64,000 nucleotides of DNA from Pseudophaeobacter flagellatus (GTDB lineage Bacteria > Pseudomonadota > Alphaproteobacteria > Rhodobacterales > Rhodobacteraceae): assembly GCF_021228235.1 (NCBI RefSeq), contig NZ_JAJQRG010000004.1:310001-374000 (forward strand). Reading direction: 5' to 3'. The notes beneath the pieces were generated by a model. It was not told the origin of the DNA and searched no databases. It saw only the letters and a program-made list of their open reading frames with translations. Positions 1 to 64,000 of this stretch are shown in pieces (position 1 is the stretch's first letter; the number at the start of each line of letters is the position of its first letter). The position numbers and the translations under genes are program-made.

Positions 1-1
1 T

Positions 2-829
2 CACATCGTCTTTGGCAAGACGGTACCTGATATTTCGCTGAACGCGGTGGCCAATCTGGGCTACGCCGAGGGGCGCTGGTTGTTGCCTGTCTATGAGGGC
101 GACACCCTGCGGTCGACCAGCGAAGTGATTGGCGTCAAACAGAACTCCAACGGAAAATCCGGGGTGGTCTATGTGCGCACGCGTGGCCTGAACCAGCGCG
201 ACGAGACCGTGATGGAATATGTCCGCTGGGTGATGGTACGCAAAGGTAACCTGGAGGCACCAGCCCCCGAAACCGTGCTGCCGGATCTGGCAAAGGTCAT
301 TCCCGCCGATCAACTGGTGGTGCCTGCAGGGCTGGATTTCAGCACCTATGACTTTGATCTGGCTGGTGAGGCCCATCGCTGGGGCGACTACGCGGTTGGC
401 GAGACCATCAACCACGTGGATGGTGTCACCGTTGAGGAGGCCGAGCATATGCTGGCCACCCGTCTGTGGCAGAACACTGCCAAGGTGCATTTTGACACCA
501 CCGCCCGCCCCGATGGCACCCGGCTAATCTATGGCGGTCATGTGATTTCGATGGCGCGGGCCCTGTCGTTCAATGGTCTGGCCAATGCGCAGATGATCGT
601 GGGCCTCAACGGTGGCGCCCATGCCAACCCCTGCCTGTCCGGCACCACCATCCGGGCCTGGTCCGAGGTGCTGGACAAGGCCGATACCGATGCCCCCGGC
701 GTTGGTGCCATTCGGCTGCGGCTGGTCGCCACCTCGGGCAGTGATCCCTTTGTGCTGAAGGGCGAGGATGGTAAATACCTGCCAGAGGTGCTGCTGGATC
801 TGGATTACTGGGCCTTGATGCCGCAATAG
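2..829 (+). CDS. mch: Mesaconyl-C1-CoA hydratase (MaoC family), 5'-truncated
   Basis: The reading frame is already open at base 2 and closes with TAG at 829, so the N-terminus (roughly 65-70 residues of a family of about 343) lies outside the window. The visible 275 residues look like the two-domain MaoC hot-dog hydratase of the ethylmalonyl-CoA pathway, which interconverts mesaconyl-C1-CoA and beta-methylmalyl-CoA. Runs such as FGKTVPDISLNAVANLGYAE and NGGAHANPCLSGTT resemble rhodobacterial Mch. Family knowledge: the product is cleaved by L-malyl-CoA lyase to glyoxylate and propionyl-CoA. ecm and ccr of the same pathway lie about 9 and 13 kb downstream, which supports the assignment. A GTG at 47 is an internal codon, not the start. 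An alternative would be another MaoC-family dehydratase. Confidence 0.86.
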   Translation, partial: HIVFGKTVPDISLNAVANLGYAEGRWLLPVYEGDTLRSTSEVIGVKQNSNGKSGVVYVRTRGLNQRDETVMEYVRWVMVRKGNLEAPAPETVLPDLAKVIPADQLVVPAGLDFSTYDFDLAGEAHRWGDYAVGETINHVDGVTVEEAEHMLATRLWQNTAKVHFDTTARPDGTRLIYGGHVISMARALSFNGLANAQMIVGLNGGAHANPCLSGTTIRAWSEVLDKADTDAPGVGAIRLRLVATSGSDPFVLKGEDGKYLPEVLLDLDYWALMPQ

Positions 830-904
830 CGGCCATCTTCAAAACGCTGTGTCCTGTCCGGCGCGGGGATGACGCAGCGGGCAGGACATCCTAGGCTTGC
901 TGGC

Positions 905-1702
905 ATGAGGATCACCACCCATCTGTTGCCAGCAGCCCGCCTGTTTCTGGCGGTGGCGGCGTTGCTGCCGTTGCCGGCGCGGGCCTGCGATCTCGCGCTG
1001 GTGCTGGCTGTGGATGTGTCCGGCTCGGTGGATGCCACTGAATACCGCATCCAGATGGATGGTCTTGCGGCGGGGCTGCGCGATGGTGTGGTGTCCGAGG
1101 CGCTGGTGACCGCCAAGGCGCAGGTGAGCCTGATCCAGTGGTCCGGGCGGGCGCGGCAGGAAGTGTCTATTCCCTGGACCACGATTGGCAGTTTTGACGA
1201 TGTCGAAGCCCTGGCCCAGGCGATCGAGGCAGCACCGCGCCCCTGGCGCAACTTTTCCACCGCGTTGGGCGAGGCTCTGTTGCTGGGGCTGAACCAGTTT
1301 ACCCAGGCACCGGATTGCAGCCGACGGGTGATAGACCTGTCTGGCGATGGACCGTCAAACGAGGGTTTGGAACCGGCAACCCTGAAACCGATGCTGCGCG
1401 CGGCAGGGGTCACCGTCAATGCTATCGCAATCGAGCAAAGCGCGCCGAATCTGACCGCATATTTCTACGAACATGTAATCCGGGGCGATGGTGCCTTTGT
1501 CGAAACTGCCCGCGGATTTGCCGACTATCCGGACAAAATTCGCCGCAAGCTGGTGCGCGAGGTCGCGCGCAAAACAGCCGGGCATCACCCCGATATACCG
1601 CCTGCGTCGGGGCCCGCGCCAAGCGGCGCGCAGGGATCGGCGCAGGGGGGTGAGAATTGGCCAACTGAGGTGGGTTTGCAAAAAACGCACAAAGGGGGCT
1701 GA
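905..1702 (+). CDS. DUF1194 family secreted von Willebrand factor A-type protein
   Basis: A 265-residue protein. I chose ATG 905 because it begins a clean signal peptide: positively charged start, a Leu/Ala-rich core, and an A-R-A cleavage site near residue 27. An upstream in-frame start at 869 would put 12 extra residues in front. After cleavage a VWA-type fold follows, with a MIDAS-like D-V-S-G-S at residues 37-41 (DxSxS) and a later SGDGPSN segment that fits the DUF1194 family. Location is probably periplasmic. The C-terminus is Pro/Gly/Ala-rich and low in complexity. The family is widespread in Rhodobacterales and its function is unknown. It sits alone between mch and the sdh operon on the same strand. 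Confidence 0.8.
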   Translation: MRITTHLLPAARLFLAVAALLPLPARACDLALVLAVDVSGSVDATEYRIQMDGLAAGLRDGVVSEALVTAKAQVSLIQWSGRARQEVSIPWTTIGSFDDVEALAQAIEAAPRPWRNFSTALGEALLLGLNQFTQAPDCSRRVIDLSGDGPSNEGLEPATLKPMLRAAGVTVNAIAIEQSAPNLTAYFYEHVIRGDGAFVETARGFADYPDKIRRKLVREVARKTAGHHPDIPPASGPAPSGAQGSAQGGENWPTEVGLQKTHKGG

Positions 1703-1732
1703 TTCTGCAAAAGATTTTTAGTAAGACATTTT

Positions 1733-1762
1733 TGTGATCACTGGGCTGCAGCCTGTGATCAC
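1733..1762. promoter_or_regulatory. Twin TGTGATCAC sites upstream of the sdh operon
   Basis: The nonamer TGTGATCAC occurs at 1733-1741 and again at 1754-1762, a 21-bp offset, i.e. two helical turns. Each contains the perfect palindrome GTGATCAC, and a third palindrome, GGCTGCAGCC, lies between them at 1744-1753. The array lies 31 bp after the preceding stop codon and 115 bp before sdhC. It could be an operator pair for a dimeric regulator or, in RNA, a hairpin. It has no immediate T-run, so a classical terminator is less likely. Confidence 0.45.
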
Positions 1763-1876
1763 GAAATGCGTTTTTTTGCAAATCTGGTCAAATTACCGCA
1801 GAAATTTACCCGCTGTTCGGGTGACAGGACGTAAAAAACCGCTAAAACGGCTTCAGCTAACTGGAAAGGAGCCAAC

Positions 1877-2260
1877 ATGGCCGATGTAAATCGGGGCAAT
1901 CGCCCGCTTTCGCCACATTTGTCGATCTATCGCCCGCAGATGACCTCTATGTCCTCGATCCTGACACGGATCACGGGCAATGCGCTTATCGTCTCGGTGC
2001 TGTTGATTGTCTGGTGGCTCCTCGCGGCGGCGACCTCGCCTGCCTACTTTGCCACTGCCAACGGGGTGATGACCTCTTGGTTCGGCGATATCGTTCTGGT
2101 GTTGTCGACACTGGGCGTCTGGTATCACTTTCTTGCCGGTCTGCGTCATCTCTATTTTGATGCCGGTCACGGGCTGGACATCGAGACAGCCGAAAAACTG
2201 GGCTGGGGCATGATGATCGGTTCCGTCATCCTCACCATTATTACCGTGCTTGTGGTTTAA
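1877..2260 (+). CDS. sdhC: Succinate dehydrogenase cytochrome b556 subunit
   Basis: A 127-residue membrane anchor of complex II. It carries the SdhC signature near the N-terminus (RPLSPHLSIY, residues 9-18), three hydrophobic segments, and the heme-ligand region HFLAGLRHLYFD with His84 and His91. Together with SdhD it binds heme b and ubiquinone in the cytoplasmic membrane. A good ribosome-binding site (GGAAAGGAG) lies upstream of ATG 1877. It is the first gene of the sdh operon. sdhD starts 10 bp downstream after another GGAGG, so the two are translationally linked. Confidence 0.96.
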   Translation: MADVNRGNRPLSPHLSIYRPQMTSMSSILTRITGNALIVSVLLIVWWLLAAATSPAYFATANGVMTSWFGDIVLVLSTLGVWYHFLAGLRHLYFDAGHGLDIETAEKLGWGMMIGSVILTIITVLVV

Positions 2261-2270
2261 GGAGGCAAAC

Positions 2271-2642
2271 ATGCGTTATTTGACCGCTCGTAAACGCGCC
2301 GAGGGCAAAGGGGCCGCTGGCACCGGAACCCAGCATCACTGGTACATGCAGGTAAGCGCCGTGGCGCTGGCCTTTTTGGTCCCCACTTTTCTCTATGTCG
2401 TTGGCTCTGCCATTGGTGGCACGCAGGAAGAGGTGCTGGCGACATTTTCGCGGCCCTTTCCAGCCATTCTGACGGGGCTCACGCTTTATGCAGGTGTGAT
2501 GCACTTTAATAAGGGCGCGCAGATTATGATCGAAGACTATGCGCGCGGCTCAGTGCGCAAGGCGCTGATCATGTTTGTGATCGGCCTGAGCTATGCCACA
2601 ATCGCCACCGGGCTGTTCGCCCTGGGCAAGATCGCGCTGTAA
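2271..2642 (+). CDS. sdhD: Succinate dehydrogenase hydrophobic membrane anchor subunit
   Basis: A 123-residue protein with three predicted membrane spans (around residues 27-50, 60-82 and 95-120), the usual size for alphaproteobacterial SdhD. I start it at ATG 2271, preceded by AAGGAGGCAAAC, rather than at the further upstream start at 2250, which would overlap sdhC. It anchors SdhAB to the membrane and helps form the quinone site. sdhA follows after 12 bp. Confidence 0.94.
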   Translation: MRYLTARKRAEGKGAAGTGTQHHWYMQVSAVALAFLVPTFLYVVGSAIGGTQEEVLATFSRPFPAILTGLTLYAGVMHFNKGAQIMIEDYARGSVRKALIMFVIGLSYATIATGLFALGKIAL

Positions 2643-2654
2643 GGGACAATAAAT

Positions 2655-4460
2655 ATGGCTGCATACGAATACGAGACGCATGACTATGACGTCGTGGTCG
2701 TGGGTGCCGGCGGTGCCGGTCTGCGCGCGACGCTTGGCATGGCGGAACAGGGGCTGCGTACCGCCTGCGTGACCAAGGTGTTCCCCACCCGGTCCCATAC
2801 GGTTGCGGCACAGGGCGGCATTGCTGCCTCGCTGTCGAACATGGGCCCCGATAACTGGCAGTGGCACATGTATGACACCGTCAAGGGCTCTGACTGGCTG
2901 GGCGACACGGATGCGATGGAATACCTCGCTCGTGAAGCGCCCAAGGCGGTCTATGAGCTGGAGCACTACGGCGTGCCCTTCAGCCGCACCGAAGAAGGCA
3001 AGATCTACCAGCGCCCCTTTGGTGGCCATACCACCGAATTTGGCGAAGGCCCCCCGGTGCAGCGGACCTGTGCCGCAGCTGACCGCACCGGTCACGCCAT
3101 TCTTCACACGCTTTATGGCCAGTCGCTGAAGAACAACGCTGAATTCTACATCGAATATTTTGCCATCGACCTGATCATGTCGGACGAAGGCGAATGCCAG
3201 GGTGTTGTCTGCTGGAAGCTGGACGACGGCACCATGCATGTCTTCAACGCCAAGATGGTTGTGCTGGCTACAGGTGGTTATGGTCGTGCCTTTTTCTCGG
3301 CCACCTCGGCCCATACCTGCACTGGCGACGGTGGCGGCATGGTGGCGCGGGCTGGTCTGGCGTTGCAGGATATGGAATTTGTCCAGTTCCACCCCACCGG
3401 CATCTACGGCTCTGGCTGTCTGATCACCGAGGGCGCGCGCGGCGAAGGCGGCTATCTGACCAACTCCGAAGGCGAACGCTTCATGGAGCGCTACGCGCCC
3501 CAGTACAAAGACCTGGCGCCACGCGATTACGTGTCACGTTCGATGACCATGGAAATCCGCGAGGGTCGCGGCGTCGGCGAACATGGTGATCACATTCACC
3601 TGAACCTCAGCCATCTACCGCCCGAAGCCCTGGCAGAACGTCTGCCGGGTATTTCGGAAAGCGCCAAGATCTTTGCCGGTGTTGACGTCACCAAGGAACC
3701 GATCCCGGTTCTGCCAACGGTGCATTACAACATGGGCGGCATTCCGACGAACTATTGGGGCGAAGTGCTGAACCCGACCACTGACAACCCAACCGCCGTT
3801 GTCCCTGGCCTGATGGCCGTGGGCGAAGCGGGCTGTGCCTCGGTGCATGGGGCCAACCGTCTGGGCTCCAACTCGCTGATCGACCTTGTGGTCTTTGGTC
3901 GGGCTGCTGCCATCCGGGCCGGTAAAACCGTTGACGCGGAAGCGCCTAATTCGACGCTGAATCAGGCCTCGGTCGACAAGGCCTTCGATCGCTTTGACGG
4001 GCTGCGCAACGCCAATGGCGGCATCGCCACGGCGGATCTGCGTCTGGAAATGCAGCGCACCATGCAGTCGGATGCAGCGGTGTTCCGGACCGATAAATCG
4101 CTAAAAGAGGGCGTCGAGAAGATGACCACTATTGCGGGCAAGATGGGTGACCTCAAGGTCACCGATCGTTCGCTGGTGTGGAACTCGGATCTGATGGAAA
4201 CGCTGGAACTGGCGAACCTGATGCCCAACGCCCTGGCCACCATTCACGGTGCCGAAGCCCGCCGCGAAAGCCGCGGTGCCCATGCCCATGAAGACTACAG
4301 CACCCGCGATGATGAAAACTGGCGCGTGCATACGGTCAGCCGGGTTGAGGGTGAAAAGGTGGACCTGACCTATCGTCCGGTCATCCTGGACCGTCTGACC
4401 ACCGAAGACGAAGGCGGTATCAGCCTGGCCAAAATCGCACCAAAAGCGCGGACCTTCTGA
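2655..4460 (+). CDS. sdhA: Succinate dehydrogenase flavoprotein subunit
   Basis: A 601-residue protein of normal length for SdhA. It has an N-terminal dinucleotide-binding GAGGAG at residues 17-22 and the covalent FAD-histidine motif [10 protein letters not shown], with His48 as the flavin ligand. Further conserved stretches are [14 protein letters not shown] and the substrate-arginine region [11 protein letters not shown]. It oxidises succinate to fumarate and passes electrons to SdhB. It starts 12 bp after sdhD. Unlike the common sdhCDAB order, sdhB does not follow directly: two other genes and about 1.3 kb separate them. Confidence 0.97.
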
Positions 4461-4461
4461 T

Positions 4462-4689
4462 ATGGCAGGGCACCGGGATATCAAGCTACTGGCACTGGGC
4501 CTTGCGGCTCTGCTGCTGTCGGCCTGTACAGAGTATGAGGTCTCTCCGGTGCCCCTTCCGTCGGATTACGCATTGATGCCTGGGGATGCGACCCTGTGGG
4601 AAACCCTTTCTCAGGATGAACAGCGGCGTGCATTGGCCTATCTCTCGGATGGGTCAACCATCCGGTCCTCTTTGGTAGAGGATTACTGA
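4462..4689 (+). CDS. Small lipoprotein within the sdh operon
   Basis: A 75-residue protein starting one base after the sdhA stop codon, so probably translationally coupled to it. The N-terminus is a type II signal peptide with lipobox L-L-S-A-C; Cys22 would be the lipidated residue. The mature part, about 53 residues, is acidic and has no family I recognise. A plausible inference is an envelope-associated protein co-expressed with complex II. There is no direct evidence of interaction. Confidence 0.72.
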   Translation: MAGHRDIKLLALGLAALLLSACTEYEVSPVPLPSDYALMPGDATLWETLSQDEQRRALAYLSDGSTIRSSLVEDY

Positions 4690-4752
4690 GTTGGGCCGCG
4701 TGACGCAAAGCACAGGGGGCGTTGCCTCTTTTGGGCGGGAAGGGGGCTGTTG

Positions 4753-5646
4753 ATGGCCACCTCTCACGGACAGGATTTGCCACAAGAATGGCAGGCGTTG
4801 GGGTTCACCCCGGGGCTGAGCCTGCGGGTCTTTGGTATGCGGCGGTCGGGCAATCACGCGATCCTGTCCTGGCTGCAACGCAATGCGCCAAATCGGCGTT
4901 CCGTGTTTCTGAATAACTGCAAGCCGGGCAGTGACCCGTTGCAAAATGCGCGCGGGATAGCGGTGAATGGTGTCCATGCGTCGCAGCGCAAGGCCAATCG
5001 CAACATGGCCTCGGTCGCGCAGGATGCTGGCGATGGCGCGCTATTTCTGGTCTCATATGAGGACACCAGCCCGGCTGAATTTGATATCAACCGGCAGGTA
5101 TCTGGCCGTTTTGATGAGGCCTTGTTTAGCCATAATCTGCTGATCTATCGCAGCTTTCTGAATTGGTCGGCCTCTTTGCTGAAAAAGATGCAGGCCAATG
5201 CTGGCTATACCTTGGTGCGGCGCAATGCGATCGTTCTGCGGGCGATGGACAATTATATCCGGCTGTTGGCACTGGTGCGCCAGGCGCGAGATCTGGATCT
5301 GGTGGCGATCTGCTATGACCGCTGGGTCGGTGAGGCCGACTATCGTGTTGGTCTGTTGCAGGGTCTCGGGCTTGAGGCGCAGGACAACAGTCTGGGCGCG
5401 GTTCAATCCTATGGCGGAGGCTCTTCGTTCCAAAAACAGGCCAGCGCTGCCGCGGATTTGCAGGTGGGGAACCGCTGGCAGCAGATGCGCGACGATGCCG
5501 AATATCAGGGGCTGTTGCATCTGGCGGCCCGCGACACGGCGCTGCTGGCGCAGCTAGAGGCGCTGTTTCCAAAAGATGCCAGCTATTTGAAAGCGGTTGC
5601 GCAAGATGCGCCAATGCCGCGCCGGGGGCCAGATGATCTGTCATAG
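4753..5646 (+). CDS. P-loop sulfotransferase-like protein inside the sdh operon
   Basis: A 297-residue predicted cytoplasmic protein. ATG 4753 follows a purine-rich GGAAGGGGG, and a TTG just before it is less likely. Residues around 20-33 carry FGMRRSGNHAI, which resembles the 5'-phosphosulfate (PAPS) binding loop of sulfotransferase-fold proteins. A later YGGGSSF could correspond to the 3'-phosphate-binding region. I see no other recognisable domain. It is embedded between sdhA and sdhB on the same strand. A role in modifying an envelope component or metabolite is possible, but substrate and even enzymatic activity are not visible from the sequence. Confidence 0.6.
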   Translation: MATSHGQDLPQEWQALGFTPGLSLRVFGMRRSGNHAILSWLQRNAPNRRSVFLNNCKPGSDPLQNARGIAVNGVHASQRKANRNMASVAQDAGDGALFLVSYEDTSPAEFDINRQVSGRFDEALFSHNLLIYRSFLNWSASLLKKMQANAGYTLVRRNAIVLRAMDNYIRLLALVRQARDLDLVAICYDRWVGEADYRVGLLQGLGLEAQDNSLGAVQSYGGGSSFQKQASAAADLQVGNRWQQMRDDAEYQGLLHLAARDTALLAQLEALFPKDASYLKAVAQDAPMPRRGPDDLS

Positions 5647-5667
5647 CCCCCAGCCATCACAGACATA

Positions 5668-5683
5668 TGCCGCCATTGCGGCA
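5668..5683 (+). other. Inverted repeat in the leader of sdhB
   Basis: TGCCGC and GCGGCA form a 6-bp stem with a 4-nt loop, 22 bp after the sulfotransferase-like gene and 110 bp before sdhB. There is no T-tract. It could be a processing or stabilising hairpin that separates sdhB expression from the inserted genes. Confidence 0.35.
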
Positions 5684-5792
5684 CTTATTGAGTATCGGAG
5701 GGGCCTAAGCGCCCAGCCGTTCCACCCGATCTCCTGTCAGCGGGGGGCCTTGGCCTCTTGTGTGGCAGGCAGCTAAGCAAGGAGAACGATCT

Positions 5793-6572
5793 ATGGTCGA
5801 ATTCGCACTTCCGAAAAATTCCAAGATCACCACGGGGAAGACGTGGCCCAAGCCGACCGGCGCGAAAAATGTGCGCAAGTTTAAGATCTATCGCTGGAAC
5901 CCGGACGACGGCAAGACCCCCCAGGTTGATACCTATTTCCTCGACATGGACAAATGTGGTCCGATGATCCTGGACGCGCTGATCAAGATCAAAAACGAGA
6001 TTGATCCGACGCTGACCTTCCGCCGGTCCTGCCGCGAAGGCATCTGCGGCTCCTGCGCGATGAACGTCGATGGTATCAACACCCTGGCCTGTATCTACGG
6101 ATTGGATGAGGTCAAGGGCGACGTCAAGATCTACCCGCTGCCGCATATGCCGGTGGTGAAGGATCTGATCCCGGATCTGACGCATTTTTATGCTCAGCAT
6201 GCGTCAATTATGCCCTGGCTGGAAACCAAGACCAATGCCCCGGCAAAAGAGTGGCGCCAGTCGATCGAGGACCGTAAGAAACTGGACGGCCTTTATGAAT
6301 GCGTGATGTGCGCCAGCTGCTCGACCTCCTGTCCCAGCTACTGGTGGAACGGCGACAAATACCTCGGGCCAGCTGCGTTGCTGCATGCCTATCGCTGGAT
6401 CATCGACAGCCGCGACGAGGCCACGCCAGAGCGGCTTGACCAGTTGGAAGACCCTTTCAAGCTGTATCGCTGCCATACCATCATGAACTGCACCAAGACC
6501 TGCCCCAAGGGGCTGAATCCAGCCGCAGCAATTGCCCATATCAAACACATGATGGTTGATCGCGCCGTTTGA
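5793..6572 (+). CDS. sdhB: Succinate dehydrogenase iron-sulfur subunit
   Basis: A 259-residue protein of the expected length, begun at ATG 5793 behind AAGGAG. The GTG start at 5760 would add 11 unlikely residues. All iron-sulfur ligands are visible: Cys80, Cys85, Cys88 and Cys100 for [2Fe-2S] (CREGICGSC), then Cys170/173/176/180 ([11 protein letters not shown]) and Cys227/233/237 ([14 protein letters not shown]) for [4Fe-4S] and [3Fe-4S]. It transfers electrons from SdhA flavin to ubiquinone. It is the last gene of the operon and a strong terminator follows. Confidence 0.97.
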
Positions 6573-6615
6573 TCCGGTGCCAGGCCATGGATCAGCCTTT
6601 TAGGTTTTGAAATCA

Positions 6616-6649
6616 CCCCCGGACAGCGCGCCTGTCCGGGGGTTTTGTT
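6616..6649 (+). terminator. Rho-independent terminator after sdhB
   Basis: A perfect 11-bp GC-rich stem (CCCCCGGACAG at 6616-6626 with CTGTCCGGGGG at 6632-6642), a 5-nt loop and the T-rich tail TTTTGTT. It ends the sdh operon 43 bp after the sdhB stop codon. Confidence 0.9.
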
Positions 6650-6769
6650 CATTGCGGCCAGATCGGCCCTGCAAACAGTGCATGGCGCGTTTGCAAGATT
6701 GGCCGATGCAGCGCCTGCTGTCTGGGCGTATAGTGAGCGCAGGGAGAGGTTTAACAACTCAGGACCGAG

Positions 6770-6937
6770 ATGATGAAGACCGTAAACTACCTGCCAGAGA
6801 TCCGCGAAACCGCCAAAGCCCGCGCCCTGCTGGACGCCTTGGATCAGGCTTGGGCCTATTATACGCCAGAGCCGCTGCCTGAGGCAAAGACTGACCAGCC
6901 TGCCAATGGTTTTGTGCCCTATTACGACGCTGCCTGA
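6770..6937 (+). CDS. 55-residue conserved-looking small protein
   Basis: A tandem ATG-ATG start at 6770 opens a 55-codon frame closed by TGA at 6935-6937. The product begins MMKTVNYLPEIRETAKARAL and ends in PYYDAA. It is soluble, with one probable helix followed by a Pro/Tyr-rich tail (WAYYTPEPLP). No family is recognised. Support: ordinary codon use for this genome, flanking terminators on both sides (6616-6649 and 6960-6998), and an AGGACCGAG upstream purine tract. It is monocistronic. Confidence 0.55.
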   Translation: MMKTVNYLPEIRETAKARALLDALDQAWAYYTPEPLPEAKTDQPANGFVPYYDAA

Positions 6938-6959
6938 TTGCAGGTAGACGCTGTTTCAA

Positions 6960-6998
6960 AACCCTCGCGTCCTCCCTCGGTGCGGGGGTTTTTGTTTG
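6960..6998 (+). terminator. Rho-independent terminator after the 55-residue gene
   Basis: AACCCTCGC (6960-6968) pairs with GCGGGGGTT (6982-6990), nine pairs with one G-U, followed by TTTGTTT. It ends 61 bp after the small gene, supporting that gene as a transcription unit. Confidence 0.8.
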
Positions 6999-7029
6999 AG
7001 CAAACAGCCTGGGCGCGGTATGGGGCGCT

Positions 7030-7221
7030 ATGCCTATTTTGATCCTGCTTCTGCTAACCGGCGTGTTTGGCTATTTCATCTATCGCCGCATGACCACTAG
7101 CCTCACGCGGGCTTGCCGTTGGCGGCAACAGCGCAGCAAGGGGCAGTGGGTATGTGGTCATTGCGGTGCGGTTCAGCCCGGTCTTGATGCCCCGCGTCAC
7201 TGTCGGCGGGCGCGCGATTAA
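7030..7221 (+). CDS. 63-residue membrane protein with a C-terminal zinc-ribbon-like motif
   Basis: The protein begins with a hydrophobic helix (about residues 2-18) followed by a basic stretch. It ends with CGHCGAVQPG...RHC, three cysteines in a half zinc-ribbon arrangement. I recall similar short Rhodobacteraceae proteins with a CRWR motif and a later CxxCGA, annotated only as hypothetical. Start ATG 7030; the upstream ribosome-binding site is weak (GGGGCGCT). Function unknown; membrane-tethered on topology grounds. Confidence 0.5.
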   Translation: MPILILLLLTGVFGYFIYRRMTTSLTRACRWRQQRSKGQWVCGHCGAVQPGLDAPRHCRRARD

Positions 7222-7409
7222 GGCATGTTGCGCAAAAGCGGCGCCGGTTTTGCGTCCCTGGAACACGCATGGTGAATAGGCTCTGGCGCTAACGGCGATC
7301 ATTTGCCTGGCGCAATCGTGTCGCCAAAATGCGGTGAACCTGCCGTATCCGGCTTGCAGAGCGCACCGGAACAGGGCCAAGTTGGGGCAAACAGAGAAGA
7401 GGTTTCCCC

Positions 7410-8267
7410 ATGGCTGATACTCCGGGACAGGGCCCCGCCGATGCTGCGGCGCGCCGCGCCGTTAAACCGGTAATTTGCTACCCAAATGACAGCCTGCCGC
7501 AGCCGGATTTGGCGCTGTATCGGCGGGCGCGGGCGGGTGCGGCAAAGGTTGCCGAGGTGTTGGTTCCCCCACGTGATGCAGGGTGTTTTGAGGTCCCGGC
7601 AGGCCAGTTCTTTCGCATCTCTTCGGTAGAGGGGGCGCAGGTCGGCGATTTGAACCTGTGGAACAGTGCCGACCTGACAGAGCGGTTTTATTCTGGCAAG
7701 ACGCGGGCGCTACATGGCACCCATCTCACCACCGGTGAACGGATGTGGACCAGCCTGCCCAATCTGCGCCCGATGGCCACGATTGTTGAGGACACGCTGG
7801 GCTGGTACGGCATCGATGCCTATGGCGGCTCGGTGCATGATGTCATTGGCACCCGCTGCGATCCCTATACTGGCAATCTATTGGCGGGTAGCCAGTATCA
7901 TCACTGTTGCCATTCGAACCTGACCCGCGCCCTGGCCGATCACACAGGCCTGAGCCTGGCCGAGGCAGAACCCTATGTGCATGACGTGCTGAATGTTTTC
8001 ATGTGCACCGGATTTACCCGTGATACTGGCCAGTACTTCATGAAGCAAAGCCCGGTGCGCCCCGGTGATCACCTAGAGTTCTTTGCCGAAATCCCCCTGC
8101 TGGGAGCGCTGAGCGCCTGCCCAGGCGGTGACTGCGCAGCGCAGCATTCCAGCGACACTGCCACCTGTCACCCGCTGCTGGTAGAGGTCTTTGCGCCCCA
8201 GGATGGCGCGTTGGATGGCTGGCATAGCCCGCAGCGCAATGGCTACGATCAAAGCCACGGAAGGTAA
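7410..8267 (+). CDS. DUF1989 / urea carboxylase-associated family protein
   Basis: A 285-residue soluble protein from ATG 7410, preceded by AGAAGAGG. The DUF1989 core is visible: FEVPAGQFFRI, GDLNLWN, and a GWYGIDAYGG...HDVIGTRCDPYTG region followed by HHCCHSNL and a late LNVFMCTGF. Family knowledge: members occur beside urea carboxylase and in amino acid or aminomethyl-transfer contexts, and their biochemical role is not settled. Here it stands alone with its own terminator. The conserved His/Cys cluster (YHHCCHSN) could bind a metal. Confidence 0.75.
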   Translation: MADTPGQGPADAAARRAVKPVICYPNDSLPQPDLALYRRARAGAAKVAEVLVPPRDAGCFEVPAGQFFRISSVEGAQVGDLNLWNSADLTERFYSGKTRALHGTHLTTGERMWTSLPNLRPMATIVEDTLGWYGIDAYGGSVHDVIGTRCDPYTGNLLAGSQYHHCCHSNLTRALADHTGLSLAEAEPYVHDVLNVFMCTGFTRDTGQYFMKQSPVRPGDHLEFFAEIPLLGALSACPGGDCAAQHSSDTATCHPLLVEVFAPQDGALDGWHSPQRNGYDQSHGR

Positions 8268-8284
8268 TGCTGGGCACGCAATGC

Positions 8285-8314
8285 AAAAGGCGACCCTGAA
8301 GCGGGCCGCCTTTT
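8285..8314. terminator. Bidirectional terminator between the DUF1989 gene and deoD
   Basis: AAAAGGCG (8285-8292) pairs with CGCCTTTT (8307-8314), with a further CCC/GGG pairing inside. It reads as a stem followed by T-residues in both directions, suiting the convergent arrangement of the DUF1989 gene (+) and deoD (-). Confidence 0.75.
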
Positions 8315-8363
8315 ATCCTGTCCAATACTGGCCCGTGCGGGGTGGCAGCCCTGTCATGGTGGG

Positions 8364-9068
8364 TTAGGCGAAGGCGGCTTCCAGCGCGATTTCGACCATA
8401 TCGCCAAAACTGCGCTCGCGCTGATCGGCAGGCAGCGCTTCACCGGTGCCCAGGTGGTCTGAAACCGTTAGGACCGCCAGGGCGCGGCATTTATATCGTG
8501 CCGCCAACGTATAGAGCTCAGCCGCTTCCATCTCGACGCCAAGGATGCCGTGCCGGATCATTTGTTCATTCAGATCGGCGCGTTCATCATAAAAGGTATC
8601 AGAAGAATAAATACCGCCCACGTGGGTGCCGATGCTGCGCGATTGCGCGGCCTGTACCGCTGCGTGCAAAAGCGACCAATCCGCCGCTGGCGCAAAATTC
8701 AATTCTTTGAAAATGCTCTGCGAGGGGGATCCGACGGTGGTGGCGGTCATTGCCAGAATGACATCGCGCAGTTTCACCTGTGGCTGCATGCCACCACAGG
8801 ATCCAATACGAATAAGTGTTCTGGCACCAAAATCGCGGATCAATTCATTAGCGTAAATGGAAAGGGAGGGCATTCCCATGCCACTCCCTTGGATTGTGAC
8901 GCGATGCCCATTCCAACTGCCTGTGTAACCCAGCATTCCGCGGGTTTCATTTACCAGCTTGGCCTCGTGCAGAAAGTTCTCAGCGGCCCATTTGGCGCGA
9001 TAGGGATCGCCCGGCATAAGCACCGTTTCAGCGATATCACCCTTTTGGGCGCCGATATGAATGGTCAT
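8364..9068 (-). CDS. deoD: Purine-nucleoside phosphorylase, DeoD type
   Basis: 234 residues, the normal length for the hexameric DeoD family. Start: ATG at 9068 behind GGAGAAAAC; the frame is open further upstream but that part overlaps the next gene and is not conserved-looking. Motifs: [10 protein letters not shown] (phosphate site), [28 protein letters not shown] (ribose/base site) and VSDHLGTGE with the catalytic Asp. It cleaves purine (deoxy)nucleosides with phosphate in the cytoplasm. It lies 19 bp from the H-NS-family gene on the same strand and may be co-transcribed. A nucleoside-type ABC transporter lies at 21-26 kb. Confidence 0.94.
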
Positions 9069-9087
9069 TGTTTTCTCCAGTCCGGAT

Positions 9088-9405
9088 TCAGATTTCCAGG
9101 TCAGAGATATCCATACCAGAGGAGATAGCGGAATGCACCCAATGTGGTTTACGACCCCGGCCACTCCAGGTTTCGTCTGGGTTGTGCGGGTTACGATATT
9201 TTGCAGCGGCTTTTTGCTTCTTGCCACTGGCCCGATTGGGGCCGGTGATTTCATCAAGTGAGAAACCATATTTGGCTGCGGCGTCTTCGGCTGCCTTAAT
9301 GGCTTCTTTGCGCTCGCGTTGCTCGGCGTCTTTCAGGGCATAATCAATGCCCTTTCTGAGCTCAAGCAATTCTTTACGAGACATTTTTGAAAGGTCAGGG
9401 CTCAT
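9088..9405 (-). CDS. H-NS/HvrA-family nucleoid-associated protein
   Basis: 105 residues: an N-terminal charged helical oligomerisation region ([20 protein letters not shown]) and a C-terminal DNA-binding domain containing [20 protein letters not shown], the proteobacterial H-NS C-terminal signature with its AT-hook-like core. It is expected to bind AT-rich DNA and act as a global silencer. In photosynthetic relatives, HvrA is a homologue. ATG 9405 has the ribosome-binding site GGAGTATCAAA. A 7-bp inverted repeat lies upstream (9429-9450). deoD follows in the same direction. Confidence 0.88.
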
Positions 9406-9428
9406 TTTGATACTCCAAGGCTTGCAGG

Positions 9429-9450
9429 CCGGACATATTTCGTTGTCCGG
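9429..9450 (-). other. Inverted repeat in the H-NS gene leader
   Basis: CCGGACA and TGTCCGG, perfect 7-bp arms with an 8-nt AT-rich spacer, 24 bp upstream of the H-NS-family start codon. It could be an operator (possibly autoregulatory) or a leader hairpin. No T-tract follows on the minus strand, so it is not an obvious terminator for ecm. Confidence 0.4.
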
Positions 9451-9530
9451 GACTCTTTAAACGCCAAGCATAACTGCAATTACCAGAGTAATATTCAAAT
9501 AAATTAGTCGTATTTGCAAAAAGAGCTGAA

Positions 9531-11504
9531 TTACGCCGTCTTTGGGGGGTGCGAGAGTTGAACAATATCCGCCATGATTGTGTTCAGTTCAAAATCCTTG
9601 GGGGTGTAGACGCGCGACACGCCCATCTGGCTCAGCTTTTCAGCATCATCGTCGGGGATGATGCCGCCAACCACGACGGGAATATGCCCAAGGTTTGCTT
9701 CGCGCATACGTCGCATCAGGTCTTCCACCAGGGGTATGTGGCTGCCGGATAGGATCGACAGCCCGACCACATGGGCGCCATCATCTTGGGCCTGGGCAAC
9801 CAGTTCTTCGGGGGTCATGCGGATGCCATCATAGGTGATGTCCATGCCGCAGTCGCGGGCGCGAAAGGCGATTTGCTCGGCGCCATTGGAATGGCCGTCA
9901 AGGCCGGGTTTGCCAACCACGAATTTCAACCGACGGCCGAGCTGATCCGAGACGGCGTTGACTGCCTCGCGTAGGTCATCCAGACCTTCGGTCTTGTTTG
10001 AAGGCGAGCCTGAAACCCCGGTGGGGCCGCGATAGGTGCCGTGAACTCGGCGCATTTCTTCGGCCCATTCGCCCGTGGTGACACCGGCCTTTGCCGCCGC
10101 AATCGACGCGGGCATGATATTGTCGCCTGCGCGCGCGGCGGCACGCAGATCGGCGAGGGCGGTTGCAACGGCACCAGCGTCGCGGGCTTGTCGCCAGGCG
10201 TTCAGCCGCGTGATCTGTTCCTGCTCAACCGCAGGGTCCACCACCATGATGCCGCCGTCTTCGGTTTGCAGCGGCGATGGTTCGCCCTCGGTCCAGCTGT
10301 TTACCCCAACCACCACGGTTTCATTGCGCTCGATCCGGTTCAGGCGTTCGGCGTTGGAATCTACCAGCCGTGATTTCATATAGTCGATAGAGGCGACCGC
10401 CCCGCCCATAGATTGTAGGTTGGCAAGCTCGGCACGGGCATCGTCTTTCAGCGTTTGGACCTTTCTGTCGACGGCCGGGTTGCCTTCAAACAGGTCTTCA
10501 TATTCCAAGAGATCGGTTTCATAGGCCAGGATCTGCTGCATCCGCATCGACCATTGCTGATCCCAGGGGCGAGGCAGGCCAAGTGCTTCGTTCCAGGCGG
10601 GCAACTGCACGGCCCGGGCGCGGGCCTTTTTCGACAGGGTCACCGCTAGCATTTCGATCAGGATGCGATAGACATTGTTTTCCGGCTGCTGCTCCGTCAG
10701 CCCTAGAGAGTTCACCTGCACCCCATAGCGGAAGCGGCGGAACTTGGGGTCTTCGACGCCATAGCGATCGCGGCAGATTTCATCCCACAGATCGACAAAG
10801 GCGCGCATTTTGCACATCTCGGTGACAAAGCGGATGCCGGCATTCACAAAGAATGAAATCCGTCCCACCATGGCCGGGAAATCCTCTGGCGCGATCCGGG
10901 GCTTCAATTCATCCAGCACCGCTTGCGCTGTGGCCAGGGCAAAGGCCAGCTCTTGTTCTGGCGTGGCACCGGCCTCTTGCAGGTGATAAGAACAGACGTT
11001 CATCGGGTTCCACTTGGGCACATGCGTATAGCAGTATTCGGCGACATCCGCGATCATCTTGAGGCTGGGCGCAGGCGGGCAGATATAGGTGCCGCGGCTC
11101 AGATATTCCTTGATCAGATCGTTTTGCACCGTGCCTTGTAGCTTGGAAATATCTGCGCCCTGTTCTTCGGCGGCAGCAATATAGAGAGAGAGCAGCCAGG
11201 GCGCGGTGGCATTGATGGTCATCGAGGTGTTCATCTGGTCGAGCGGGATCTGATCAAACAGGCTGCGCATATCGCCCAGATGCCCAACGGGAACGCCCAC
11301 CTTGCCCACTTCGCCACGGGCCAGGACATGGTCACTGTCGTATCCTGTCTGGGTGGGCAGATCAAATGCGACCGACAGCCCGGTCTGCCCCTTGGCCAGA
11401 TTCGCCCGGTAGAGCGCATTCGAGGCCTCGGCAGTGGAGTGGCCAGCATAGGTTCGGATCAGCCAGGGGCGATCAGTTTTGCGGTCATTCTGCATCTGCG
11501 ACAT
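9531..11504 (-). CDS. ecm: (2R)-Ethylmalonyl-CoA mutase, B12-dependent
   Basis: 657 residues, the single-chain length typical of Ecm. The N-terminal substrate (TIM-barrel) domain begins WLIRTYAGHSTAEASNALYR and includes GLSVAFDLPTQTGYDSDH. The C-terminal cobalamin domain holds the base-off ligand motif DGHSNG at about residues 536-541 (His538), then GLSILSGSH and VVVGGIIP. It converts (2R)-ethylmalonyl-CoA to (2S)-methylsuccinyl-CoA. ccr, which makes the substrate's precursor, is 2.3 kb away on the opposite strand, and mch is at the left edge. The length and combination with ccr favour Ecm over methylmalonyl-CoA mutase or isobutyryl-CoA mutase. Confidence 0.95.
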   Translation of the reverse strand: MSQMQNDRKTDRPWLIRTYAGHSTAEASNALYRANLAKGQTGLSVAFDLPTQTGYDSDHVLARGEVGKVGVPVGHLGDMRSLFDQIPLDQMNTSMTINATAPWLLSLYIAAAEEQGADISKLQGTVQNDLIKEYLSRGTYICPPAPSLKMIADVAEYCYTHVPKWNPMNVCSYHLQEAGATPEQELAFALATAQAVLDELKPRIAPEDFPAMVGRISFFVNAGIRFVTEMCKMRAFVDLWDEICRDRYGVEDPKFRRFRYGVQVNSLGLTEQQPENNVYRILIEMLAVTLSKKARARAVQLPAWNEALGLPRPWDQQWSMRMQQILAYETDLLEYEDLFEGNPAVDRKVQTLKDDARAELANLQSMGGAVASIDYMKSRLVDSNAERLNRIERNETVVVGVNSWTEGEPSPLQTEDGGIMVVDPAVEQEQITRLNAWRQARDAGAVATALADLRAAARAGDNIMPASIAAAKAGVTTGEWAEEMRRVHGTYRGPTGVSGSPSNKTEGLDDLREAVNAVSDQLGRRLKFVVGKPGLDGHSNGAEQIAFRARDCGMDITYDGIRMTPEELVAQAQDDGAHVVGLSILSGSHIPLVEDLMRRMREANLGHIPVVVGGIIPDDDAEKLSQMGVSRVYTPKDFELNTIMADIVQLSHPPKTA

Positions 11505-11613
11505 AGGGTGCCTCGCGGGTTTGCTTTGGTAATTATGTTTCGCTCAACAGATCTAAACTGCAATTTTAAACCCATGTCAATTCGCTGCGTTGCGGCGAAA
11601 TGGTCCTGCACCC

Positions 11614-11652
11614 AAAAAAAGCGCCCCCTGCGACAGGCAAGGGTACGCTTTT
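11614..11652 (-). terminator. Terminator after the small secreted protein gene (minus strand)
   Basis: On the minus strand AAAAGCG (11652-11646) pairs with CGCTTTT (11623-11617), with an internal CCC/GGG pairing, followed by a run of T. It lies 42 bp after the stop codon at 11694 and about 110 bp before ecm, so it isolates ecm from read-through. Confidence 0.8.
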
Positions 11653-11693
11653 GATCACGGCACAACGGGCATCAGCAGCAGCCGACTATGTGA

Positions 11694-12026
11694 TTAGTTG
11701 TAGGTATAGGTGCCGATCTTGCACACATTGATGTCCTTGGCGACTAGAACGTCGTCGTCATCAAAAACAGCCCGAAAGTCAAATTTACAATAGCCGGTGC
11801 CATCGTCAAAATCGATGCGAACCGATTGGCCAGGGCGCAGCACATCGCGGCCGAGGATGTCTTCTTCCCACGAATCCGTGCCCTTATTCGAGCCATAGAA
11901 TTTCATGATTGTGTAATTGGTATCATTTACGATTGTGACCCGGCGGTCCAGGGCTGCGGCTGGTAGGGCGGATAAGCCTGCCATGAGTATGGCGAGTGAG
12001 GTTGTCAGAATAATTCTACGGTTCAT
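11694..12026 (-). CDS. Small periplasmic protein of unknown function
   Basis: 110 residues with a Sec signal peptide (about residues 1-25, ending ...ALPAAA). The mature part is about 85 residues and looks all-beta: VTIVNDTNYTI, FYGSNKGTDSWEEDILGRD, LRPGQSVRIDFDDGTGYC, then FDFRAVFDDDD and a final CKIGTYTYN. Two cysteines could form a disulfide. I recall conserved roseobacterial homologues, usually hypothetical and sometimes wrongly called argininosuccinate lyase. It has its own terminator and stands alone. Confidence 0.72.
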   Translation of the reverse strand: MNRRIILTTSLAILMAGLSALPAAALDRRVTIVNDTNYTIMKFYGSNKGTDSWEEDILGRDVLRPGQSVRIDFDDGTGYCKFDFRAVFDDDDVLVAKDINVCKIGTYTYN

Positions 12027-12209
12027 GCTGTTAGTTTCCTCCTGCTGTCTTGAAGCTAGCCCCCTGCAAGCAGGCGAAGCCTGATTCAGCCTAGCACAAG
12101 TTGGGAATGGCCAAGTCGCGAATTTTAATTTTTTCTCATATGTGACTTGGGTGTTGCCTACTTGGGCGGCGGGCGTTTACCCCCGCTGCAATTGCTATAG
12201 GCTTGGTGC

Positions 12210-13700
12210 ATGACGCGTACCGTTGAACTCCCGATTTGGCTTTTAGCCCTGATCCTGCTTTTTGCGGCGGTCACCTTTGCCTCTCATTTTCTGTTTCCAT
12301 CGGTACGCTGGTTTTTTCGTCGTCGCTTTGAACGCGCGGTGACGCGGATCAACAGGCGGCTGCAACGACCAATCGAGCCGTTCAAGCTGACCCGGCGTTA
12401 CGATATGATCCAGCGGCTGATCTACGACCCCGAGGTGGCACAGGCGGTGGCGCGCCATGCCACCGATCAGGGTATTCCCGACAATGTCGCCTTTGAACAG
12501 GCGCGCCGTTATGCCCGCGAAATTGTCCCGTCTTTTTCCGCTTTTGCTTATTTTGGCCTGGCCATTGGGGCTGCGCGCTGGCTGTCGAATGCGATTTACC
12601 GGGTGCGGCTGGGCTATCAGGATAAGGCGGCATTGCAGCAGCTAGATCCTGATGCGACGCTGATCTTTGTGATGAACCACCGTTCTAATATGGATTACGT
12701 GCTGGTGACCTATTTGGCAGCGCGGCGTTCGGCGCTGTCTTATGCGGTGGGGGAATGGGCGCGAGTTTGGCCGCTGTCGCGGCTGATCCGGGCGATGGGG
12801 GCCTATTTCATCCGCCGTAAGTCGCGCGACGATCTCTATCGCCGGGTGCTTGCCACCTATATTCGCCTAGCGACCCAGGGCGGGGCGACGCAGGCAATCT
12901 TTCCCGAAGGCGGGCTAAGTCTGGATGGTGCCTTGGCGCCGCCGCGACTGGGGCTGTTGAAGTATATTATCGAGGCTGGGTCGCCGGATCCACAGGGGCG
13001 GGATGTGGTCTTTGTGCCTGTGGCGCTGAACTATGACTGGGTGCTTGAAGATCGCATCCTTACCTCGGCTGCCCGCGCTGGTGAGCGTCGTTTCAAGGCC
13101 CGAATCGGGGTGGTCATGGCGCGGATCCTGCGCCAGTTTTGGCTGTGGCTTACCGGGCGCTACCACCGTTTTGGCCATGCGGCGGTGGTCTTTGGTCGCC
13201 CGCTGAGCCTGCGTGAATTTGCCAAGAGCACGCGGGCCGAGGACCCCAGCGCAAATCCTGCGGGGCGACTGGCAGAGCCGCAGGCAGAGGTGGACGGCCT
13301 CACCCTTTTGCTGGCGCAGGAGCTGTTGTCGCGCATTGGCGCAGCCGTGCCGGTGTTGCCGGTTCCTATGGCGGCCTGGCTGTTGCTGCGCCATGGTGCC
13401 ATGAGCGCGGAGCTGCTGACACATCATATGAAACAACTGGAAAGTCAGATAGCGCCAGTCAGCGCGCAGCATCACAGACTGAGACTGGAATCCGCCGGAA
13501 AAGAGGCGATCCGCATTTTGCTGATGCGTGGTTTGGTCGTGCGCCAACAGGGGCAGCTGGTGCCAGTACGGGCCAAACGCGAGCTGCTGGTCTACTATGC
13601 GAATTCTATCGTGCATCTGGTACCTCAGGCCCCGTTGGGCCTGGTGGAGGGCTTGGATGCTGCGAGTGCGAGGGCTCTTTCTGCATCCGCAAAGTCATAA
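12210..13700 (+). CDS. PlsB-like glycerol-3-phosphate / lysophospholipid acyltransferase
   Basis: 496 residues. An N-terminal membrane helix (residues 7-27) is followed by the PlsC/PlsB acyltransferase fold: the catalytic NHxxxxD box as NHRSNMD near residue 156, a GAYFIRR motif near 196, and the FPEGG box near 231 for glycerol-phosphate binding. A C-terminal extension of about 150 residues is similar to that of PlsB-type enzymes. It should work at the inner membrane in phosphatidic acid synthesis. It is shorter than E. coli PlsB (about 800 residues). Alternative: a 1-acylglycerol-3-phosphate acyltransferase. Confidence 0.78.
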   Translation: MTRTVELPIWLLALILLFAAVTFASHFLFPSVRWFFRRRFERAVTRINRRLQRPIEPFKLTRRYDMIQRLIYDPEVAQAVARHATDQGIPDNVAFEQARRYAREIVPSFSAFAYFGLAIGAARWLSNAIYRVRLGYQDKAALQQLDPDATLIFVMNHRSNMDYVLVTYLAARRSALSYAVGEWARVWPLSRLIRAMGAYFIRRKSRDDLYRRVLATYIRLATQGGATQAIFPEGGLSLDGALAPPRLGLLKYIIEAGSPDPQGRDVVFVPVALNYDWVLEDRILTSAARAGERRFKARIGVVMARILRQFWLWLTGRYHRFGHAAVVFGRPLSLREFAKSTRAEDPSANPAGRLAEPQAEVDGLTLLLAQELLSRIGAAVPVLPVPMAAWLLLRHGAMSAELLTHHMKQLESQIAPVSAQHHRLRLESAGKEAIRILLMRGLVVRQQGQLVPVRAKRELLVYYANSIVHLVPQAPLGLVEGLDAASARALSASAKS

Positions 13701-13704
13701 AATT

Positions 13705-13737
13705 ACAATATTAGGTCAAATGGGGTTGCAATATTGC
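13705..13737. promoter_or_regulatory. Repeated CAATATT elements upstream of ccr
   Basis: CAATATT occurs at 13706-13712 and 13729-13735, 23 bp apart, the second within the perfect palindrome GCAATATTGC (13728-13737). They lie 75-105 bp before the ccr start. The intergenic stretch is strikingly AT-rich against a GC-rich background. It is a candidate operator or promoter for ccr; the regulator is unknown. Confidence 0.4.
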
Positions 13738-13811
13738 TTGGCAATTTTTATCCATCAGAGAGCAGCCGCGATTCTGCATCGCAGCAATGACCCTTGGAAA
13801 TGGAGGCCACC

Positions 13812-15098
13812 ATGGCTTTGGACACACAGACCGGACCGCTGTCTTACGAGGCTCCTGAGAAAGATCTTTATGAGCTCGGTGAAATGCCGCCCATGGGATA
13901 TGTCCCCAAGTCGATGTACGCTTGGGCCATCCGCAAAGAGCGCCACGGCGAACCGGATAGCGCCATGCTGCAAGAGGTGGTCGAGGTGCCAGCTATCGAC
14001 AGCCATGAGGTGCTGGTTCTGGTGATGGCCGCTGGGGTTAACTACAATGGTGTCTGGGCCGCCCTTGGGCAGCCGATTTCTCCTTTTGATGGCCACAAGG
14101 CCCCCTATCACATTGCCGGATCGGATGCGGCGGGCATCGTCTGGGCGGTTGGTGACAAGGTCAAGCGCTGGAAAGTTGGCGATGAAGTGGTGATCCACTG
14201 CAACCAGGACGATGGCGACGATGAGGAATGCAACGGCGGCGATCCTATGTATTCGCCCAGCCAGCGGATTTGGGGTTATGAAACACCGGATGGGTCGTTT
14301 TCGCAGTTCACCCGCGTCCAGGCGCAGCAGTTGATGCCGCGGCCCAAGCATCTGACCTGGGAAGAAAGCGCCTGCTATACCCTGACGCTGGCCACTGCCT
14401 ACCGGATGCTGTTCGGTCATGAACCCCATGATTTGAAGCCGGGCCAAAACGTGCTGGTCTGGGGTGCTTCGGGGGGGCTTGGCTCTTATGCGATCCAGTT
14501 GATCAATACTGCTGGTGCCAATGCCATCGGTGTGATTTCAGACGAGAGCAAGCGTGATTTTGTCATGGGGCTGGGCGCCAAGGGCGTGCTGAACCGCAAG
14601 GATTTCAAATGCTGGGGGCAAATGCCCACCGTGAACACCCCGGAATATGCCACTTGGTTCAAAGAGGCGCGCAAGTTTGGCGCCGCCATCTGGGAAATCA
14701 CCGGCAAGGGCAACAATGTCGATATGGTGTTCGAACACCCCGGCGAGGCGACTTTCCCGGTTTCCACCTTCGTGTGCAAAAAGGGCGGCATGGTGGTGAT
14801 CTGCGCCGGGACATCTGGCTTCAACCTGACCTTTGATGTCCGCTATATGTGGATGCACCAGAAACGCCTTCAGGGCTCGCACTTTGCCCATTTGAAACAG
14901 GCCGCTGCCGCCAACAAGCTGATGGTTGAACGCCGGTTGGATCCTTGTATGTCCGAAGTCTTTGCCTGGGCTGATCTGCCCGGCGCACATATGAAGATGC
15001 TGCGCAATGAACATAAGCCGGGCAATATGTCGGTGCTGGTTCAGGCGCCCAAAACAGGGCTGCGCACGTTGGAGGATGTGCTGGACGCTGGTAAATAG
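13812..15098 (+). CDS. ccr: Crotonyl-CoA carboxylase/reductase
   Basis: 428 residues of the MDR (alcohol dehydrogenase-like) fold, starting at ATG 13812 behind GGAG. Diagnostic of Ccr: the long acidic insert with CNQDDGDDEECNGGDPM, the RIWGYE...GSFSQFT region, the Rossmann motif VWGASGGLGSYA, and NVDMVFEHPGEATFP. It performs NADPH-dependent reductive carboxylation of crotonyl-CoA to (2S)-ethylmalonyl-CoA, the committing step of the ethylmalonyl-CoA pathway. Ecm works two steps later, after an epimerase not seen here. The quorum-sensing pair follows about 290 bp downstream. Confidence 0.97.
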   Translation: MALDTQTGPLSYEAPEKDLYELGEMPPMGYVPKSMYAWAIRKERHGEPDSAMLQEVVEVPAIDSHEVLVLVMAAGVNYNGVWAALGQPISPFDGHKAPYHIAGSDAAGIVWAVGDKVKRWKVGDEVVIHCNQDDGDDEECNGGDPMYSPSQRIWGYETPDGSFSQFTRVQAQQLMPRPKHLTWEESACYTLTLATAYRMLFGHEPHDLKPGQNVLVWGASGGLGSYAIQLINTAGANAIGVISDESKRDFVMGLGAKGVLNRKDFKCWGQMPTVNTPEYATWFKEARKFGAAIWEITGKGNNVDMVFEHPGEATFPVSTFVCKKGGMVVICAGTSGFNLTFDVRYMWMHQKRLQGSHFAHLKQAAAANKLMVERRLDPCMSEVFAWADLPGAHMKMLRNEHKPGNMSVLVQAPKTGLRTLEDVLDAGK

Positions 15099-15386
15099 GG
15101 CTGTAATCTTGGTTGGGCCTGTCCGCGCGATAGATCTGGCCCTCCGCTAACATCTGACCTTTGGTTGAAACCGGGCGTCGCCTTTCCTGCTATGCGAGGG
15201 GAGTGCGGCGCCTTGGCATCGTTTAGAGGCGGGGCAGGTATAAAAACCAGTGACCGCTCAGGATTACGTTGACCTGGCCCCCTTTAGTGTAGAAAAAACG
15301 TCAGGAATGGGCGGCTCTTGCTTTGCCCTGGCATTTGGCGTGTGTTTCACCGCCCTGCCATTTCCAAATGATGGGCATTTAGACCG

Positions 15387-16106
15387 ATGGCGACCAATAC
15401 GGAATTGGACAAAATACTCGAGGCGCTGGACGCAACCACAGCCCTGCCTGGGCTGCAGGCGATCATTGATAGAATTTGTTCCGTTTTTGCGATTGACCAT
15501 GCCATGTATCACTGGGTCGACAGCGCCGGGGACCACTATTATTTTGGCACCTACTCGCCAGAGTGGACACAGCTGTACCAAGAGAAGAATTACACCCGCA
15601 TAGATCCGGTTGTGACGGGCTGTTACCAGCGGTTTCACCCAGTGGATTGGCGTCGTCTTGACTGGTCGCCGAAACCGGTTCGCGAATTTTTCAAGGATGC
15701 AATGGAACACGGGGTGGGCAATCAGGGGTATTCGATTCCCATTCGTGGCCCCAATGGCCAGTTTGCACTGTTTTCGGTTAGTCACCACAGCGATGGCGCG
15801 CATTGGGATAAGTTTACCGAGCAGCACAGCCGAGATCTGATCCTGATCGGGCATTTCCTGAACCGCAAGGCGCTGGAATTTGAGCCGGACCGCGCACCGG
15901 AGAAAGCCCAGCCCCTGTCGCCGCGCGAACTGGACGCGCTGACCCTGCTGGGGATCGGTTACAGCCGGGCGCAGGTGGCCCAGACCCTGTCGATTTCCGA
16001 GCACACGCTGCGGGTCTATATCGAAAGCGCGCGCTTTAAGCTGGGGGCATTGAACACAACCCATGCAATTGCACGCGCGGTGAGCTGTGGTATGGTTATT
16101 ATCTAG
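15387..16106 (+). CDS. LuxR-type autoinducer-binding transcriptional regulator
   Basis: 239 residues: an N-terminal autoinducer-binding domain (about 15-165) with the conserved Trp/Tyr/Asp cluster in YTRIDPVV and later GYSIPIRGPNG. A C-terminal LuxR/FixJ helix-turn-helix follows (LSPRELDALTLLGIGYSRAQ...LSISEHTLRVYI...KLGALNTTHAIARAV). The luxI homologue follows 128 bp downstream on the same strand, the canonical arrangement for sensing its own acyl-homoserine lactone. The ribosome-binding site is weak. The 288-bp gap before it shows no lux-box palindrome I can defend. Confidence 0.9.
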   Translation: MATNTELDKILEALDATTALPGLQAIIDRICSVFAIDHAMYHWVDSAGDHYYFGTYSPEWTQLYQEKNYTRIDPVVTGCYQRFHPVDWRRLDWSPKPVREFFKDAMEHGVGNQGYSIPIRGPNGQFALFSVSHHSDGAHWDKFTEQHSRDLILIGHFLNRKALEFEPDRAPEKAQPLSPRELDALTLLGIGYSRAQVAQTLSISEHTLRVYIESARFKLGALNTTHAIARAVSCGMVII

Positions 16107-16234
16107 CGCCTGATTTCAACCGCTTGCGCCCGTTGGCGCGGTCGGAGCCCTGTCGGACCTCTCTTGTGGCTTGGGGGGACTCGCTTGTCGCGCGTAGACT
16201 CCCCTTGCATTTCAAGCAAAAGGGGACAAATGCT

Positions 16235-16876
16235 ATGCTTCGTTATATCTATGCCGATGACTTAAAGGCCCATGCCAAACTTGCACATGCGATGTTTGTT
16301 GACCGGGCTGATCAGTTTCAAACCCGGCTGGGCTGGGACGTTCAGGTCGATGACAATGGCGAAGAACGTGACCAGTACGATGCTCTCAACCCGCTGTATG
16401 TTATCTGGGAAATGCCGGATGGCAGCCATGGTGGCTCTATGCGGTTTTTGCCGACAACCGGGCCGGTCATGGTGAATGACGTCTTTCCAGAGCTTACCAG
16501 CGGCAATCCGATTTCAAGCCCGCTGATCTGGGAATGTACCCGGTTCTGCCTGTCACGCGAGGCCAGTGGCTCGGTTGCTGGGGCGCTGACGCTGGCTGGG
16601 CTGGAAATCATGCGCAACCTGGCCATTCCGCATTTTGCCGGAGTATTTGATCGCCGCATGGTACGGATCTATCGTAGTCTCGGGTTCAGCCCGGAAATCA
16701 TCAGCTCAATGGGTACTGGGCGCGACCGCATTAGCCTGGGGCTGTGGGAATACAATGTGCAGGCCTATCACCGGGTGGCGCAGCGGGCAGAGGTTTCGCC
16801 ACAACTCTCGCAGCGGTGGTTTGATCTGTCCTTTGGCTCCACAGTCAGCCCCCTGTCGCTGCGCCGTGCCGGCTGA
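16235..16876 (+). CDS. Acyl-homoserine-lactone synthase, LuxI type
   Basis: 213 residues from ATG 16235 behind AGGGGAC; the frame opens earlier but those residues are not LuxI-like. The conserved LuxI residues are in place: RADQFQTRLGW, ERDQYD, GSMRFLPTTGPVM and WECTRFCLS. It makes an N-acyl-homoserine lactone from SAM and an acyl-ACP; chain length cannot be read from the sequence. Partner regulator immediately upstream. As I recall, a luxR-luxI pair flanked by ccr and a helicase gene is a conserved arrangement in many roseobacters. Confidence 0.94.
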   Translation: MLRYIYADDLKAHAKLAHAMFVDRADQFQTRLGWDVQVDDNGEERDQYDALNPLYVIWEMPDGSHGGSMRFLPTTGPVMVNDVFPELTSGNPISSPLIWECTRFCLSREASGSVAGALTLAGLEIMRNLAIPHFAGVFDRRMVRIYRSLGFSPEIISSMGTGRDRISLGLWEYNVQAYHRVAQRAEVSPQLSQRWFDLSFGSTVSPLSLRRAG

Positions 16877-16901
16877 CAAGGAGGGAAGATCGGGTCCTAA
16901 G

Positions 16902-16928
16902 GGTCGGTTGCGCTGGCGCAGCCGATCC
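16902..16928 (+). other. Hairpin between luxI and the helicase gene
   Basis: TCGGTTGC (16904-16911) pairs with GCAGCCGA (16918-16925) around a 6-nt loop, extended by flanking GG/CC. No T-run follows. It lies 26 bp after luxI and 21 bp before the helicase start, so it could attenuate read-through or stabilise the luxI message. Confidence 0.4.
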
Positions 16929-16948
16929 CGGCGTTATAGGGTCGCGCC

Positions 16949-18484
16949 ATGACAGATTTGACCGTGAAATTCTCCGATGATCAGGCCACTGCCTTTGACA
17001 GTGTTGCCGCCCTGTTGCGCCAGGCTGGGGTGGATCTGGAGGATGGTTTGCTTCAGCCTCCCATGGGGGAGGCAGGGGTTATGGCGGTGATTGGCAAAGC
17101 CGGGTCGGGTAAGACGCTTTTGCTGGCAGAATTGTATAAAACCCTGGAAGGTGCCGGGGTCGAGGTGGTCTCTGGCGATTACGAAAGCCGTAAAAAGACC
17201 GGTCGCCGCAGTCTGGCGATTCTGGCCCCCACCAACAAGGCGGCAAGCGTGTTGCGCCTGCGTGGGGTGCCGGCCACCACCATTCACCGCATCCTTTATA
17301 CACCGGTCTATGATCCCGAATATGAACGAGTTGCCGAATGGCTGGCGGGCAATGGCGAAAAGCCCGAAATCGAAGGGCTGAGCGAAGAGGCTCTGGCTCG
17401 TGCAGCGGCCTTTTATGCAACCAACAAATCCATTCCCGGTGCCCTGGCAGTGGCGGGGCTGCGCGGGTCTGATTTCATCACCGGCTGGAAGCGCCGCGAG
17501 GATCCGCTTGATATCGGTTTTGTCGATGAGGCCTCGATGCTGGATGATCGCCAGTTTGAAGATCTGAAAGAGATCTTTCCAAATCTGGTGCTCTTTGGGG
17601 ATCCGGCGCAGCTGGCACCGGTCAATCAATCTGGCTCTATGGTGTTTGAAACCCTGCCACCTGCCCGCCAGTTGGTGTTGCACCGGGTGCACCGCCAAGA
17701 GGCGGATAACCCGATCCTGGATCTGGCGCATGCCCTGGCGGATCCGGCGCTGAGCTTTGAAGATTTTGAGCGCATGATCGAAGAGACGGCAGCCCGTGAT
17801 GACCGGGTGGTCTGGGGCAGCCGGGTCGAGGTGGACCTGATGGCGCGCAGCCCGGTGCTGGTTTGGCGTAATGCCACTCGTATTCGCCTGATCAATGCCT
17901 TCCGCGCCGTGCATGGTGCGCCAGCCGATGCCTTGGCCGAGGGAGAACCCTTGATTTGTGATGGCCTTGAATTGCCCTTGAAACATCGCAAAAAGCGGCT
18001 TGACCTAGAGGCGCGCGGCCTGATCAAGGGGGCGCAGGTGGTCTATCTTGGACCGGGGCGCAAACCGGGATTTTCGCGCCTGCATGTGATGGGGGCCGAG
18101 GATCCGCAGGTTTCCGCCGCTTCGATCGTCAAGATCGAAATGCCGGACGCGGAAGAGCCCTTTATTCCCTATGCGGCCCGTATGGGCGCCACCTTCCTGC
18201 ATGGGGCAGCGGTGACCATCCATAAGGCCCAGGGCTCGCAGTGGGATACCACCCAGGTCTTTGCCCCGGATATCTATGCCGCCGCGCGCATGGGCCGGGT
18301 TGAGGCGGGGCAGCCGTTGTGGAAACGCCTAGCCTATGTGGCGATCACACGTGCCCAGGAACGCCTGATCTGGGTGGTGCGCAACCGTCTGTCCAAGCCG
18401 ACAGGCCCGCTGCGGGTCGATGATCTGAAGGCCGCCCCTGCTGCTGCCTTGACCTTGGAAATGCAAGAAGAGGCACCATTATGA
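16949..18484 (+). CDS. RecD-like ATP-dependent DNA helicase (superfamily 1)
   Basis: 511 residues. Walker A GKAGSGKT at 49-56, motif Ia LAPTNKAA, Walker B GFVDEAS near 189, motif III FGDPAQLAPV, motif IV region with VHRQ, and the C-terminal UvrD/RecD2-type VTIHKAQGSQWDTT...YVAITRAQERL. This is the compact RecD/exodeoxyribonuclease V alpha-like family found in alphaproteobacteria outside RecBCD; the DNA repair role is inferred. The last codon overlaps the next gene start (ATGA), so the SDR is translationally coupled. Confidence 0.85.
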   Translation: MTDLTVKFSDDQATAFDSVAALLRQAGVDLEDGLLQPPMGEAGVMAVIGKAGSGKTLLLAELYKTLEGAGVEVVSGDYESRKKTGRRSLAILAPTNKAASVLRLRGVPATTIHRILYTPVYDPEYERVAEWLAGNGEKPEIEGLSEEALARAAAFYATNKSIPGALAVAGLRGSDFITGWKRREDPLDIGFVDEASMLDDRQFEDLKEIFPNLVLFGDPAQLAPVNQSGSMVFETLPPARQLVLHRVHRQEADNPILDLAHALADPALSFEDFERMIEETAARDDRVVWGSRVEVDLMARSPVLVWRNATRIRLINAFRAVHGAPADALAEGEPLICDGLELPLKHRKKRLDLEARGLIKGAQVVYLGPGRKPGFSRLHVMGAEDPQVSAASIVKIEMPDAEEPFIPYAARMGATFLHGAAVTIHKAQGSQWDTTQVFAPDIYAAARMGRVEAGQPLWKRLAYVAITRAQERLIWVVRNRLSKPTGPLRVDDLKAAPAAALTLEMQEEAPL

Positions 18485-19233
18485 GCCAAGATTTATCGGC
18501 AAAGTCCATTCTGATCACTGGGGCGAGTTCTGGCATTGGGCGGGCGGTCGCAGAGCTATGCCTTAGCAAGGGCTGGCATGTGGGGCTGTTGGCGCGCCGT
18601 CAATCCGCGCTGGAAGACGTGGCCATGGGGCATCTCAATGCGACGGTGCTGCCGGCGGATGTGACCGATGCCACTGCGGTGGACCATGCGGTCAATCACT
18701 TTGTCATGCAGACCGGGCGTCTGGATGTCTTGTTCAACAATGCCGGGATCTTTACCCCGGCTGGCACCATTGATGAAATTGCGCTGGAGGATTGGTATGC
18801 CAGCGTCAATGTGAACCTAAACGGCATGTTCCTGGCGGCGCGTGCGGCCTTTCGACAGATGCGGCGGCAGTCGCCCCAGGGCGGGCGGATCATCAACAAT
18901 GGATCCATTGCCGCCCAGGTGCCTCGGCCAAATTCGGCACCCTATGCGGCGACCAAATCTGCCATTACCGGCCTCACCCGGAGCCTGTCCCTGGATGGGC
19001 GTGCCTTTGATATTGCCTGCGGCCAGATCGATATCGGCAATGCCCGCACCCCCATGGTTGAAGATCTGAGCGCCCGCCAGACGGTGACCGATCCGCAAGG
19101 CCCCCCAATGCAGAGCTTTGCGGTGGAGGACGCGGCCCGGTCGGTGCTGCATATGGCGGAACTGCCGCCAGAGGCGAATGTGCAGTTCATGACAGTGATG
19201 GCCACCAAAATGCCCTATATCGGTCGCGGCTGA
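18481..19233 (+). CDS. Short-chain dehydrogenase/reductase (classical SDR)
   Basis: 250 residues. Cofactor motif TGASSGIG at residues 13-20, NNAG near 84-87, catalytic Ser in NNGSIAA, and the YxxxK pair as YAATK (about 155-159). The ATG overlaps the helicase stop by four bases. Substrate unknown; the family oxidises or reduces hydroxyl/keto groups with NAD(P). An unusual ending (QFMTVMATKMPYIGRG) matches a conserved subgroup of alphaproteobacterial SDRs. Confidence 0.85.
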   Translation: MSQDLSAKSILITGASSGIGRAVAELCLSKGWHVGLLARRQSALEDVAMGHLNATVLPADVTDATAVDHAVNHFVMQTGRLDVLFNNAGIFTPAGTIDEIALEDWYASVNVNLNGMFLAARAAFRQMRRQSPQGGRIINNGSIAAQVPRPNSAPYAATKSAITGLTRSLSLDGRAFDIACGQIDIGNARTPMVEDLSARQTVTDPQGPPMQSFAVEDAARSVLHMAELPPEANVQFMTVMATKMPYIGRG

Positions 19234-19260
19234 GCAGGTGTCCTGGGCCCGCGGCTCTCC

Positions 19261-19453
19261 CGCCCGGCTTCAAAGCCCTGTCGGGCATTTCAGCCCGTTG
19301 GGCCGGGCGCCGCGCTTGCGCGCGGCGCAAAGACAGAGGCTGCTGAGAGGTCGTGACGCAGCAGTATGCCGCATCACGGCGGTCCTGAGGATCTGTGGAT
19401 TTTGCCGCCGCCTCAAGGGTGAACCGCGCCAAGGCGCAGCCGCCAGAGGCGGC
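19261..19453. repeat. Cluster of GC-rich inverted repeats in an intergenic gap
   Basis: The 262-bp gap between the SDR and TIGR02186 genes (convergent) holds several small palindromes: a perfect 9-bp stem GCGCCGCGC / GCGCGGCGC at 19307-19328 with loop TTGC, GCGCC/GGCGC at 19426-19437, and GCCGCC/GGCGGC at 19439-19453. No coding frame looks real. This may be a REP-like extragenic repeat or transcription-ending structures for the two converging genes. Confidence 0.5.
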
Positions 19454-19495
19454 CCTTGACCCGGCGGCAAACAAGTAGGGCCAAAGCGCCTGCGC

Positions 19496-20275
19496 CTAGC
19501 TGTTGCGCAGCAGCCGGAAGGCGGCAGAGGCACCCCAGCCGGCCAGAATGGCAATGGCCAGCGACATCAGCCCATAGAGGAAGGGCTGTTCGCGCGACAT
19601 GCCGTAAAGAAACCGCTCCAGTCCGACCTTGCGCACATCGATGTCGGTTTCAAAGCTGGAGATCACCTGTCCGGCGCGGGTCAGGAGAATGCGGGCACTA
19701 TAGTGTCCCTCGGTCACATCGGCGGGCATTTCAATGGCGGTGCGAAACAGGGTTTGTTGATCTACCGCCACAGTGTTTTCACGCAGGGAATACAGTCCCT
19801 CTTTTTCGCGGATGCGCACTACGGCCCTGGCAAAACTCTGGGCGTTGCGGATATTCATTGCGGCACCCACAGACCGGATGGCACGGGCAATAGAGACCCG
19901 ATAGCGCAGATCTTCGGTATCTGTGATCGTTTCACGGAAGGGGGCGCTGGTGGCGATAGCATAAAAGCTCGGTGCTGAATCAACCAGGACGCTGTCGGTA
20001 TTGACCCAGATCCCCATGCGTTTGGCCTTGCGGCGCACAGTGACTGGCGAGGTTGGCCCAGAGACCGCCACGATAACCTGCAGGGGCGGGCCTTCAGGTA
20101 TTTTGGTTTCGCGTTTGATGGCACCAAAGATCAGGATTTCAGAGCCGTCAAAATTGGCGGTGATGGCCACCCGGTCCTGGCTGAGGCCAAGAACCACCTC
20201 TTCCTGGGTGGCATATCCGGCTGTGGCCAGGGTGATCAGGGCAAGCAGCACAGGCAAGAGGGGGCGGGAAAACAT
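19496..20275 (-). CDS. TIGR02186 family membrane-anchored periplasmic protein
   Basis: 259 residues from ATG 20275; a TTG two codons upstream is also possible. A signal peptide (to about residue 19) is followed by an extracytoplasmic domain: EEVVLGLSQDRVAITANFDGSE, IFGAIKRE, and a later Ig-like beta region. One C-terminal transmembrane helix (around 228-250) ends in basic residues. The family is alphaproteobacterial and repeatedly adjoins TauE/SafE genes, as here, where the start lies 3 bp after the TauE stop codon. An accessory role in export is inferred from linkage only. Confidence 0.82.
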   Translation of the reverse strand: MFSRPLLPVLLALITLATAGYATQEEVVLGLSQDRVAITANFDGSEILIFGAIKRETKIPEGPPLQVIVAVSGPTSPVTVRRKAKRMGIWVNTDSVLVDSAPSFYAIATSAPFRETITDTEDLRYRVSIARAIRSVGAAMNIRNAQSFARAVVRIREKEGLYSLRENTVAVDQQTLFRTAIEMPADVTEGHYSARILLTRAGQVISSFETDIDVRKVGLERFLYGMSREQPFLYGLMSLAIAILAGWGASAAFRLLRNS

Positions 20276-20277
20276 GG

Positions 20278-21198
20278 TCAATGCTCCCCTGCTGCGCCAA
20301 GCGTGTAGAGTTCATCCGGCATGAGCAAGAGGTCGAGCCCCAGTTTGAGGCAGACGAAGATGACCATCAGTGCCAAGAGAATGCGCAGCTGTTCGGCCTT
20401 GAGGTAGACGCCAATGCGGGTACCGATCTGTGCCCCGACAACGCCGCCGATCAGCAGCAGAACCGCCAGCACGATATCGACGGTCTGATTGGTCGTGGCG
20501 TGCAGCATGGTGGTAAAGGCCGTGACAAGAATGATCTGAAACAACGAGGTGCCGACAACCACCTTTGTTGGCATCCCCAGGATGTAGATCATGGCGGGCA
20601 CCATGATGAAGCCGCCGCCCACCCCCATGATGGCGGTAAGGATGCCAACCAGAAGGCCAACCAGAATTGGTGGAATAACTGAAATATAGAGGCCGGAGGT
20701 GCGAAACCGCATCTTGAAGGGAAGGGCATGTACCCAGCCCCGTTGTCGGCGCAGGGTCTTGGCACCGCCGGCGCGTCTGGATTTGAAAAGAGCATTGAGG
20801 CTCTCAATGAACATCAGGCTGCCAACAATCCCAAGGAAGACGACATAAAAGAGCGTGACCAAAAGGTCGACCTGGCCGAGGCTCTTGAGATAGTTGAACA
20901 CCAATACCCCGACAGCAGCACCAACGAGGCCGCCTGCCTGCAGTACCATGCCCATCTTGACATCAACCGTGCGCCTTCGGAAATGCGCCAGCACACCGGA
21001 AAAGGAGGACGCAACGATCTGGTTGGCACCAGTGGCGACGGCAACTGCGGGCGGGATGCCGATGAAAAACAACAAGGGGGTCAACAAAAAGCCGCCGCCC
21101 ACTCCAAACATGCCAGAAAGAATGCCTACGATGCCGCCAGCGCTGAGCAGGAGGAAGGCGTTGCCCGATACTTCGGCGATGGGGAGATAGACTTGCAT
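20278..21198 (-). CDS. TauE/SafE family sulfite (anion) exporter-like permease
   Basis: 306 residues from ATG 21198; the upstream extension to 21306 lacks membrane character. About eight hydrophobic segments in two halves, each with the family's glycine-rich repeat (FGVGGGFLLTPLL and MGVGGGFIMVPAM). Members export sulfite, sulfoacetate or related organosulfur anions; the substrate here is unknown. It is followed closely by the TIGR02186 gene in the same operon. Confidence 0.88.
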   Translation of the reverse strand: MQVYLPIAEVSGNAFLLLSAGGIVGILSGMFGVGGGFLLTPLLFFIGIPPAVAVATGANQIVASSFSGVLAHFRRRTVDVKMGMVLQAGGLVGAAVGVLVFNYLKSLGQVDLLVTLFYVVFLGIVGSLMFIESLNALFKSRRAGGAKTLRRQRGWVHALPFKMRFRTSGLYISVIPPILVGLLVGILTAIMGVGGGFIMVPAMIYILGMPTKVVVGTSLFQIILVTAFTTMLHATTNQTVDIVLAVLLLIGGVVGAQIGTRIGVYLKAEQLRILLALMVIFVCLKLGLDLLLMPDELYTLGAAGEH

Positions 21199-21335
21199 AC
21201 ATAGGTTAGAGCGCAGGGCCACAAAAAAATCAACTGAGGATGCCGCTTTGCAGCAGGCAGGACTGATTTTAAAAAGGAAACTGGACCTATCCCCGGCTCT
21301 GCGCATGGCGGGGCAGATCGGTTGGAAAATTTAGC

Positions 21336-21369
21336 AAAAGGCCCGCAGCCAAGGGTGGTGCGGGCCTTT
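21336..21369 (-). terminator. Terminator of the nucleoside ABC transporter operon
   Basis: Perfect 11-bp stem AAAGGCCCGCA / TGCGGGCCTTT with an 11-nt loop, 24 bp after the stop of the last permease gene. On the minus strand it runs into TTTTGC. Confidence 0.88.
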
Positions 21370-21392
21370 CGAACTGGATCAGTCAGGGGCGC

Positions 21393-22358
21393 TTAGCGCT
21401 CTTTTACATAGGGCTCGCCGCCAGAGCGCGGTGGGATCGCCTTGCCGACAAACCCGGCCAGAATCACCACGGTCAGAATATAGGGTAGGGCGTCCATGAC
21501 CTGCACCGGGATGGTCACAGAACCCAGTTCGATATTCTGAAACCGTAGGGCCACGGCCTGCAGAAGACCAAAAAGCAGACAGGCCCCCATCGCCTGCCAG
21601 GGACGCCATTTGGCAAAGATCAGTGCCGCCAAGGCGATAAAACCGCGCCCGGCTGTCATATCTTTGACAAAGCCCGCCTGCAGCGCGGTGGCCAGATAGG
21701 CGCCGGCAATACCGCAAAGCAGGCCACAGATGGCAACGGCGGCAAAGCGCAGCCCGATGACTGAAACGCCAGCGGTATCCACCGCAGCCGGGTTTTCCCC
21801 CACCGCACGCAGGCGCAGGCCAAAGCGGGTCCGGTACAGGATCCACCAGGTTGCGGGCACTGCCAGAAATGCCAGATAGACTAGGATGGAATGCCCCGAG
21901 AGCAGTTCGGAATAGATCGGGCCAAACATCGGCACATCGCGAACACTGTCGGCAAAGGGAAAGGTGAGGGGGCCAAAGCGGCCCTCGGTTAGCAGCGAAG
22001 GCGTGCGCCCGCCCTGTTTGAACCAGTCCTGCGCGATCAACACGGTCAAACCTGCGGCAAGAAAGTTGATGGCCACACCGGAAATCAGCTGATTGCCACG
22101 AAAGGTGATTGAGGCCAGGCCATGCAGCCCCGACAGAAGCATTGATGCGGCGATCCCTGCCAGCAGGCCCAGCCAGACATTGCCAGTGACCGAGGCAACC
22201 GCCGCAGAGAAAAATGCCGCCATCAGCATCTTGCCTTCCAGGCCGATGTCAAAAATACCGGCCCGTTCCGAATAGAGCCCGGCAAGACAGGCCAGCAACA
22301 GTGGCGTGGCCAGGCGGACGGTGCTGTCCAGCACTTGAATCAGAGTGATGAAATCCAT
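21393..22358 (-). CDS. BMP-type (nucleoside) ABC transporter, permease 2
   Basis: 321 residues with about nine hydrophobic spans. Contains GIFDIGLEGKMLMAAFFSA and the permease signature region GENPAAVDTAGVSVIGLRFAA. This is the branched-chain/BMP-type permease fold used for purine nucleosides (NupC/PnrE-like). Its start codon overlaps the stop of the upstream permease (TGATG). Last gene of the operon before the terminator at 21336-21369. Confidence 0.9.
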   Translation of the reverse strand: MDFITLIQVLDSTVRLATPLLLACLAGLYSERAGIFDIGLEGKMLMAAFFSAAVASVTGNVWLGLLAGIAASMLLSGLHGLASITFRGNQLISGVAINFLAAGLTVLIAQDWFKQGGRTPSLLTEGRFGPLTFPFADSVRDVPMFGPIYSELLSGHSILVYLAFLAVPATWWILYRTRFGLRLRAVGENPAAVDTAGVSVIGLRFAAVAICGLLCGIAGAYLATALQAGFVKDMTAGRGFIALAALIFAKWRPWQAMGACLLFGLLQAVALRFQNIELGSVTIPVQVMDALPYILTVVILAGFVGKAIPPRSGGEPYVKER

Positions 22359-23452
22359 CAGTTGCTCTCCTTGCGCAGGGCCAGGAAGATCCGTTCAAGC
22401 GGGATGCGCACCATATTGTCCAATGCTCCGGTGAACAGGATGACAAGCGCCTGGATCACCACGATCAGTTCGCGCGGGATATTGGTCCAGAGTGCCAGTT
22501 CTGCGCCGCCCTGATAGAGAAAGCCAAACAGGATCGCGGCCAGAAAGACGCCAAAGGGGTGGTTGCGCCCCATTAAGGCCACGGCAATGCCGATGAAACC
22601 GGCACCTTCCGTCGCGTTGAGCACCAGACGCTCGGCCTCGCCCATGACGTTGTTGATTGCCATCATTCCGGCCAATGCGCCCGAGATCATCATGGTGATG
22701 ATGGTGATTTTCACTGGCGAAATACCGGCGTAGCGTGCGCCTGCCTCGGATTTGCCAAAGGCGCGGATTTCAAATCCCAGCGGCGTGCGCCAGATCAGCA
22801 GCCAGACCGCCAGACAGGCGGCAATGGCCACCAGCAGGCTGACATTGGCAGGGGCCGATTTGGAAAAGGCAATGCCAAGCGGCGTCAGCAATTCATGCAG
22901 CGTGGGCAGATGTATCGTATCGCTGAACCGGGCCGAGGCCGGATCCATCGAACTGGGGGGTTTCAGCACGTTGACCAGCACATAGTTCAGTACCGCAGCG
23001 GCGATGAAATTGAACATGATGGTGGTGATGACGATATGACTGCCGCGTTTGGCCTGCAGATAGGCCGGGATGGCCGCCCAAGCGGCACCAAACAGGCCTG
23101 CACCAAGGGTGGCAAACAGTAGCGCCAGCGTCCAGTGCGGCCAGGGAATGAATAGGCAGATCAGCGCAACGCCCAACCCACCAAGCATGGCCTGACCTTC
23201 GCCGCCGATATTGAACAATCCGGCATGGGCTGCAACCGCAACCGCCAAGCCGGTGAACATGAAGTTGGTGGCGTAATACAGCGTGTAGCCCCAGCCGTAG
23301 CTGGAGCCAAGCGCCCCATCAACCATGAGCTTGACCGCCGCCGTAGGGTCTTCGCCAATCGCAAGGATCACCAGCGCCGAAAGGCCGGCAGCCAGCAGAA
23401 GGCTGATCAAGGGAATAAGCACCACATCGGCCCATTTAGGCATTTTTTCCAT
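22358..23452 (-). CDS. BMP-type (nucleoside) ABC transporter, permease 1
   Basis: 364 residues, multi-span membrane protein with FNIGGEGQAMLGGLG and the cytoplasmic loop GKSEAGARYAGISPVKI that contacts the ATPase. It pairs with the next permease to form a heterodimeric channel. It begins immediately after the ATPase stop (TAAATGG arrangement), indicating a single transcript. Confidence 0.9.
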   Translation of the reverse strand: MEKMPKWADVVLIPLISLLLAAGLSALVILAIGEDPTAAVKLMVDGALGSSYGWGYTLYYATNFMFTGLAVAVAAHAGLFNIGGEGQAMLGGLGVALICLFIPWPHWTLALLFATLGAGLFGAAWAAIPAYLQAKRGSHIVITTIMFNFIAAAVLNYVLVNVLKPPSSMDPASARFSDTIHLPTLHELLTPLGIAFSKSAPANVSLLVAIAACLAVWLLIWRTPLGFEIRAFGKSEAGARYAGISPVKITIITMMISGALAGMMAINNVMGEAERLVLNATEGAGFIGIAVALMGRNHPFGVFLAAILFGFLYQGGAELALWTNIPRELIVVIQALVILFTGALDNMVRIPLERIFLALRKESN

Positions 23453-24982
23453 TTACGCGACCTCCCCCGCGACGCCGGCCATCATCAGGCCAAGCTCTTT
23501 CTCATCGGTTTCGTCGACGGCACGTTCGCCCATGATTCTGCCGTCAAACATCACCGCAACGCGGTCGGCCAGCGACAGGATCTCTTCCAGCTCGACCGAG
23601 ACCAGCAGGATCGCCTTGCCCTGATCGCGCAGCGCGACGATTTGTTTGTGAATGAATTCAATGGCGCCAATGTCGACGCCACGGGTGGGCTGACCAATCA
23701 GCAGCAACTCTGGGTTGCGTTCAATCTCGCGGGCGACCACGATTTTCTGCTGGTTGCCGCCAGAAAAGCTCTTGGCTTCAAGCCAGGGATCCGGGGGACG
23801 GACGTCAAACTTGGCCATCTTCGCTTCGGTATCGGCGCGCAGGACGGCATTGTCCATCAATAGCCCTTTTTGGTATTCCGGCGCGTGATGATAGCCAAAG
23901 GCGACGTTTTCCCAGGCGTGAAAGCCCATGATCAGCCCCTCGCTTTGCCGGTCTTCGGGCACATGTGCCACATGGGCGGCACGGCGGGCACGGGCATCTG
24001 ATCCGGCCCCCTGCAGCGGCAGATCCACCCCATTAAGCCGGATCACACCTTCGCCGCTGCGCATACCGCCGAGCACCTCTAGCAGTTCCGACTGGCCATT
24101 GCCCGCGACCCCTGCGATGCCCATGATCTCTCCGGCGCGCAGGGTCAGGTCGATACCCTTGAGCCGCTCGACGCCAGCCTCGTCCACCACTCGTAGCTGT
24201 TCGATTTCCACGATCGGTTTACCGGGTTTGGCAGGTACTTTATCAACCCGGAGCAACACCTTGCGGCCTACCATCAGCTCGGCCAGATGTTCTGGGCTGG
24301 TCTCAGACGTTTTGACCGTCGCGGTCATCTGACCACGCCGCATGACGGAAACGGTGTCGGTGGCATCCATGATTTCGCGCAGCTTGTGGGTGATCAGGAT
24401 GATGGTTTTACCCTCGGCCCGCAGCCGGTCCAGAATGCGAAACAGCTGGTCGGCCTCGGGTGGGGTCAGCACCCCGGTTGGTTCGTCCAGGATCAGGATG
24501 TCGGCCTGACGATACAGCGCCTTGAGGATCTCTACCCGCTGCTGCATGCCCACGCCGATTTCATCAATGCGCTTGTCTGGATCGACATGCAGTTCATATT
24601 CGGCGGCAAGCTCTTTGAGGATCTTGCGGGCCTTGGACAGCGACGGCATCAACAAGCCGCCGTCTTCGGCTCCGAGCACAATATTTTCCAGCACGGTGAA
24701 GTTTTCCACCAGCTTGAAATGCTGAAAGACCATGCCGATGCCCGCTGCGATGGCGGCCTGGCTGTCGGGGATTTCAGTGCGGTTGCCGTTTATCCAGATC
24801 TCACCCTTATCGGCTTTGTAAAAGCCGTAGAGGATGCTCATCAGGGTGGATTTTCCAGCGCCATTTTCCCCGATGATACCGTGGATGGTACCGGGGGCGA
24901 CGCGGATCGAGATATCTTTGTTTGCTTGAACCGGGCCAAAGGATTTTGAAATCCCTTTGAGTTCAATGGCGGGGGCAGTCAA
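23453..24982 (-). CDS. BMP-type (nucleoside) ABC transporter, dual ATP-binding protein
   Basis: 509 residues with two ABC cassettes. The first has Walker A GENGAGKST near residue 37, signature region VGMQQRVEILKAL and Walker B ILDEP. The second is degenerate at Walker A (GVAGNGQSE) but keeps SGGNQQK and the D-loop region (LIGQPTRG), as usual in this sugar/nucleoside importer class. No ATG fits the N-terminus; the start is TTG 24982 behind GGGAGAG. It powers uptake with the two permeases downstream. Confidence 0.9.
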   Translation of the reverse strand: MTAPAIELKGISKSFGPVQANKDISIRVAPGTIHGIIGENGAGKSTLMSILYGFYKADKGEIWINGNRTEIPDSQAAIAAGIGMVFQHFKLVENFTVLENIVLGAEDGGLLMPSLSKARKILKELAAEYELHVDPDKRIDEIGVGMQQRVEILKALYRQADILILDEPTGVLTPPEADQLFRILDRLRAEGKTIILITHKLREIMDATDTVSVMRRGQMTATVKTSETSPEHLAELMVGRKVLLRVDKVPAKPGKPIVEIEQLRVVDEAGVERLKGIDLTLRAGEIMGIAGVAGNGQSELLEVLGGMRSGEGVIRLNGVDLPLQGAGSDARARRAAHVAHVPEDRQSEGLIMGFHAWENVAFGYHHAPEYQKGLLMDNAVLRADTEAKMAKFDVRPPDPWLEAKSFSGGNQQKIVVAREIERNPELLLIGQPTRGVDIGAIEFIHKQIVALRDQGKAILLVSVELEEILSLADRVAVMFDGRIMGERAVDETDEKELGLMMAGVAGEVA

Positions 24983-25234
24983 TCGGGCTCTCCCATGCGT
25001 GAAATCCGATCATGGGGCACCGTTTGGATGCAGGATGCCGCACCGTATTGGTGGGATCCATGGCCAAAGACACAGCCAGATGCCCCGGCTTGGATATCGG
25101 CGCGTTTCGATCAGAGGATTTGATGTTGAACCCAATTGCCGTCTGCCACTGGCGGGCAGGCGCATCAGGCGATGGGGGGACCCAGGCCGAGAACAAGGTA
25201 TGATGACACATTGTCATGGCCTGGGGGTCTTTGC

Positions 25235-26233
25235 TTAGAACTTCAGCGCGGGGCAGCTGTTGTCGGTATAGTAAGAGACAACCTCGATCTCGCCGTCGAT
25301 AATCTTCTGGCGCGCGGCGTCAACGGCGGCCTTCATTTCATCGGTGACTAGGTCTGCGTTATTTTCATCCAGCGCATAGCCGACGCCATCTTCGGCCAGG
25401 CCCATCGAGAAGACACCGGGCTCGACGGCTTCGCCTGCGATCATCGCATCATAGACGGCGATGTCGACGCGTTTCAGCATCGAAGTCAGGACCTTGCCTG
25501 GGTGCAGGTGGTTCTGGTTGCTGTCAACGCCGATCGACAGGATGTTTTCGTCCGCAGCAGTTTGCAGGACGCCAACGCCGGTCCCACCAGCGGCCGCATA
25601 GATTACATCTGCGCCCTGGCTGATCTGCGCCTTGGTCAGTTCAGAGCCTTTGACCGGGTCATTCCAGGCAGCAGGTGTGGTGCCGGTCATGTTGGCGATC
25701 ACCGTTGCATCGGGGTTCACCGCTTTGACGCCCTGGGCGTAGCCACAGCCAAAGTGGCGGATCAGTGGCACATCCATGCCGCCAACAAAGCCAACCGTGT
25801 CGGTCTTGGAGGCCATCGCGGCCATCATGCCAACCAGATATGAGCCTTCGTGTTCGGCAAAGCCAACCTGACGAATATTGGGCACATCCAGCCAGGTCAC
25901 GTCGATCACGACGAACTTGGTGTCAGGATAGTCCGGCGCAACCGAGCTGAGCGGATCGGCCATGGCAAAGCCCATGGTAACGATGGGATTGGCACCAGCC
26001 TCGGCAAAGCGGCGCAGTGCTTGTTCCCGCTGTGCTTCGGACTGCAGTTCAATTTCGCGGAACGATCCGCCGGTTTCCTCGGCCCACCGCTGAGCACCGC
26101 CAAAGGCCGCTTCGTTAAAGCTCTTGTCGAACTTGCCGCCCAGATCAAAGATCAGCGCAGGTTCCGCCAGGGCAGCGCCCGCAGTCAGAGCCAGCGTCGC
26201 AGCCGCGCCCATCAGGGATTTCATCAGCGTCAT
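25235..26233 (-). CDS. BMP/PnrA-family substrate-binding lipoprotein-like protein (nucleoside uptake)
   Basis: 332 residues with a Sec signal peptide (cleavage after ALA near residue 23; no lipobox Cys, so a soluble periplasmic form). PnrA/BmpA motifs: FDLGGKFDKSFNEAAF at the mature N-terminus, then IDVTW and VGFVGGMD. Family members bind purine nucleosides. It is first in the minus-strand transporter operon, separated from the ATPase by 252 bp that contains no gene. With deoD elsewhere in the window this suggests nucleoside scavenging. Confidence 0.9.
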   Translation of the reverse strand: MTLMKSLMGAAATLALTAGAALAEPALIFDLGGKFDKSFNEAAFGGAQRWAEETGGSFREIELQSEAQREQALRRFAEAGANPIVTMGFAMADPLSSVAPDYPDTKFVVIDVTWLDVPNIRQVGFAEHEGSYLVGMMAAMASKTDTVGFVGGMDVPLIRHFGCGYAQGVKAVNPDATVIANMTGTTPAAWNDPVKGSELTKAQISQGADVIYAAAGGTGVGVLQTAADENILSIGVDSNQNHLHPGKVLTSMLKRVDIAVYDAMIAGEAVEPGVFSMGLAEDGVGYALDENNADLVTDEMKAAVDAARQKIIDGEIEVVSYYTDNSCPALKF

Positions 26234-26403
26234 AAAGGTACTCCCGGTTTGTTATTCCGCACGGTGGCCCGTTGCGATCCGCCAGAGCAGACCTGATTGG
26301 CCCCACAGGGTGTGTTATAAAAAAGGTGTGGCAATTTAGCCCTTTGCGCAGGTAGGGGGTCAACCGCTTTTTGACCAATCGGTGCGAAATCCGCGCCGCT
26401 TGC

Positions 26404-26829
26404 CTAACGTAACCCTCTTTGCATCACAATCGCGTCGACCGAAGCGCCATTTGCGCGCGGATAATAGCCCCGTCGTCGGCCGCAGGCAGCGAATCCCTCG
26501 CTTTCGTACAGCAAGAGAGCCGGGGCATTGTCGGCGGCCACTTCCAGAAAGCTCTCTGTTGCGCCGCGCAGCTTGGCCTGGGATTGCCAGGCTTGCATCA
26601 CGGCCCGGCCCAGCCCCTGGCGTTGGTGCGCGGGGTGGGTGGCAAGGGTCAGCAGCTCGGCTTCACCCGCGACAAGCCGCACCAGGGCAAAGGCGCGAGC
26701 ATCGCCACAGGCTAGCACCAGCGGGCTGTCCAGCAGGGCGGTGAATTCCGTTTGTGACCACGGGCGCGATTGGGTGAAGGCGGCAGCATGGATCTGTGCC
26801 ATCTGCTGCGAGGTCAGCGGATCAGCCAT
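26404..26829 (-). CDS. rimI: Ribosomal-protein-alanine N-acetyltransferase (GNAT family)
   Basis: 141 residues of GNAT fold: beta-strand LLTLATHPAHQRQGLGRAVMQAW contains the acetyl-CoA pyrophosphate loop (Q/RxxGxG/A), followed by LEVAADNAPALLLYESEGF. Adjacent to tsaB with an 8-bp overlap, the usual tsaB-rimI pairing. It acetylates the N-terminus of ribosomal protein S18 in E. coli. ATG 26829 is preferred to a TTG just upstream. Confidence 0.88.
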   Translation of the reverse strand: MADPLTSQQMAQIHAAAFTQSRPWSQTEFTALLDSPLVLACGDARAFALVRLVAGEAELLTLATHPAHQRQGLGRAVMQAWQSQAKLRGATESFLEVAADNAPALLLYESEGFAACGRRRGYYPRANGASVDAIVMQRGLR

Positions 26830-27445
26830 CAATCAATTGCGGCGGCACATCGCGGGCTGGGGCCGCATCGGCGGCACGCAGATACAGCGGTGCAGGGGGG
26901 GGGATCTCGGTCAGGGCACCCGTCTCTAAATGTGCCAGATAGCGGCGGCAGGCCTGTTTTGCGATCTGCTGGGCCAAACCTGCGGGAGAGGCCTCAGGCG
27001 CAAAGCTCAGCCCGGCGCAGCGGGCGGCGTCTTCGGCCTCTGTCTCGGGCATCAGACGCGGCGCGTCCTCGTCGGGTAGCTGGGCGTAGACCTGGCCACG
27101 GGGCGCGGGTACCGCCGCCAGGGTGCCGCTGCGTGCCCGGGCATCAAACCCCGAGACACCAATTGCAGGCACCTCCAGCCCCAGCGCAAGACCGCGGGCG
27201 GCAGAAACTGCGATGCGGATGCCGGTGAAGTTTCCAGGTCCGACCCCAACCCCGATGGCATCCAGATCAGACCAGTTCTGGCCTGTCTCTGCCAGAATCT
27301 CTTCGATCAGCGGCATCAGCCGTTCTGCCTGGCCGCGCGTATGGGCTTCAAAACGTTCTGCCAGCACCACATCGCCTTGCAGCAAAGCGGCCGCGCAATG
27401 CGCGGCCGAGGTGTCAAAGCCAAGAATCAGGGGCTTGGGGCCCAT
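26822..27445 (-). CDS. tsaB: tRNA threonylcarbamoyladenosine biosynthesis protein TsaB
   Basis: 207 residues of ASKHA-type fold: ILGFDTSAAHCAAALL at the N-terminus and GVGPGNFTGIRIAVSAARGLALGL, the family hallmark. It partners TsaD and TsaE in making t6A37 on ANN-decoding tRNAs in the cytoplasm. The C-terminal half is shorter and less conserved than in E. coli. Overlaps rimI. Confidence 0.92.
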   Translation of the reverse strand: MGPKPLILGFDTSAAHCAAALLQGDVVLAERFEAHTRGQAERLMPLIEEILAETGQNWSDLDAIGVGVGPGNFTGIRIAVSAARGLALGLEVPAIGVSGFDARARSGTLAAVPAPRGQVYAQLPDEDAPRLMPETEAEDAARCAGLSFAPEASPAGLAQQIAKQACRRYLAHLETGALTEIPPPAPLYLRAADAAPARDVPPQLIDG

Positions 27446-27524
27446 CCGATTTTCCTTTCAGGTTGCGTGCCAGTGGTCCGCAGCTGTTCGGCATTGCCCG
27501 ATCTCCTGATCAGGCGGCGACAGG

Positions 27525-28088
27525 TCAAACGGCGACAGGGCGCACTTCAGTGACTTCGGGAATATAGTGGCGCAGCAGGTTTTCGATGCCCATTTTTAGC
27601 GTCAAGGTTGAGGAGGGGCAGCCCGCACAGGCCCCCTGCATATGCAGGTAGACAACACCGCGATCAAAGCCGTGGAAGGTGATATCCCCCCCATCCTGGG
27701 CCACGGCAGGGCGCACGCGGCTGTCCAGCAGCTCTTTGATCTGGTCGACGATTTCGCCGTTCTCACCGCTGTGTTCTGCATGGCCAGAGGCCTGTTCGCC
27801 GCCCGCATCCACAATGGGCTGGCCGGATTGATAGTGCTCCATGATGGCACCCAGGATGGCGGGTTTGATATGGTCCCATTCCACAGTATCCGCTTTGGTT
27901 ACCGTGACAAAATCATTGCCAAAGAATACGCCGTTCACACCAGAGACCGCAAAGATGCGCGTCGCCAGAGGCGAACTGCCGGCGGTATCGGCGCTGGGGA
28001 AATCAGCGGTGCCTGCGTCCAGAACGGTCTGACCCGGCAGGAATTTCAGCGTCGCCGGATTGGGCGTGGATTCGGTCTGAATAAACAT
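27525..28088 (-). CDS. NifU-domain iron-sulfur cluster scaffold protein (NFU1-like)
   Basis: 187 residues from ATG 28088 behind TTGGAGG. An N-terminal Nfu_N domain (MFIQTESTPNPATLKFLPG) and a C-terminal NifU domain with the cluster-binding GACAGCPSS (CxxC). It carries [4Fe-4S] to client apoproteins, plausibly including SdhB and aconitase. Stands alone between tsaB and a stress protein. Confidence 0.92.
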   Translation of the reverse strand: MFIQTESTPNPATLKFLPGQTVLDAGTADFPSADTAGSSPLATRIFAVSGVNGVFFGNDFVTVTKADTVEWDHIKPAILGAIMEHYQSGQPIVDAGGEQASGHAEHSGENGEIVDQIKELLDSRVRPAVAQDGGDITFHGFDRGVVYLHMQGACAGCPSSTLTLKMGIENLLRHYIPEVTEVRPVAV

Positions 28089-28258
28089 TGGGGCCTCCAA
28101 GAATTGTCTGAGCGATATGCGCCCCGAGGGGCATCAAGTCAAGGTTTAGAATTATTCTAAGTTTGTGAGCGGCACCTGGCAAGTGCTTTTTGCTACCAGT
28201 ACGCCCACCAGCATATCCCGGCCTGCCCATGCCAACTGCTCTGCAGTGGTTGCGGCGC

Positions 28259-28714
28259 TTAGGTGATGGCGTCCAGGCGGTCTTTCGACAGATCGCCAGG
28301 CACGATGGTGATTGGCACCTGCAGGCTGCCCGAAGATTTGCTGAGCTGGGTCACCAGCGGGCCGGGGCCTTTGCGATCGTTTCCCGCGCCGAGAACCAGC
28401 ACGCCAATTTCGGTATCGGTTTCGATCTGAGCCATGATTTCAGGCACGGCCTCGCCTTCGCGTATGACCAGTTCGGGGTCCACGCCCTGCCGATCCCGCA
28501 TCCATTTGGCGAAAACTTCAAAATGGGCGTGGATGCGTTCTCGCGCCTCTTCACGCATGACCTCTCCGACGCCAATCCAATGATTGAACTCATCCGGGGG
28601 GATGACCGACAGGATGGCGACACCCCCGCCGGTCTTTGCTGCGCGCATGGCGGCAAAGCGCATGGCATTCAGACATTCACGGCTGTCATCAAGTACAACA
28701 AGGAATTTGCGCAT
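28259..28714 (-). CDS. Universal stress protein, UspA fold
   Basis: 151 residues from ATG 28714; the frame is open further upstream but the family begins MRKFLVVLDDSREC. The C-terminal ATP-binding motif is a G-x2-G-x9-G(S) type: LGAGNDRKGPGPLVTQLSKSSGSLQVPITIVP. Role inferred as stress- or energy-responsive. Confidence 0.87.
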   Translation of the reverse strand: MRKFLVVLDDSRECLNAMRFAAMRAAKTGGGVAILSVIPPDEFNHWIGVGEVMREEARERIHAHFEVFAKWMRDRQGVDPELVIREGEAVPEIMAQIETDTEIGVLVLGAGNDRKGPGPLVTQLSKSSGSLQVPITIVPGDLSKDRLDAIT

Positions 28715-28803
28715 GGTTAGCCTCTGGTTGATCTGGCAGGGATCATGCCGCAATCGGGGCTGCGCAACAATAGCCATGACACAGAAGCCTGTCGCGCCCC
28801 CGG

Positions 28804-29667
28804 TTAGTTTTTGCTGGCGGCCCAGTCCCAGTATAGCGCGCGGGCGCGTTTTGTTACTGGCCCCACCGGATAACTGCGGCTGTCAAAGGCGGTCACAGGG
28901 GTTACCTTGCTCATATTACCAGACATGAAGACTTCATCCGCGGTTTCAAAGTCCTGATAGCCAAGCACGGTTTCATGCACGGTGACGCCGTCTGCCCGCA
29001 GGTTTGCGATGTGGCGCGCGCGGGTGATCCCGGCCAGGAAAGTGCCATTTGCAATCGGGGTAAAGACCTCGCCATCGCGCACCATAAAGATGTTGGCAGT
29101 GGCCGTTTCCGCCACATTGCCCATGGCATCCAGAGCCAGCGCATTGCTGAACCCCTTGTTGCGGGCTTCACGCAGCATCCGGGCGTTATTGGGATATAGA
29201 CAGCCGGCCTTGGCGTTGACCACGGCGTTTTCCAGCAGCGGGCGGCGGAACTGGGTGCGGGTCAGGGTGGCGCTGGCCTCTGCCGGGGCCATCGGGATTT
29301 CTTCCAGGCAGAGCGCAAATTCGGTGCTGTCTGCTGCCGGAGCGATCAGCGTGGCATCGCCATTTGTGGCCCAGTACATCGGGCGAATATAGACCGCCGC
29401 GCCGGGGGCAAACCCTTTCAGGCCTTCCAGCGCGATTGCAACCATATCCTTGGTCTGAATGCTGGGGGTCATCATCAGCGCCTCGGCCGAGGCATTGGTC
29501 CGGGCGCAGTGCAGATCCAGATCCGGGGTCATTCCCTCAAAAAAGCGCGCCCCGTCAAACACGGAGGAGCCCAGCCACATGGCGTGATCCGCCGCCTTGA
29601 GCACCGCCAGATCGCCGTCATGCCAGCTTCCCTGAAAATAGGTGCGAATGGTTTTGCTTATGGCCAT
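28804..29667 (-). CDS. ilvE: Branched-chain amino acid aminotransferase (class IV PLP)
   Basis: 287 residues from ATG 29667 behind GGGGGGAAG. Fold-type IV signature: SSVFDGARFFEG near 34-45, PLP lysine in NAKAGCLYPNNA (Lys153), and the ETATANIFMV phosphate-binding region. Such enzymes interconvert Leu/Ile/Val and their 2-oxo acids. Alternatives in this fold are D-amino-acid transaminase or aminodeoxychorismate lyase; length and motifs favour IlvE. Lies upstream of the paa genes but separated by 139 bp. Confidence 0.82.
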   Translation of the reverse strand: MAISKTIRTYFQGSWHDGDLAVLKAADHAMWLGSSVFDGARFFEGMTPDLDLHCARTNASAEALMMTPSIQTKDMVAIALEGLKGFAPGAAVYIRPMYWATNGDATLIAPAADSTEFALCLEEIPMAPAEASATLTRTQFRRPLLENAVVNAKAGCLYPNNARMLREARNKGFSNALALDAMGNVAETATANIFMVRDGEVFTPIANGTFLAGITRARHIANLRADGVTVHETVLGYQDFETADEVFMSGNMSKVTPVTAFDSRSYPVGPVTKRARALYWDWAASKN

Positions 29668-29806
29668 GGTCTTCCCCCCGTCAGTGTGTGCTGCAAAACT
29701 ATGCATTACAAGGTCAGAGAGCCAGACCTTTTTTTCGTCCCGCCTGCCCCTGGGTCTGCCCCGTCACGGGGGCCATCAAGGGGCAGGGGGCAAAGCTATG
29801 GCACCA

Positions 29807-30571
29807 CTATGCGGCAGGCGGTGTAAGCCCCAGCTGTGTCACCAGGGCGCTGGCCTCTGCCTGCCAGCGGGTCCTGAGCACCTCATTGGGGGTGCGGCGC
29901 AGGCCAAGGGCTTGCAGGCCCTCAAAGGCGGCAGAGTCTTCGGTGCCAAAACTGGCGGCGACCCGTGGCCACCAATAGTCGATACTGTCTTGCAACCCGG
30001 CCGCCCCGTTGGTCTTGATCCGCCAGGCCAGCCCCTTTTCGGCAAGATCGGCATGGTGGGCTTCGACCGGGGCTACGGCGCGAAAGACTTCGGCCAGGGG
30101 CTGATAAGAGATCAGCGAAAATTCAGCCAGTTGCAGTGTGACGGCGCGCCCCATCAACAGGTTCATCACTACCGCATCGTCCCAGCCCTGCAGCGGGTAG
30201 TTGAAGACCGCCAGCCGCATATCATGATCCGAGCGACGCTGGCCGATATCGGCGCTGCGCGCCAGCCGGGCGGTCCAGGGGTGATGGTCGGCATAGCGTT
30301 TGGTATCGGCGCCAAAGGTTCCCATGATGGCCAGTACCCGGTCGGCATTGTCGCTCTTTTCCATCACGATTCTGGCGGCGGCAATACGCGCCTTGATGCC
30401 GGGGCCCTGGTTGATCACCTCGGCGAAACCCGCTGCCCCGGCCAGTTCGCTGTCCACGAAGGTTGCCATCAGTTTCAACAGTGCCGCACGGTAGCGCGGC
30501 GGCACATTGGCAGGATTGCTCAGCATGCCGCCCTGGGCCAGGTAGCTTTCGATGCTCATGTCTTCGGCCAT
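29807..30571 (-). CDS. Extra PaaA/PaaC-like ferritin-fold protein of the paa operon
   Basis: 254 residues from ATG 30571 behind GGGAGGGAG. It belongs to the phenylacetic acid catabolic protein family (four-helix di-iron-type fold). Candidate carboxylate ligands appear as DSELAGAAGFAEVI and VEAHHADLAEKG, although not all PaaA metal ligands can be recognised. It follows paaE by 26 bp, so it is the last gene of the same operon. Not one of the canonical PaaABCDE subunits; role unknown. Confidence 0.72.
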   Translation of the reverse strand: MAEDMSIESYLAQGGMLSNPANVPPRYRAALLKLMATFVDSELAGAAGFAEVINQGPGIKARIAAARIVMEKSDNADRVLAIMGTFGADTKRYADHHPWTARLARSADIGQRRSDHDMRLAVFNYPLQGWDDAVVMNLLMGRAVTLQLAEFSLISYQPLAEVFRAVAPVEAHHADLAEKGLAWRIKTNGAAGLQDSIDYWWPRVAASFGTEDSAAFEGLQALGLRRTPNEVLRTRWQAEASALVTQLGLTPPAA

Positions 30572-30596
30572 TGGGTCTCCCTCCCTCTTGAACGCG

Positions 30597-31670
30597 TTAT
30601 TGATCGTAATCGACAACAACCCTGTCGGTCACTGGAAAGGCCTGACAGGACAGTACATAGCCCTTTTCGACCTCGTAATCTTCAAGCGCATGGTTGGCGA
30701 CCATCTCGACCTCGCCTTCGATCACCTTGCAGCGACAGGTAGAACAGACCCCGGCCTTGCAGGCGTAGGGCGCATCCATGGCGTTTTCCAGCGCCGCATC
30801 CAGTAGCGTTGTATCCTTGCCCATCTGCACGGTCTGGGTGGCACCATCCAGTGTGATGGCGGCGCTGGTCTGATTGTCGCGGCTGGCTGCGGTGCTGCCG
30901 TTTGCCTTGCGCTTGGCCCGGCCCGGCTGGGCGCTGGCGAAGAGTTCGAACTTGATCTGTGCTTCGTCCAGCCCGGCGTCGCGCAGGGCAGCGGCGATGC
31001 CCAGCATCATCGGTTCGGGGCCACAAATGAAGGCGGTGTCGACCGATTTGATATCAATCCAGCTTTCAAACAGCTGGGCGCATTTTTCCTGCGTGACCAA
31101 GCCGGTGAACAGATCAATGTCCTGAGCGTCGGATTCCAGAATATGGATGACGTTGAACCGCCCCATATACAGGTTTTTCAGATCCTCCAGCTCTTCGCGG
31201 AACATGATCGTGTTGACGCCCCGGTTGGCGTAAACCAGCGTGAAAGAGGCGTTTGGCTCGGCTGCCAGTGTGGTTTTCAGGATCGACAGCACCGGAGTGA
31301 TGCCAGACCCACCAGCAAAGCCAAGATAGTTTTTCTGACTTGCCGCATCCAGCGGGGTAAAGAAACTGCCCATGGGCGGCATGGCTTCGATCTTGTCGCC
31401 TGGCTTTAGATCGGTATTGGCCCAGGTCGAAAAGGCACCGCCATCCACCCGTTTGATGCCAACCTGCAGGATGCCGTCGTCTTTGCCTGCACAGATCGAA
31501 TAGCTGCGCCGGAGTTCTTCGCCGTCAAAATCGCGGCGAAAGGTCAGATACTGGCCTTGGGTGAAGTCAAAGTCCCCTTCGGCGTCTGCGCTGGGTTTCA
31601 GCGAGACGACAACCGCATCGCGGATGGTTTTGCGGACATCGGTAACGTCGAGTTGGTGGAAGCGCGCCAT
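30597..31670 (-). CDS. paaE: Phenylacetyl-CoA epoxidase reductase subunit
   Basis: 357 residues from ATG 31670. N-terminal FAD domain (RRSYSICAG, residues ~55-63), NAD(P)H domain (GFAGGSGITPVLSILKTTL), and a C-terminal plant-type [2Fe-2S] ferredoxin domain with Cys304, Cys309, Cys312 and Cys342 (CKAGVCSTC...LSC). It delivers electrons from NADPH to the PaaAC oxygenase. 10 bp after paaD. Confidence 0.94.
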   Translation of the reverse strand: MARFHQLDVTDVRKTIRDAVVVSLKPSADAEGDFDFTQGQYLTFRRDFDGEELRRSYSICAGKDDGILQVGIKRVDGGAFSTWANTDLKPGDKIEAMPPMGSFFTPLDAASQKNYLGFAGGSGITPVLSILKTTLAAEPNASFTLVYANRGVNTIMFREELEDLKNLYMGRFNVIHILESDAQDIDLFTGLVTQEKCAQLFESWIDIKSVDTAFICGPEPMMLGIAAALRDAGLDEAQIKFELFASAQPGRAKRKANGSTAASRDNQTSAAITLDGATQTVQMGKDTTLLDAALENAMDAPYACKAGVCSTCRCKVIEGEVEMVANHALEDYEVEKGYVLSCQAFPVTDRVVVDYDQ

Positions 31671-31680
31671 GGAGCTCTCC

Positions 31681-32154
31681 TCAGATGCACTTGAAATAAT
31701 CAAAGGGTTCAAGACAGTCCTGGCAACGCCAGTGTGCCTTACAGGGGGTAGAGCCGAACTGGCTCACACGGGTGACATTCTTGCTTTGGCAATTGGGGCA
31801 GCGTTCAGGGCCGCCCGCCGCCTGGGGGGGCGCAATGCCATAGTCTTCCAGCTTGGCCCGGCCCTTCTTGGACATCCAGTCGGTGGTCCAGGCGGGTGAA
31901 ATCTGGGTTTTGAGCTGGATCTTGTCGATCCCCCGGTCCCGTAGCGCGGTTTCGATATCGAGGTTGATAATCGCCGTTGCCGGGCAGCCGGAATAGGTGG
32001 GCGTGACAGAGACCACAAGGGTGTCATCCTGCCATTCAACGCCGCGAATGATGCCCAGATCGACCAGGCTGATCACCGGGATTTCCGGGTCTGGCACCGT
32101 GTCGAGCCATTCCCAGATCTGGTCTGTGCTTGGCTGAGTTGTAGCTTGGCTCAT
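31681..32154 (-). CDS. paaD: Phenylacetyl-CoA epoxidase assembly subunit (MIP18/DUF59)
   Basis: 157 residues from ATG 32154 behind GAGG. DUF59 core with DPEIPVISLVDLGIIR and TPTYSGCPA, then a C-terminal zinc-binding region CPNCQSKN...C...CQDCLEPF. PaaD helps mature the iron-sulfur or di-iron component of the PaaABCE epoxidase. A structured 139-bp gap separates it from paaC. Confidence 0.94.
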   Translation of the reverse strand: MSQATTQPSTDQIWEWLDTVPDPEIPVISLVDLGIIRGVEWQDDTLVVSVTPTYSGCPATAIINLDIETALRDRGIDKIQLKTQISPAWTTDWMSKKGRAKLEDYGIAPPQAAGGPERCPNCQSKNVTRVSQFGSTPCKAHWRCQDCLEPFDYFKCI

Positions 32155-32170
32155 ACGATTTACCTCGTTT

Positions 32171-32275
32171 GAAAATCCCGCCCGGCGGGTTGCCGGGCAA
32201 CGCCAGGATTTTCCCGTCAAACCAAAGGCGTGCCTCTGGCCAAGCGGGAAGACGCTTGCGCCCCCATGCGGGGGC
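32171..32275 (-). repeat. Stacked inverted repeats between paaC and paaD
   Basis: Three foldable elements fill the paaC-paaD gap. At 32171-32213 an 8-bp outer stem (GAAAATCC / GGATTTTC) encloses a 7-bp inner stem (GCCCGGC / GCCGGGC). AAGCG/CGCTT lies at 32242-32257, and GCCCCC/GGGGGC with a 4-nt loop at 32260-32275. The last is closest to the paaC stop, the first is 17 bp upstream of paaD. Function could be partial termination or mRNA processing that alters PaaABC:PaaDE ratios, or a mobile palindromic unit. Confidence 0.55.
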
Positions 32276-32293
32276 TGGCACGGCCCTTCTGTT

Positions 32294-33067
32294 TTACCAG
32301 CTGGCACCGGGGTAGGCGCGTTGCAGCCATTGCATCTGGGTTAGCAGATGGCCCAGGTGCTCGGTATGCATGGCACCGGTGCGGCCCCCCTTATGGGCGA
32401 ACCGGCTGTCGGGAACGGTCAGCGTTGCATCCTCCAGAACCCGTAGGACCAGCGCGTCATAATCGCTGCGCAAAGAGGCTGGATCCGGCGCGATACCCGC
32501 GTCGACCATGGCCGCATCGACGGCGTCTGATGTGAACATCTCGCCGACATAGGGCCAGAGATAATCCAGAGCGGCCTGTATGAAGCCATGGCTTTCCTCG
32601 GTGCCGTCGCCCAAGCCCACAACCGTATCGGCAGAGCGCTCCAGGTGGTAGGCCACCTCTTTCGAGGTCTTTGCGGCAATGGCAGCAATGCGTGGATCTG
32701 AAGATTTCATCAGATGGCCCAGCTGGATCGAATGCCAGGCATCAAACAGGAACTGGCGCATCAGGGTGCGGCCAAAATCCGCGTTTGGAACCTCGACCAG
32801 CAGCACATTGCGAAAATCCCAGACATCACGCAAAAACGCCAGATCATCTGCCGATTTTCCTGCGCCCTGCACCTCTCCGGCGAGGCCCAGCCACATCTGG
32901 GTCTGACCAATCAGATCCAGTGCGGTATTGGCCAGGGCAATGTCTTCTTCCAGCACTGGCGCATGGCCGCACCATTCGCTGACCCGGTGCCCCAGGATCA
33001 GGGTGTTGTCGCCCATGCGCAGCAGGAACTGAAACAGGGCCTCATCTTGTGTAAGCGTGGCGGCCAT
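32294..33067 (-). CDS. paaC: Phenylacetyl-CoA epoxidase structural subunit
   Basis: 257 residues, normal PaaC length. Ferritin-like helical fold with HRVSEWCGHAPVLEEDIALANTALD and EVAYHLERSADTVVGLGDGTEES. It forms the heterodimer with catalytic PaaA. Start ATG overlaps the paaB stop by one base (TAATG). Part of the paaA-B-C-D-E transcript. Confidence 0.95.
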   Translation of the reverse strand: MAATLTQDEALFQFLLRMGDNTLILGHRVSEWCGHAPVLEEDIALANTALDLIGQTQMWLGLAGEVQGAGKSADDLAFLRDVWDFRNVLLVEVPNADFGRTLMRQFLFDAWHSIQLGHLMKSSDPRIAAIAAKTSKEVAYHLERSADTVVGLGDGTEESHGFIQAALDYLWPYVGEMFTSDAVDAAMVDAGIAPDPASLRSDYDALVLRVLEDATLTVPDSRFAHKGGRTGAMHTEHLGHLLTQMQWLQRAYPGASW

Positions 33068-33351
33068 TACATTGCCCCCACTTCATCTGGGATGTCAAAG
33101 AACGTGGGATGGCGGTAGACCTTGCTCTCGGAAGGTTCATACAGCGGACCCTTGTCGCTGGGCGAAGAGGCCGCGATATTATTGGCCTCGACCACCCAGA
33201 TCGACACGCCTTCATTGCGGCGGGTATAGACATCGCGAGCGTTCTTGATCGCCATTTCCGCATCCGGCGCATGCAGGCTGCCGACGTGACGGTGGCTTAG
33301 ACCGTGCTGACCACGGATGAAGACTTCCCAGAGGGGCCATTCGTTTTTCAT
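33067..33351 (-). CDS. paaB: Phenylacetyl-CoA epoxidase bridging subunit
   Basis: 94 residues: WPLWEVFIRGQHGLSHRHVGSLHAPDAEMA, the conserved PaaB signature, through a Tyr/Arg-rich stretch. It connects two PaaAC heterodimers. 53 bp after paaA, overlaps paaC by one base. Confidence 0.95.
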   Translation of the reverse strand: MKNEWPLWEVFIRGQHGLSHRHVGSLHAPDAEMAIKNARDVYTRRNEGVSIWVVEANNIAASSPSDKGPLYEPSESKVYRHPTFFDIPDEVGAM

Positions 33352-33404
33352 AGCTCAGTTCTCCTGGCTGTGCAGTCCTGCGCGAGGGGCAGGGAAGCGG
33401 TTGT

Positions 33405-34382
33405 TTACTCGGCGGCTACCTTGCGGGCGGCCTTCTTGCGGGCATGCGCCAGCAAGCCATCGCGCACCCACTGGCCGTCTTGCCAGGCCTTGTTGCGCGC
33501 TGCGAGCCGGTCGGTGTTGCAGGGGCCATTGCCCTGGATCACATCAAAGAATTCGTCCCAATCGGGATCGGAATAGTCATAGTGACCGCGCTCTTCGTTC
33601 CATGTGATGCCTGCGTCTGGCAGGTCGAGCCCCAGGAATTCGATCTGCGGCACTGTCTGGTCGACAAATTTCTGGCGCAGCTCGTCATTGGTGTTCATCT
33701 TGATCTTCCAGGCCATCGACTGGGTCGAGTGCACGGAATCGGCATCTGACGGTCCAAACATCATCAGTGCCGGGAACCACAGCCGGTTGAGCGCGTCCTG
33801 TGCCATTTTCTTTTGCGCGGGCGTGCCGTTGGCCATCTTGCGGATGGCATCAAAGCCCTGGCGCGCATGGAAGCTCTCTTCTTTGCAGACCCGGATCATG
33901 GCGCGCGAATAGGGACCAAAGGAGGTCCGCTGCAGCGGCACCTGGTTCAAAATGGCCGCGCCATCCACCAGCCAGCCTACTGCGCCCATATCGGCCCAGT
34001 TCAGCGTCGGGTAGTTGAAGATGGACGAATATTTCATCCGCCCATCCAGCAGCATCTCGGTCAGCTCATCGCGGGAGACCCCCAGCGTTTCAGCTGCGCA
34101 ATAGAGGTAGAGGCCGTGGCCAGCCTCGTCCTGCACCTTGGCCAGCAGGATCGCCTTGCGTTCCAGTGTCGGCGCGCGGGTGATCCAGTTGCCTTCGGGC
34201 AACTGGCCGACAATTTCCGAATGGGCGTGCTGACCGATCTGGCGGATCAGGGTTTTGCGATAGCCCGCGGGCATCCAGTCCTTGGGCTCGATCTTTTCTC
34301 CGGCATCAATGCGGGCCTGAAAGGCGGCCAGTTTTTCCGGATCATCCGTTGAGGCTTCGGATTTGACCATCTGTGCATACAT
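33405..34382 (-). CDS. paaA: Phenylacetyl-CoA epoxidase catalytic di-iron subunit
   Basis: 325 residues. Di-iron carboxylate ligands in the helical bundle: the [15 protein letters not shown] segment (ExxH) and [12 protein letters not shown] (ExxH). It epoxidises the ring of phenylacetyl-CoA, using PaaE electrons, to ring-1,2-epoxyphenylacetyl-CoA. First gene of the operon, 30 bp after the thiolase gene. paaZ, paaG, paaH and paaK are not in the window. Confidence 0.96.
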
Positions 34383-34412
34383 GACTTGCTCCTCCCGATT
34401 GGGGTTACTGGC

Positions 34413-35615
34413 TTAGACGCGTTCCAGGATCAGGGCGGTGCCCTGACCGACACCAACGCACATGGTGCAGAGCGCATAGCGCCCGCCGGTGCGTTGCAAT
34501 TGATAGGCGGCTGTCAGCACCAGACGGGCACCGGACATGCCCAGCGGATGGCCAAGGGCGATGGCGCCACCATTGGGATTAACATGGGGGGCGTCATCGG
34601 CAATGCCAAGCTCCCGGAGGGTCGCCAGGCCTTGACTCGCAAAGGCCTCGTTCAATTCTATCACATCCATCTGTTCGATGGTCAGTCCAGTGCGGGCCAG
34701 AACCTTGCGGGTGGCGGGCACTGGGCCAATGCCCATGACACGGGGTTCAACCCCGGCGGCGGCCATGCCGACGATGCGGGCCATTGGTGTCAGCCCGTTC
34801 TTGGCCGCGGCGGCTTCGTTTGCCATCAGGATGGCGGCAGCACCGTCATTGACGCCCGAGGCATTGCCGGCAGTCACCGTCAGATCAGGGCCATTGACGC
34901 CCTTCAGCTTGCTCAGCTTATCCACACCAGTGCCAGGGCGGGGGTGTTCATCGGTGTCGACGATCAGCGCTTCGCCCTTGCGCTGGGGCACAGATACAGG
35001 CGTGATCTCATCGCCAAAGACACCTGCGGCATGCGCGGCGGCCCAACGGGCCTGACTGCGGGCGGCAAAGGCATCCTGGTCGGCGCGGCTGATGTCATAA
35101 TCGGCCGCGACATTGTCGGCCGTTTGCGGCATCGAGTCGGTGCCATGCAGCGCCTGCATTTTCTTGTTCACAAAGCGCCAGCCGATGGTGGTGTCATAAA
35201 CTGCATTGGCGCGGGTAAAGGCGGACGTGGCCTTGGGCATTACAAAGGGTGCCCGGCTCATGCTTTCGACCCCGCCTGCGATAGCCATATCATAATCGCC
35301 TGCGCGGATCCCTCGGGACGCCATGCCAACCGCATCCATGCCAGAGGCACAGAGCCGGTTGATGGTAGTGCCGGGCACATCCACGGGCAGACCTGCCAGC
35401 AGGGCGGCCATACGGGCCACATTGCGGTTGCTTTCGCCAGCCTGGTTAGCATCGCCAAAGATCACATCATCAATGCTGGCCCAATCGACCTGCGGATTGC
35501 GGGCGGCCAGCGCGGCGATCGGCGCAGCGGCCAAATCATCGGTGCGAACCTGGGATAGGGCGCCGCCGTAGCGGCCAATGGGGGTGCGGGTGGCATCGCA
35601 GATGAATGCATCCAT
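34413..35615 (-). CDS. 3-Oxoadipyl-CoA/acetyl-CoA acyltransferase (thiolase)
   Basis: 400 residues from ATG 35615; the upstream open frame is non-conserved. Active-site Cys89 in [10 protein letters not shown], then [23 protein letters not shown] (catalytic His) and [10 protein letters not shown] (second Cys). Close to PcaF/PaaJ, which cleaves 3-oxoadipyl-CoA (or its dehydro form) to succinyl-CoA and acetyl-CoA, the last step of the phenylacetate pathway. It probably heads the paa operon transcript from a promoter in 35616-35873. Confidence 0.88.
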
Positions 35616-35650
35616 GGTGAGCGCGTCTCCTGATCTGTTGGCTGAATAAG

Positions 35651-35666
35651 CCGACCGTTGGGTCGG
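35651..35666. promoter_or_regulatory. CCGACC-GTTG-GGTCGG inverted repeat in the divergent promoter
   Basis: Perfect 6-bp arms with a 4-nt spacer, 36 bp upstream of the thiolase start on its non-coding side. TetR-type operators often have this look. Together with the palindrome at 35818-35837 it brackets the divergent thiolase/atuA promoter region. Confidence 0.45.
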
Positions 35667-35817
35667 TGTTAAGCCTATCGCCGATTCGTGGCAAGTAAAA
35701 CGTAACACTAAAATGTCATATTTGATAACTCTGTAACATGTCTGAGTTTGTGACTTAACGTCCTGTGCGGATGTTCGGGTTTTTCCTTGCGCGTTGGACG
35801 TTGTCTGCACCACGCTA

Positions 35818-35837
35818 AACAGAACGATCGGTCTGTT
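35818..35837. promoter_or_regulatory. 20-bp near-perfect palindrome upstream of the AtuA-like gene
   Basis: AACAGA and TCTGTT flank a central CGATCG, with one asymmetric position in each half. It lies 37 bp before the AtuA-like start, overlapping the expected promoter. The pattern (palindrome with a CGATCG core) resembles TetR-family operators. No TetR gene is in the window. Confidence 0.5.
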
Positions 35838-35873
35838 CTTGACCGGGGGAGACAGGATAGGGGAGAGGCGCAG

Positions 35874-37691
35874 ATGTCACAGCAATTGCGCATTGGCGGA
35901 GCCAGTGGATTCTGGGGCGATGCCAGCCTGGCGACACCGCAATTGCTGGCGGCTGGCGGGCTGAACTTTATCGTTTATGATTACCTGGCCGAGATCACCA
36001 TGGCGATCTTGGCGCGGGCCCGGTCGCGGGATGCGGCGGCGGGCTATGCCACGGATTTCATCACTTCGGCCATGGTGCCAAACCTGACCGAGATCGCCCG
36101 GCAGGGCCTGCGGATCATCTCCAACGCGGGCGGCGTGAACCCAGAGGCCTGCGCGGCAGCGCTGCGGGCCGAGATCAAGGCGCAGGGTCTGGCCCTGCGG
36201 GTAGCAGTGATCACCGGCGATGACCTGATGGCGCAGCGCGACGAGATCGCCGCCCGTGCGCCGCAGGATATGTTTTCTGGCGCTCAGATGCCGCCCCGGG
36301 GGCAGATTGCTAGCATCAATGCCTATCTGGGGGGCTTTCCCATTGCGCAGGCACTGGACCGTGGGGCCGATATCGTCATCACGGGCCGCTGCGTTGACAG
36401 CGCAGTGACGCTGGGCGCGGCGATACATCATTTTGGCTGGGGGCCGCAGGATCTGGATGCCCTGGCAGGCGGTAGCCTGGCGGGCCATATCCTGGAATGC
36501 GGCCCCCAGGCCACGGGCGGCAATTTCACCGATTGGCGCGCGGTGGCGCAGGATCTGGATAACATTGGTTATCCGATTGCCGACATGCGCCCCGATGGCA
36601 GTTTTGAAGTGACCAAACCTGCAGGCACCGGTGGTCTGGTTTCGCGCGCCACGGTGGGAGAGCAGCTGCTTTATGAGATCGGCGATCCGCAGGCCTATCT
36701 CTTGCCGGATGTGGCCTGTGATTTCTCGGATGTGACGCTGACAGAGACCGGTGTCGACCGGGTTCTGGTTCAGGGCGCGCGTGGGCTGGCGGTGCCGGAC
36801 AGCTACAAGACCTGTCTGACCTGGCACGATGGCTTTCGCACCGGGCATGTTTTCACCTTTTACGGGTTGGAGGCCGAGGAAAAGGCGCGCCACTTTGCCG
36901 ACACGGTGCTCCGGCGCTGTCGCGCGGCTTTGCGCCGGATGCAAGCGCCGGATTACACCGATGTCAGTGTCGAGTTGCTGGGCGCGGAGAGCCAGTTTGG
37001 CGCGATGCGTCAGGCAGGTCCGCAGCGCGAGGTTGTGGCCAAGGTCGCCGTACGCCACCCAGATGCCCGCGCCGTTGCCTTGTTCCTGAAAGAGGCCACC
37101 GGCCTGGGCTTGGCGACGCCTCCGGGGCTGAGCGGCTTTGCCGGGGCGCGGCCAAAACCGACGCCGGTGCTGGCACTGTTTTCCTATCTGACGCCCAAGG
37201 GTCAGGTCTCTGCGCGGGTGTCGGATGATTTTGGCGCAACCGAATATGTTGCCCAGCCCGGCCCGGCAGCCCCGGCACACCAGGCCCCGCCCCCCCCAGC
37301 GGCCCCGCAGGCCGACCAACTGTGCGAGGTGCCGCTGATTGATCTGGCCTGGGCGCGCAGTGGCGACAAGGGCAATATCGCCAATATCGGTGTGCTGGCC
37401 CGCGATCCCGTCCTGATGCCCTGGATCTGGGCGGTGCTGACGCCTGCGCATCTGCGGCGGGTTTTTGGCCACTTTTTACAAGAGAGCGACGCGGCAGAGC
37501 AGGCCGCGATTGAACGCTTCTACCTGCCGGGATGCTTTGCGATGAACATATTGCTGCATGGGGCGCTGGGCGGTGGCGGGACCTCGTCATTGCGCAATGA
37601 CCCGCAGGCCAAGGGCTATGCCCAGCTCTTGCTTGCGGCCCCGGTTCTAGTGGATGCTGACCTTCTGGATCGACTGCGAGGGCAGGGTTGA
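35874..37691 (+). CDS. AtuA-like (DUF1446) acyclic terpene utilization family protein
   Basis: 605 residues from ATG 35874 behind GGGGAGAGG. DUF1446 N-terminal domain: RIGGASGFWGD, GLNFIVYDYLAEITM and GGVNPEACA, then ADIVITGRCVDSAVTLGAA. A Pro/Ala linker near residue 465-485 is followed by a separate AtuA C-terminal domain (LIDLAWARSGDKGNIANIGV). In Pseudomonas, atuA belongs to the citronellol/geraniol operon, but its reaction is unproven. Here it is first of three genes with an acyl-CoA carboxylase. Exact substrate unknown. Confidence 0.82.
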   Translation: MSQQLRIGGASGFWGDASLATPQLLAAGGLNFIVYDYLAEITMAILARARSRDAAAGYATDFITSAMVPNLTEIARQGLRIISNAGGVNPEACAAALRAEIKAQGLALRVAVITGDDLMAQRDEIAARAPQDMFSGAQMPPRGQIASINAYLGGFPIAQALDRGADIVITGRCVDSAVTLGAAIHHFGWGPQDLDALAGGSLAGHILECGPQATGGNFTDWRAVAQDLDNIGYPIADMRPDGSFEVTKPAGTGGLVSRATVGEQLLYEIGDPQAYLLPDVACDFSDVTLTETGVDRVLVQGARGLAVPDSYKTCLTWHDGFRTGHVFTFYGLEAEEKARHFADTVLRRCRAALRRMQAPDYTDVSVELLGAESQFGAMRQAGPQREVVAKVAVRHPDARAVALFLKEATGLGLATPPGLSGFAGARPKPTPVLALFSYLTPKGQVSARVSDDFGATEYVAQPGPAAPAHQAPPPPAAPQADQLCEVPLIDLAWARSGDKGNIANIGVLARDPVLMPWIWAVLTPAHLRRVFGHFLQESDAAEQAAIERFYLPGCFAMNILLHGALGGGGTSSLRNDPQAKGYAQLLLAAPVLVDADLLDRLRGQG

Positions 37692-37773
37692 TGGCGTTTG
37701 ATTATCCAGTGGTGCAGCAGGCCCGGCCTGCTGCTCGCCGCTCTGCTCTGGCTTTTGCAATAAGGACCTCCCG

Positions 37774-39390
37774 ATGACGGCGTTTCACAGCAAGATCAAA
37801 CCCACCAGTGACAGCTTTGCCAGCAACCGCGCCCAGATGCTGGCACTGGTTGACCGGATGCGCGCCCTTGAGGCCCGCGCCGCAGCCAAGTCAGAGGAAC
37901 GCCGCCCAGTCTTTGACAAACGCGACCAGCTGTCGCCGCGCGAACGCTTGGCGGCTTTGCTGGATCCCGGCATGCCATTTCTTGAGCTGTACAACATGGC
38001 CTCGTATCTGGTGGATGACCCGGATCCTGAGACCTCGATCCCCGGAGCCTCTATCATCCTGGGAATAGGCTATGTCTCTGGGGTGCGCTGTCTGGTTTTT
38101 GTTGATGATGCGGGCATCAATGCTGGGGCGATGACCGGGAAATCGGTGGACAAGGCGCTGGGTGCTATTGATATCGCGCTGAAGCAAAAGCTGCCTTTTG
38201 TGCATCTGGTTGAAAGCGCCGGGGCGGATCTGATGCGCTATACGGTTGAACTCTGGGCGCATGGCGGGGGCATGTTTGCCGGGCTGGCGCGGCTGTCGGC
38301 GGCGGGCAATCCGGTTATCACGGTGCTGCACGGAGCCTCAACCGCTGGCGGTGCCTATCAGCCGGGGCTATCGGACTATGTGATCGGGGTTAAAGGCAAC
38401 GGCATGGCGATGCTGGCGGGGGCGGCACTGGTACAGGCTGCGACGGGTGAAGTGGCCAGTGACGCCGAGCTGGGCGGTGCCGAGATGCATGCCGAGGTCA
38501 CTGGCCTGGTGGAGTACCTGGCCGAGGATGATGCTCATGGGCTGGAAATTGCCCGCGATGTGGTGGCGGGGCTGGGCTGGCCCCGCAGCAGCGCCCCGGT
38601 TGCCGCCTATGACGCGCCGCTGTATCCGCCAGATGAACTTGCCGGGGTGGTGCCGGTGGACTACGCCAAACCCTATGATATGCGCGAACTGGCGGCGCGA
38701 CTGGTGGATGGCTCTGTGCTGCGTGATTTTAAGCCCGGCTACGGCGCGGCGCTGGTCTGCCTGCAGGCGCATATCATGGGTCAGCCAGTGGGCATTCTGG
38801 GCAACAATGGCCCGATTGACCCGGATGGTGCCACCAAGGCGACGCATTTTCTGCAACTGATGGATCAGGCGGGCACACCGGTGATTTTTCTCGGCAATAC
38901 CACCGGCTATATGGTGGGCAGCGCCTATGAGCGCGCGGGCATGATCAAACATGGTGCCAAGATGATCCAGGCGGTGACCAACCTGCGGGTGCCCAAGATT
39001 TCGCTCTATACCGGTGCCAGCTTTGGCGCGGGCAATTACGGTATGTGCGGCCATGCCTTTGGTGCCGATTTCCTGTTCACGTGGCCCAATGCCATGACGG
39101 GCGTGATGGGCGGTGCACAGGCAGCGCTGACCATGGAGCAGGTGGCGCGCCGCACCGCCGCGCGCAAAGGTGTCGAGGTGGATGAAGCCCGCCTGGCCAA
39201 GCAGCGCGTGGGTATCACCGCCCATTTTGATGGCCAGTCGGATGCGTTTTTCACCTCGGGGCGGATGCTGGATATGGGGATGATCGACCCACGCGACAGC
39301 CGGGCGGTCATCGGCTTTTGTTTGGCCACCTGCCAAGAGGCGCGCCACCGTGATCTGAACCCCAATGTCTTTGGCGTTGGGCGGGCCTGA
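37774..39390 (+). CDS. Acyl-CoA carboxylase, carboxyltransferase (beta) subunit
   Basis: 538 residues, typical of AtuC/MccB. Two crotonase-like carboxyltransferase halves: ESAGADLMRYT...HGASTAGGAYQPGLSDY, and LGNTTGYMVGS...GASFGAGNYGMCG. Works with the biotin-carboxylase subunit to carboxylate a 3-methyl-branched enoyl-CoA in AtuCF or methylcrotonyl-CoA in MccAB. AtuA linkage favours a geranoyl-CoA-type substrate, but this cannot be decided from sequence alone. 13 bp before the alpha subunit. Confidence 0.88.
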   Translation: MTAFHSKIKPTSDSFASNRAQMLALVDRMRALEARAAAKSEERRPVFDKRDQLSPRERLAALLDPGMPFLELYNMASYLVDDPDPETSIPGASIILGIGYVSGVRCLVFVDDAGINAGAMTGKSVDKALGAIDIALKQKLPFVHLVESAGADLMRYTVELWAHGGGMFAGLARLSAAGNPVITVLHGASTAGGAYQPGLSDYVIGVKGNGMAMLAGAALVQAATGEVASDAELGGAEMHAEVTGLVEYLAEDDAHGLEIARDVVAGLGWPRSSAPVAAYDAPLYPPDELAGVVPVDYAKPYDMRELAARLVDGSVLRDFKPGYGAALVCLQAHIMGQPVGILGNNGPIDPDGATKATHFLQLMDQAGTPVIFLGNTTGYMVGSAYERAGMIKHGAKMIQAVTNLRVPKISLYTGASFGAGNYGMCGHAFGADFLFTWPNAMTGVMGGAQAALTMEQVARRTAARKGVEVDEARLAKQRVGITAHFDGQSDAFFTSGRMLDMGMIDPRDSRAVIGFCLATCQEARHRDLNPNVFGVGRA

Positions 39391-39403
39391 GGGGGGCACA
39401 GTT

Positions 39404-41401
39404 ATGACAGATTTCACATCAATCCTGGTGGCCAACCGGGGGGAAATTGCCCTGCGCATCATGCGTACCGCGCGCCAGCTGGGGCTGACCTGTATCGCCA
39501 TCTATACCGAGGCGGATGCCGATGCCCCACATGTGGCGTTTGCCGATCGGGCGATCTGCATTGGCGCAGGGCCGGTGAGCGATAGCTATCTCGATATGGG
39601 CAAAATCTTGCAGGCTGCGCAGGACAGCGGTGCAGAGGCGCTGCATCCCGGCTATGGATTCCTGTCGGAAAATGCCGAGTTTGCCGCCGCCTGCTGTAAG
39701 GCGGGGCTGGTCTTTATTGGCCCCAGCACCACTGCGATTGCACTGATGGGCAACAAGGCGGAAGCCAAGCGGCGGATGGTCAAGGCCGCGGTCCCCTGCC
39801 TGCCGGGCTATGAGGGGGCGGATCAGTCGTCGGCACATCTGCAGGCGGAGGCGACGGCGATTGGCTATCCGGTGATGATCAAGGCGGCAGCCGGGGGCGG
39901 CGGTCGGGGCATGCGTCTGGTGCGAGAGCCCTCAGAGTTTGCTGCGGCGCTGGAACTGGCCAAAAGCGAGGCCCTGTCTGGATTTGGCTCGGATGAGATG
40001 ATCCTGGAAAAGGCCCTGCTGCGGCCCCGCCATGTGGAGGTGCAGATCTTTGCCGATGCCACCGGCCATACCATCCACCTGGCAGAGAGGGACTGTTCCG
40101 TGCAGCGCCGCCACCAGAAGGTGGTCGAAGAGGCCCCCTGTCCGGTGGTGACGCCTGCGCTGCGTGCCAGGATGGGGGCAGCCGCCGTCGCGGCGGCACA
40201 GGCCATTGGCTATCTGGGGGCGGGTACGGTTGAATTCTTGCTGGATGACAGCGGCGATTTCTACTTTCTTGAAATGAACACCCGCCTGCAGGTGGAACAT
40301 CCGGTTACTGAAATGATCACCGGGCTGGATCTGGTGGCGCTACAGATCAGCGTGGCCAGGGGCCATCCTCTGGGCTTGCAGCAAGACGACATTGCCTTGA
40401 ACGGTCATGCCATTGAGGTGCGGCTCTACGCTGAAGATCCGGCGCAGGGGTTCTTGCCGCAATCCGGGCAGATCCGTGATTGGCAACCGCCGGTGGGGCC
40501 GGGGATCCGGGTGGATGCAGGGATCCGCACGGGGCAGGAGGTCAGCGCCTTTTATGATCCGATGCTGGCCAAGGTGATCGCCCATGGTTCCACGCGGGAT
40601 CAGGCATTGCAGCGGCTGGTGGCCGCCCTGCGCCAGACGGTGCTGTTCGGGCTTGCCTGCAATCGCGATTTCCTGCTTGCGGTGCTGTCGCATGACGCCT
40701 TTGTCGATGGCAGGGCGACGACGGGTTTTATTGCGGATCATTTCGACCCGCTGCCGCCAGCACAAAACCCCAGCGCGGATCTGGCGCTGGCGGCGGCGCT
40801 CATCTACCAGACCGAACGGGCGCGACAGGCCGAGCTGACCCAGACCCCTGCCGAGCTGATAGGTTGGTCCAGCCAAGGGCACGATCTAGGCGGCTTGCAG
40901 ACGCAAATGCTGCTAGAGGTGGCCGGGTCTGGCAGCGCCCCTGTGCTGGCTTTGCTGCGCCAAAGCGGTACGGGCATAGAGATCAATCTGGGCGGCACCC
41001 GGCATTTTGTGCAGGGCGATACCGGGCACAACGCGCCCCTGCGCGTGGATGGCAATCGGGTTGATTTGCGCGGCTACCAGATGATCGGGCAGGATTTGTT
41101 TCTGGCCACCGGGGATCGCCTATTGCAGGTGACGCGGCTGCGCGCGGGCAGGCCGGGCCAAGCTGCGGCAGGCTGCGGGGCGCATCAGGCCCCAATGCCG
41201 GGCAATCTGTTCGCGCTGCATGTCGCGGCGGGGGATGTGGTCGTCTTGGGGCAATCCCTAGCGGTGCTGGAGGCAATGAAGATGCAGCATGAAATTCTGG
41301 CGGATGTCGCGGGCACCGTGACCCAGATTGCCTGCGCTGTTGGCGAGCAGGTCAAGGCTGGGGATCTCCTGGTCGAAATCCGGCCAGAGATCACCGGCTG
41401 A
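39404..41401 (+). CDS. Acyl-CoA carboxylase, biotin carboxylase + biotin carrier (alpha) subunit
   Basis: 665 residues from ATG 39404 (the upstream 13 codons are a run-on). Biotin carboxylase domain begins SILVANRGEIALRIMRTA, with the ATP-grasp glycine loop MIKAAAGGGGRGM near 160 and EMNTRLQVEHPVTEM near 290. The C-terminal biotinyl domain has AMKM with Lys626 as the biotin site. It is the partner of the upstream beta subunit. The linker between the domains carries a beta-barrel-type BT region. Confidence 0.9.
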   Translation: MTDFTSILVANRGEIALRIMRTARQLGLTCIAIYTEADADAPHVAFADRAICIGAGPVSDSYLDMGKILQAAQDSGAEALHPGYGFLSENAEFAAACCKAGLVFIGPSTTAIALMGNKAEAKRRMVKAAVPCLPGYEGADQSSAHLQAEATAIGYPVMIKAAAGGGGRGMRLVREPSEFAAALELAKSEALSGFGSDEMILEKALLRPRHVEVQIFADATGHTIHLAERDCSVQRRHQKVVEEAPCPVVTPALRARMGAAAVAAAQAIGYLGAGTVEFLLDDSGDFYFLEMNTRLQVEHPVTEMITGLDLVALQISVARGHPLGLQQDDIALNGHAIEVRLYAEDPAQGFLPQSGQIRDWQPPVGPGIRVDAGIRTGQEVSAFYDPMLAKVIAHGSTRDQALQRLVAALRQTVLFGLACNRDFLLAVLSHDAFVDGRATTGFIADHFDPLPPAQNPSADLALAAALIYQTERARQAELTQTPAELIGWSSQGHDLGGLQTQMLLEVAGSGSAPVLALLRQSGTGIEINLGGTRHFVQGDTGHNAPLRVDGNRVDLRGYQMIGQDLFLATGDRLLQVTRLRAGRPGQAAAGCGAHQAPMPGNLFALHVAAGDVVVLGQSLAVLEAMKMQHEILADVAGTVTQIACAVGEQVKAGDLLVEIRPEITG

Positions 41402-41553
41402 GGATCGGCGAACCGGCAGTAGGTGTCGCAGAGAACTGAGACCACCGCGGGGGCGATTCGGGGGCGGAATGGGGCGCAGATGATTTTCGTTTTGGCCTCG
41501 CATTTTTGCTTCACCTGTTCAATAGTTGTGACAAGTGGAAGAGGAGGCCCGCG

Positions 41554-43212
41554 ATGAACATTCTCTACATTATGTTTGACCAGCTGCGGTTTGATTACCT
41601 GAGCTGCGCAGGCCATCCGCATCTGCAGACCCCGCATATTGACGCCATGGCGGCCAAGGGGGTGCGCTTTACCCGCGCTTATGTGCAATCGCCCACCTGC
41701 GGGTCTTCGCGCATGTCGAGCTATACCGGGCGCTATCCGTCCAGCCATGGGGTGCAGTTCAATTCTTACCCCCTGAAGGTTGGCGAATGGACCATGGGCG
41801 ACCATCTGCGCAACATTGGCATGAGCTGCAGCCTGATCGGCAAGACCCATATGGTGGCGGATGCCGTGGGAATGGAGCGGCTGGGCCTGGCCCCGGACAG
41901 CGTGATCGGGGTACGGCAAAGCGAATGCGGGTTTGATCCCTATGTGCGCGATGACGGGCTCTGGGCAGAGGGGGAGGCGGGATTTTATGACCCAAAGCGC
42001 AGCCCCTATAACGAATATCTGAAACAGCGGGGCTATCCCGGCGACAACCCCTGGAATGATTTTGCCAATGCCGGCATCACGCCGGGCGCGGCGGGGGATG
42101 AGCTTGCCTCGGGATGGTTCATGGTCAATGCCGACAAGCCGGCAAATATTGCCGAAGAGGACAGCGAAACGCCCTGGCTGACCAGCAAGGCGATAGAGTT
42201 CATGGAAGACCAGCGCACCAACGGGACAGGGCCCTGGTGCGCGCATCTGAGCTATATCAAGCCGCATTGGCCCTATATTGTTCCCGCCCCCTATCATGAC
42301 ATGTATGGCCCCGAGGATGTGCTGCCGGCCGTGCGCTCCGAGACCGAGCGCGAGGGGGCGCATCCGGTTTTTGCCGGTATGATGAATAATCCGATCGGCA
42401 AAAGCTTTAGCCGCGAAGAGGTGCGCCAGAAGGTGATCCCAGCCTATATGGGGCTGATCAAACAGGCGGATGATCAAATGGGCAGGCTGTTTGCCTATCT
42501 GGAAGAAACCGGACGGATGCGTGACACCATGGTGGTGATTACCTCGGATCATGGCGATTATCTGGGCGATCACTGGCTGGGCGAAAAGAACCTGTTCCAT
42601 GAGCCTTCGATCAAGGTCCCGCTGATTGTCTATGACCCGCGCGCCGCCGCGGATGCGACGCGGGGCAGCACCTGTGACGCCCTGGTCGAAGCCATCGATC
42701 TTGCACCAACCTTCCTTGATTTTGCCGGCGGAGCGCCATTGGAGCATATCCTGGAGGGGCATTCGCTGGTGCCCTGGCTGCATGGGGTGCAGCCGGACTG
42801 GCGCGATTATGCGGTGGCAGAGTTCGACTATTCCACCATGCCGCTCTGTGCCAAGCTTGGGTTGCAGCCGAAAGATGCACGGCTGTTCATGGTGACCGAT
42901 GTGCGCTGGAAGTTTATGCATGCCGAAGGCGGGCTGCCGCCGATGTTGTTTGATCTGCAAGAAGACCCGGAAGAACTGGTCGACTTGGGACAAAGTCCGC
43001 AGCACGATGATGTCATATCGCTGATGTATGATCGCTTGCGGCACTGGGGGTTGCGAATGTCGCAGCGCACCACCATTTCCGATGATCAGATCAAAGCCGG
43101 GCGCGGAAAATCTGCGGCAAAGGGGATCTTGCTTGGGGTTTATGAGGCCGACGAGGTTGCCCCCGAGTTGACCCGGAACATTCGTGGTCCAGTTCCGCAT
43201 CGCACCGGTTGA
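41554..43212 (+). CDS. Sulfatase-superfamily hydrolase of the phosphonate monoester hydrolase type
   Basis: 552 residues from ATG 41554 behind GAGGAGG. Metal/active-site features: FDQLRFDYLS at the N-terminus (Asp9), the formylglycine motif C-G-S-S-R with Cys49 as the maturation site, and TSDHGDYLGDHWLGEKNLFHE, a signature of the phosphonate monoester hydrolase/arylsulfatase group. The usual CxPxR has Ser in place of Pro here. No signal peptide, so cytoplasmic, as for known PMHs. It may cleave a sulfate or phosphonate/phosphate ester. A GntR regulator follows. Lies downstream of the Atu-like carboxylase but is probably a separate unit. Confidence 0.82.
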   Translation: MNILYIMFDQLRFDYLSCAGHPHLQTPHIDAMAAKGVRFTRAYVQSPTCGSSRMSSYTGRYPSSHGVQFNSYPLKVGEWTMGDHLRNIGMSCSLIGKTHMVADAVGMERLGLAPDSVIGVRQSECGFDPYVRDDGLWAEGEAGFYDPKRSPYNEYLKQRGYPGDNPWNDFANAGITPGAAGDELASGWFMVNADKPANIAEEDSETPWLTSKAIEFMEDQRTNGTGPWCAHLSYIKPHWPYIVPAPYHDMYGPEDVLPAVRSETEREGAHPVFAGMMNNPIGKSFSREEVRQKVIPAYMGLIKQADDQMGRLFAYLEETGRMRDTMVVITSDHGDYLGDHWLGEKNLFHEPSIKVPLIVYDPRAAADATRGSTCDALVEAIDLAPTFLDFAGGAPLEHILEGHSLVPWLHGVQPDWRDYAVAEFDYSTMPLCAKLGLQPKDARLFMVTDVRWKFMHAEGGLPPMLFDLQEDPEELVDLGQSPQHDDVISLMYDRLRHWGLRMSQRTTISDDQIKAGRGKSAAKGILLGVYEADEVAPELTRNIRGPVPHRTG

Positions 43213-43326
43213 AGGCTCCCGATATGACAGGCGCCGTCACGCCCCCGGGGGGCTTTGTTGCCATGGTCGGTGCGGCACCTTAATGTGCGGGCGAATTTGG
43301 CAACAGACAAGACAGGATGCTGGGCA

Positions 43327-43977
43327 GTGGCAGGGCAGACCGAAGGGCTATTGAATGCGATCCTTGAGGATATCGACGCAGGGGCGTTAAATCCTGGGGA
43401 CCTGCTGGATGAGGCGGGGCTGGCCGCGCGCCATAACGTGTCGCGTACCCCAATTCGCGAAGCCCTGATCCAACTGGAAGCGGCGGGGCTGATCCGGCGT
43501 TTGCCGCGCAAGGGGGCGGTGCTGTTCAAGCCGACACTGGAAGAGTTTCTTGCGATCCTTGAAGTGCACGCCAGCCTGGAGGGCCAGGCGGCAGGGCTGG
43601 CGGCGCGGCGTATGACCCCCGATCAGGCCCGGGCGCTGGAGCAGGCGGTGCAGGCCTGTGAAGCCCATGCCGACAAAAAGGGCGATGGCGATCCCAATGG
43701 CTATTACCAGTTGAACCTGCAGTTTCATGCGGCGGTGGCCATGGGGGCGGGCAATCCGTTTCTGCTGGAGATGATCAAGACCAATGCGCGCAAGCTGATG
43801 GCCTATTATCGGGCGCGCTATCAGTATCCGGGGTCGATAGCGCAATCTGCCCGGGAACATCGCGAGATTGCCGAGCTGATATTTGCCCATGACCGCAGTG
43901 CGGCGCGGGCCAAGATGACTGAGCATGTGCAGTTTGATCAGGTCACGGTGATGGACCTTTTGGCGGCGCTTGGCTAG
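43327..43977 (+). CDS. GntR-family (FadR/FCD subgroup) transcriptional regulator
   Basis: N-terminal winged helix: ILEDIDAGALNPGDLLDEAGLAARHNVSRTPIREALIQLEAAGLI, with the classic SRTPIREAL recognition helix. C-terminal FCD ligand-binding domain with LEVHASLEGQAAGLAAR and FHAAVAMGAGNPF. About 216 residues from GTG 43327, which has AGGA nine bases upstream. A TTG at 43255 is an alternative start giving 240 residues. It probably regulates the preceding sulfatase gene. Confidence 0.82.
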   Translation: MAGQTEGLLNAILEDIDAGALNPGDLLDEAGLAARHNVSRTPIREALIQLEAAGLIRRLPRKGAVLFKPTLEEFLAILEVHASLEGQAAGLAARRMTPDQARALEQAVQACEAHADKKGDGDPNGYYQLNLQFHAAVAMGAGNPFLLEMIKTNARKLMAYYRARYQYPGSIAQSAREHREIAELIFAHDRSAARAKMTEHVQFDQVTVMDLLAALG

Positions 43978-44012
43978 GTGGCTGTTACGCAGGCGCGTTG
44001 CGCCGTTTCTAT

Positions 44013-44046
44013 GCCTCCGGCGGAGGTATTTAGGGTAAGATGAAAT
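44013..44046. repeat. 34-bp dispersed repeat, copy A
   Basis: The element contains CCTCC-GGC-GGAGG (a 5-bp stem) followed by TATTT and a conserved AAGATGAAAT end. It matches 55002-55035 with 3 differences in 34. It lies 36 bp after the GntR regulator's stop and is preceded by GGCGC-gtt-GCGCC (43992-44004). Confidence 0.8.
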
Positions 44047-44100
44047 CTGCCGGGGCCGTGGCGCGGGGCTGTGCGCAGCGGGGCTGGTTAAGCGGCCTAG

Positions 44101-44805
44101 TTAAGCGGCCTGGTCAAAGAACTGAGCCAGGCTTTGTGCGAAGAGCGCTTGATCTGCCTGTTGGCGCAGGCTGTCCTTGGCCCGGGCGTAGGCGGCAGTG
44201 CCAAGGCTGTGGCGCATTTCTTCGGTCAGGGCGGTGATGAAGTCATGGCTCATCTCGGGGTGGTGTTGGCTGGTCCAGATGTGGCTGCCTATGCAAAATC
44301 CCGCATTCAGCCCTCTGCTTTGTGCGGTTTCAATGGCATCGCCGGGCAGCCGGGCGACGTATTCGCTGTGAGAGCCGTAGAGGGAAAAATCTGCGGGCAG
44401 TTCCTGTGTCCAGGAGGGGCGGGTCTGCATATGATTCAGGATCAGCCCATGTACCCAGCCTTCGGGGTTTTGCGCCACCTGGCCACCAAGCGCCAGCGCG
44501 ATGGCCTGATGGCCAAAGCAGGCACCGAACAGGGGCAGCTTTTGGGCGTGCATGTCCTGTATCAGTGTCAGGAGTGGGTCGATCCAAGGCAGGTCGCTAC
44601 GGGTTGAGGCGGGGCTGCCTGTGATCATCACGCCATCAAAAGCCTGCAGATCTGTCGGAAAATCGTCGGCATGAATTTGAAAGGCGCTGCAGAGCCAATC
44701 GGGGCGCGCCATTTGAATAAGATGAGTGAACTTCTCTTCATCAAGGGGGTGCTTTGCGGCAAAGGTGCTCTTGTCGGTATTCGTGACCAGAATGGCTAAG
44801 TGCAT
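44101..44805 (-). CDS. Class I glutamine amidotransferase-like protein
   Basis: 234 residues from ATG 44805 (another in-frame ATG is at 44817). GATase triad: Cys96 in GACFGHQAIALALGG, His182 and Glu184 in SQHHPEM. This is the GMP-synthase-like type 1 GATase group (YfeJ-like), often a stand-alone enzyme of unknown acceptor. It is divergent from the P450 gene with 79 bp between them. In gamma-glutamyl amine pathways a GATase-fold hydrolase removes the glutamyl group. This protein is not the PuuD/C26 type, so that role here is only inferred. Confidence 0.82.
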   Translation of the reverse strand: MHLAILVTNTDKSTFAAKHPLDEEKFTHLIQMARPDWLCSAFQIHADDFPTDLQAFDGVMITGSPASTRSDLPWIDPLLTLIQDMHAQKLPLFGACFGHQAIALALGGQVAQNPEGWVHGLILNHMQTRPSWTQELPADFSLYGSHSEYVARLPGDAIETAQSRGLNAGFCIGSHIWTSQHHPEMSHDFITALTEEMRHSLGTAAYARAKDSLRQQADQALFAQSLAQFFDQAA

Positions 44806-44884
44806 GGAATAGCTCATCAGTTTTACATTTACATATTTATGAGCTTCAATAGTATACATAGTAGAGATATTCGGGAAGCCCAAT

Positions 44885-46174
44885 ATGACCATCTGGACAC
44901 CACAGGACGACGGCTATGCTGATCTCAGCAGCCATGACAGTTTTGCCCATGGCGCGCCGCACAACACCTTTGCCCGGCTACGTCGCGACGATCCGATACA
45001 TTGGACCCAGTACCCCGGCGGGGAAAATTTTTGGTCGGTGACCCGCTATGAGGATATCACCCGGATGAACAAGAATACCGAGGTGTTTTCCTCGGCGCGC
45101 GGGATCCGCATGGAGGATCAAAGCTATGAGGAATATCTGGCGCGACGGACCTTCCAGGAAACTGATCCGCCAGAGCATTCGCAGGTGCGCATGAAGCTGA
45201 TGAAGGCTTTTTCCAAGACCAGTATGGCGCAGTATGAGCAGGAAATTCGCGATATCTGCGCGGAAATTCTGGATCCGGTACTGGAACAGGGGGAGTTTGA
45301 TGCCACCAAGCAGATTGCCCGGGCCCTGCCGATGCGGATGCTGGGACGGGTGGTTGGCCTGCCCGAGGCGGATTTGCCCTGGTTGGTGGAAAAGGGTGAT
45401 GCGCTGATTGCCAATACCGATCCGGATTTTACGGCCCATGTAATGGACAAGCTGGATACCGATGAGTTTCGGTTGATGCCTTTCAATTCCCCGGCCGGGG
45501 CGGAACTGTATCTTTATGCCAAGCAGTTGATGGCCGACAAAGCCAAAGCGGGCGATACGGCAGGGGTGCTGAACATGATCCTAAAACCGGGCAAGGATGG
45601 CTCGATCATTTCCGAGACGGAGTTTCGCAACTTTTTCTGTCTTTTGGTGGCGGCGGGAAATGACACCACGCGCTATTCCATTGCGGCAGGGATCCAGGCG
45701 CTGTGTCACCAGCCTGAGCTGTTGGCGCAGATGGAGGCGGGCGGTGCCATCTGGGATACGGCAGCGGATGAGATCATCCGCTGGGCCACCCCGGCGATCT
45801 ATTTTCGCCGCACCGCAACACGCGATATCGAGGTGCACGACAAGCTGATCCGCGAAGGGGATAAGGTGCTGTATTGGTTTGCTTCGGCCAATCGCGATGA
45901 TAGCTATTTTGACGATCCTTTTCGGGTCAACCTAATGCGCAGCCCCAACCGGCATCTTTCTTTTGGGCAGTTTGGCCCGCATGTCTGCCTGGGCATGTGG
46001 TTGGCGAGGCTGGAGGTGACGGTGCTGTTTCAAGAACTGGCCAAGCGCATCAGCCATATCGAGGCTGCCGGGCCGCATAAGTTTCTGCGATCAAATTTTG
46101 TCGGCGGCATAAAAGAGCTGCCGGTACGCGTGACACTGTGCTCGCGCCACTTTTGCCAGGATGCGCGAAAATAG
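44885..46174 (+). CDS. Cytochrome P450 monooxygenase
   Basis: 429 residues, class I bacterial soluble type. I-helix oxygen-activation motif AGNDTT (about 256-261), K-helix ExxR (DEIIRW, about 294-299), meander FDDPFRVNLMR, and heme loop LSFGQFGPHVCLG with thiolate ligand Cys368. The FGxxGPHxCLG form resembles CYP124/125/142-type P450s. No ferredoxin or ferredoxin reductase gene is adjacent. It lies upstream of a glutamine-synthetase-like ligase in the same direction, with 142 bp between. Confidence 0.92.
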   Translation: MTIWTPQDDGYADLSSHDSFAHGAPHNTFARLRRDDPIHWTQYPGGENFWSVTRYEDITRMNKNTEVFSSARGIRMEDQSYEEYLARRTFQETDPPEHSQVRMKLMKAFSKTSMAQYEQEIRDICAEILDPVLEQGEFDATKQIARALPMRMLGRVVGLPEADLPWLVEKGDALIANTDPDFTAHVMDKLDTDEFRLMPFNSPAGAELYLYAKQLMADKAKAGDTAGVLNMILKPGKDGSIISETEFRNFFCLLVAAGNDTTRYSIAAGIQALCHQPELLAQMEAGGAIWDTAADEIIRWATPAIYFRRTATRDIEVHDKLIREGDKVLYWFASANRDDSYFDDPFRVNLMRSPNRHLSFGQFGPHVCLGMWLARLEVTVLFQELAKRISHIEAAGPHKFLRSNFVGGIKELPVRVTLCSRHFCQDARK

Positions 46175-46316
46175 TAGCCCCCGCCTAGCCTTGAATATGT
46201 TAAGTAATGCCATGTTTCTGAAACCGGAACAGGTCTCTGTTCCAAGATGAAGACGGACTGCAATAGATCAAACACAGTCGCCTCTGCAGATTGACCAACC
46301 TAGAAGGATCAAAGCC

Positions 46317-47606
46317 ATGAAAACCCGCTTGCGTGCGATGTTCTGCGACCACCTTAGCATCATGCGGGGGAAGTATCTGCCAGCGGCCAAGATTGGCGAT
46401 GATGACACCCGGTTTTGTCGTTCAGTTTTTGGGACACACTATGATCGCGACCTGTTGGATGCGCCGGGGGCGATGGTCAAACAGGGGATGCCAGATATGG
46501 AGCTGCGCTGGCAGCATGACGATATTCGCAACAGCTGGCATGCCAATACCAATGTCGTGCTGGGCGATCTGTTTGATGTGGATGGGGTGCCGCTGTCCCT
46601 GTGCCCACGCGGGGCGCTGAAGCGGGCTGTTGCGGGCTGGCAGGCGCGCGGCTTGCAGCCCAAGGTGGGGATCGAGCTGGAAGCCTATGCGCTGCAGGCG
46701 GATGAGCGCGGCCGCTTGATGCCCTATGACGCGCCGGGTGGCGTGGTCTACGGCACTGGGCCATTTGCCGATCCTTTGCGGTTTAACGACCGGATTTGGG
46801 CGATGGCAGATGAGATGGGTTTTTCGCTGGATATGATCACGGCGGAATTTGACTCGCCGCAGTTTGAATACACCTTGACCTTTGATGATGCGGTGAAGGC
46901 GGTGGATGATATCGTGCTGTTCCGTCTTATGGCGCGAGAGATCGCGCTGGAATATGGGATCGTCCTGACCTTCATGCCCAAACCAGTGCCCGAGGCCGGC
47001 GGGTCTGGTATGCATATCAACTATTCCTTCGTGAACGAGGTGGGCGGCAATGCCCTGTCCTCGGGGTCGCGTGGCGGGCCAGAACATATGAACGATCTGG
47101 CGCGGGGCTGCCTGGCGGGTGTTGTGAATCACCATAAAGGGCTGGCGGGGCTGATCGCGCCCACCGCCAACAGCTATATGCGACTGCAGCCGGGGTCTCT
47201 GTCGGGCTATTGGCAGAATTGGGGGGGGGATCATCGCAATGTCACCACTCGGATCAGCTCAGAAGGCGGGGCCAAGGCTCGGCTGGAGCATCGCATGGCG
47301 GATGCATCCGCCAATCCGTATACGGCGGTTGCTGCAGTGTTGCAGGCCTCTTTGTTGGGGGTGGAGCAGGGCTACGCACTGCCTGCGATGGAGACAGGAG
47401 ATGGTTTCGATCGGACGGATGCGCGCGAGGGTACGGCGATTGACCTGAAAGGCGCGGTGGCTGATTTGGAACGCGACCATGCTCTGTGCAAAGCGGTGGG
47501 GGGCGATCTGATTGCCAACCATGTCTTTATGAAGCGCAAGGAAGCACGCAAGACCCGCGATCTGGAAGGCGACGGGATGCGCGATTTTTATGTGCATTTC
47601 GTCTGA
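46317..47606 (+). CDS. Glutamine synthetase-family ligase (gamma-glutamyl amine ligase-like)
   Basis: 429 residues, shorter than GlnA (about 470). Catalytic fold features: KVGIELEAYAL (metal-binding Glu), AEFDSPQFEY, GSGMHINYSF, and RLEHRMADASANPY at the C-terminus. In GlnA the equivalent loop is GSGMHxHxS; here Asn235 takes the place of the second His. Such divergence is common in PuuA/GlnA-like enzymes that ligate glutamate to amines other than ammonia. Ribosome-binding site AGAAGG. Co-directional with the P450. A role in activating an amine substrate is inferred. Confidence 0.8.
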   Translation: MKTRLRAMFCDHLSIMRGKYLPAAKIGDDDTRFCRSVFGTHYDRDLLDAPGAMVKQGMPDMELRWQHDDIRNSWHANTNVVLGDLFDVDGVPLSLCPRGALKRAVAGWQARGLQPKVGIELEAYALQADERGRLMPYDAPGGVVYGTGPFADPLRFNDRIWAMADEMGFSLDMITAEFDSPQFEYTLTFDDAVKAVDDIVLFRLMAREIALEYGIVLTFMPKPVPEAGGSGMHINYSFVNEVGGNALSSGSRGGPEHMNDLARGCLAGVVNHHKGLAGLIAPTANSYMRLQPGSLSGYWQNWGGDHRNVTTRISSEGGAKARLEHRMADASANPYTAVAAVLQASLLGVEQGYALPAMETGDGFDRTDAREGTAIDLKGAVADLERDHALCKAVGGDLIANHVFMKRKEARKTRDLEGDGMRDFYVHFV

Positions 47607-48065
47607 CATTCTGGCGCTTTTCCGCTTTGTGAAGCGGGAGGTGTTCTGTCCCGAGCTTTGCGGCATCAAGGGTTTGCGGGATTGTAAGCCTTTCGTCACA
47701 TGGATTGCGGCAAGTTAATCCGGACAGTTCGGGCCGTTTTAACCAGTTGGCGGCCTGAAATCAGTGCGGATACCCAGGGCGAACCGGTGTTCAAGACGGC
47801 AAACGATACCGGTTGATCCTGCGACAGCGTCGTTGCTTGCCATATCACGGTGCCGCGCCGCGTGCGCAGCGCTATGAGAGGCAGCGGGCCCAAAGCATAT
47901 GCTTCGGGCCCGCCATGGTATCTGGTGGCAGCCTCCCTTTGGTCGGCTGCGGTTGTGTCTTGGGCCGGTGCTTGGGCCATTTTCCTGCGCTGTCCTGTGC
48001 GGGCAGGCGAGAGGCATTATTTGGTTGGGGTAATTTCCACCTCGCACCAAATTTTCAGTCTTATA
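47607..48065. other. 459-bp gap with no confident gene
   Basis: Between the converging GS-like and aminotransferase genes. A 6-bp hairpin CCGCTT/AAGCGG sits at 47622-47637, 15 bp after the GS-like stop, and may help end its transcript. The only sizeable frame on the minus strand (47696-47980, 94 codons) has several rare codons (ATA, AGA, AGG), no good ribosome-binding site and no recognisable domain. I do not call it. Confidence 0.5.
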
Positions 48066-49421
48066 TCAACTGACTGCGGCAAAACCTATGTCGAGAGCAG
48101 CAAGGATGTCGGTGACGTCCTGCGCGCTAAGGATCAGGGGGGGCGACAGGATGATATTGGGGCCAGAGACCCGCACCATGGTACCGTTCTGATAGGTGAC
48201 CTCTTGCAGCGTGGCGAGGGTCTTTTTGTCGGCTGCCGATTTGGTGTCGCGGTCTGCAACCAGCTCCATTGCGCACATCAGCCCGTGACCACCGCGCACA
48301 TCGCCGATCAGCGCGTATTTTTGTTGCAGGGCCTGCAGCCCTTGGTGCAGCTCTTGCCCACGGGCGGCGGCGTTTTGTGGCACATTCAGGCGCTGGGTTT
48401 CCTGTAGGCAGGAAAGGGCAGCGGCGGCACCCACGGGATGGCCTGAATAGGTATAGCCATGGCCAATGGCGGCGCGGCCTGTTTCGTCCTGTTCAAATAC
48501 CTCGGCCACCTGATCCGCGATCATCACTGCGCCAAAGGGGAAATAGCCATTGGTGATCGCCTTGGCGGTACACATGAAATCTGGCTGCACCCCCCAGTGG
48601 CGCGATCCGCTCCAGGATCCGGTGCGGCCAAAGGCGGTGATCACCTCATCCGCGATCAACAGGATACCATATTTGTCGCAAATTTCACGCACGCCGGGCA
48701 TGAAGCTTGCATGTGGGGGGATCACCCCGCCGGCGCCCAGGATCGGCTCCATGATGAAGGCGGCGATGGTGCCAGCCCCCTGAAAGGTGATCTCGTCCTC
48801 CAGCGCCTGCAGGCAGAGCTGCGCCAGGCGTTCCGGGTCGCTCTCGTTGAAGGGATTGCGGTAGGTATAGGGCGCGGGGATGTGATGGCAACCGGGCAGG
48901 AGCGGTTCATACTGGGTGCGGAAGTTGGCATTGCCATTGACCGAGGCCCCGCCCATGTGGGTGCCGTGATAGCCCTTCTTCAGGCTGAGGAATTTGGTTC
49001 GTGCAGCCTCGCCACGGATCTTGTGATACTGCCGTGCCAGGCGCAGGGCAGTTTCTACGGAATCAGACCCCCCCGAGGTAAAGAATGCCCGGCTGAGACC
49101 ATCTGGGGCAAAGAAGGTGCGCAGCTCTTCCGCCAGCTGGATCACCTGATCGTTGCTGGTGCCGCGAAAGGTTGAATAATAGGGCAGCACATCCAGCTGC
49201 GCGGCGATGGCATCTTTGACGGGCTGGCAGGAAAATCCGAGGTTGACGTTCCACAGCCCCCCCACTGCGTCAATGACTTCATGGCCATCGATGTCGCGGA
49301 TCCGCACGCCACTGGCCCCCGTGATGATCGTTGGCGGATTGGCCAGGCTGTCGGCAGGATGCGCCATCGGATGCCAGAGCGATTTTGCATTGTGTTCTTT
49401 GAGGAAATTGGAATCGTTCAT
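48066..49421 (-). CDS. Class III aminotransferase (omega-amino acid/diamine type)
   Basis: 451 residues. PLP lysine Lys287 in CTAKAITNGYFPFGA, cofactor acid IADEV (Asp258), SGGSDSVETALRLARQYH and YTYSGHPVGAAAALSCL. This matches omega-transaminases that use beta-alanine, putrescine, taurine or 4-aminobutyrate-like donors with pyruvate. Convergent with the GS-like gene and followed by the IclR gene on the same strand. The substrate is inferred from context to be an omega-amino acid. Confidence 0.88.
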   Translation of the reverse strand: MNDSNFLKEHNAKSLWHPMAHPADSLANPPTIITGASGVRIRDIDGHEVIDAVGGLWNVNLGFSCQPVKDAIAAQLDVLPYYSTFRGTSNDQVIQLAEELRTFFAPDGLSRAFFTSGGSDSVETALRLARQYHKIRGEAARTKFLSLKKGYHGTHMGGASVNGNANFRTQYEPLLPGCHHIPAPYTYRNPFNESDPERLAQLCLQALEDEITFQGAGTIAAFIMEPILGAGGVIPPHASFMPGVREICDKYGILLIADEVITAFGRTGSWSGSRHWGVQPDFMCTAKAITNGYFPFGAVMIADQVAEVFEQDETGRAAIGHGYTYSGHPVGAAAALSCLQETQRLNVPQNAAARGQELHQGLQALQQKYALIGDVRGGHGLMCAMELVADRDTKSAADKKTLATLQEVTYQNGTMVRVSGPNIILSPPLILSAQDVTDILAALDIGFAAVS

Positions 49422-49482
49422 CTGGTAAACTCCTGATCAGGTCCGGAGAGGACCGGGGTATCTTGAAGGAAAAACGGCAGGG

Positions 49483-50262
49483 TCACGAGGCTGCGCTCTG
49501 GGGGTAATCCGCAGGCGCGCGGCCCCCGATACGATGGGTTAGGGCTGCCCCGGCGCGCCGCAGGGCTGCGCGAATGGTGTCTTGTTGCGCGGCAGTCATG
49601 CGGGCAGCGGGGGCGGCCACCGCCAGTGCCCCAATGGCGCGATGGTCGGCACCAAAAATCGGCACCGCATGGGAATGCACTTCCAGCTCAAAGCTGCCCA
49701 GCGTATCGGCCAGACCGGTCTGGCGGATCTGTTCCAGCTTGCTGCGGATGAGATCGGGGTCAACCAGCGTTAGGTTTGTGTGACTTTTCAGGGGTTGCGA
49801 CAGAATGCTGTCGACAAACTGTGGATCGGCATAGGCCAGGATCGCGAGGCCCGAGCTGGTGGCATGATAGGTTACCGTCTGGGCATCCTCCATCGTGACC
49901 TTGGTGGCATGGCGCGGCGAATAGGCATGGCTGAGGGTCTGCACCCAGCTGCCATGTCCCAACGACACATGGGTGGTTTCGCCGGTTTCATCGCTCAGCT
50001 CGCGCAGGATCCGGCGCGAAACGGACAGGATCGGCGTCGATGCCTCGCGCAGGGCGGCCAGATGCAAAACCTGCGGTCCCAGCCGATAGGCGCGGTCGCC
50101 TTCTCCCTGCTCAACGAATCCCGCCGCCTGCAACTCGCCCATCAGGCGATACACCGTTGCCTTGTTCATGTTTGACAGGCGGGTGAGGTCGCTTAACCCG
50201 ATTTCGGGTCGGTCGGGCGCGAAATAATTCAACAATGACAATGCCTTGGTGACAGTTCCCAT
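49483..50262 (-). CDS. IclR-family transcriptional regulator
   Basis: 259 residues from ATG 50262; a TTG at 50316 is an alternative start. N-terminal winged helix: VTKALSLLNYFAPDRPEIGLSDLTRLSNMNKATVYRLMGELQAAG. C-terminal GAF-like effector domain: ETTHVSLGHGSWVQ, YHATSSGLAILAY, AVPIFGADHRAIGALAVAAP. Divergent from the TctC gene; operator candidates lie between. It likely controls the transporter/ALDH operon and perhaps the aminotransferase 61 bp upstream of it (50262 side). Confidence 0.9.
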   Translation of the reverse strand: MGTVTKALSLLNYFAPDRPEIGLSDLTRLSNMNKATVYRLMGELQAAGFVEQGEGDRAYRLGPQVLHLAALREASTPILSVSRRILRELSDETGETTHVSLGHGSWVQTLSHAYSPRHATKVTMEDAQTVTYHATSSGLAILAYADPQFVDSILSQPLKSHTNLTLVDPDLIRSKLEQIRQTGLADTLGSFELEVHSHAVPIFGADHRAIGALAVAAPAARMTAAQQDTIRAALRRAGAALTHRIGGRAPADYPQSAAS

Positions 50263-50336
50263 GCGCTGATCTGGTCTCCATCTGGGTGAATACAGGGCAT
50301 TGGTTCGCAAAAACAAACACCCAAGATGTTATTTTG

Positions 50337-50363
50337 TTGACAGATAAGCGGGTGGACTGTCAA
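50337..50363. promoter_or_regulatory. TTGACAG/CTGTCAA inverted repeat upstream of tctC
   Basis: Perfect 7-bp arms separated by 13 bp, 73 bp before the TctC start. The left arm includes a consensus -35-like TTGACA, so it may be both promoter and operator. Confidence 0.5.
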
Positions 50364-50380
50364 TCTAAATTCAAACCGAT

Positions 50381-50397
50381 GGTTCAAATAATGAACC
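50381..50397. promoter_or_regulatory. GGTTCA-aataa-TGAACC inverted repeat upstream of tctC
   Basis: Perfect 6-bp arms with a 5-bp AT spacer, 39 bp before the TctC start, in a region divergent from the IclR gene. The GTTCA/TGAAC pattern is typical of IclR-family operators, which fits the adjacent regulator. Confidence 0.5.
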
Positions 50398-50435
50398 GCA
50401 CCTGCTGAAACCTCAGCACCAACCGGGAGACTAAA

Positions 50436-51380
50436 ATGCAATTGACCAATCTTGTGAAAGGGGCCGCTGCGGCGGCAGCTCTGGGCATGAGCGCAGTGGC
50501 TGCGCAGGCGGAATACCCAGAAAAGCCAGTTAGCTTTATCGTGCCCTGGCCCCCCGGCGATCTGGAGGATGTGCTGACGCGGATGATTGCCGATGATTTT
50601 GAGGCCGAATATGGCGTGGCAGCTGCCGTGGTGAACAAGCCCGGCGGCGGCGGTGGGCCGTTCCCCGGCGCAATCGAAGTGGCCAATGCGCCGGCCGATG
50701 GGTACACAGTTGGCTCTTTTGTGATCGGCGTGCCGGTAATGGGTCACCAGATCGACATCCCGCCGCTGACGCCGGCCAAGTTTGACCCGCTGGGGATTTT
50801 CCTGACCTATCCCTTTGTGGTCGCCACCTCGGCTGATGCGCCATATTCAACGATGGAAGAACTGGCCGCCTACGCCAAGGAAAATGACGTGGCGCTGGGC
50901 CATTTTGGCGATGTGCTGACGCCAACCCAGGTGACCAAGGCCTTTGCCAAGAACGCCGGATTCGAGTGGGGATCGGACGCCGCATTTGATGCGCTGGATT
51001 GCAATACGCTGGCCTCGGGGGATGCGGATGTCATTAACACGACACTGCAGCTGATCCTGCCCTGTCTGGACCAGATCAAAGTGCTGGTTTCGATCACCGA
51101 TGAGCGCATTCCGCTGGTTCCCGATGCCCCCGCCATCGGAGAGCTGGATGCAGATCTGAACATCGCCCTGTGGAACGGCTTGTTTGTATCAAAGGATACG
51201 CCGCAGGATGTGCGTGAAAAGATCATCGCCGTGGCCGAGAAAACCATGATGAGCGATCGTGCCCAGGCCGTGGCGGAAGAGACCGGTGCCTTGGTCTACT
51301 GGCAGGACGCCGACCAAAGCGCCAGCCGCGTGGCCACTGATATTGCCACTATGGCGAAAATCGGCGCTCTGCTTGAGTAG
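50436..51380 (+). CDS. TctC/Bug-family tripartite transporter solute-binding protein
   Basis: 314 residues from ATG 50436 behind GGGAGA. Signal peptide ending AAQA (about residue 24), then the Bug fold: EYPEKPVSFIVPWPPGDLED, VVNKPGGGGG (ligand-binding loop) and PADGYTVGSF. The acidic residue in the first loop often contacts the ligand in Bug proteins. It captures carboxylate or amine solutes in the periplasm. A terminator-like hairpin follows, as usual for such genes. Confidence 0.9.
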   Translation: MQLTNLVKGAAAAAALGMSAVAAQAEYPEKPVSFIVPWPPGDLEDVLTRMIADDFEAEYGVAAAVVNKPGGGGGPFPGAIEVANAPADGYTVGSFVIGVPVMGHQIDIPPLTPAKFDPLGIFLTYPFVVATSADAPYSTMEELAAYAKENDVALGHFGDVLTPTQVTKAFAKNAGFEWGSDAAFDALDCNTLASGDADVINTTLQLILPCLDQIKVLVSITDERIPLVPDAPAIGELDADLNIALWNGLFVSKDTPQDVREKIIAVAEKTMMSDRAQAVAEETGALVYWQDADQSASRVATDIATMAKIGALLE

Positions 51381-51395
51381 TCAGCCAAATATCTT

Positions 51396-51429
51396 GCCGG
51401 GGCCTGCTGTGGCCCCGGCTTTCTGTTTC
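51396..51429 (+). terminator. Partial terminator between tctC and tctB
   Basis: GCCGGGGCC (51396-51404) pairs perfectly with GGCCCCGGC (51111+ offset: 51411-51419) around a 6-nt loop, followed by TTTCTGTTT. Being inside the operon, it probably limits read-through so that the binding protein is made in excess. Confidence 0.75.
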
Positions 51430-51449
51430 TGCGCAAAAAAGATCCCCCA

Positions 51450-51980
51450 ATGACAACGGAACGAGAACGCCGCTTTGTCGGACCCCGACGCGGCCAGCTG
51501 ATTTTTGCCCTGGTTTTTCTGACCCTTTCAGTGCTGCTCTTGGCGCTGATCGGAGAGCAGACCGCTTGGGTCAAAAAAACCCAGCTTTTTGCCCAGCCCC
51601 GGTTCTGGCCTGCGGTCAGCCTTGGTGGCATGGTGCTTCTGGGGGGCTTGCATGTCTACGCCCTGCCATGGCGCCGCACCTCGCGCTATGACCTGTGGGA
51701 AGCCAGACTATGGGGGCGCAGCCTGGAATTTGCAGTTTGGTTCATGGGCTACGTGCTATTGGTGCCGCTGGTTGGCTACCTGCCTGTGACCCTGGTCTTT
51801 GTGCCGCTGCTGGCGCGCCGCATGGGCTATCGCAGTGGCTGGATGCTGGGCATTTCCGTCGGCTTTGCGGTGGCGGTTGTGGTGGTGTTCAAGGTGGTTC
51901 TGGGGGTGAGAATTCCCGGTGCGCTGCTTTATGACTACCTGCCGGCTGGTCTGCGCAGTTTCTTTATTCTGTATCTCTAA
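51450..51980 (+). CDS. TctB-family tripartite transporter small membrane subunit
   Basis: 176 residues with about four hydrophobic helices, the TctB size and topology (ends with a FKVVLGVRIPGALLYD-type segment). Start ATG 51450. Works with TctA as the transport unit. 14 bp before tctA. Confidence 0.85.
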   Translation: MTTERERRFVGPRRGQLIFALVFLTLSVLLLALIGEQTAWVKKTQLFAQPRFWPAVSLGGMVLLGGLHVYALPWRRTSRYDLWEARLWGRSLEFAVWFMGYVLLVPLVGYLPVTLVFVPLLARRMGYRSGWMLGISVGFAVAVVVVFKVVLGVRIPGALLYDYLPAGLRSFFILYL

Positions 51981-51994
51981 GGTCGGGGTGTTCG

Positions 51995-53614
51995 ATGGAT
52001 CTTTTCCTCTCTGCGATTGACATCCTGATGCGCTGGGACGTGGCGCTGGCGCTGCTTGCCGGATCGGTTGGCGGGGTTTTGATTGGTGCGATCCCCGGCG
52101 TTGGCCCAGCTGTGGCGATTGCCATTTTGCTGCCCGCGACCTTTTCGATGGATCCCATCGTTGGGCTAACGGTGCTGTTGGGGATCTATGGCTCGTCGAT
52201 GTATGGCGGTGCGATCCCGGCGATCTTGATTAATACGCCGGGCACGGCTGTCAATGCGCTGACCACCTATGATGGTTATCCGATGACCGCCCGTGGAGAG
52301 CCACGCCGTGCCCTGAGCCTTGCCTATTCAGCCAGCTTTTTTGGCGGAGTTTTCTCTGTCATCTGCCTGATCCTGTTTGCCCCGGTTCTGGCCAAGGTGG
52401 CGCCGATGTTTGGCAGCCGTGAAATCTTTCTCGCCGCCCTGTTAGGTCTGCTGCTGGTGGTTGTGGCACATCGTGGCCAGGCGTTGATTGCCGGGGCACT
52501 GGCCTGTCTGGGGATCTTTTTGAACTCTGTCGGTATGGAGCCTGTGAAATACACCCAGCGCTATACCTTCGGGCAGGATTTTCTGAGCAGCGGCGTCAAT
52601 CTGATCGTGGTGGTTCTGGGGCTTTTTGCCCTAAGCCAGGCCTTCGTCTTGCTGATGGATGAAGACGAAAAAGTACATCTGAACAAGCTACGCGGCGGCA
52701 TGTTCCAAGGGCTGCGCGAACTGGCTCGCCATCCACGTGTCACCGCGGTTTCAGCCAGCTTTGGCGTCTTGATGGGGATGATTCCAGGTGTCGGAGAGTT
52801 CACTGCCCAGTTCATGTCCTACACCTACGCGCAGAAAACCTCTAAGCGGCCGCAGGATTTTGGCAATGGTTCTTCCGAGGGGCTGATCGCGGCGGAAACC
52901 GCAAATAATGCCGTGCCGGCGGCGGCCATGGTGCCGCTCTTGGCGCTGGGCATTCCGGGCGAGGCGCTGACAGCAATGATGCTAAGCGTCTTTTATGTGC
53001 ACAATGTGGTGCCGGGGCCGGCGTTGTTTCAGAACGACATGGATTTTGTCGTCGCGCTCTATCTGGCGCTGCTGGTGCTGAATGTTCTGGTGCTCGTCTT
53101 TCTGCTTTTTGCGACCCGGTCGCTGGTGCAGGTTGTGAAAATCCCCAATCGGTTCCTTGGGGTGTGCATTCTGACCCTGAGCTTTGTTGGCGTCTATTCG
53201 CTGCGCAATTCAGCCACGGATTGCCTGATTGCGGCGGGGTTCGGCATCTTTGGCTTCATCCTAAAACGGCTGTCGCTGCCGGCGGTTCCAATCATTCTGG
53301 GGATGGTGCTGGGCGGCATCATGGAGGTCAAGCTGCGGGCTGGTATGGCTCGGGTCAAAGAGCCGCTTGATTTCATCAATCGACCGATATCATTCATTCT
53401 TTTCATCATCATCATCTTGGTTCTTGCAAGCCACCTGCTGCGCGTCTGGCGGGATCGCAAGGAGCTAAAGGAGGCCGAATGGCAGACCAAAACCGCATCA
53501 ACCAGCTTCGGGCAGCTGATGTCGCGCCGCAAAAACTCTTTCTTGAAGGATCGTGGCAAAGAGGTTCGGGCACGCCACTCGAAGTTACTTCGCCGATTGA
53601 GGGGGCTGTTCTAA
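51995..53614 (+). CDS. TctA-family tripartite transporter large membrane subunit
   Basis: 539 residues. Multi-span membrane protein with the TctA signature IGAIPGVGPAVAIAILLPATF and the second repeat GVLMGMIPGVGEFTAQFM. The family is about 500 residues; the frame here runs 45 codons beyond the ALDH start (53479), giving a basic, non-membrane tail. This creates a 136-bp coding overlap. The reading frame is uninterrupted, so this may be a real C-terminal extension or an eroded stop codon. Confidence 0.88.
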   Translation: MDLFLSAIDILMRWDVALALLAGSVGGVLIGAIPGVGPAVAIAILLPATFSMDPIVGLTVLLGIYGSSMYGGAIPAILINTPGTAVNALTTYDGYPMTARGEPRRALSLAYSASFFGGVFSVICLILFAPVLAKVAPMFGSREIFLAALLGLLLVVVAHRGQALIAGALACLGIFLNSVGMEPVKYTQRYTFGQDFLSSGVNLIVVVLGLFALSQAFVLLMDEDEKVHLNKLRGGMFQGLRELARHPRVTAVSASFGVLMGMIPGVGEFTAQFMSYTYAQKTSKRPQDFGNGSSEGLIAAETANNAVPAAAMVPLLALGIPGEALTAMMLSVFYVHNVVPGPALFQNDMDFVVALYLALLVLNVLVLVFLLFATRSLVQVVKIPNRFLGVCILTLSFVGVYSLRNSATDCLIAAGFGIFGFILKRLSLPAVPIILGMVLGGIMEVKLRAGMARVKEPLDFINRPISFILFIIIILVLASHLLRVWRDRKELKEAEWQTKTASTSFGQLMSRRKNSFLKDRGKEVRARHSKLLRRLRGLF

Positions 53615-54963
53615 CCACGCTGGAAGGTGCCTCTGCGGCTGATGTCGAAAAGGCGGTCGCCTCGGCGCGCCGTGCCTATGATGATCGCCGTTGGGCGGGG
53701 CAGTCCCCCGCCGCACGCAAGAAGGTTCTGTACCGTATCGCAGAGCGTATCGAAGCCGACGCGGTTGAACTGGCCGTCCTGGGGGTGCGTGACAATGGCA
53801 CCGAATTCAACATGGCCCTGAAGGCAGAACCAGGATCCGCCGCCGGGACCTTTCGCTATTATGCCGAGGCTCTGGACAAGATTGCGGGCGAAGTGGCCCC
53901 GACGACATCGGATGTTCTGGGGCTGGTACACCGGGTGCCGGTTGGCGTGGTGGGGGCGATTGTGCCCTGGAACTTTCCCCTGATGATCGGTGCCTGGAAG
54001 CTGGCGCCAGCCCTGGCTATGGGCAATTCGGTGGTGCTGAAACCGGCCGAGACAGCTTCGCTGACCTTGTTGCGACTGGCTGAGATCTGTGTCGAGTGCG
54101 GCTTGCCGGATGGGGTGTTCAATGTGGTCACCGGCAGCGGCGCAGAGACGGGCGCGGCGCTGGCAGGGTCGATGGGGGTTGATGTCCTGGCCTTTACCGG
54201 TTCGGGCGGGACGGGGCGCAAGCTGCTGGAGGCCTCGGCGCGCTCGAATCTGAAACGCTGTTATCTGGAGCTGGGGGGCAAATCCCCCAATATCGTTTTT
54301 GCCGATGCACCGGATCTGGCCAAGGCGGCCAAAGTTTCGGCCATGGGGATTTTTCGCAATTCCGGCCAGGTCTGCGTCGCCGGGGCGCGGCTCTTGGTGG
54401 AGGCCTCGGTACATGATGAGTTTGTTGCGCGGCTGACGGCTGAGGCAGAGGCGCTGCGGGTGGGGGATCCGCTGGATCTCGGCACGCAGATCGGCGCAGT
54501 GAATTCTGAAGAGCAGCTGCGGCGCAACCTGTCTTTTATGGATATGGCCCGTGCAGAAGGGGGGCGGGTGATCACCGGTGGCGCGCGGATCCTGGCTGAA
54601 ACGGGCGGCAGCTATATGGCGCCAACAGTTGTAACGGGCGTCGCACGCGATCACGCCCTGTTCCAGCGCGAGGTCTTTGGTCCGGTCCTGTCAGTGAGCG
54701 CCTTTGACAGCGAGGCAGAGGCCTTGAGCCTGGCCAATGCCACCGACTTTGGTCTGGCGGCGGGGGTTTGGACGGCGGATCTGTCGCGGGCCCATCGCAT
54801 GGTCGCGGGCATCCGGGCTGGCGTGGTGCATGTGAATACCTATGGCGGTGCGGATAATACCGTACCGCTGGGCGGGGTTGGCCAATCGGGCAATGGGCAT
54901 GACAAATCCCTGCATGCCCTGGACAAATACCTGGATCTCAAAACCGCCTGGATCCAGTTGTAA
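53479..54963 (+). CDS. Aldehyde dehydrogenase, NAD(P)-dependent
   Basis: 494 residues, full length. Catalytic Glu264 in LELGGKSPNIVF and nucleophile Cys299 in NSGQVCVAGARLL; PWNFPLMIGAWKLAPAL and FTGSGGTGRK are the cofactor loops. ATG 53479 is preceded by AAGGAGG, so this start is strong although it lies inside tctA. Similar to betaine-aldehyde/aminoaldehyde dehydrogenases; the natural aldehyde is unknown. It is the probable oxidising step of the island. Confidence 0.9.
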   Translation: MADQNRINQLRAADVAPQKLFLEGSWQRGSGTPLEVTSPIEGAVLTTLEGASAADVEKAVASARRAYDDRRWAGQSPAARKKVLYRIAERIEADAVELAVLGVRDNGTEFNMALKAEPGSAAGTFRYYAEALDKIAGEVAPTTSDVLGLVHRVPVGVVGAIVPWNFPLMIGAWKLAPALAMGNSVVLKPAETASLTLLRLAEICVECGLPDGVFNVVTGSGAETGAALAGSMGVDVLAFTGSGGTGRKLLEASARSNLKRCYLELGGKSPNIVFADAPDLAKAAKVSAMGIFRNSGQVCVAGARLLVEASVHDEFVARLTAEAEALRVGDPLDLGTQIGAVNSEEQLRRNLSFMDMARAEGGRVITGGARILAETGGSYMAPTVVTGVARDHALFQREVFGPVLSVSAFDSEAEALSLANATDFGLAAGVWTADLSRAHRMVAGIRAGVVHVNTYGGADNTVPLGGVGQSGNGHDKSLHALDKYLDLKTAWIQL

Positions 54964-54975
54964 GGGATGCTGTGA

Positions 54976-55000
54976 ACAGGTTTTGCAGTGCAAAACCTGT
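54976..55000. other. 25-nt near-perfect palindrome after the ALDH gene
   Basis: 12-bp arms ACAGGTTTTGCA and TGCAAAACCTGT around a single central base, 12 bp after the ALDH stop and directly before repeat copy B. In RNA the loop would need a few bases from the stem. It could be a strong operator or a transcript end for the operon. Confidence 0.7.
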
Positions 55001-55001
55001 G

Positions 55002-55035
55002 GCCTCCGGCGGAGGTATTTGGAGCAAGATGAAAT
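55002..55035. repeat. 34-bp dispersed repeat, copy B
   Basis: Matches copy A at 44013-44046 with 3 differences in 34 (CCTCCGGCGGAGG core, TATTT, AAGATGAAAT). It is placed after a gene stop and preceded by a hairpin, as is copy A. The two copies are 11 kb apart and flank the amine-type island. Confidence 0.8.
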
Positions 55036-55068
55036 GGGCGGCGCCAGGGGCTGCTGGGGGAGTGAGCG

Positions 55069-56307
55069 ATGAAGGTTGAAAAGACCATATTGGTGGTCGG
55101 CACCTATGATACCAAAGAGGATGAGCTGTGGTATTTGGCAGAGATCATTCGTGGCCAGGGGGGGGGCGTTTTGTCGATGGATGTGAGCGTGCTGGGAGAT
55201 CCGCTGCGCCCGGTGGATGTGAGTAAGCACGAGGTGGCCCGTGCCGGAGGCGGTAGCATCAAGGCGGCGATTGCGAGTGGCGATGAGAATATCGCGATGC
55301 AGATCATGGGGGCGGGAGCAGCTGCTGAGGCGCGTCAGTTGCATCTGGCTGGGCGCATTGATGGGGTGGTGGTCTTGGGGGGCACCATGGGCACCGATCT
55401 GGCGCTGGATCTCTGCGCGGCGCTGCCAGTTGGGGTGCCAAAATATGTGGTTTCTACTGTTGCCTTTTCGCCCTTGATGCCGCCGGATCGGATCCCGGCG
55501 GATGTGCAGATGATTCTTTGGGCTGGCGGGCTGTATGGGTTGAATTCGATTTGCAAGGCGGCACTGAGCCAAGCCGCCGGGGCGGTCTTGGGGGCGGCGC
55601 GTGCGGTTGAGGCGCCACGGCGGCAGCGCCCACTGATTGGGATGACCTCTTTTGGCAAGACCGTGCTGCGGTATATGGTGCAGCTGAAGCCCGCGCTGGA
55701 GGCCCGGGGGTTTGAGGTTGCAGTGTTTCATGCCACCGGCATGGGGGGGCGCGCCTTTGAGAGCCTCGCAGGCGAGGGCGCCTTTGCTGCGGTGTTGGAT
55801 TTCGCACCGCAGGAGGTTTCAAATCATTTGTTTGGTGGGCTGTCGGCGGGGGCGGATCGCATGACCAATGCGGGCCGGGTCGGCACGCCGCAGTTGGTGG
55901 CTCCGGGGTGTTATGATCTGGTGGATTTTGTTGGCTGGCAGGGGGTGCCAACCGCACTGGAGGGCCGCCCGACCCATGCCCATAACCGGTTGTTGTCTTC
56001 CGCAATACTGGATGGGCAGGAGCGCCGGGCGGTGGCGCGGTCGATCTGTGATAAGTTGTCAGGGGCGAGGGCACCAGTGGCGCTGTTTCTGCCTGAACGG
56101 GGCTGCAACGAGTGGGATCGCCCCGGAGGAGACCTGCAGGATGCGGCGGGGCTCGCGGCGTTTTGCGCAGAGATTCGCGCTGTCTGCCCTGATAGTGTCG
56201 ATCTGTACCCACTGGACTGTCACATCAATGACGCGGCGTTTTGTGACAAAGTGTTGGAGGTTTTTGACGCCTGGGTGACAAGTGGGGTCATCAAGGCGGG
56301 GCTATAG
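55069..56307 (+). CDS. Tm-1-like ATP-binding domain (UPF0261) protein
   Basis: 412 residues starting at ATG 55069 behind GGGAG. UPF0261 features: VVGTYDTKEDE at the N-terminus, HxxGxG-like loops (GGGSIKAAI), VVLGGTMGTDLAL, GMTSFGKTVLRYM and FHATGMGGRAFESLA. The plant homologue Tm-1 binds a viral replicase; bacterial members are of unknown function and usually adjoin a TIM-barrel PEP hydrolase-like gene, which is not present here. Terminator follows at 56406. Not obviously part of the ALDH operon because repeat copy B intervenes. Confidence 0.82.
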   Translation: MKVEKTILVVGTYDTKEDELWYLAEIIRGQGGGVLSMDVSVLGDPLRPVDVSKHEVARAGGGSIKAAIASGDENIAMQIMGAGAAAEARQLHLAGRIDGVVVLGGTMGTDLALDLCAALPVGVPKYVVSTVAFSPLMPPDRIPADVQMILWAGGLYGLNSICKAALSQAAGAVLGAARAVEAPRRQRPLIGMTSFGKTVLRYMVQLKPALEARGFEVAVFHATGMGGRAFESLAGEGAFAAVLDFAPQEVSNHLFGGLSAGADRMTNAGRVGTPQLVAPGCYDLVDFVGWQGVPTALEGRPTHAHNRLLSSAILDGQERRAVARSICDKLSGARAPVALFLPERGCNEWDRPGGDLQDAAGLAAFCAEIRAVCPDSVDLYPLDCHINDAAFCDKVLEVFDAWVTSGVIKAGL

Positions 56308-56405
56308 GTGCAGCTGGTCGGCGGGGGCTGGGATCTCGCGCCGACGCTTGACTGGACTGGCCAGGTTGGACTGGCCGGGTTGGGCCGCGGAGATATCTGA
56401 AGGGG

Positions 56406-56435
56406 AGGGCATCTGCAGAGGCAGGTGCCCTTTTT
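56406..56435 (+). terminator. Rho-independent terminator after the UPF0261 gene
   Basis: AGGGCATCTGC (56406-56416) pairs with GCAGGTGCCCT (56421-56431), 11 bp with one G-U, 4-nt loop AGAG, then TTTT. It marks the end of the 50.4-56.3 kb unit. Confidence 0.88.
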
Positions 56436-56749
56436 CCTTGATCTGTGGCTGTCGGTTGATGCCGCTGTTTGGGGCAGGAATTCCGCTAGGTCGTCTGGAT
56501 TGTTTATGGCTTGATCCTAAGAAGGCTCTTGCCTAAGGTGAGGTGAATTTTGTGGAATAGATTTCCGCAATGTGGAATTTTCGAAAGCCTATCATTGCCC
56601 TTGGTTGATGTGCCGGGGGTGACGTGAGGTTCTGCATTGGCGCTTTGCGCTGGGACTTTGCGCTGAGACATGGCTTATGCTGAGATTGACGAAATACAGG
56701 GGCTAACCGGGCGGTTGCGCTGGGGCCCAACGGGAGAGAAGGAATTCGA
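56436..56749. other. 314-bp gap upstream of the pim-like operon
   Basis: After the terminator I see no confident gene. The stretch probably carries the promoter of the pim-like operon. AT-rich sequence around 56550-56580 could hold it, but no clear -35/-10 pair stands out. Confidence 0.4.
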
Positions 56750-58846
56750 ATGACAGATGCCATCGGTTATGAACGCGTCGGAGAGATTGCCGTTTTGAAA
56801 GCACAGAACCCACCGGTGAATGCGCTGGGTTTTGATATTCGCGAAGGCCTGCTGGCCGGGATCGAGCGGGCAGAAGAAGAGGGCGCCAAGGCGGTTTTGA
56901 TCTATGGTGAGGGCCGCACCTATTTTGCCGGCGCCGATATTCGTGAATTTGGCGCGCCACCGCGGGGGATCTTTTTGCCCGATCTGTGCAACCGCATCGA
57001 GGCCTCGCCCTTGATGGTAGTCTCGGCGCTGCATGGCACTGCCCTGGGGGGCGGGCTAGAGGTGGCGCTGTCGTCGCATTATCGTGTTGCTGTTCCATCG
57101 GCGAAAATGGGGCTGCCCGAAGTGCATCTGGGTATTCTGCCAGGCGCGGGTGGTACGCAGCGTTTGCCCCGTGTGGCGGGGACCGAAGCCGCGCTGGAGA
57201 TGATTACATCCGGGCGCCAGGTGGGGGCCAAAGAGGCGCTTGCCATGGGGATCATTGACAAGATTTCCGAGGGAGAGCCGCGGGAGGTTGGCCTGGCCTA
57301 TGCGCAGGAACTGCTGGATCAGAGCGCGCCGCGACGCGCGGTAGGCGAATTGCCCGCACCGCAGGCCATTGATTTTGATGCGGTCTATGAGGCAACGCTG
57401 AAAAAGGGTCGGGGCCAGTTGTCGCCTGCGATCTGCGTGCGTGCCGTGCAGGCAGCGGCAGAGTCCAGCTCTCTGCAAGAGGGGCTGAAGCGCGAGCGTG
57501 AATTGTTTATGCAGCTGATGAATTCAGACCAGCGCGAGGGGCTGATCCATGCCTTCTTTTCAGAGCGCGCGGTTAGCAAACTGCCCGAGCTGAAAGGCGT
57601 CGACCCGCGTGATCTGGCCGCCATCGGCGTGATTGGCGGCGGCACCATGGGGGCAGGCATCGCCACTGCTGCGCTGTTGGCTGGCCTGACTGTCGTGATG
57701 CTGGAGATGACCGCCGAGGCGGCCGAGGCCGCCAAGGGGCGCATCAGCGGCAACCTGCAGGGGGCACTGAAGCGCGGCAAAATCTCTGAGGCGCAGTTCA
57801 CCCAGTTGACCGAAGAGGCGTTGACCCTGGCCACCGACTATAGTGCGCTGAGCGAGGTTGATCTGGTGATCGAGGCGGTCTTTGAAGAGATGAGCGTCAA
57901 AAAGCAGGTCTTCACCAAGCTGGATGAGGTCTGCAAGAAGGGCGCGATCTTGGCGTCCAACACATCTTATCTGGATGTGAATGAAATCGCCGCCTGCACT
58001 TCGCGTCCCGAAGATGTGATTGGGCTGCATTTCTTTTCGCCAGCGCATGTGATGAAGCTGCTGGAAATCGTGGTTGCGGATAAGACCGCGCTGGACGTGG
58101 TCGCCACGGGCTTTGCCCTGGGGCAGCGGATGAAAAAGATCTCGGTACGGGCCGGCGTCTGCGATGGCTTTATCGGCAACCGGATCCTGGCCACCTATCG
58201 CAAGGCGGCGGATCATATGGTGCTGGATGGGGCCTCTCCCTATCAGATCGACAAGGCGCTGACCGATTTTGGTTTTGCCATGGGGCCCTTTGCGGTGGCC
58301 GATCTGGCGGGGCTGGATATCGGCTGGGCGGTGCGCAAACGCAAACGGGCCGAGGGCATGGATCCACGCGACCGCGACAGCAATTATATGGATAAGGTCT
58401 GCGAGGCCGGACACTTTGGTCAGAAGACTGGCAAAGGCTACTATGTCTATGAGGCTGGCAAACGCGGTGGCACGCCAAATCCTGAAATCACCGACCTGAT
58501 TGCGGCGGAACGCGCCGAAAAAGGCATCACCCCGCGCGCCTTTAGCGACGAGGAAATCGTCACCCGCTATATGGCGGCCATGGTGAATGAGGCAGCCAAG
58601 GTGCTGGGCGAAGGCATCGCGCGCCGTCCGCTGGATGTCGATATGACATTGCTGTTTGGCTATGGGTTCCCGCGCTATCGCGGCGGGCCGCTGAAATGGG
58701 CCGACATGCAGGGGCTGGATAAGATCCTTGCCACAATCACCGAAGGCGCCAAGGTGGATCCCTACTTCTGGGAGCCCGCACCATTGTTGGAAAAACTGGT
58801 GGCCGAAGGCCGCAAATTTGACGATCTCAACAAGGAAAACAGCTAA
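56750..58846 (+). CDS. Bifunctional enoyl-CoA hydratase / 3-hydroxyacyl-CoA dehydrogenase (PimF/FadJ-like)
   Basis: 698 residues. N-terminal crotonase domain: NALGFDIREGL, oxyanion-hole HGTALGGGLE, and LPEVHLGILPGAGGTQRLPR with a catalytic Glu. Next comes an NAD-binding domain, GVIGGGTMGAG near residue 293-303, then HFFSPAHVMKLLEIV and two C-terminal 3HCDH repeats ending GGPLKWAD. It hydrates enoyl-CoA and oxidises the 3-hydroxyacyl-CoA. Same architecture as PimF of Rhodopseudomonas palustris (pimelate and dicarboxylate degradation). First gene of the operon. Confidence 0.92.
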   Translation: MTDAIGYERVGEIAVLKAQNPPVNALGFDIREGLLAGIERAEEEGAKAVLIYGEGRTYFAGADIREFGAPPRGIFLPDLCNRIEASPLMVVSALHGTALGGGLEVALSSHYRVAVPSAKMGLPEVHLGILPGAGGTQRLPRVAGTEAALEMITSGRQVGAKEALAMGIIDKISEGEPREVGLAYAQELLDQSAPRRAVGELPAPQAIDFDAVYEATLKKGRGQLSPAICVRAVQAAAESSSLQEGLKRERELFMQLMNSDQREGLIHAFFSERAVSKLPELKGVDPRDLAAIGVIGGGTMGAGIATAALLAGLTVVMLEMTAEAAEAAKGRISGNLQGALKRGKISEAQFTQLTEEALTLATDYSALSEVDLVIEAVFEEMSVKKQVFTKLDEVCKKGAILASNTSYLDVNEIAACTSRPEDVIGLHFFSPAHVMKLLEIVVADKTALDVVATGFALGQRMKKISVRAGVCDGFIGNRILATYRKAADHMVLDGASPYQIDKALTDFGFAMGPFAVADLAGLDIGWAVRKRKRAEGMDPRDRDSNYMDKVCEAGHFGQKTGKGYYVYEAGKRGGTPNPEITDLIAAERAEKGITPRAFSDEEIVTRYMAAMVNEAAKVLGEGIARRPLDVDMTLLFGYGFPRYRGGPLKWADMQGLDKILATITEGAKVDPYFWEPAPLLEKLVAEGRKFDDLNKENS

Positions 58847-60021
58847 TGAAACAAGTCGTTATTGTCTCTGCCGCCCGCACCGGGCTGGCCAAATCCTTTC
58901 GCGGGTCGTTCAACATGACCCATGGGGCCACCATGGGCGGCGCTGCGGTCGAAGCAGCCGTTGCCCGTGCCGGTATCGAGGGGGCCGAGATCGAAGACTG
59001 CATCATCGGCTGTGGCACGCCCGAAGCCGAAACTGGCGCTAATATCGCGCGCCAGATTGCGCTGCGCGCCGGGCTGCCGGTGACCACTTCAGGGATGACG
59101 GTGAACCGGTTTTGCTCTTCCGGGTTGCAATCCATTGCTCTGGCGGCGCAGCAGATCATCTGCGAAGGGGCCGGCCCCATGGTTGCAGGTGGCGTCGAGA
59201 GCATCTCTATGGTGCAGCCCAAAGCGCGATCAGCGCATGAAAGCTGGCTGCTCGAGCATAAGCCAGAGGTCTATATGACCATGATCGAAACCGCCGATAT
59301 CGTGGCGCAGCGCTACGGTATCAGTCGCGAAGATCAGGATGCCTATGGCTTGCGCAGCCAGCAGCGGATTGCTGCGGCGCAATCGGCGGGGCTGTTTGCC
59401 GATGAAATCATTCCAGTGACCACCACCATGGCGGTCAAGGACAAGGAAACCGGCGAGATCTCGATGAAAGAGGCGCTGGTGGACCGGGATGAATGCAACC
59501 GTCCCGGCACCACGCTGGACGGGCTGTCTGGTCTGGCACCTGTGCGGGGCGATGGCAATTTTGTCACGGCTGGCAATGCCAGCCAGCTGTCCGACGGTGC
59601 CGCTGCGGTGGTGTTGATGGATTCCAAAGAGGCAGAGCAGCGCGGGATTGAAGCCATGGGCGCCTTCAAGGGCTTTGCGGTTGCCGGTTGTGAACCCGAC
59701 GAAATGGGCATCGGCCCGGTCTTTGCCGTGCCCCGCCTGCTGGAACGCCACGGGCTGACCGTGGATGACATCGACATCTGGGAGCTCAACGAGGCCTTTG
59801 CCAGCCAGGCGTTGTATTGCCGCAACCGTCTTGGGATCGATGATGCCAAATGCAACGTCAACGGCGGCTCTATCGCGATTGGTCACCCATTTGGCATGAC
59901 GGGTGCGCGCATGACGGGGCATATCCTGCGTGAAGGCAGACGTCGCGGCGCCAAGCTTGGCGTTGTGACCATGTGCATCGGTGGTGGCATGGGGGCTGCT
60001 GGCCTGTTCGAGATCTACTGA
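58846..60021 (+). CDS. Acetyl-CoA C-acyltransferase (PimB/FadA-like thiolase)
   Basis: 391 residues. Active-site Cys90 in NRFCSSGLQS, then [23 protein letters not shown] with His, and VTMCIGGGMGAA with the second Cys. It cleaves 3-oxoacyl-CoA. Start ATG overlaps the upstream stop by one base (TAATG), so it is tightly coupled. Confidence 0.94.
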   Translation: MKQVVIVSAARTGLAKSFRGSFNMTHGATMGGAAVEAAVARAGIEGAEIEDCIIGCGTPEAETGANIARQIALRAGLPVTTSGMTVNRFCSSGLQSIALAAQQIICEGAGPMVAGGVESISMVQPKARSAHESWLLEHKPEVYMTMIETADIVAQRYGISREDQDAYGLRSQQRIAAAQSAGLFADEIIPVTTTMAVKDKETGEISMKEALVDRDECNRPGTTLDGLSGLAPVRGDGNFVTAGNASQLSDGAAAVVLMDSKEAEQRGIEAMGAFKGFAVAGCEPDEMGIGPVFAVPRLLERHGLTVDDIDIWELNEAFASQALYCRNRLGIDDAKCNVNGGSIAIGHPFGMTGARMTGHILREGRRRGAKLGVVTMCIGGGMGAAGLFEIY

Positions 60022-60044
60022 TCTCGCTCATCATTCAACAAAAT

Positions 60045-60080
60045 GCGCCCAAACGTCGCCGTGAAGAGACGTCTGGGCGC
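60045..60080 (+). other. Strong hairpin between the thiolase and first acyl-CoA dehydrogenase
   Basis: GCGCCCAAACGTC (60045-60057) pairs with GACGTCTGGGCGC (60068-60080), 12 of 13 bp, around a 10-nt loop. No T-tract follows. It sits in a 106-bp gap inside the operon and probably modulates mRNA stability or partial termination. Confidence 0.6.
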
Positions 60081-60127
60081 CCCTCTGGAGCGATATCTGG
60101 GGGTGGCTTTCTGGGAGGAAGCACCAA

Positions 60128-61327
60128 ATGGATCTGAATTATTCTGCCGAAGAGCAGGCGTTTCGCAGCGAAGTGCAGGATTTCCTGGCACAAAAGCTGC
60201 CAGCAGAGATGGCCGATGCCGTGCGCAACGGCAAAGAACTGGGCAAAGAGGGGCATGATAAATGGCATGCGATCCTCAACGATCAGGGCTGGTTGGCCCC
60301 CAACTGGCCAAAGGAATTTGGCGGTTGCGAATGGAACGCTGTCCAGCGCCATATCTTTGAGGAAGAGTGCTGCCGAGCCAATGCACCACGCATTGTGCCT
60401 TTCGGTCTGTCGATGCTGGCGCCTGTGTTGCAGAAATTCGGTTCCAAGGCGCAGCAGGACCACTACCTGCCGCGCATCCTGTCGGGTGAAGACTGGTGGT
60501 GCCAGGGCTATTCTGAACCAGGCGCAGGCTCTGACCTGGCCAGCCTGAAGACACGCGCGGTGCGCAACGGTGACCACTATGTGGTCAATGGTCAGAAAAC
60601 CTGGACCACCCTGGGGCAATACGCCAACTGGATCTTCTGTCTGGTGCGGACCGATCCCGATGCGAAACAGCAATCCGGCATTTCCTTTCTGCTGATTGAT
60701 ATGGATACCCCCGGCATCGAAGTGCGCCCGATCATCCTGCTGGACGGCACCCATGAGGTGAACGAAGTCTGGTTCACGGATGTCAAAGTGCCGGTTGAAA
60801 ATCTGGTGGGCGAGGAAAACAAAGGCTGGACCTACGCCAAGTATCTGCTGACCCATGAACGCACCAATATTGCCGGTGTTGGCTTTAGCCGCGCAGGCCT
60901 TGAGGCGGTGAAACGCATGGCGCGCAGCCAGATGCACCGGGGTCGCCCCCTGATCGAAAATGCGCATTTTGCCGCCCGTGTGGCGCGGGCCGAGATCGAC
61001 CTGATGGCCATGTCCACCACCAACTTGCGGATTATCTCGCGGGCTGCTGCCGGACAGGCCCCAGGCGTCGAGAGCTCAATGCTCAAGGTAAAGGGGACAG
61101 AAATTCGTCAGGAAATCAACGACTTGGCTCGCCGCGCCGCCAGCGCCTATGCACTGCCCTTCGTTTCCGAAGCCCTGGAAGGCGGTAATGAGCCTGCGAT
61201 GGGCCCAGAGGGGAGCGCCGCCGCCGCACCGCAGTATTTCAACAATCGTAAACTCTCTATCTTTGGGGGCTCTAACGAGATCCAGAAAAACATCATCGCC
61301 AAAGTCAAACTGGGAGGCGGGGCATGA
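60128..61327 (+). CDS. Acyl-CoA dehydrogenase, PimC-like large subunit
   Basis: 399 residues from ATG 60128 behind GGGAGGAAG. ACAD fold with GYSEPGAGSDLASLKT (FAD/substrate region), TWTTLGQYANW, and a C-terminal IFGGSNEIQKNI. Sequence and size match pimeloyl-CoA dehydrogenase large subunits. FAD-dependent alpha,beta-desaturation; the electron acceptor is expected to be ETF. Overlaps the small subunit by 4 bp (ATGA). Confidence 0.92.
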   Translation: MDLNYSAEEQAFRSEVQDFLAQKLPAEMADAVRNGKELGKEGHDKWHAILNDQGWLAPNWPKEFGGCEWNAVQRHIFEEECCRANAPRIVPFGLSMLAPVLQKFGSKAQQDHYLPRILSGEDWWCQGYSEPGAGSDLASLKTRAVRNGDHYVVNGQKTWTTLGQYANWIFCLVRTDPDAKQQSGISFLLIDMDTPGIEVRPIILLDGTHEVNEVWFTDVKVPVENLVGEENKGWTYAKYLLTHERTNIAGVGFSRAGLEAVKRMARSQMHRGRPLIENAHFAARVARAEIDLMAMSTTNLRIISRAAAGQAPGVESSMLKVKGTEIRQEINDLARRAASAYALPFVSEALEGGNEPAMGPEGSAAAAPQYFNNRKLSIFGGSNEIQKNIIAKVKLGGGA

Positions 61328-62466
61328 ACTTCGATCTGACAGAAGAACGCCAGATGCTGCAGGATACGCTGCGCCGTTTTCTGCGTGACAACCAAGAAGC
61401 GCTGCGCGCCAGCACCCGTCTGGGCGAGAGTGACAACAAGCTGGGCTTTGACGCCGAAATCTGGGCCAAACTGGCCGAACTGGGCGTCATTGGCGCGCTG
61501 TTCAGCGAGGACGACGGCGGTTTTGGCGGCGCGGGCTTTGATCTGAGCACCGTATTCGAAGAGCTGGGACGTGCAGGCGTGGTTGAACCACTGCTGGATA
61601 GTGCTGTTCTTGGCGGTGGCCTGATTGCCGCTCTGGGCAATGAAACACAAAAAGAGCTGGTTGAGGCGGTGATTGGCGGCACGGTGCATCTGGCCCTGGC
61701 CCATGGGGAACCCAACAGCCGCTATGACCTGTCCCATGTGGAAACCACCGCACGCGCGGCGGGCGATAATATCGTTCTCAGCGGGCGCAAAGCCGTCGTG
61801 GTCAATGGCGAAGCGGCAGATTATCTGCTGATCTCGGCCCGCGAAAGTGGCGCATCTGACGCGCAGGATGGCATTTCTCTGTTCCTGGTGCCGCGCGATA
61901 CGGCGGGTCTGTCGCTGCGGGGGTATCCGCTGTTGGCCGGGGGCCGCGCTGCTGAGATGGACCTTGACGATCTGCACCTGCCGGCCTCTGCCCGCCTGGG
62001 CGCGGCTGGCGCGGCCTATCCGGCGCTGCACCGCGCCATGATGCGTGCCGAGGTTGCGCTGGCAGCGGAAACGCTTGGTGCGATGGAAACCGCGACCGAG
62101 CTGACCCGCGAATACCTGTTGACACGGCAACAGTTTGGCCGCCCGATTGGCAGCTTTCAGGCGCTGCAACACCGCATGGCCACCCTGCTGATCGAGCTGG
62201 AACAGGCGCGTTCGGCGGTGATCAATGCCGCTGGTCATCTGGACACCGGCCCAGAGGAACAGGCGCTGCAGATTGCCGCTGCCCGCAACCTGATTGGCCG
62301 CGCCGGGCGCCTGGTGGCAGAAGAAAGCATCCAGCTGCATGGTGGTATTGCCATGACCGAAGAGTATGAGCTGGCCCATATCGCCAAGCGTATCGTGATG
62401 GCGGATCACCGCTTTGGCGATACCGATACCCAGCTGGAGCGGTTCCTTGACCTTAGCGCCGCCTGA
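61324..62466 (+). CDS. Acyl-CoA dehydrogenase, PimD-like small subunit
   Basis: 380 residues. ACAD fold in which the catalytic-region motif is less canonical: LFSEDDGGFGGAGFDLS and QLHGGIAMTEEYELAHIAKR. Pairs with the upstream large subunit, as in pimCD. Overlaps both its neighbours. Confidence 0.9.
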   Translation: MNFDLTEERQMLQDTLRRFLRDNQEALRASTRLGESDNKLGFDAEIWAKLAELGVIGALFSEDDGGFGGAGFDLSTVFEELGRAGVVEPLLDSAVLGGGLIAALGNETQKELVEAVIGGTVHLALAHGEPNSRYDLSHVETTARAAGDNIVLSGRKAVVVNGEAADYLLISARESGASDAQDGISLFLVPRDTAGLSLRGYPLLAGGRAAEMDLDDLHLPASARLGAAGAAYPALHRAMMRAEVALAAETLGAMETATELTREYLLTRQQFGRPIGSFQALQHRMATLLIELEQARSAVINAAGHLDTGPEEQALQIAAARNLIGRAGRLVAEESIQLHGGIAMTEEYELAHIAKRIVMADHRFGDTDTQLERFLDLSAA

Positions 62467-62875
62467 TCAGGCCCCGGATCCTTTCTTTGAGATCGAAGAT
62501 CCGGGCGTTCAGCAACTGGTGGGGTATAAAACCACCATTGATCGGCGCGATGGCAGCTGTCTTGTCACACTGGATCTGGAACCGCCGCACCTGAATCGCC
62601 ATGGCATCCTGCATGGCGGTATTGTGGCGACGGTTCTGGATGTGGTCTGCGGCAATACCGCCTCGCAGTTCTTTGATCGGAAAAACCACGCGCCGCTGGT
62701 GACAGTCTCGTTGACGCTGTCCTATGTGGCAGCGGCAAGGGCGGGCCGGGTCAGCGCCACTGCACGGGTGACGGGGGGCGGGGCCTCTATCGCGCATGTC
62801 TTTGGCGAATTGGTGGATGCAGAGGGCCAGCTCTTGGCTACGGCCACCGGTGTATTCAAGAGGATCAAGAGATGA
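62447..62875 (+). CDS. PaaI-like hot-dog thioesterase
   Basis: 142 residues. No ATG fits; TTG 62447 is preceded by GGAG with a 7-nt spacing, so I choose it over a TTG at 62414. Hot-dog thioesterase motif: LNRHGILHGGIVATVLDVVCG, with the catalytic Asp in that stretch. Overlaps the ACAD gene by 20 bp. Hydrolyses acyl-CoA, perhaps clearing dead-end intermediates of this pathway. Confidence 0.78.
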   Translation: MTLAPPDQAPDPFFEIEDPGVQQLVGYKTTIDRRDGSCLVTLDLEPPHLNRHGILHGGIVATVLDVVCGNTASQFFDRKNHAPLVTVSLTLSYVAAARAGRVSATARVTGGGASIAHVFGELVDAEGQLLATATGVFKRIKR

Positions 62876-63654
62876 GCCCCTTGGCCCGGCTTGAGGATCA
62901 GGGCGACCGCGCGGTTGTCGTCAATATGAACGCTGCCCGCCGTGGGGCGCTGTCGCCGGATCTGTATGAAGCCATTGCGGCGGCGATTGATCTGGCCAAA
63001 GAGCCGCGTATCCGCGCCATTCTGCTGACCTGCGAGGGGGGCTTTTTCTGCGCAGGCGGTGATCTCAATGTCTTGATCGAACGGCGTGGGCTGAGCGAAG
63101 CAGAACGCCGCGATAAAGTGGATCAGCTGCATGGGCTGATCCGCGGATTGCGCGCAGCCCCGGTGCCAGTGATCGCAGCGGTGGAGGGCGGCGCTGCTGG
63201 GGCGGGTGTCTCCTTGGCCCTGGCTGCGGATTTGATCGTCGCGGCTGAGGGCGCAAAGTTCACCGCGGCCTATGTCAAGGCCGGGCTGGTGCCGGATGGC
63301 GGTTTGACCTCTGCCCTGGCGCGCAGCTTACCGCGCCCGCTGGCCATGGAAATGTGCCTTTTGGCGCGCCCGGTTATGGCGCAGCAGATGGCGGATCTGG
63401 GTGCGGTGAATCTGGTGGTGCCAGAGGGGGCTGTGCTTGCAGCGGCCCATGGTCTGGCCGATCAGCTGGCCGAGGGACCGCCAGCTGCGCAACGGGCCAT
63501 TCGGCATCTGGTGTCTGACGCCTATGAGGCAAGCGAGGCGGCGCAACTGGATGCAGAGCGAAACGCCATGGCCCATGCCGCCGGTGCGGCAGAGGCGGGC
63601 GAGGGTATCGCAGCCTTTCTGGAAAAACGAAAACCTCGCTTCCCGTCAGAATAA
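62872..63654 (+). CDS. Enoyl-CoA hydratase/isomerase
   Basis: 260 residues of crotonase fold. GGFFCAGGDLNVL (oxyanion-hole region), GGAAGAGVSLALAADLIV and a GLVPDGGLTSAL segment; Asp in the LVPDGG position rather than a clear Glu could give isomerase or a specialised activity. ATG overlaps the thioesterase stop (ATGA). Extra hydratase beyond the PimF domain. Confidence 0.85.
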   Translation: MSPLARLEDQGDRAVVVNMNAARRGALSPDLYEAIAAAIDLAKEPRIRAILLTCEGGFFCAGGDLNVLIERRGLSEAERRDKVDQLHGLIRGLRAAPVPVIAAVEGGAAGAGVSLALAADLIVAAEGAKFTAAYVKAGLVPDGGLTSALARSLPRPLAMEMCLLARPVMAQQMADLGAVNLVVPEGAVLAAAHGLADQLAEGPPAAQRAIRHLVSDAYEASEAAQLDAERNAMAHAAGAAEAGEGIAAFLEKRKPRFPSE

Positions 63655-63703
63655 TGGCGCGAAACAGGGATCTATAAATCAAAACCGATGGGGAGAAGCG
63701 GTG

Positions 63704-64000
63704 ATGAAGCGATGGCACGATCTTTTGGCGGCGCAGGCGGCAACCCGCCCCGAAGCTGCGGCTTTTTCTGACAGTCTGGGCCTCAGCTGGAGTTATGGCG
63801 AACTGGCCGCCGCCGTGGCTGAGCTTGGCGATCTATTCAAGGGGGCTGGGGTTGTCCCCGGTGACCGGGTGATGGTGCTGTCGGAAAATTGCTGCGCCAC
63901 CGTGGCGGCTTTGATGGCGACCTCGCAGTGCGGCGCGGTTGCGGTTCCGGTCAATGCCCGGATGAGCGCGGGCGAGGTGGACAGGATTATCGACCACGCC
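63704..64000 (+). CDS. AMP-dependent acyl-CoA synthetase, 3'-truncated (PimA-like)
   Basis: ATG 63704 behind GGGGAGAAG opens a frame of 99 codons that runs off the window. It starts MKRWHDLLAAQAATRPEAAA with SWSYGELAA, GVVPGDRVMVLSEN and CGAVAVPVNARMS, the N-terminal pattern of AMP-forming acyl-CoA ligases. Likely activates the acid degraded by this operon. The ATP-binding core is beyond the edge. Confidence 0.85.
   Translation, partial: MKRWHDLLAAQAATRPEAAAFSDSLGLSWSYGELAAAVAELGDLFKGAGVVPGDRVMVLSENCCATVAALMATSQCGAVAVPVNARMSAGEVDRIIDHA

Follow-up and report, generated by a model that had tools for sequence, protein, structure and literature searches.

A conserved cytochrome P450 and glutamine synthetase-like gene set in Pseudophaeobacter flagellatus with a possible role in aromatic amine catabolism

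INTRODUCTION

Several described systems for amine breakdown carry a gene resembling glutamine synthetase (GS), and these offer the closest comparisons for the locus described here. In the isopropylamine (ipu) region of P. aurescens TC1 plasmid pTC1, genes for a GS-like ligase (IpuC), a cytochrome P450, a ferredoxin, a reductase, and glutamine-amidotransferase-like enzymes (GATases) lie together, including a GATase-P450-ferredoxin-reductase-ipuC row. Putrescine degradation in Escherichia coli (Puu) relies on the ligase PuuA, the oxidase PuuB, the aldehyde dehydrogenase PuuC, and a gamma-glutamyl hydrolase. The mycobacterial pip and mor systems combine a P450 (CYP151), a 3Fe-4S ferredoxin, a GS-like gene, and a GntR regulator. 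The homoprotocatechuate (hpa) meta-cleavage pathway is classically entered through HpaBC acting on 4-hydroxyphenylacetate, and its HpaD, HpaE, and HpaH enzymes handle substrates that bear an acetate side chain. Finally, AtdA1-A5 (aniline) and NpaA1-A5 (1-naphthylamine) process amines attached to the ring with a GS-like ligase, a GATase-like enzyme, and a Rieske dioxygenase and end in an aromatic diol; neither five-gene set includes a transaminase (PMC11335346).

The P. flagellatus locus lies in a 64,000-nucleotide stretch of DNA (hereafter, the window). Like the ipu and aniline systems, it joins a GS-like ligase and a GATase to an oxygenase, which here is a P450 rather than the Rieske dioxygenase of AtdA and NpaA or the oxidase PuuB, and like Puu it has a PuuC-like aldehyde dehydrogenase (ALDH). 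Unlike the AtdA and NpaA sets, it includes a transaminase, and the annotated 21-kb ipu stretch of pTC1 contains no hpa, transaminase, or TctCBA gene. From these sequence comparisons, we consider it slightly better than an even chance that the set serves to catabolize a phenethylamine-type aromatic biogenic amine, with tyramine favored, by way of homoprotocatechuate.

RESULTS AND DISCUSSION

Two joined gene units

The locus consists of two joined units (Table 1). Unit A comprises a GntR-family regulator, a divergent GATase, a P450, and a GS-like ligase, and unit B runs from the transaminase through IclR, TctCBA, and ALDH to a UPF0261 protein. All genes named in the initial annotation are intact open reading frames at their proposed positions and match the proposed families by Pfam or NCBIfam profiles, and its layout of a P450 and ligase on one strand with a divergent GATase is correct. 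That gene list omitted the GntR gene at the upstream start of the unit. It had also remarked that a P450 redox partner is missing from the window; indeed, of 12 PF00111 matches genome-wide, the only one in the 64-kb window resides in paaE, and no dedicated ferredoxin is present there.

Table 1. Features of the locus, with positions numbered from the first nucleotide of the window
Feature	Position	Strand	Basis or remark
paaE-D-C-B-A (phenylacetyl-CoA epoxidase) and 3-oxoadipyl-CoA thiolase	30597..35615	-	All over an NCBIfam cut-off
GntR-family regulator, unit A	43327..43977	+	NCBIfam GntR-type matches, below cut-offs
Class I glutamine-amidotransferase-like hydrolase (GATase)	44101..44817	-	PF00117
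Cytochrome P450, predicted gamma-glutamyl amine hydroxylase	44885..46174	+	PF00067
GS-like gamma-glutamyl amine ligase (predicted)	46317..47606	+	PF00120 (Gln-synt_C)
Gap without ferredoxin gene	47607..48065		[2Fe-2S] ferredoxin gene here in 51/78 readable relatives
Class III omega-transaminase	48066..49421	-	Aminotran_3; PRK07481 above cut-off
IclR-family regulator, unit B	49483..50316	-	IclR family match
TctC solute-binding protein	50436..51380	+	PF03401
TctB	51450..51980	+	PF07331
TctA permease	51995..53614	+	PF01970
Aldehyde dehydrogenase (ALDH)	53479..54963	+	Aldedh; best NCBIfam score PuuC, below PuuC cut-off
UPF0261/Tm-1-like protein, unit B member	55069..56307	+	Family match

The first 136 bp of the ALDH gene lie within tctA, and the Ruegeria TM1040 annotation shows this overlap as well. 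The GATase reading frame reaches 44892, but only translation from its first ATG would produce an 8-bp overlap with the P450 start. Because the best family match starts at residue 29 and the TM1040 annotation leaves 52 bp between the orthologous GATase and the P450, a GATase start near 44805-44817 is more likely. Candidate catalytic residues read from the translation are the Cys in GACFGHQ and the His and Glu in HHPE, and the protein is likely a gamma-glutamyl amide hydrolase. The P450 translation contains the haem-Cys region FGQFGPHVCLG and the I-helix motif AGNDTT. The complete paaABCDE set with its thiolase, which corresponds to C6-C2 aromatic catabolism, is probably a neighbor of the gene set rather than a member; in Ruegeria TM1040, paa genes immediately precede unit A.

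The ligase has the residue pattern of organic-amine ligases

We aligned the window ligase and 12 relatives with E. coli GlnA and PuuA. The window protein and the 12 relatives keep the glutamate, ATP, and metal residues E129, E131, E212, E220, H269, R321, R339, R344, E357, and R359. D50, S53, and E327, which we take to form the GS ammonium site, are replaced in the window ligase and all 12 relatives (S53 by Thr in four); the window ligase has C, V, and L at these positions, and PuuA has P, V, and Y. This pattern of retained catalytic residues and lost ammonium-site residues is common to the window ligase, PuuA, and IpuC. Because both sequence features are present, the protein is assigned by sequence to the glutamyl organic amide synthetases (PuuA/IpuC/AtdA1/NpaA1 type) and is predicted to couple glutamate to an organic amine at the expense of ATP. 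Its score against the PuuA equivalog (gamma-glutamylputrescine synthetase) is 166.6 bits, compared with a cut-off of 650, and it is 27% identical to PuuA and 28% identical to TC1 IpuC.

Unit A is conserved among relatives

Related loci were read in the best 80 of 220, a sample hence biased toward close relatives, with genes called partly by a simple custom caller; L137, L145, and L146 were read by tblastn, and some minus-strand reference sequences lack the start codon with the frame intact. In every one of these best 80 of 220 loci, the P450 is followed by a GS-like gene in the same orientation, and the GATase is divergent from the P450 (75 at ≥40% identity). GntR is found upstream of GATase-P450-GS in 72 (four of the other eight have <7 kb of upstream sequence), and UPF0261 occurs at ≥40% identity in 33. 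In a Rhodobacteraceae survey of 295 genomes, one per genus, P450 relatives at 1e-60 occur in 57 (including one contig-end fragment, G166), and the GS-like gene lies within 3 kb of the P450 in 55 of the 56 genomes having both. The initial annotation had named a lack of co-occurrence of these two genes across relatives as grounds for refuting its proposal; the genes do co-occur, so this check did not refute it, and their pairing is more than chance.

Two components vary. A PF00111 ferredoxin of the [2Fe-2S] type is encoded after the ligase in 51 of 78 readable relatives, where ligase, P450, GATase, and ferredoxin thus occur together, whereas the window itself lacks the ferredoxin. GATase was undetectable by tblastn at 1e-8 in six loci (L168, L169, L123, L124, L130, and L145), and the proposed deglutamylation is consequently not a general step.

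Aromatic ring-cleavage genes accompany the P450

Genes for hpa functions, an aromatic decarboxylase, or paa lie upstream in 40 of the best 80 of 220 loci. Of these, 22 have hpa or decarboxylase genes (one, L107, with a piece of HpaI only) and 18 others have paaA; none of these aromatic genes is found upstream in the other 40, and 9 of the 80 have <9 kb of upstream sequence. Counts of decarboxylase linkage are lower bounds, with a decarboxylase set of 75 matches (74 genomes), the best by E-value of 138 genomes. In a more divergent clade of eight loci, whose P450s are 50-56% identical, hpa genes are present within the stretch read in five (L133, L134, L135, L137, and L138) and absent from it in three (L131, L132, and L136). 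L135 and L138 carry Tct, GATase, P450, ligase, HpaF-E-D, decarboxylase, and HpaG-H on a single strand. The relatives' HpaD, HpaE, and HpaH examples exceed curated cut-offs, and HpaF, HpaG, HpaI, and HpaR fall below theirs. A small protein near this clade, considered for pyridine-ring metabolism, has no Pfam or NCBIfam match, and that idea was dropped.

Co-occurrence extends beyond linkage. With one genome per genus, 50 of the 57 P450-bearing genomes and 43 of the 238 others encode HpaD (Fisher p=3.5e-23, a value open to inflation by shared ancestry and genome size; one of the 93 HpaD genomes scores under the family cut-off). An HpaD match at 1e-90 is missing from 7 of the 57, four of which are 99-100% complete. 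HpaB, used as a control, is flat (7/57 versus 21/238, p=0.45). Among the matches listed for genomes with a transaminase orthologue, HpaD is present in 42 of 47 with the P450 and 27 of 46 without it (p=0.0009).

Furthermore, L168 and L169, from two genomes of one genus outside Rhodobacteraceae, encode in one run an HpaE-like ALDH, a LigB-type dioxygenase (131 bits in L168, where the cut-off is 316), an HpaG-like FAH, ADC, a decarboxylase closest among solved structures to 7xin (2.7e-201), the P450, the ligase, a ferredoxin, and a reductase. Neither run includes a GATase or a transaminase; a class-III-like ORF (29% identical) adjoins the L168 run on the opposite strand, and none was seen near L169. 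Streptomyces canus and Novosphingobium plasmids carry P450-ligase pairs near ring-cleavage genes of the same kind.

P. flagellatus itself has the downstream hpa genes, as do the linked relatives. Its HpaD and HpaE exceed family cut-offs, and HpaF, HpaG, HpaH, and HpaI were found by tblastn at 57-85% identity to the relatives' genes. The hpaD gene adjoins a decarboxylase gene whose product has DOPA decarboxylase 7xin as its nearest solved relative (5e-116), and HpaF, E, G, H, and I are on another contig; all are unlinked to the window. This genome differs from the classical pathway in that the HpaB family (PF11794) has no match at 1e-20.

Competing explanations

The initial annotation proposed an amine-catabolic island in which the P450 opens a piperidine-, pyrrolidine-, or morpholine-type amine to an omega-amino acid for the ligase, transaminase, and ALDH. 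The idea of an amine-catabolic set that includes such a ligase and a P450 is supported. A cyclic or secondary amine is nevertheless improbable as the substrate and was set aside as first choice: the omega-amino acid would suit the transaminase and ALDH, and the P450, ligase, GntR, and ferredoxin resemble the pip/mor set in gene content, but the linked partners are aromatic ring-cleavage and decarboxylase genes, HpaD co-occurs with the P450, and the relatives' ferredoxin is [2Fe-2S] rather than 3Fe-4S. These neighboring hpa, decarboxylase, and paa genes, together with the HpaD co-occurrence and the one-run clusters, point instead to an aromatic C6-C2 amine, a substrate class we regard as moderately supported. 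An aniline-type arylamine, with ligase and GATase as AtdA1 and AtdA2 and the P450 replacing the Rieske dioxygenase on the way to a catechol, would follow the same ligase, GATase, and oxygenase logic (PMC11335346). We rejected it as very improbable since the linked HpaD, HpaE, and HpaH exceed cut-offs for enzymes of acetate-side-chain substrates, and it would leave the decarboxylase and transaminase without a role. Fainter still is the prospect that the ligase, P450, and hydrolase convert a small aliphatic amine, isopropylamine for instance, to an amino alcohol; the TC1 gene row is in its favor, but IpuC is distant from the window ligase and the partner genes here are aromatic.

A stronger challenge, although we consider it unlikely, is that the two units and the aromatic genes are separate catabolic islands that roseobacters keep next to one another, with the substrate of the P450 and ligase being another amine or the P450 acting on a decorated aromatic amine (e.g., demethylating methoxy- or N-methyl-tyramine). 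The inflatable Fisher values and the half of the best 80 of 220 loci without upstream aromatic genes are compatible with this explanation, as is L170, where HpaB and an HpaC-type reductase adjoin the P450 unit. So is unit B: its transaminase orthologue (taken as roughly 68% identity and above, together with a few fragments, among the matches listed) occurs without the P450 in at least 46 genomes, and unit B is accordingly not specific to unit A. Against co-storage, the HpaB control shows no enrichment, and the association turns up again in Streptomyces and in another family, where the ring-cleavage enzymes differ.

Several observations count against the aromatic-amine reading itself: the P450 genomes without an HpaD match, the loci without aromatic genes, the unlinked position of this genome's own hpa genes, the loci lacking a GATase, and the one-run clusters, which have no transaminase in the run and, in L168, a low-scoring dioxygenase. 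In addition, the nearest solved relatives of the P450, CYP125MRCA (presumably a reconstructed ancestor, judging by its name), CYP126, and CYP124, are lipid and sterol hydroxylases. Moreover, TctC-type proteins usually bind carboxylates, and the weak solved relatives of this TctC are 4x9t (uncharacterised), BugD, Bug27, and terephthalate-binding proteins. The TctCBA cargo would probably be an anionic aromatic rather than the free amine.

A proposed route to homoprotocatechuate

From the gene families, conserved clusters, ligase residue pattern, and co-resident hpa and decarboxylase genes established computationally above, we infer each reaction, the specific substrate, the order of the P450 and deglutamylation steps, and the transporter cargo of the aromatic-amine route. 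The amine would be made by an aromatic-L-amino-acid decarboxylase encoded elsewhere or taken up, and the GS-like ligase would then join L-glutamate to it through the gamma-carboxyl. The P450, working with a [2Fe-2S] ferredoxin and a reductase, may hydroxylate the gamma-glutamyl amine, most likely on the ring, before the glutamyl group is cleaved off by the GATase-like hydrolase. Alternatively, the GATase might only hold the glutamyl amide level low, as in the aniline system, where it reportedly hydrolyzes this amide back (PMC11335346). The class III transaminase, whose nearest solved structures are 5lh9 (an omega transaminase) and 6s54, is predicted to convert the amine to an arylacetaldehyde, and the ALDH to oxidize this aldehyde to homoprotocatechuate. 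HpaD-E-F-G-H-I, encoded elsewhere in the genome, would cleave and degrade the ring.

If the decarboxylase prefers DOPA, then its product dopamine is already dihydroxylated and the P450 must have another role. Nor does the P450 just stand in for HpaBC: both are present in L170, HpaB occurs in 7 of 50 genomes with P450 and HpaD, and HpaB is likewise missing from 35 of the 43 HpaD-containing genomes that have no P450 of this type.

It is also tempting to speculate, as a rather doubtful extension, that a portable P450 route spans Alphaproteobacteria and Streptomyces, in which aromatic amino acids undergo decarboxylation, gamma-glutamyl protection, and ring hydroxylation. In its compact form (L168, L169, and S. 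canus; a run without GATase or transaminase), the LigB-type dioxygenase might directly cleave the ring of the still gamma-glutamylated catecholamine.

Implications

The proposed pathway appears to be a novel variation on established routes of amine breakdown; among the matches listed in open-licence literature, no P450/GS-like aromatic-amine pathway in roseobacters was found, which is weak evidence of absence. If correct, our proposal would assign a mechanism and a class of substrates to three proteins recognized here by family alone, the P450, the GS-like ligase, and the amidotransferase, which are found in about a fifth of sampled Rhodobacteraceae genera (57/295) and in Ruegeria TM1040. The gamma-glutamyl amine pathways would gain a P450 branch, and roseobacters without HpaBC would have a conceivable means of feeding homoprotocatechuate degradation. 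Roseobacters live with algae, some of which produce tyramine or dopamine, and the aromatic-amine idea may therefore bear on algal-bacterial exchange.

Conservation of the P450-ligase unit

The genes initially annotated as a possible cyclic- or secondary-amine catabolic island (P450, GS-like ligase, GATase, transaminase, ALDH, IclR, and TctCBA) are intact open reading frames, correctly placed and of the families claimed, in the window (G000:C23:310001-374000; assembly of 4.29 Mb). Unit A comprises the genes for a GntR regulator, a divergent GATase, the P450, and the ligase, and unit B, 3′ of it, those for the class III transaminase, IclR, TctCBA, ALDH, and a UPF0261 protein. Among named genomes, we took the best 80 of 220 P450 matches as the locus set (loci of relatives are numbered L), in which the nearest P450s (91-92% identity) belong to Pseudophaeobacter, Phaeobacter, and Roseobacter strains. 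In all 80 loci, the GS-like gene lies 3′ of the P450 gene on the same strand and a divergent GATase gene lies 5′ of it (identity of at least 40% in 75), with a GntR gene beyond the GATase gene in 72. A search of 295 Rhodobacteraceae genomes (one per genus, 1e-60) gave 57 with the P450 and 59 with the ligase. The two lie no more than 3 kb apart in 55 of the 56 genomes carrying both and 25 kb apart in the single exception, so the lack of co-occurrence that would have counted against the initial proposal is not observed. Of 210 genomes sampled from the class, 5 encode the P450 (1e-100), the one studied here among them. In L077, L090, L099, L101, L103, and L105, identity is 75-78% for the P450 but just 57-63% for the ligase, a pattern that a ligase swap would produce.

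In an alignment with E. coli GlnA and PuuA, residues that bind glutamate, ATP, and metal are retained in the ligase, but D50, S53, and E327 are lost, as they are in PuuA and IpuC of plasmid pTC1; S53 is Thr in some relatives. From this residue pattern, the enzyme is predicted to ligate amines and not to act as a glutamine synthetase. Identity to PuuA and IpuC is only 27-28%, and the ligase falls under the NCBIfam cut-offs of every matched family.

De novo ORF clustering revealed a ferredoxin partner. A [2Fe-2S] ferredoxin (PF00111) is encoded within 400 bp 3′ of the ligase gene in 51 of these best 80 of 220 loci; 27 readable loci lack it and 2 are too short. The P450 and ligase are thus kept without a linked ferredoxin in L035-L039, L044, L046-L049, L051-L054, and 13 others, including the closest relatives of the window, whose own 459-bp gap 3′ of the ligase gene holds no ferredoxin. 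Contig C26 of the same genome encodes a [2Fe-2S] protein that shares 39% identity with the cluster ferredoxin and may serve the window P450.

The unit B transaminase occurs at 40% identity or more inside the fetched stretch of 51 of the best 80 of 220 loci. Its orthologue is present in 47 of 57 Rhodobacteraceae genomes with the P450 versus 46 of 238 others (one per genus); its distance from the P450 is at most 20 kb in 26. Therefore, unit B shows a statistical association with unit A, yet it also occurs alone. The first 136 bp of the ALDH gene overlap tctA in a different frame, and the Ruegeria TM1040 annotation has a corresponding overlap of 118 bp. Divergent-type GS-like genes stand beside TctC/TctA genes without a P450 in L142 (G271:C15) and L141 (G145:C5), which ties ligase and transporter.

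Association with aromatic catabolism genes

The strongest single observation is the one-run clusters of L168 and L169, whose two source genomes share a genus that belongs to a different alphaproteobacterial family. Each encodes an HpaE-like ALDH, a LigB-type dioxygenase, an HpaG-like FAH, an ADC-family protein, a decarboxylase (in L168 matching the solved DOPA decarboxylase 7xin at 2.7e-201), the P450 (67-68% identical to that of the window), the ligase, a ferredoxin, and a ferredoxin reductase. No GATase is detectable in these loci, and no transaminase lies within the run. A similar set that lacks the decarboxylase is present on a plasmid of Streptomyces canus (P450 37%, ligase 33%). Scores of the LigB-type dioxygenases examined, 125-131 bits, are under the HpaD_Fe cut-off of 316. 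Thus, the P450-ligase pair is associated with catechol ring cleavage by two different dioxygenase families.

In a divergent P450 clade of eight loci (L131-L138, 50-56% identity), every locus has the GATase gene adjoining the P450 gene, and all but L132, a 7-kb contig, have TctC and TctA genes. Homoprotocatechuate (hpa) genes are present in five of these loci; L131, L132, and L136 have none in the stretch read. L135 and L138 carry a same-strand run from the ligase to HpaF, HpaE, HpaD, an aromatic decarboxylase, HpaG, and HpaH. Examples of HpaD, HpaE, and HpaH pass curated cut-offs, whereas HpaF, G, I, and R fall below theirs. There are also hpa genes in L140/L141 (P450 69%) and L145 (P450 70%), the latter with HpaF-E-D-G-H between transaminase and P450 on one strand; no GATase was found in L145.

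Among the closer loci (best 80 of 220), 22 have hpa, HpaI, or decarboxylase genes 5′ of the unit (in L107, only an HpaI piece), a further 18 have paaA, of the phenylacetyl-CoA route, and 40 have neither. Two sulfatase/PehA-like genes, below cut-offs, adjoin the two aromatic-amine loci, one beside unit A in the window and one beside the HpaD and decarboxylase genes in L152; their products might cleave sulfate esters and so liberate amines or phenols.

Coordinates of features in the window and in related loci
Feature	Location	Remark
paaABCDE	window 30597-34382	
Separate block with acyl-CoA carboxylase-like subunits	window 35874-41401	between paa and unit A; includes an AtuA-like gene
Sulfatase/PehA-like	window 41554-43212	beside unit A
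P450	window 44885-46174 (+)	unit A
GS-like ligase	window 46317-47606 (+)	unit A
ALDH/tctA overlap	window 53479-53614	unit B
Sulfatase/PehA-like	L152:15123-16718	
HpaB and HpaC-type reductase	L170:13260-15717	adjoin P450-ligase unit; HpaB over cut-off, reductase below

HpaD occurs in 50 of 57 Rhodobacteraceae genomes with the P450 versus 43 of 238 others (one per genus). The genome-size control, HpaB, gives 7 of 57 versus 21 of 238 (p=0.45). Fisher values ignore ancestry above genus and serve as ranks, not probabilities. In the genome studied here, HpaD and an adjoining decarboxylase are encoded on contig C28, and contig C3 carries HpaF, E, G, H, and I. Among solved structures, this decarboxylase is closest to DOPA and tyrosine decarboxylases. 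The genome has no HpaB-family match at 1e-20.

Proposed pathway and substrate

The ligase-GATase-oxygenase plan of unit A is shared with aniline and 1-naphthylamine degradation, as described in PMC11335346, where the aniline GATase is said to hydrolyze the glutamyl amide back rather than to act forward. The same plan, P450 included, is seen in the ipu region of pTC1 (P. aurescens TC1, L126), where two GATase-like genes lie 5′ of the ipu P450-ferredoxin-reductase-ipuC run. Among the matches listed from the open-licence literature, no P450 was found linked to both an aromatic C6-C2 amine and hpa genes.

In the proposed route, the amine would first be glutamylated, the P450 would then hydroxylate the glutamylated amine, and glutamate would be released afterward. 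Transamination, aldehyde oxidation, and ring cleavage would follow. Because the last enzymes of this route fix the side chain as acetate, the substrate would be a C6-C2 amine, and an aromatic amine of this class is moderately supported. The simplest version, conversion of tyramine to dopamine, is disfavored by three points: the decarboxylase of the type found here may prefer DOPA, HpaBC genes stand beside the unit in L170, and the GATase is absent from the compact clusters. According to PMC4148982, tyramine is respired by Phaeobacter DSM 17395 and not by CIP 105210. Overall, we consider it on balance probable that these genes serve the catabolism of a tyramine-like aromatic amine.
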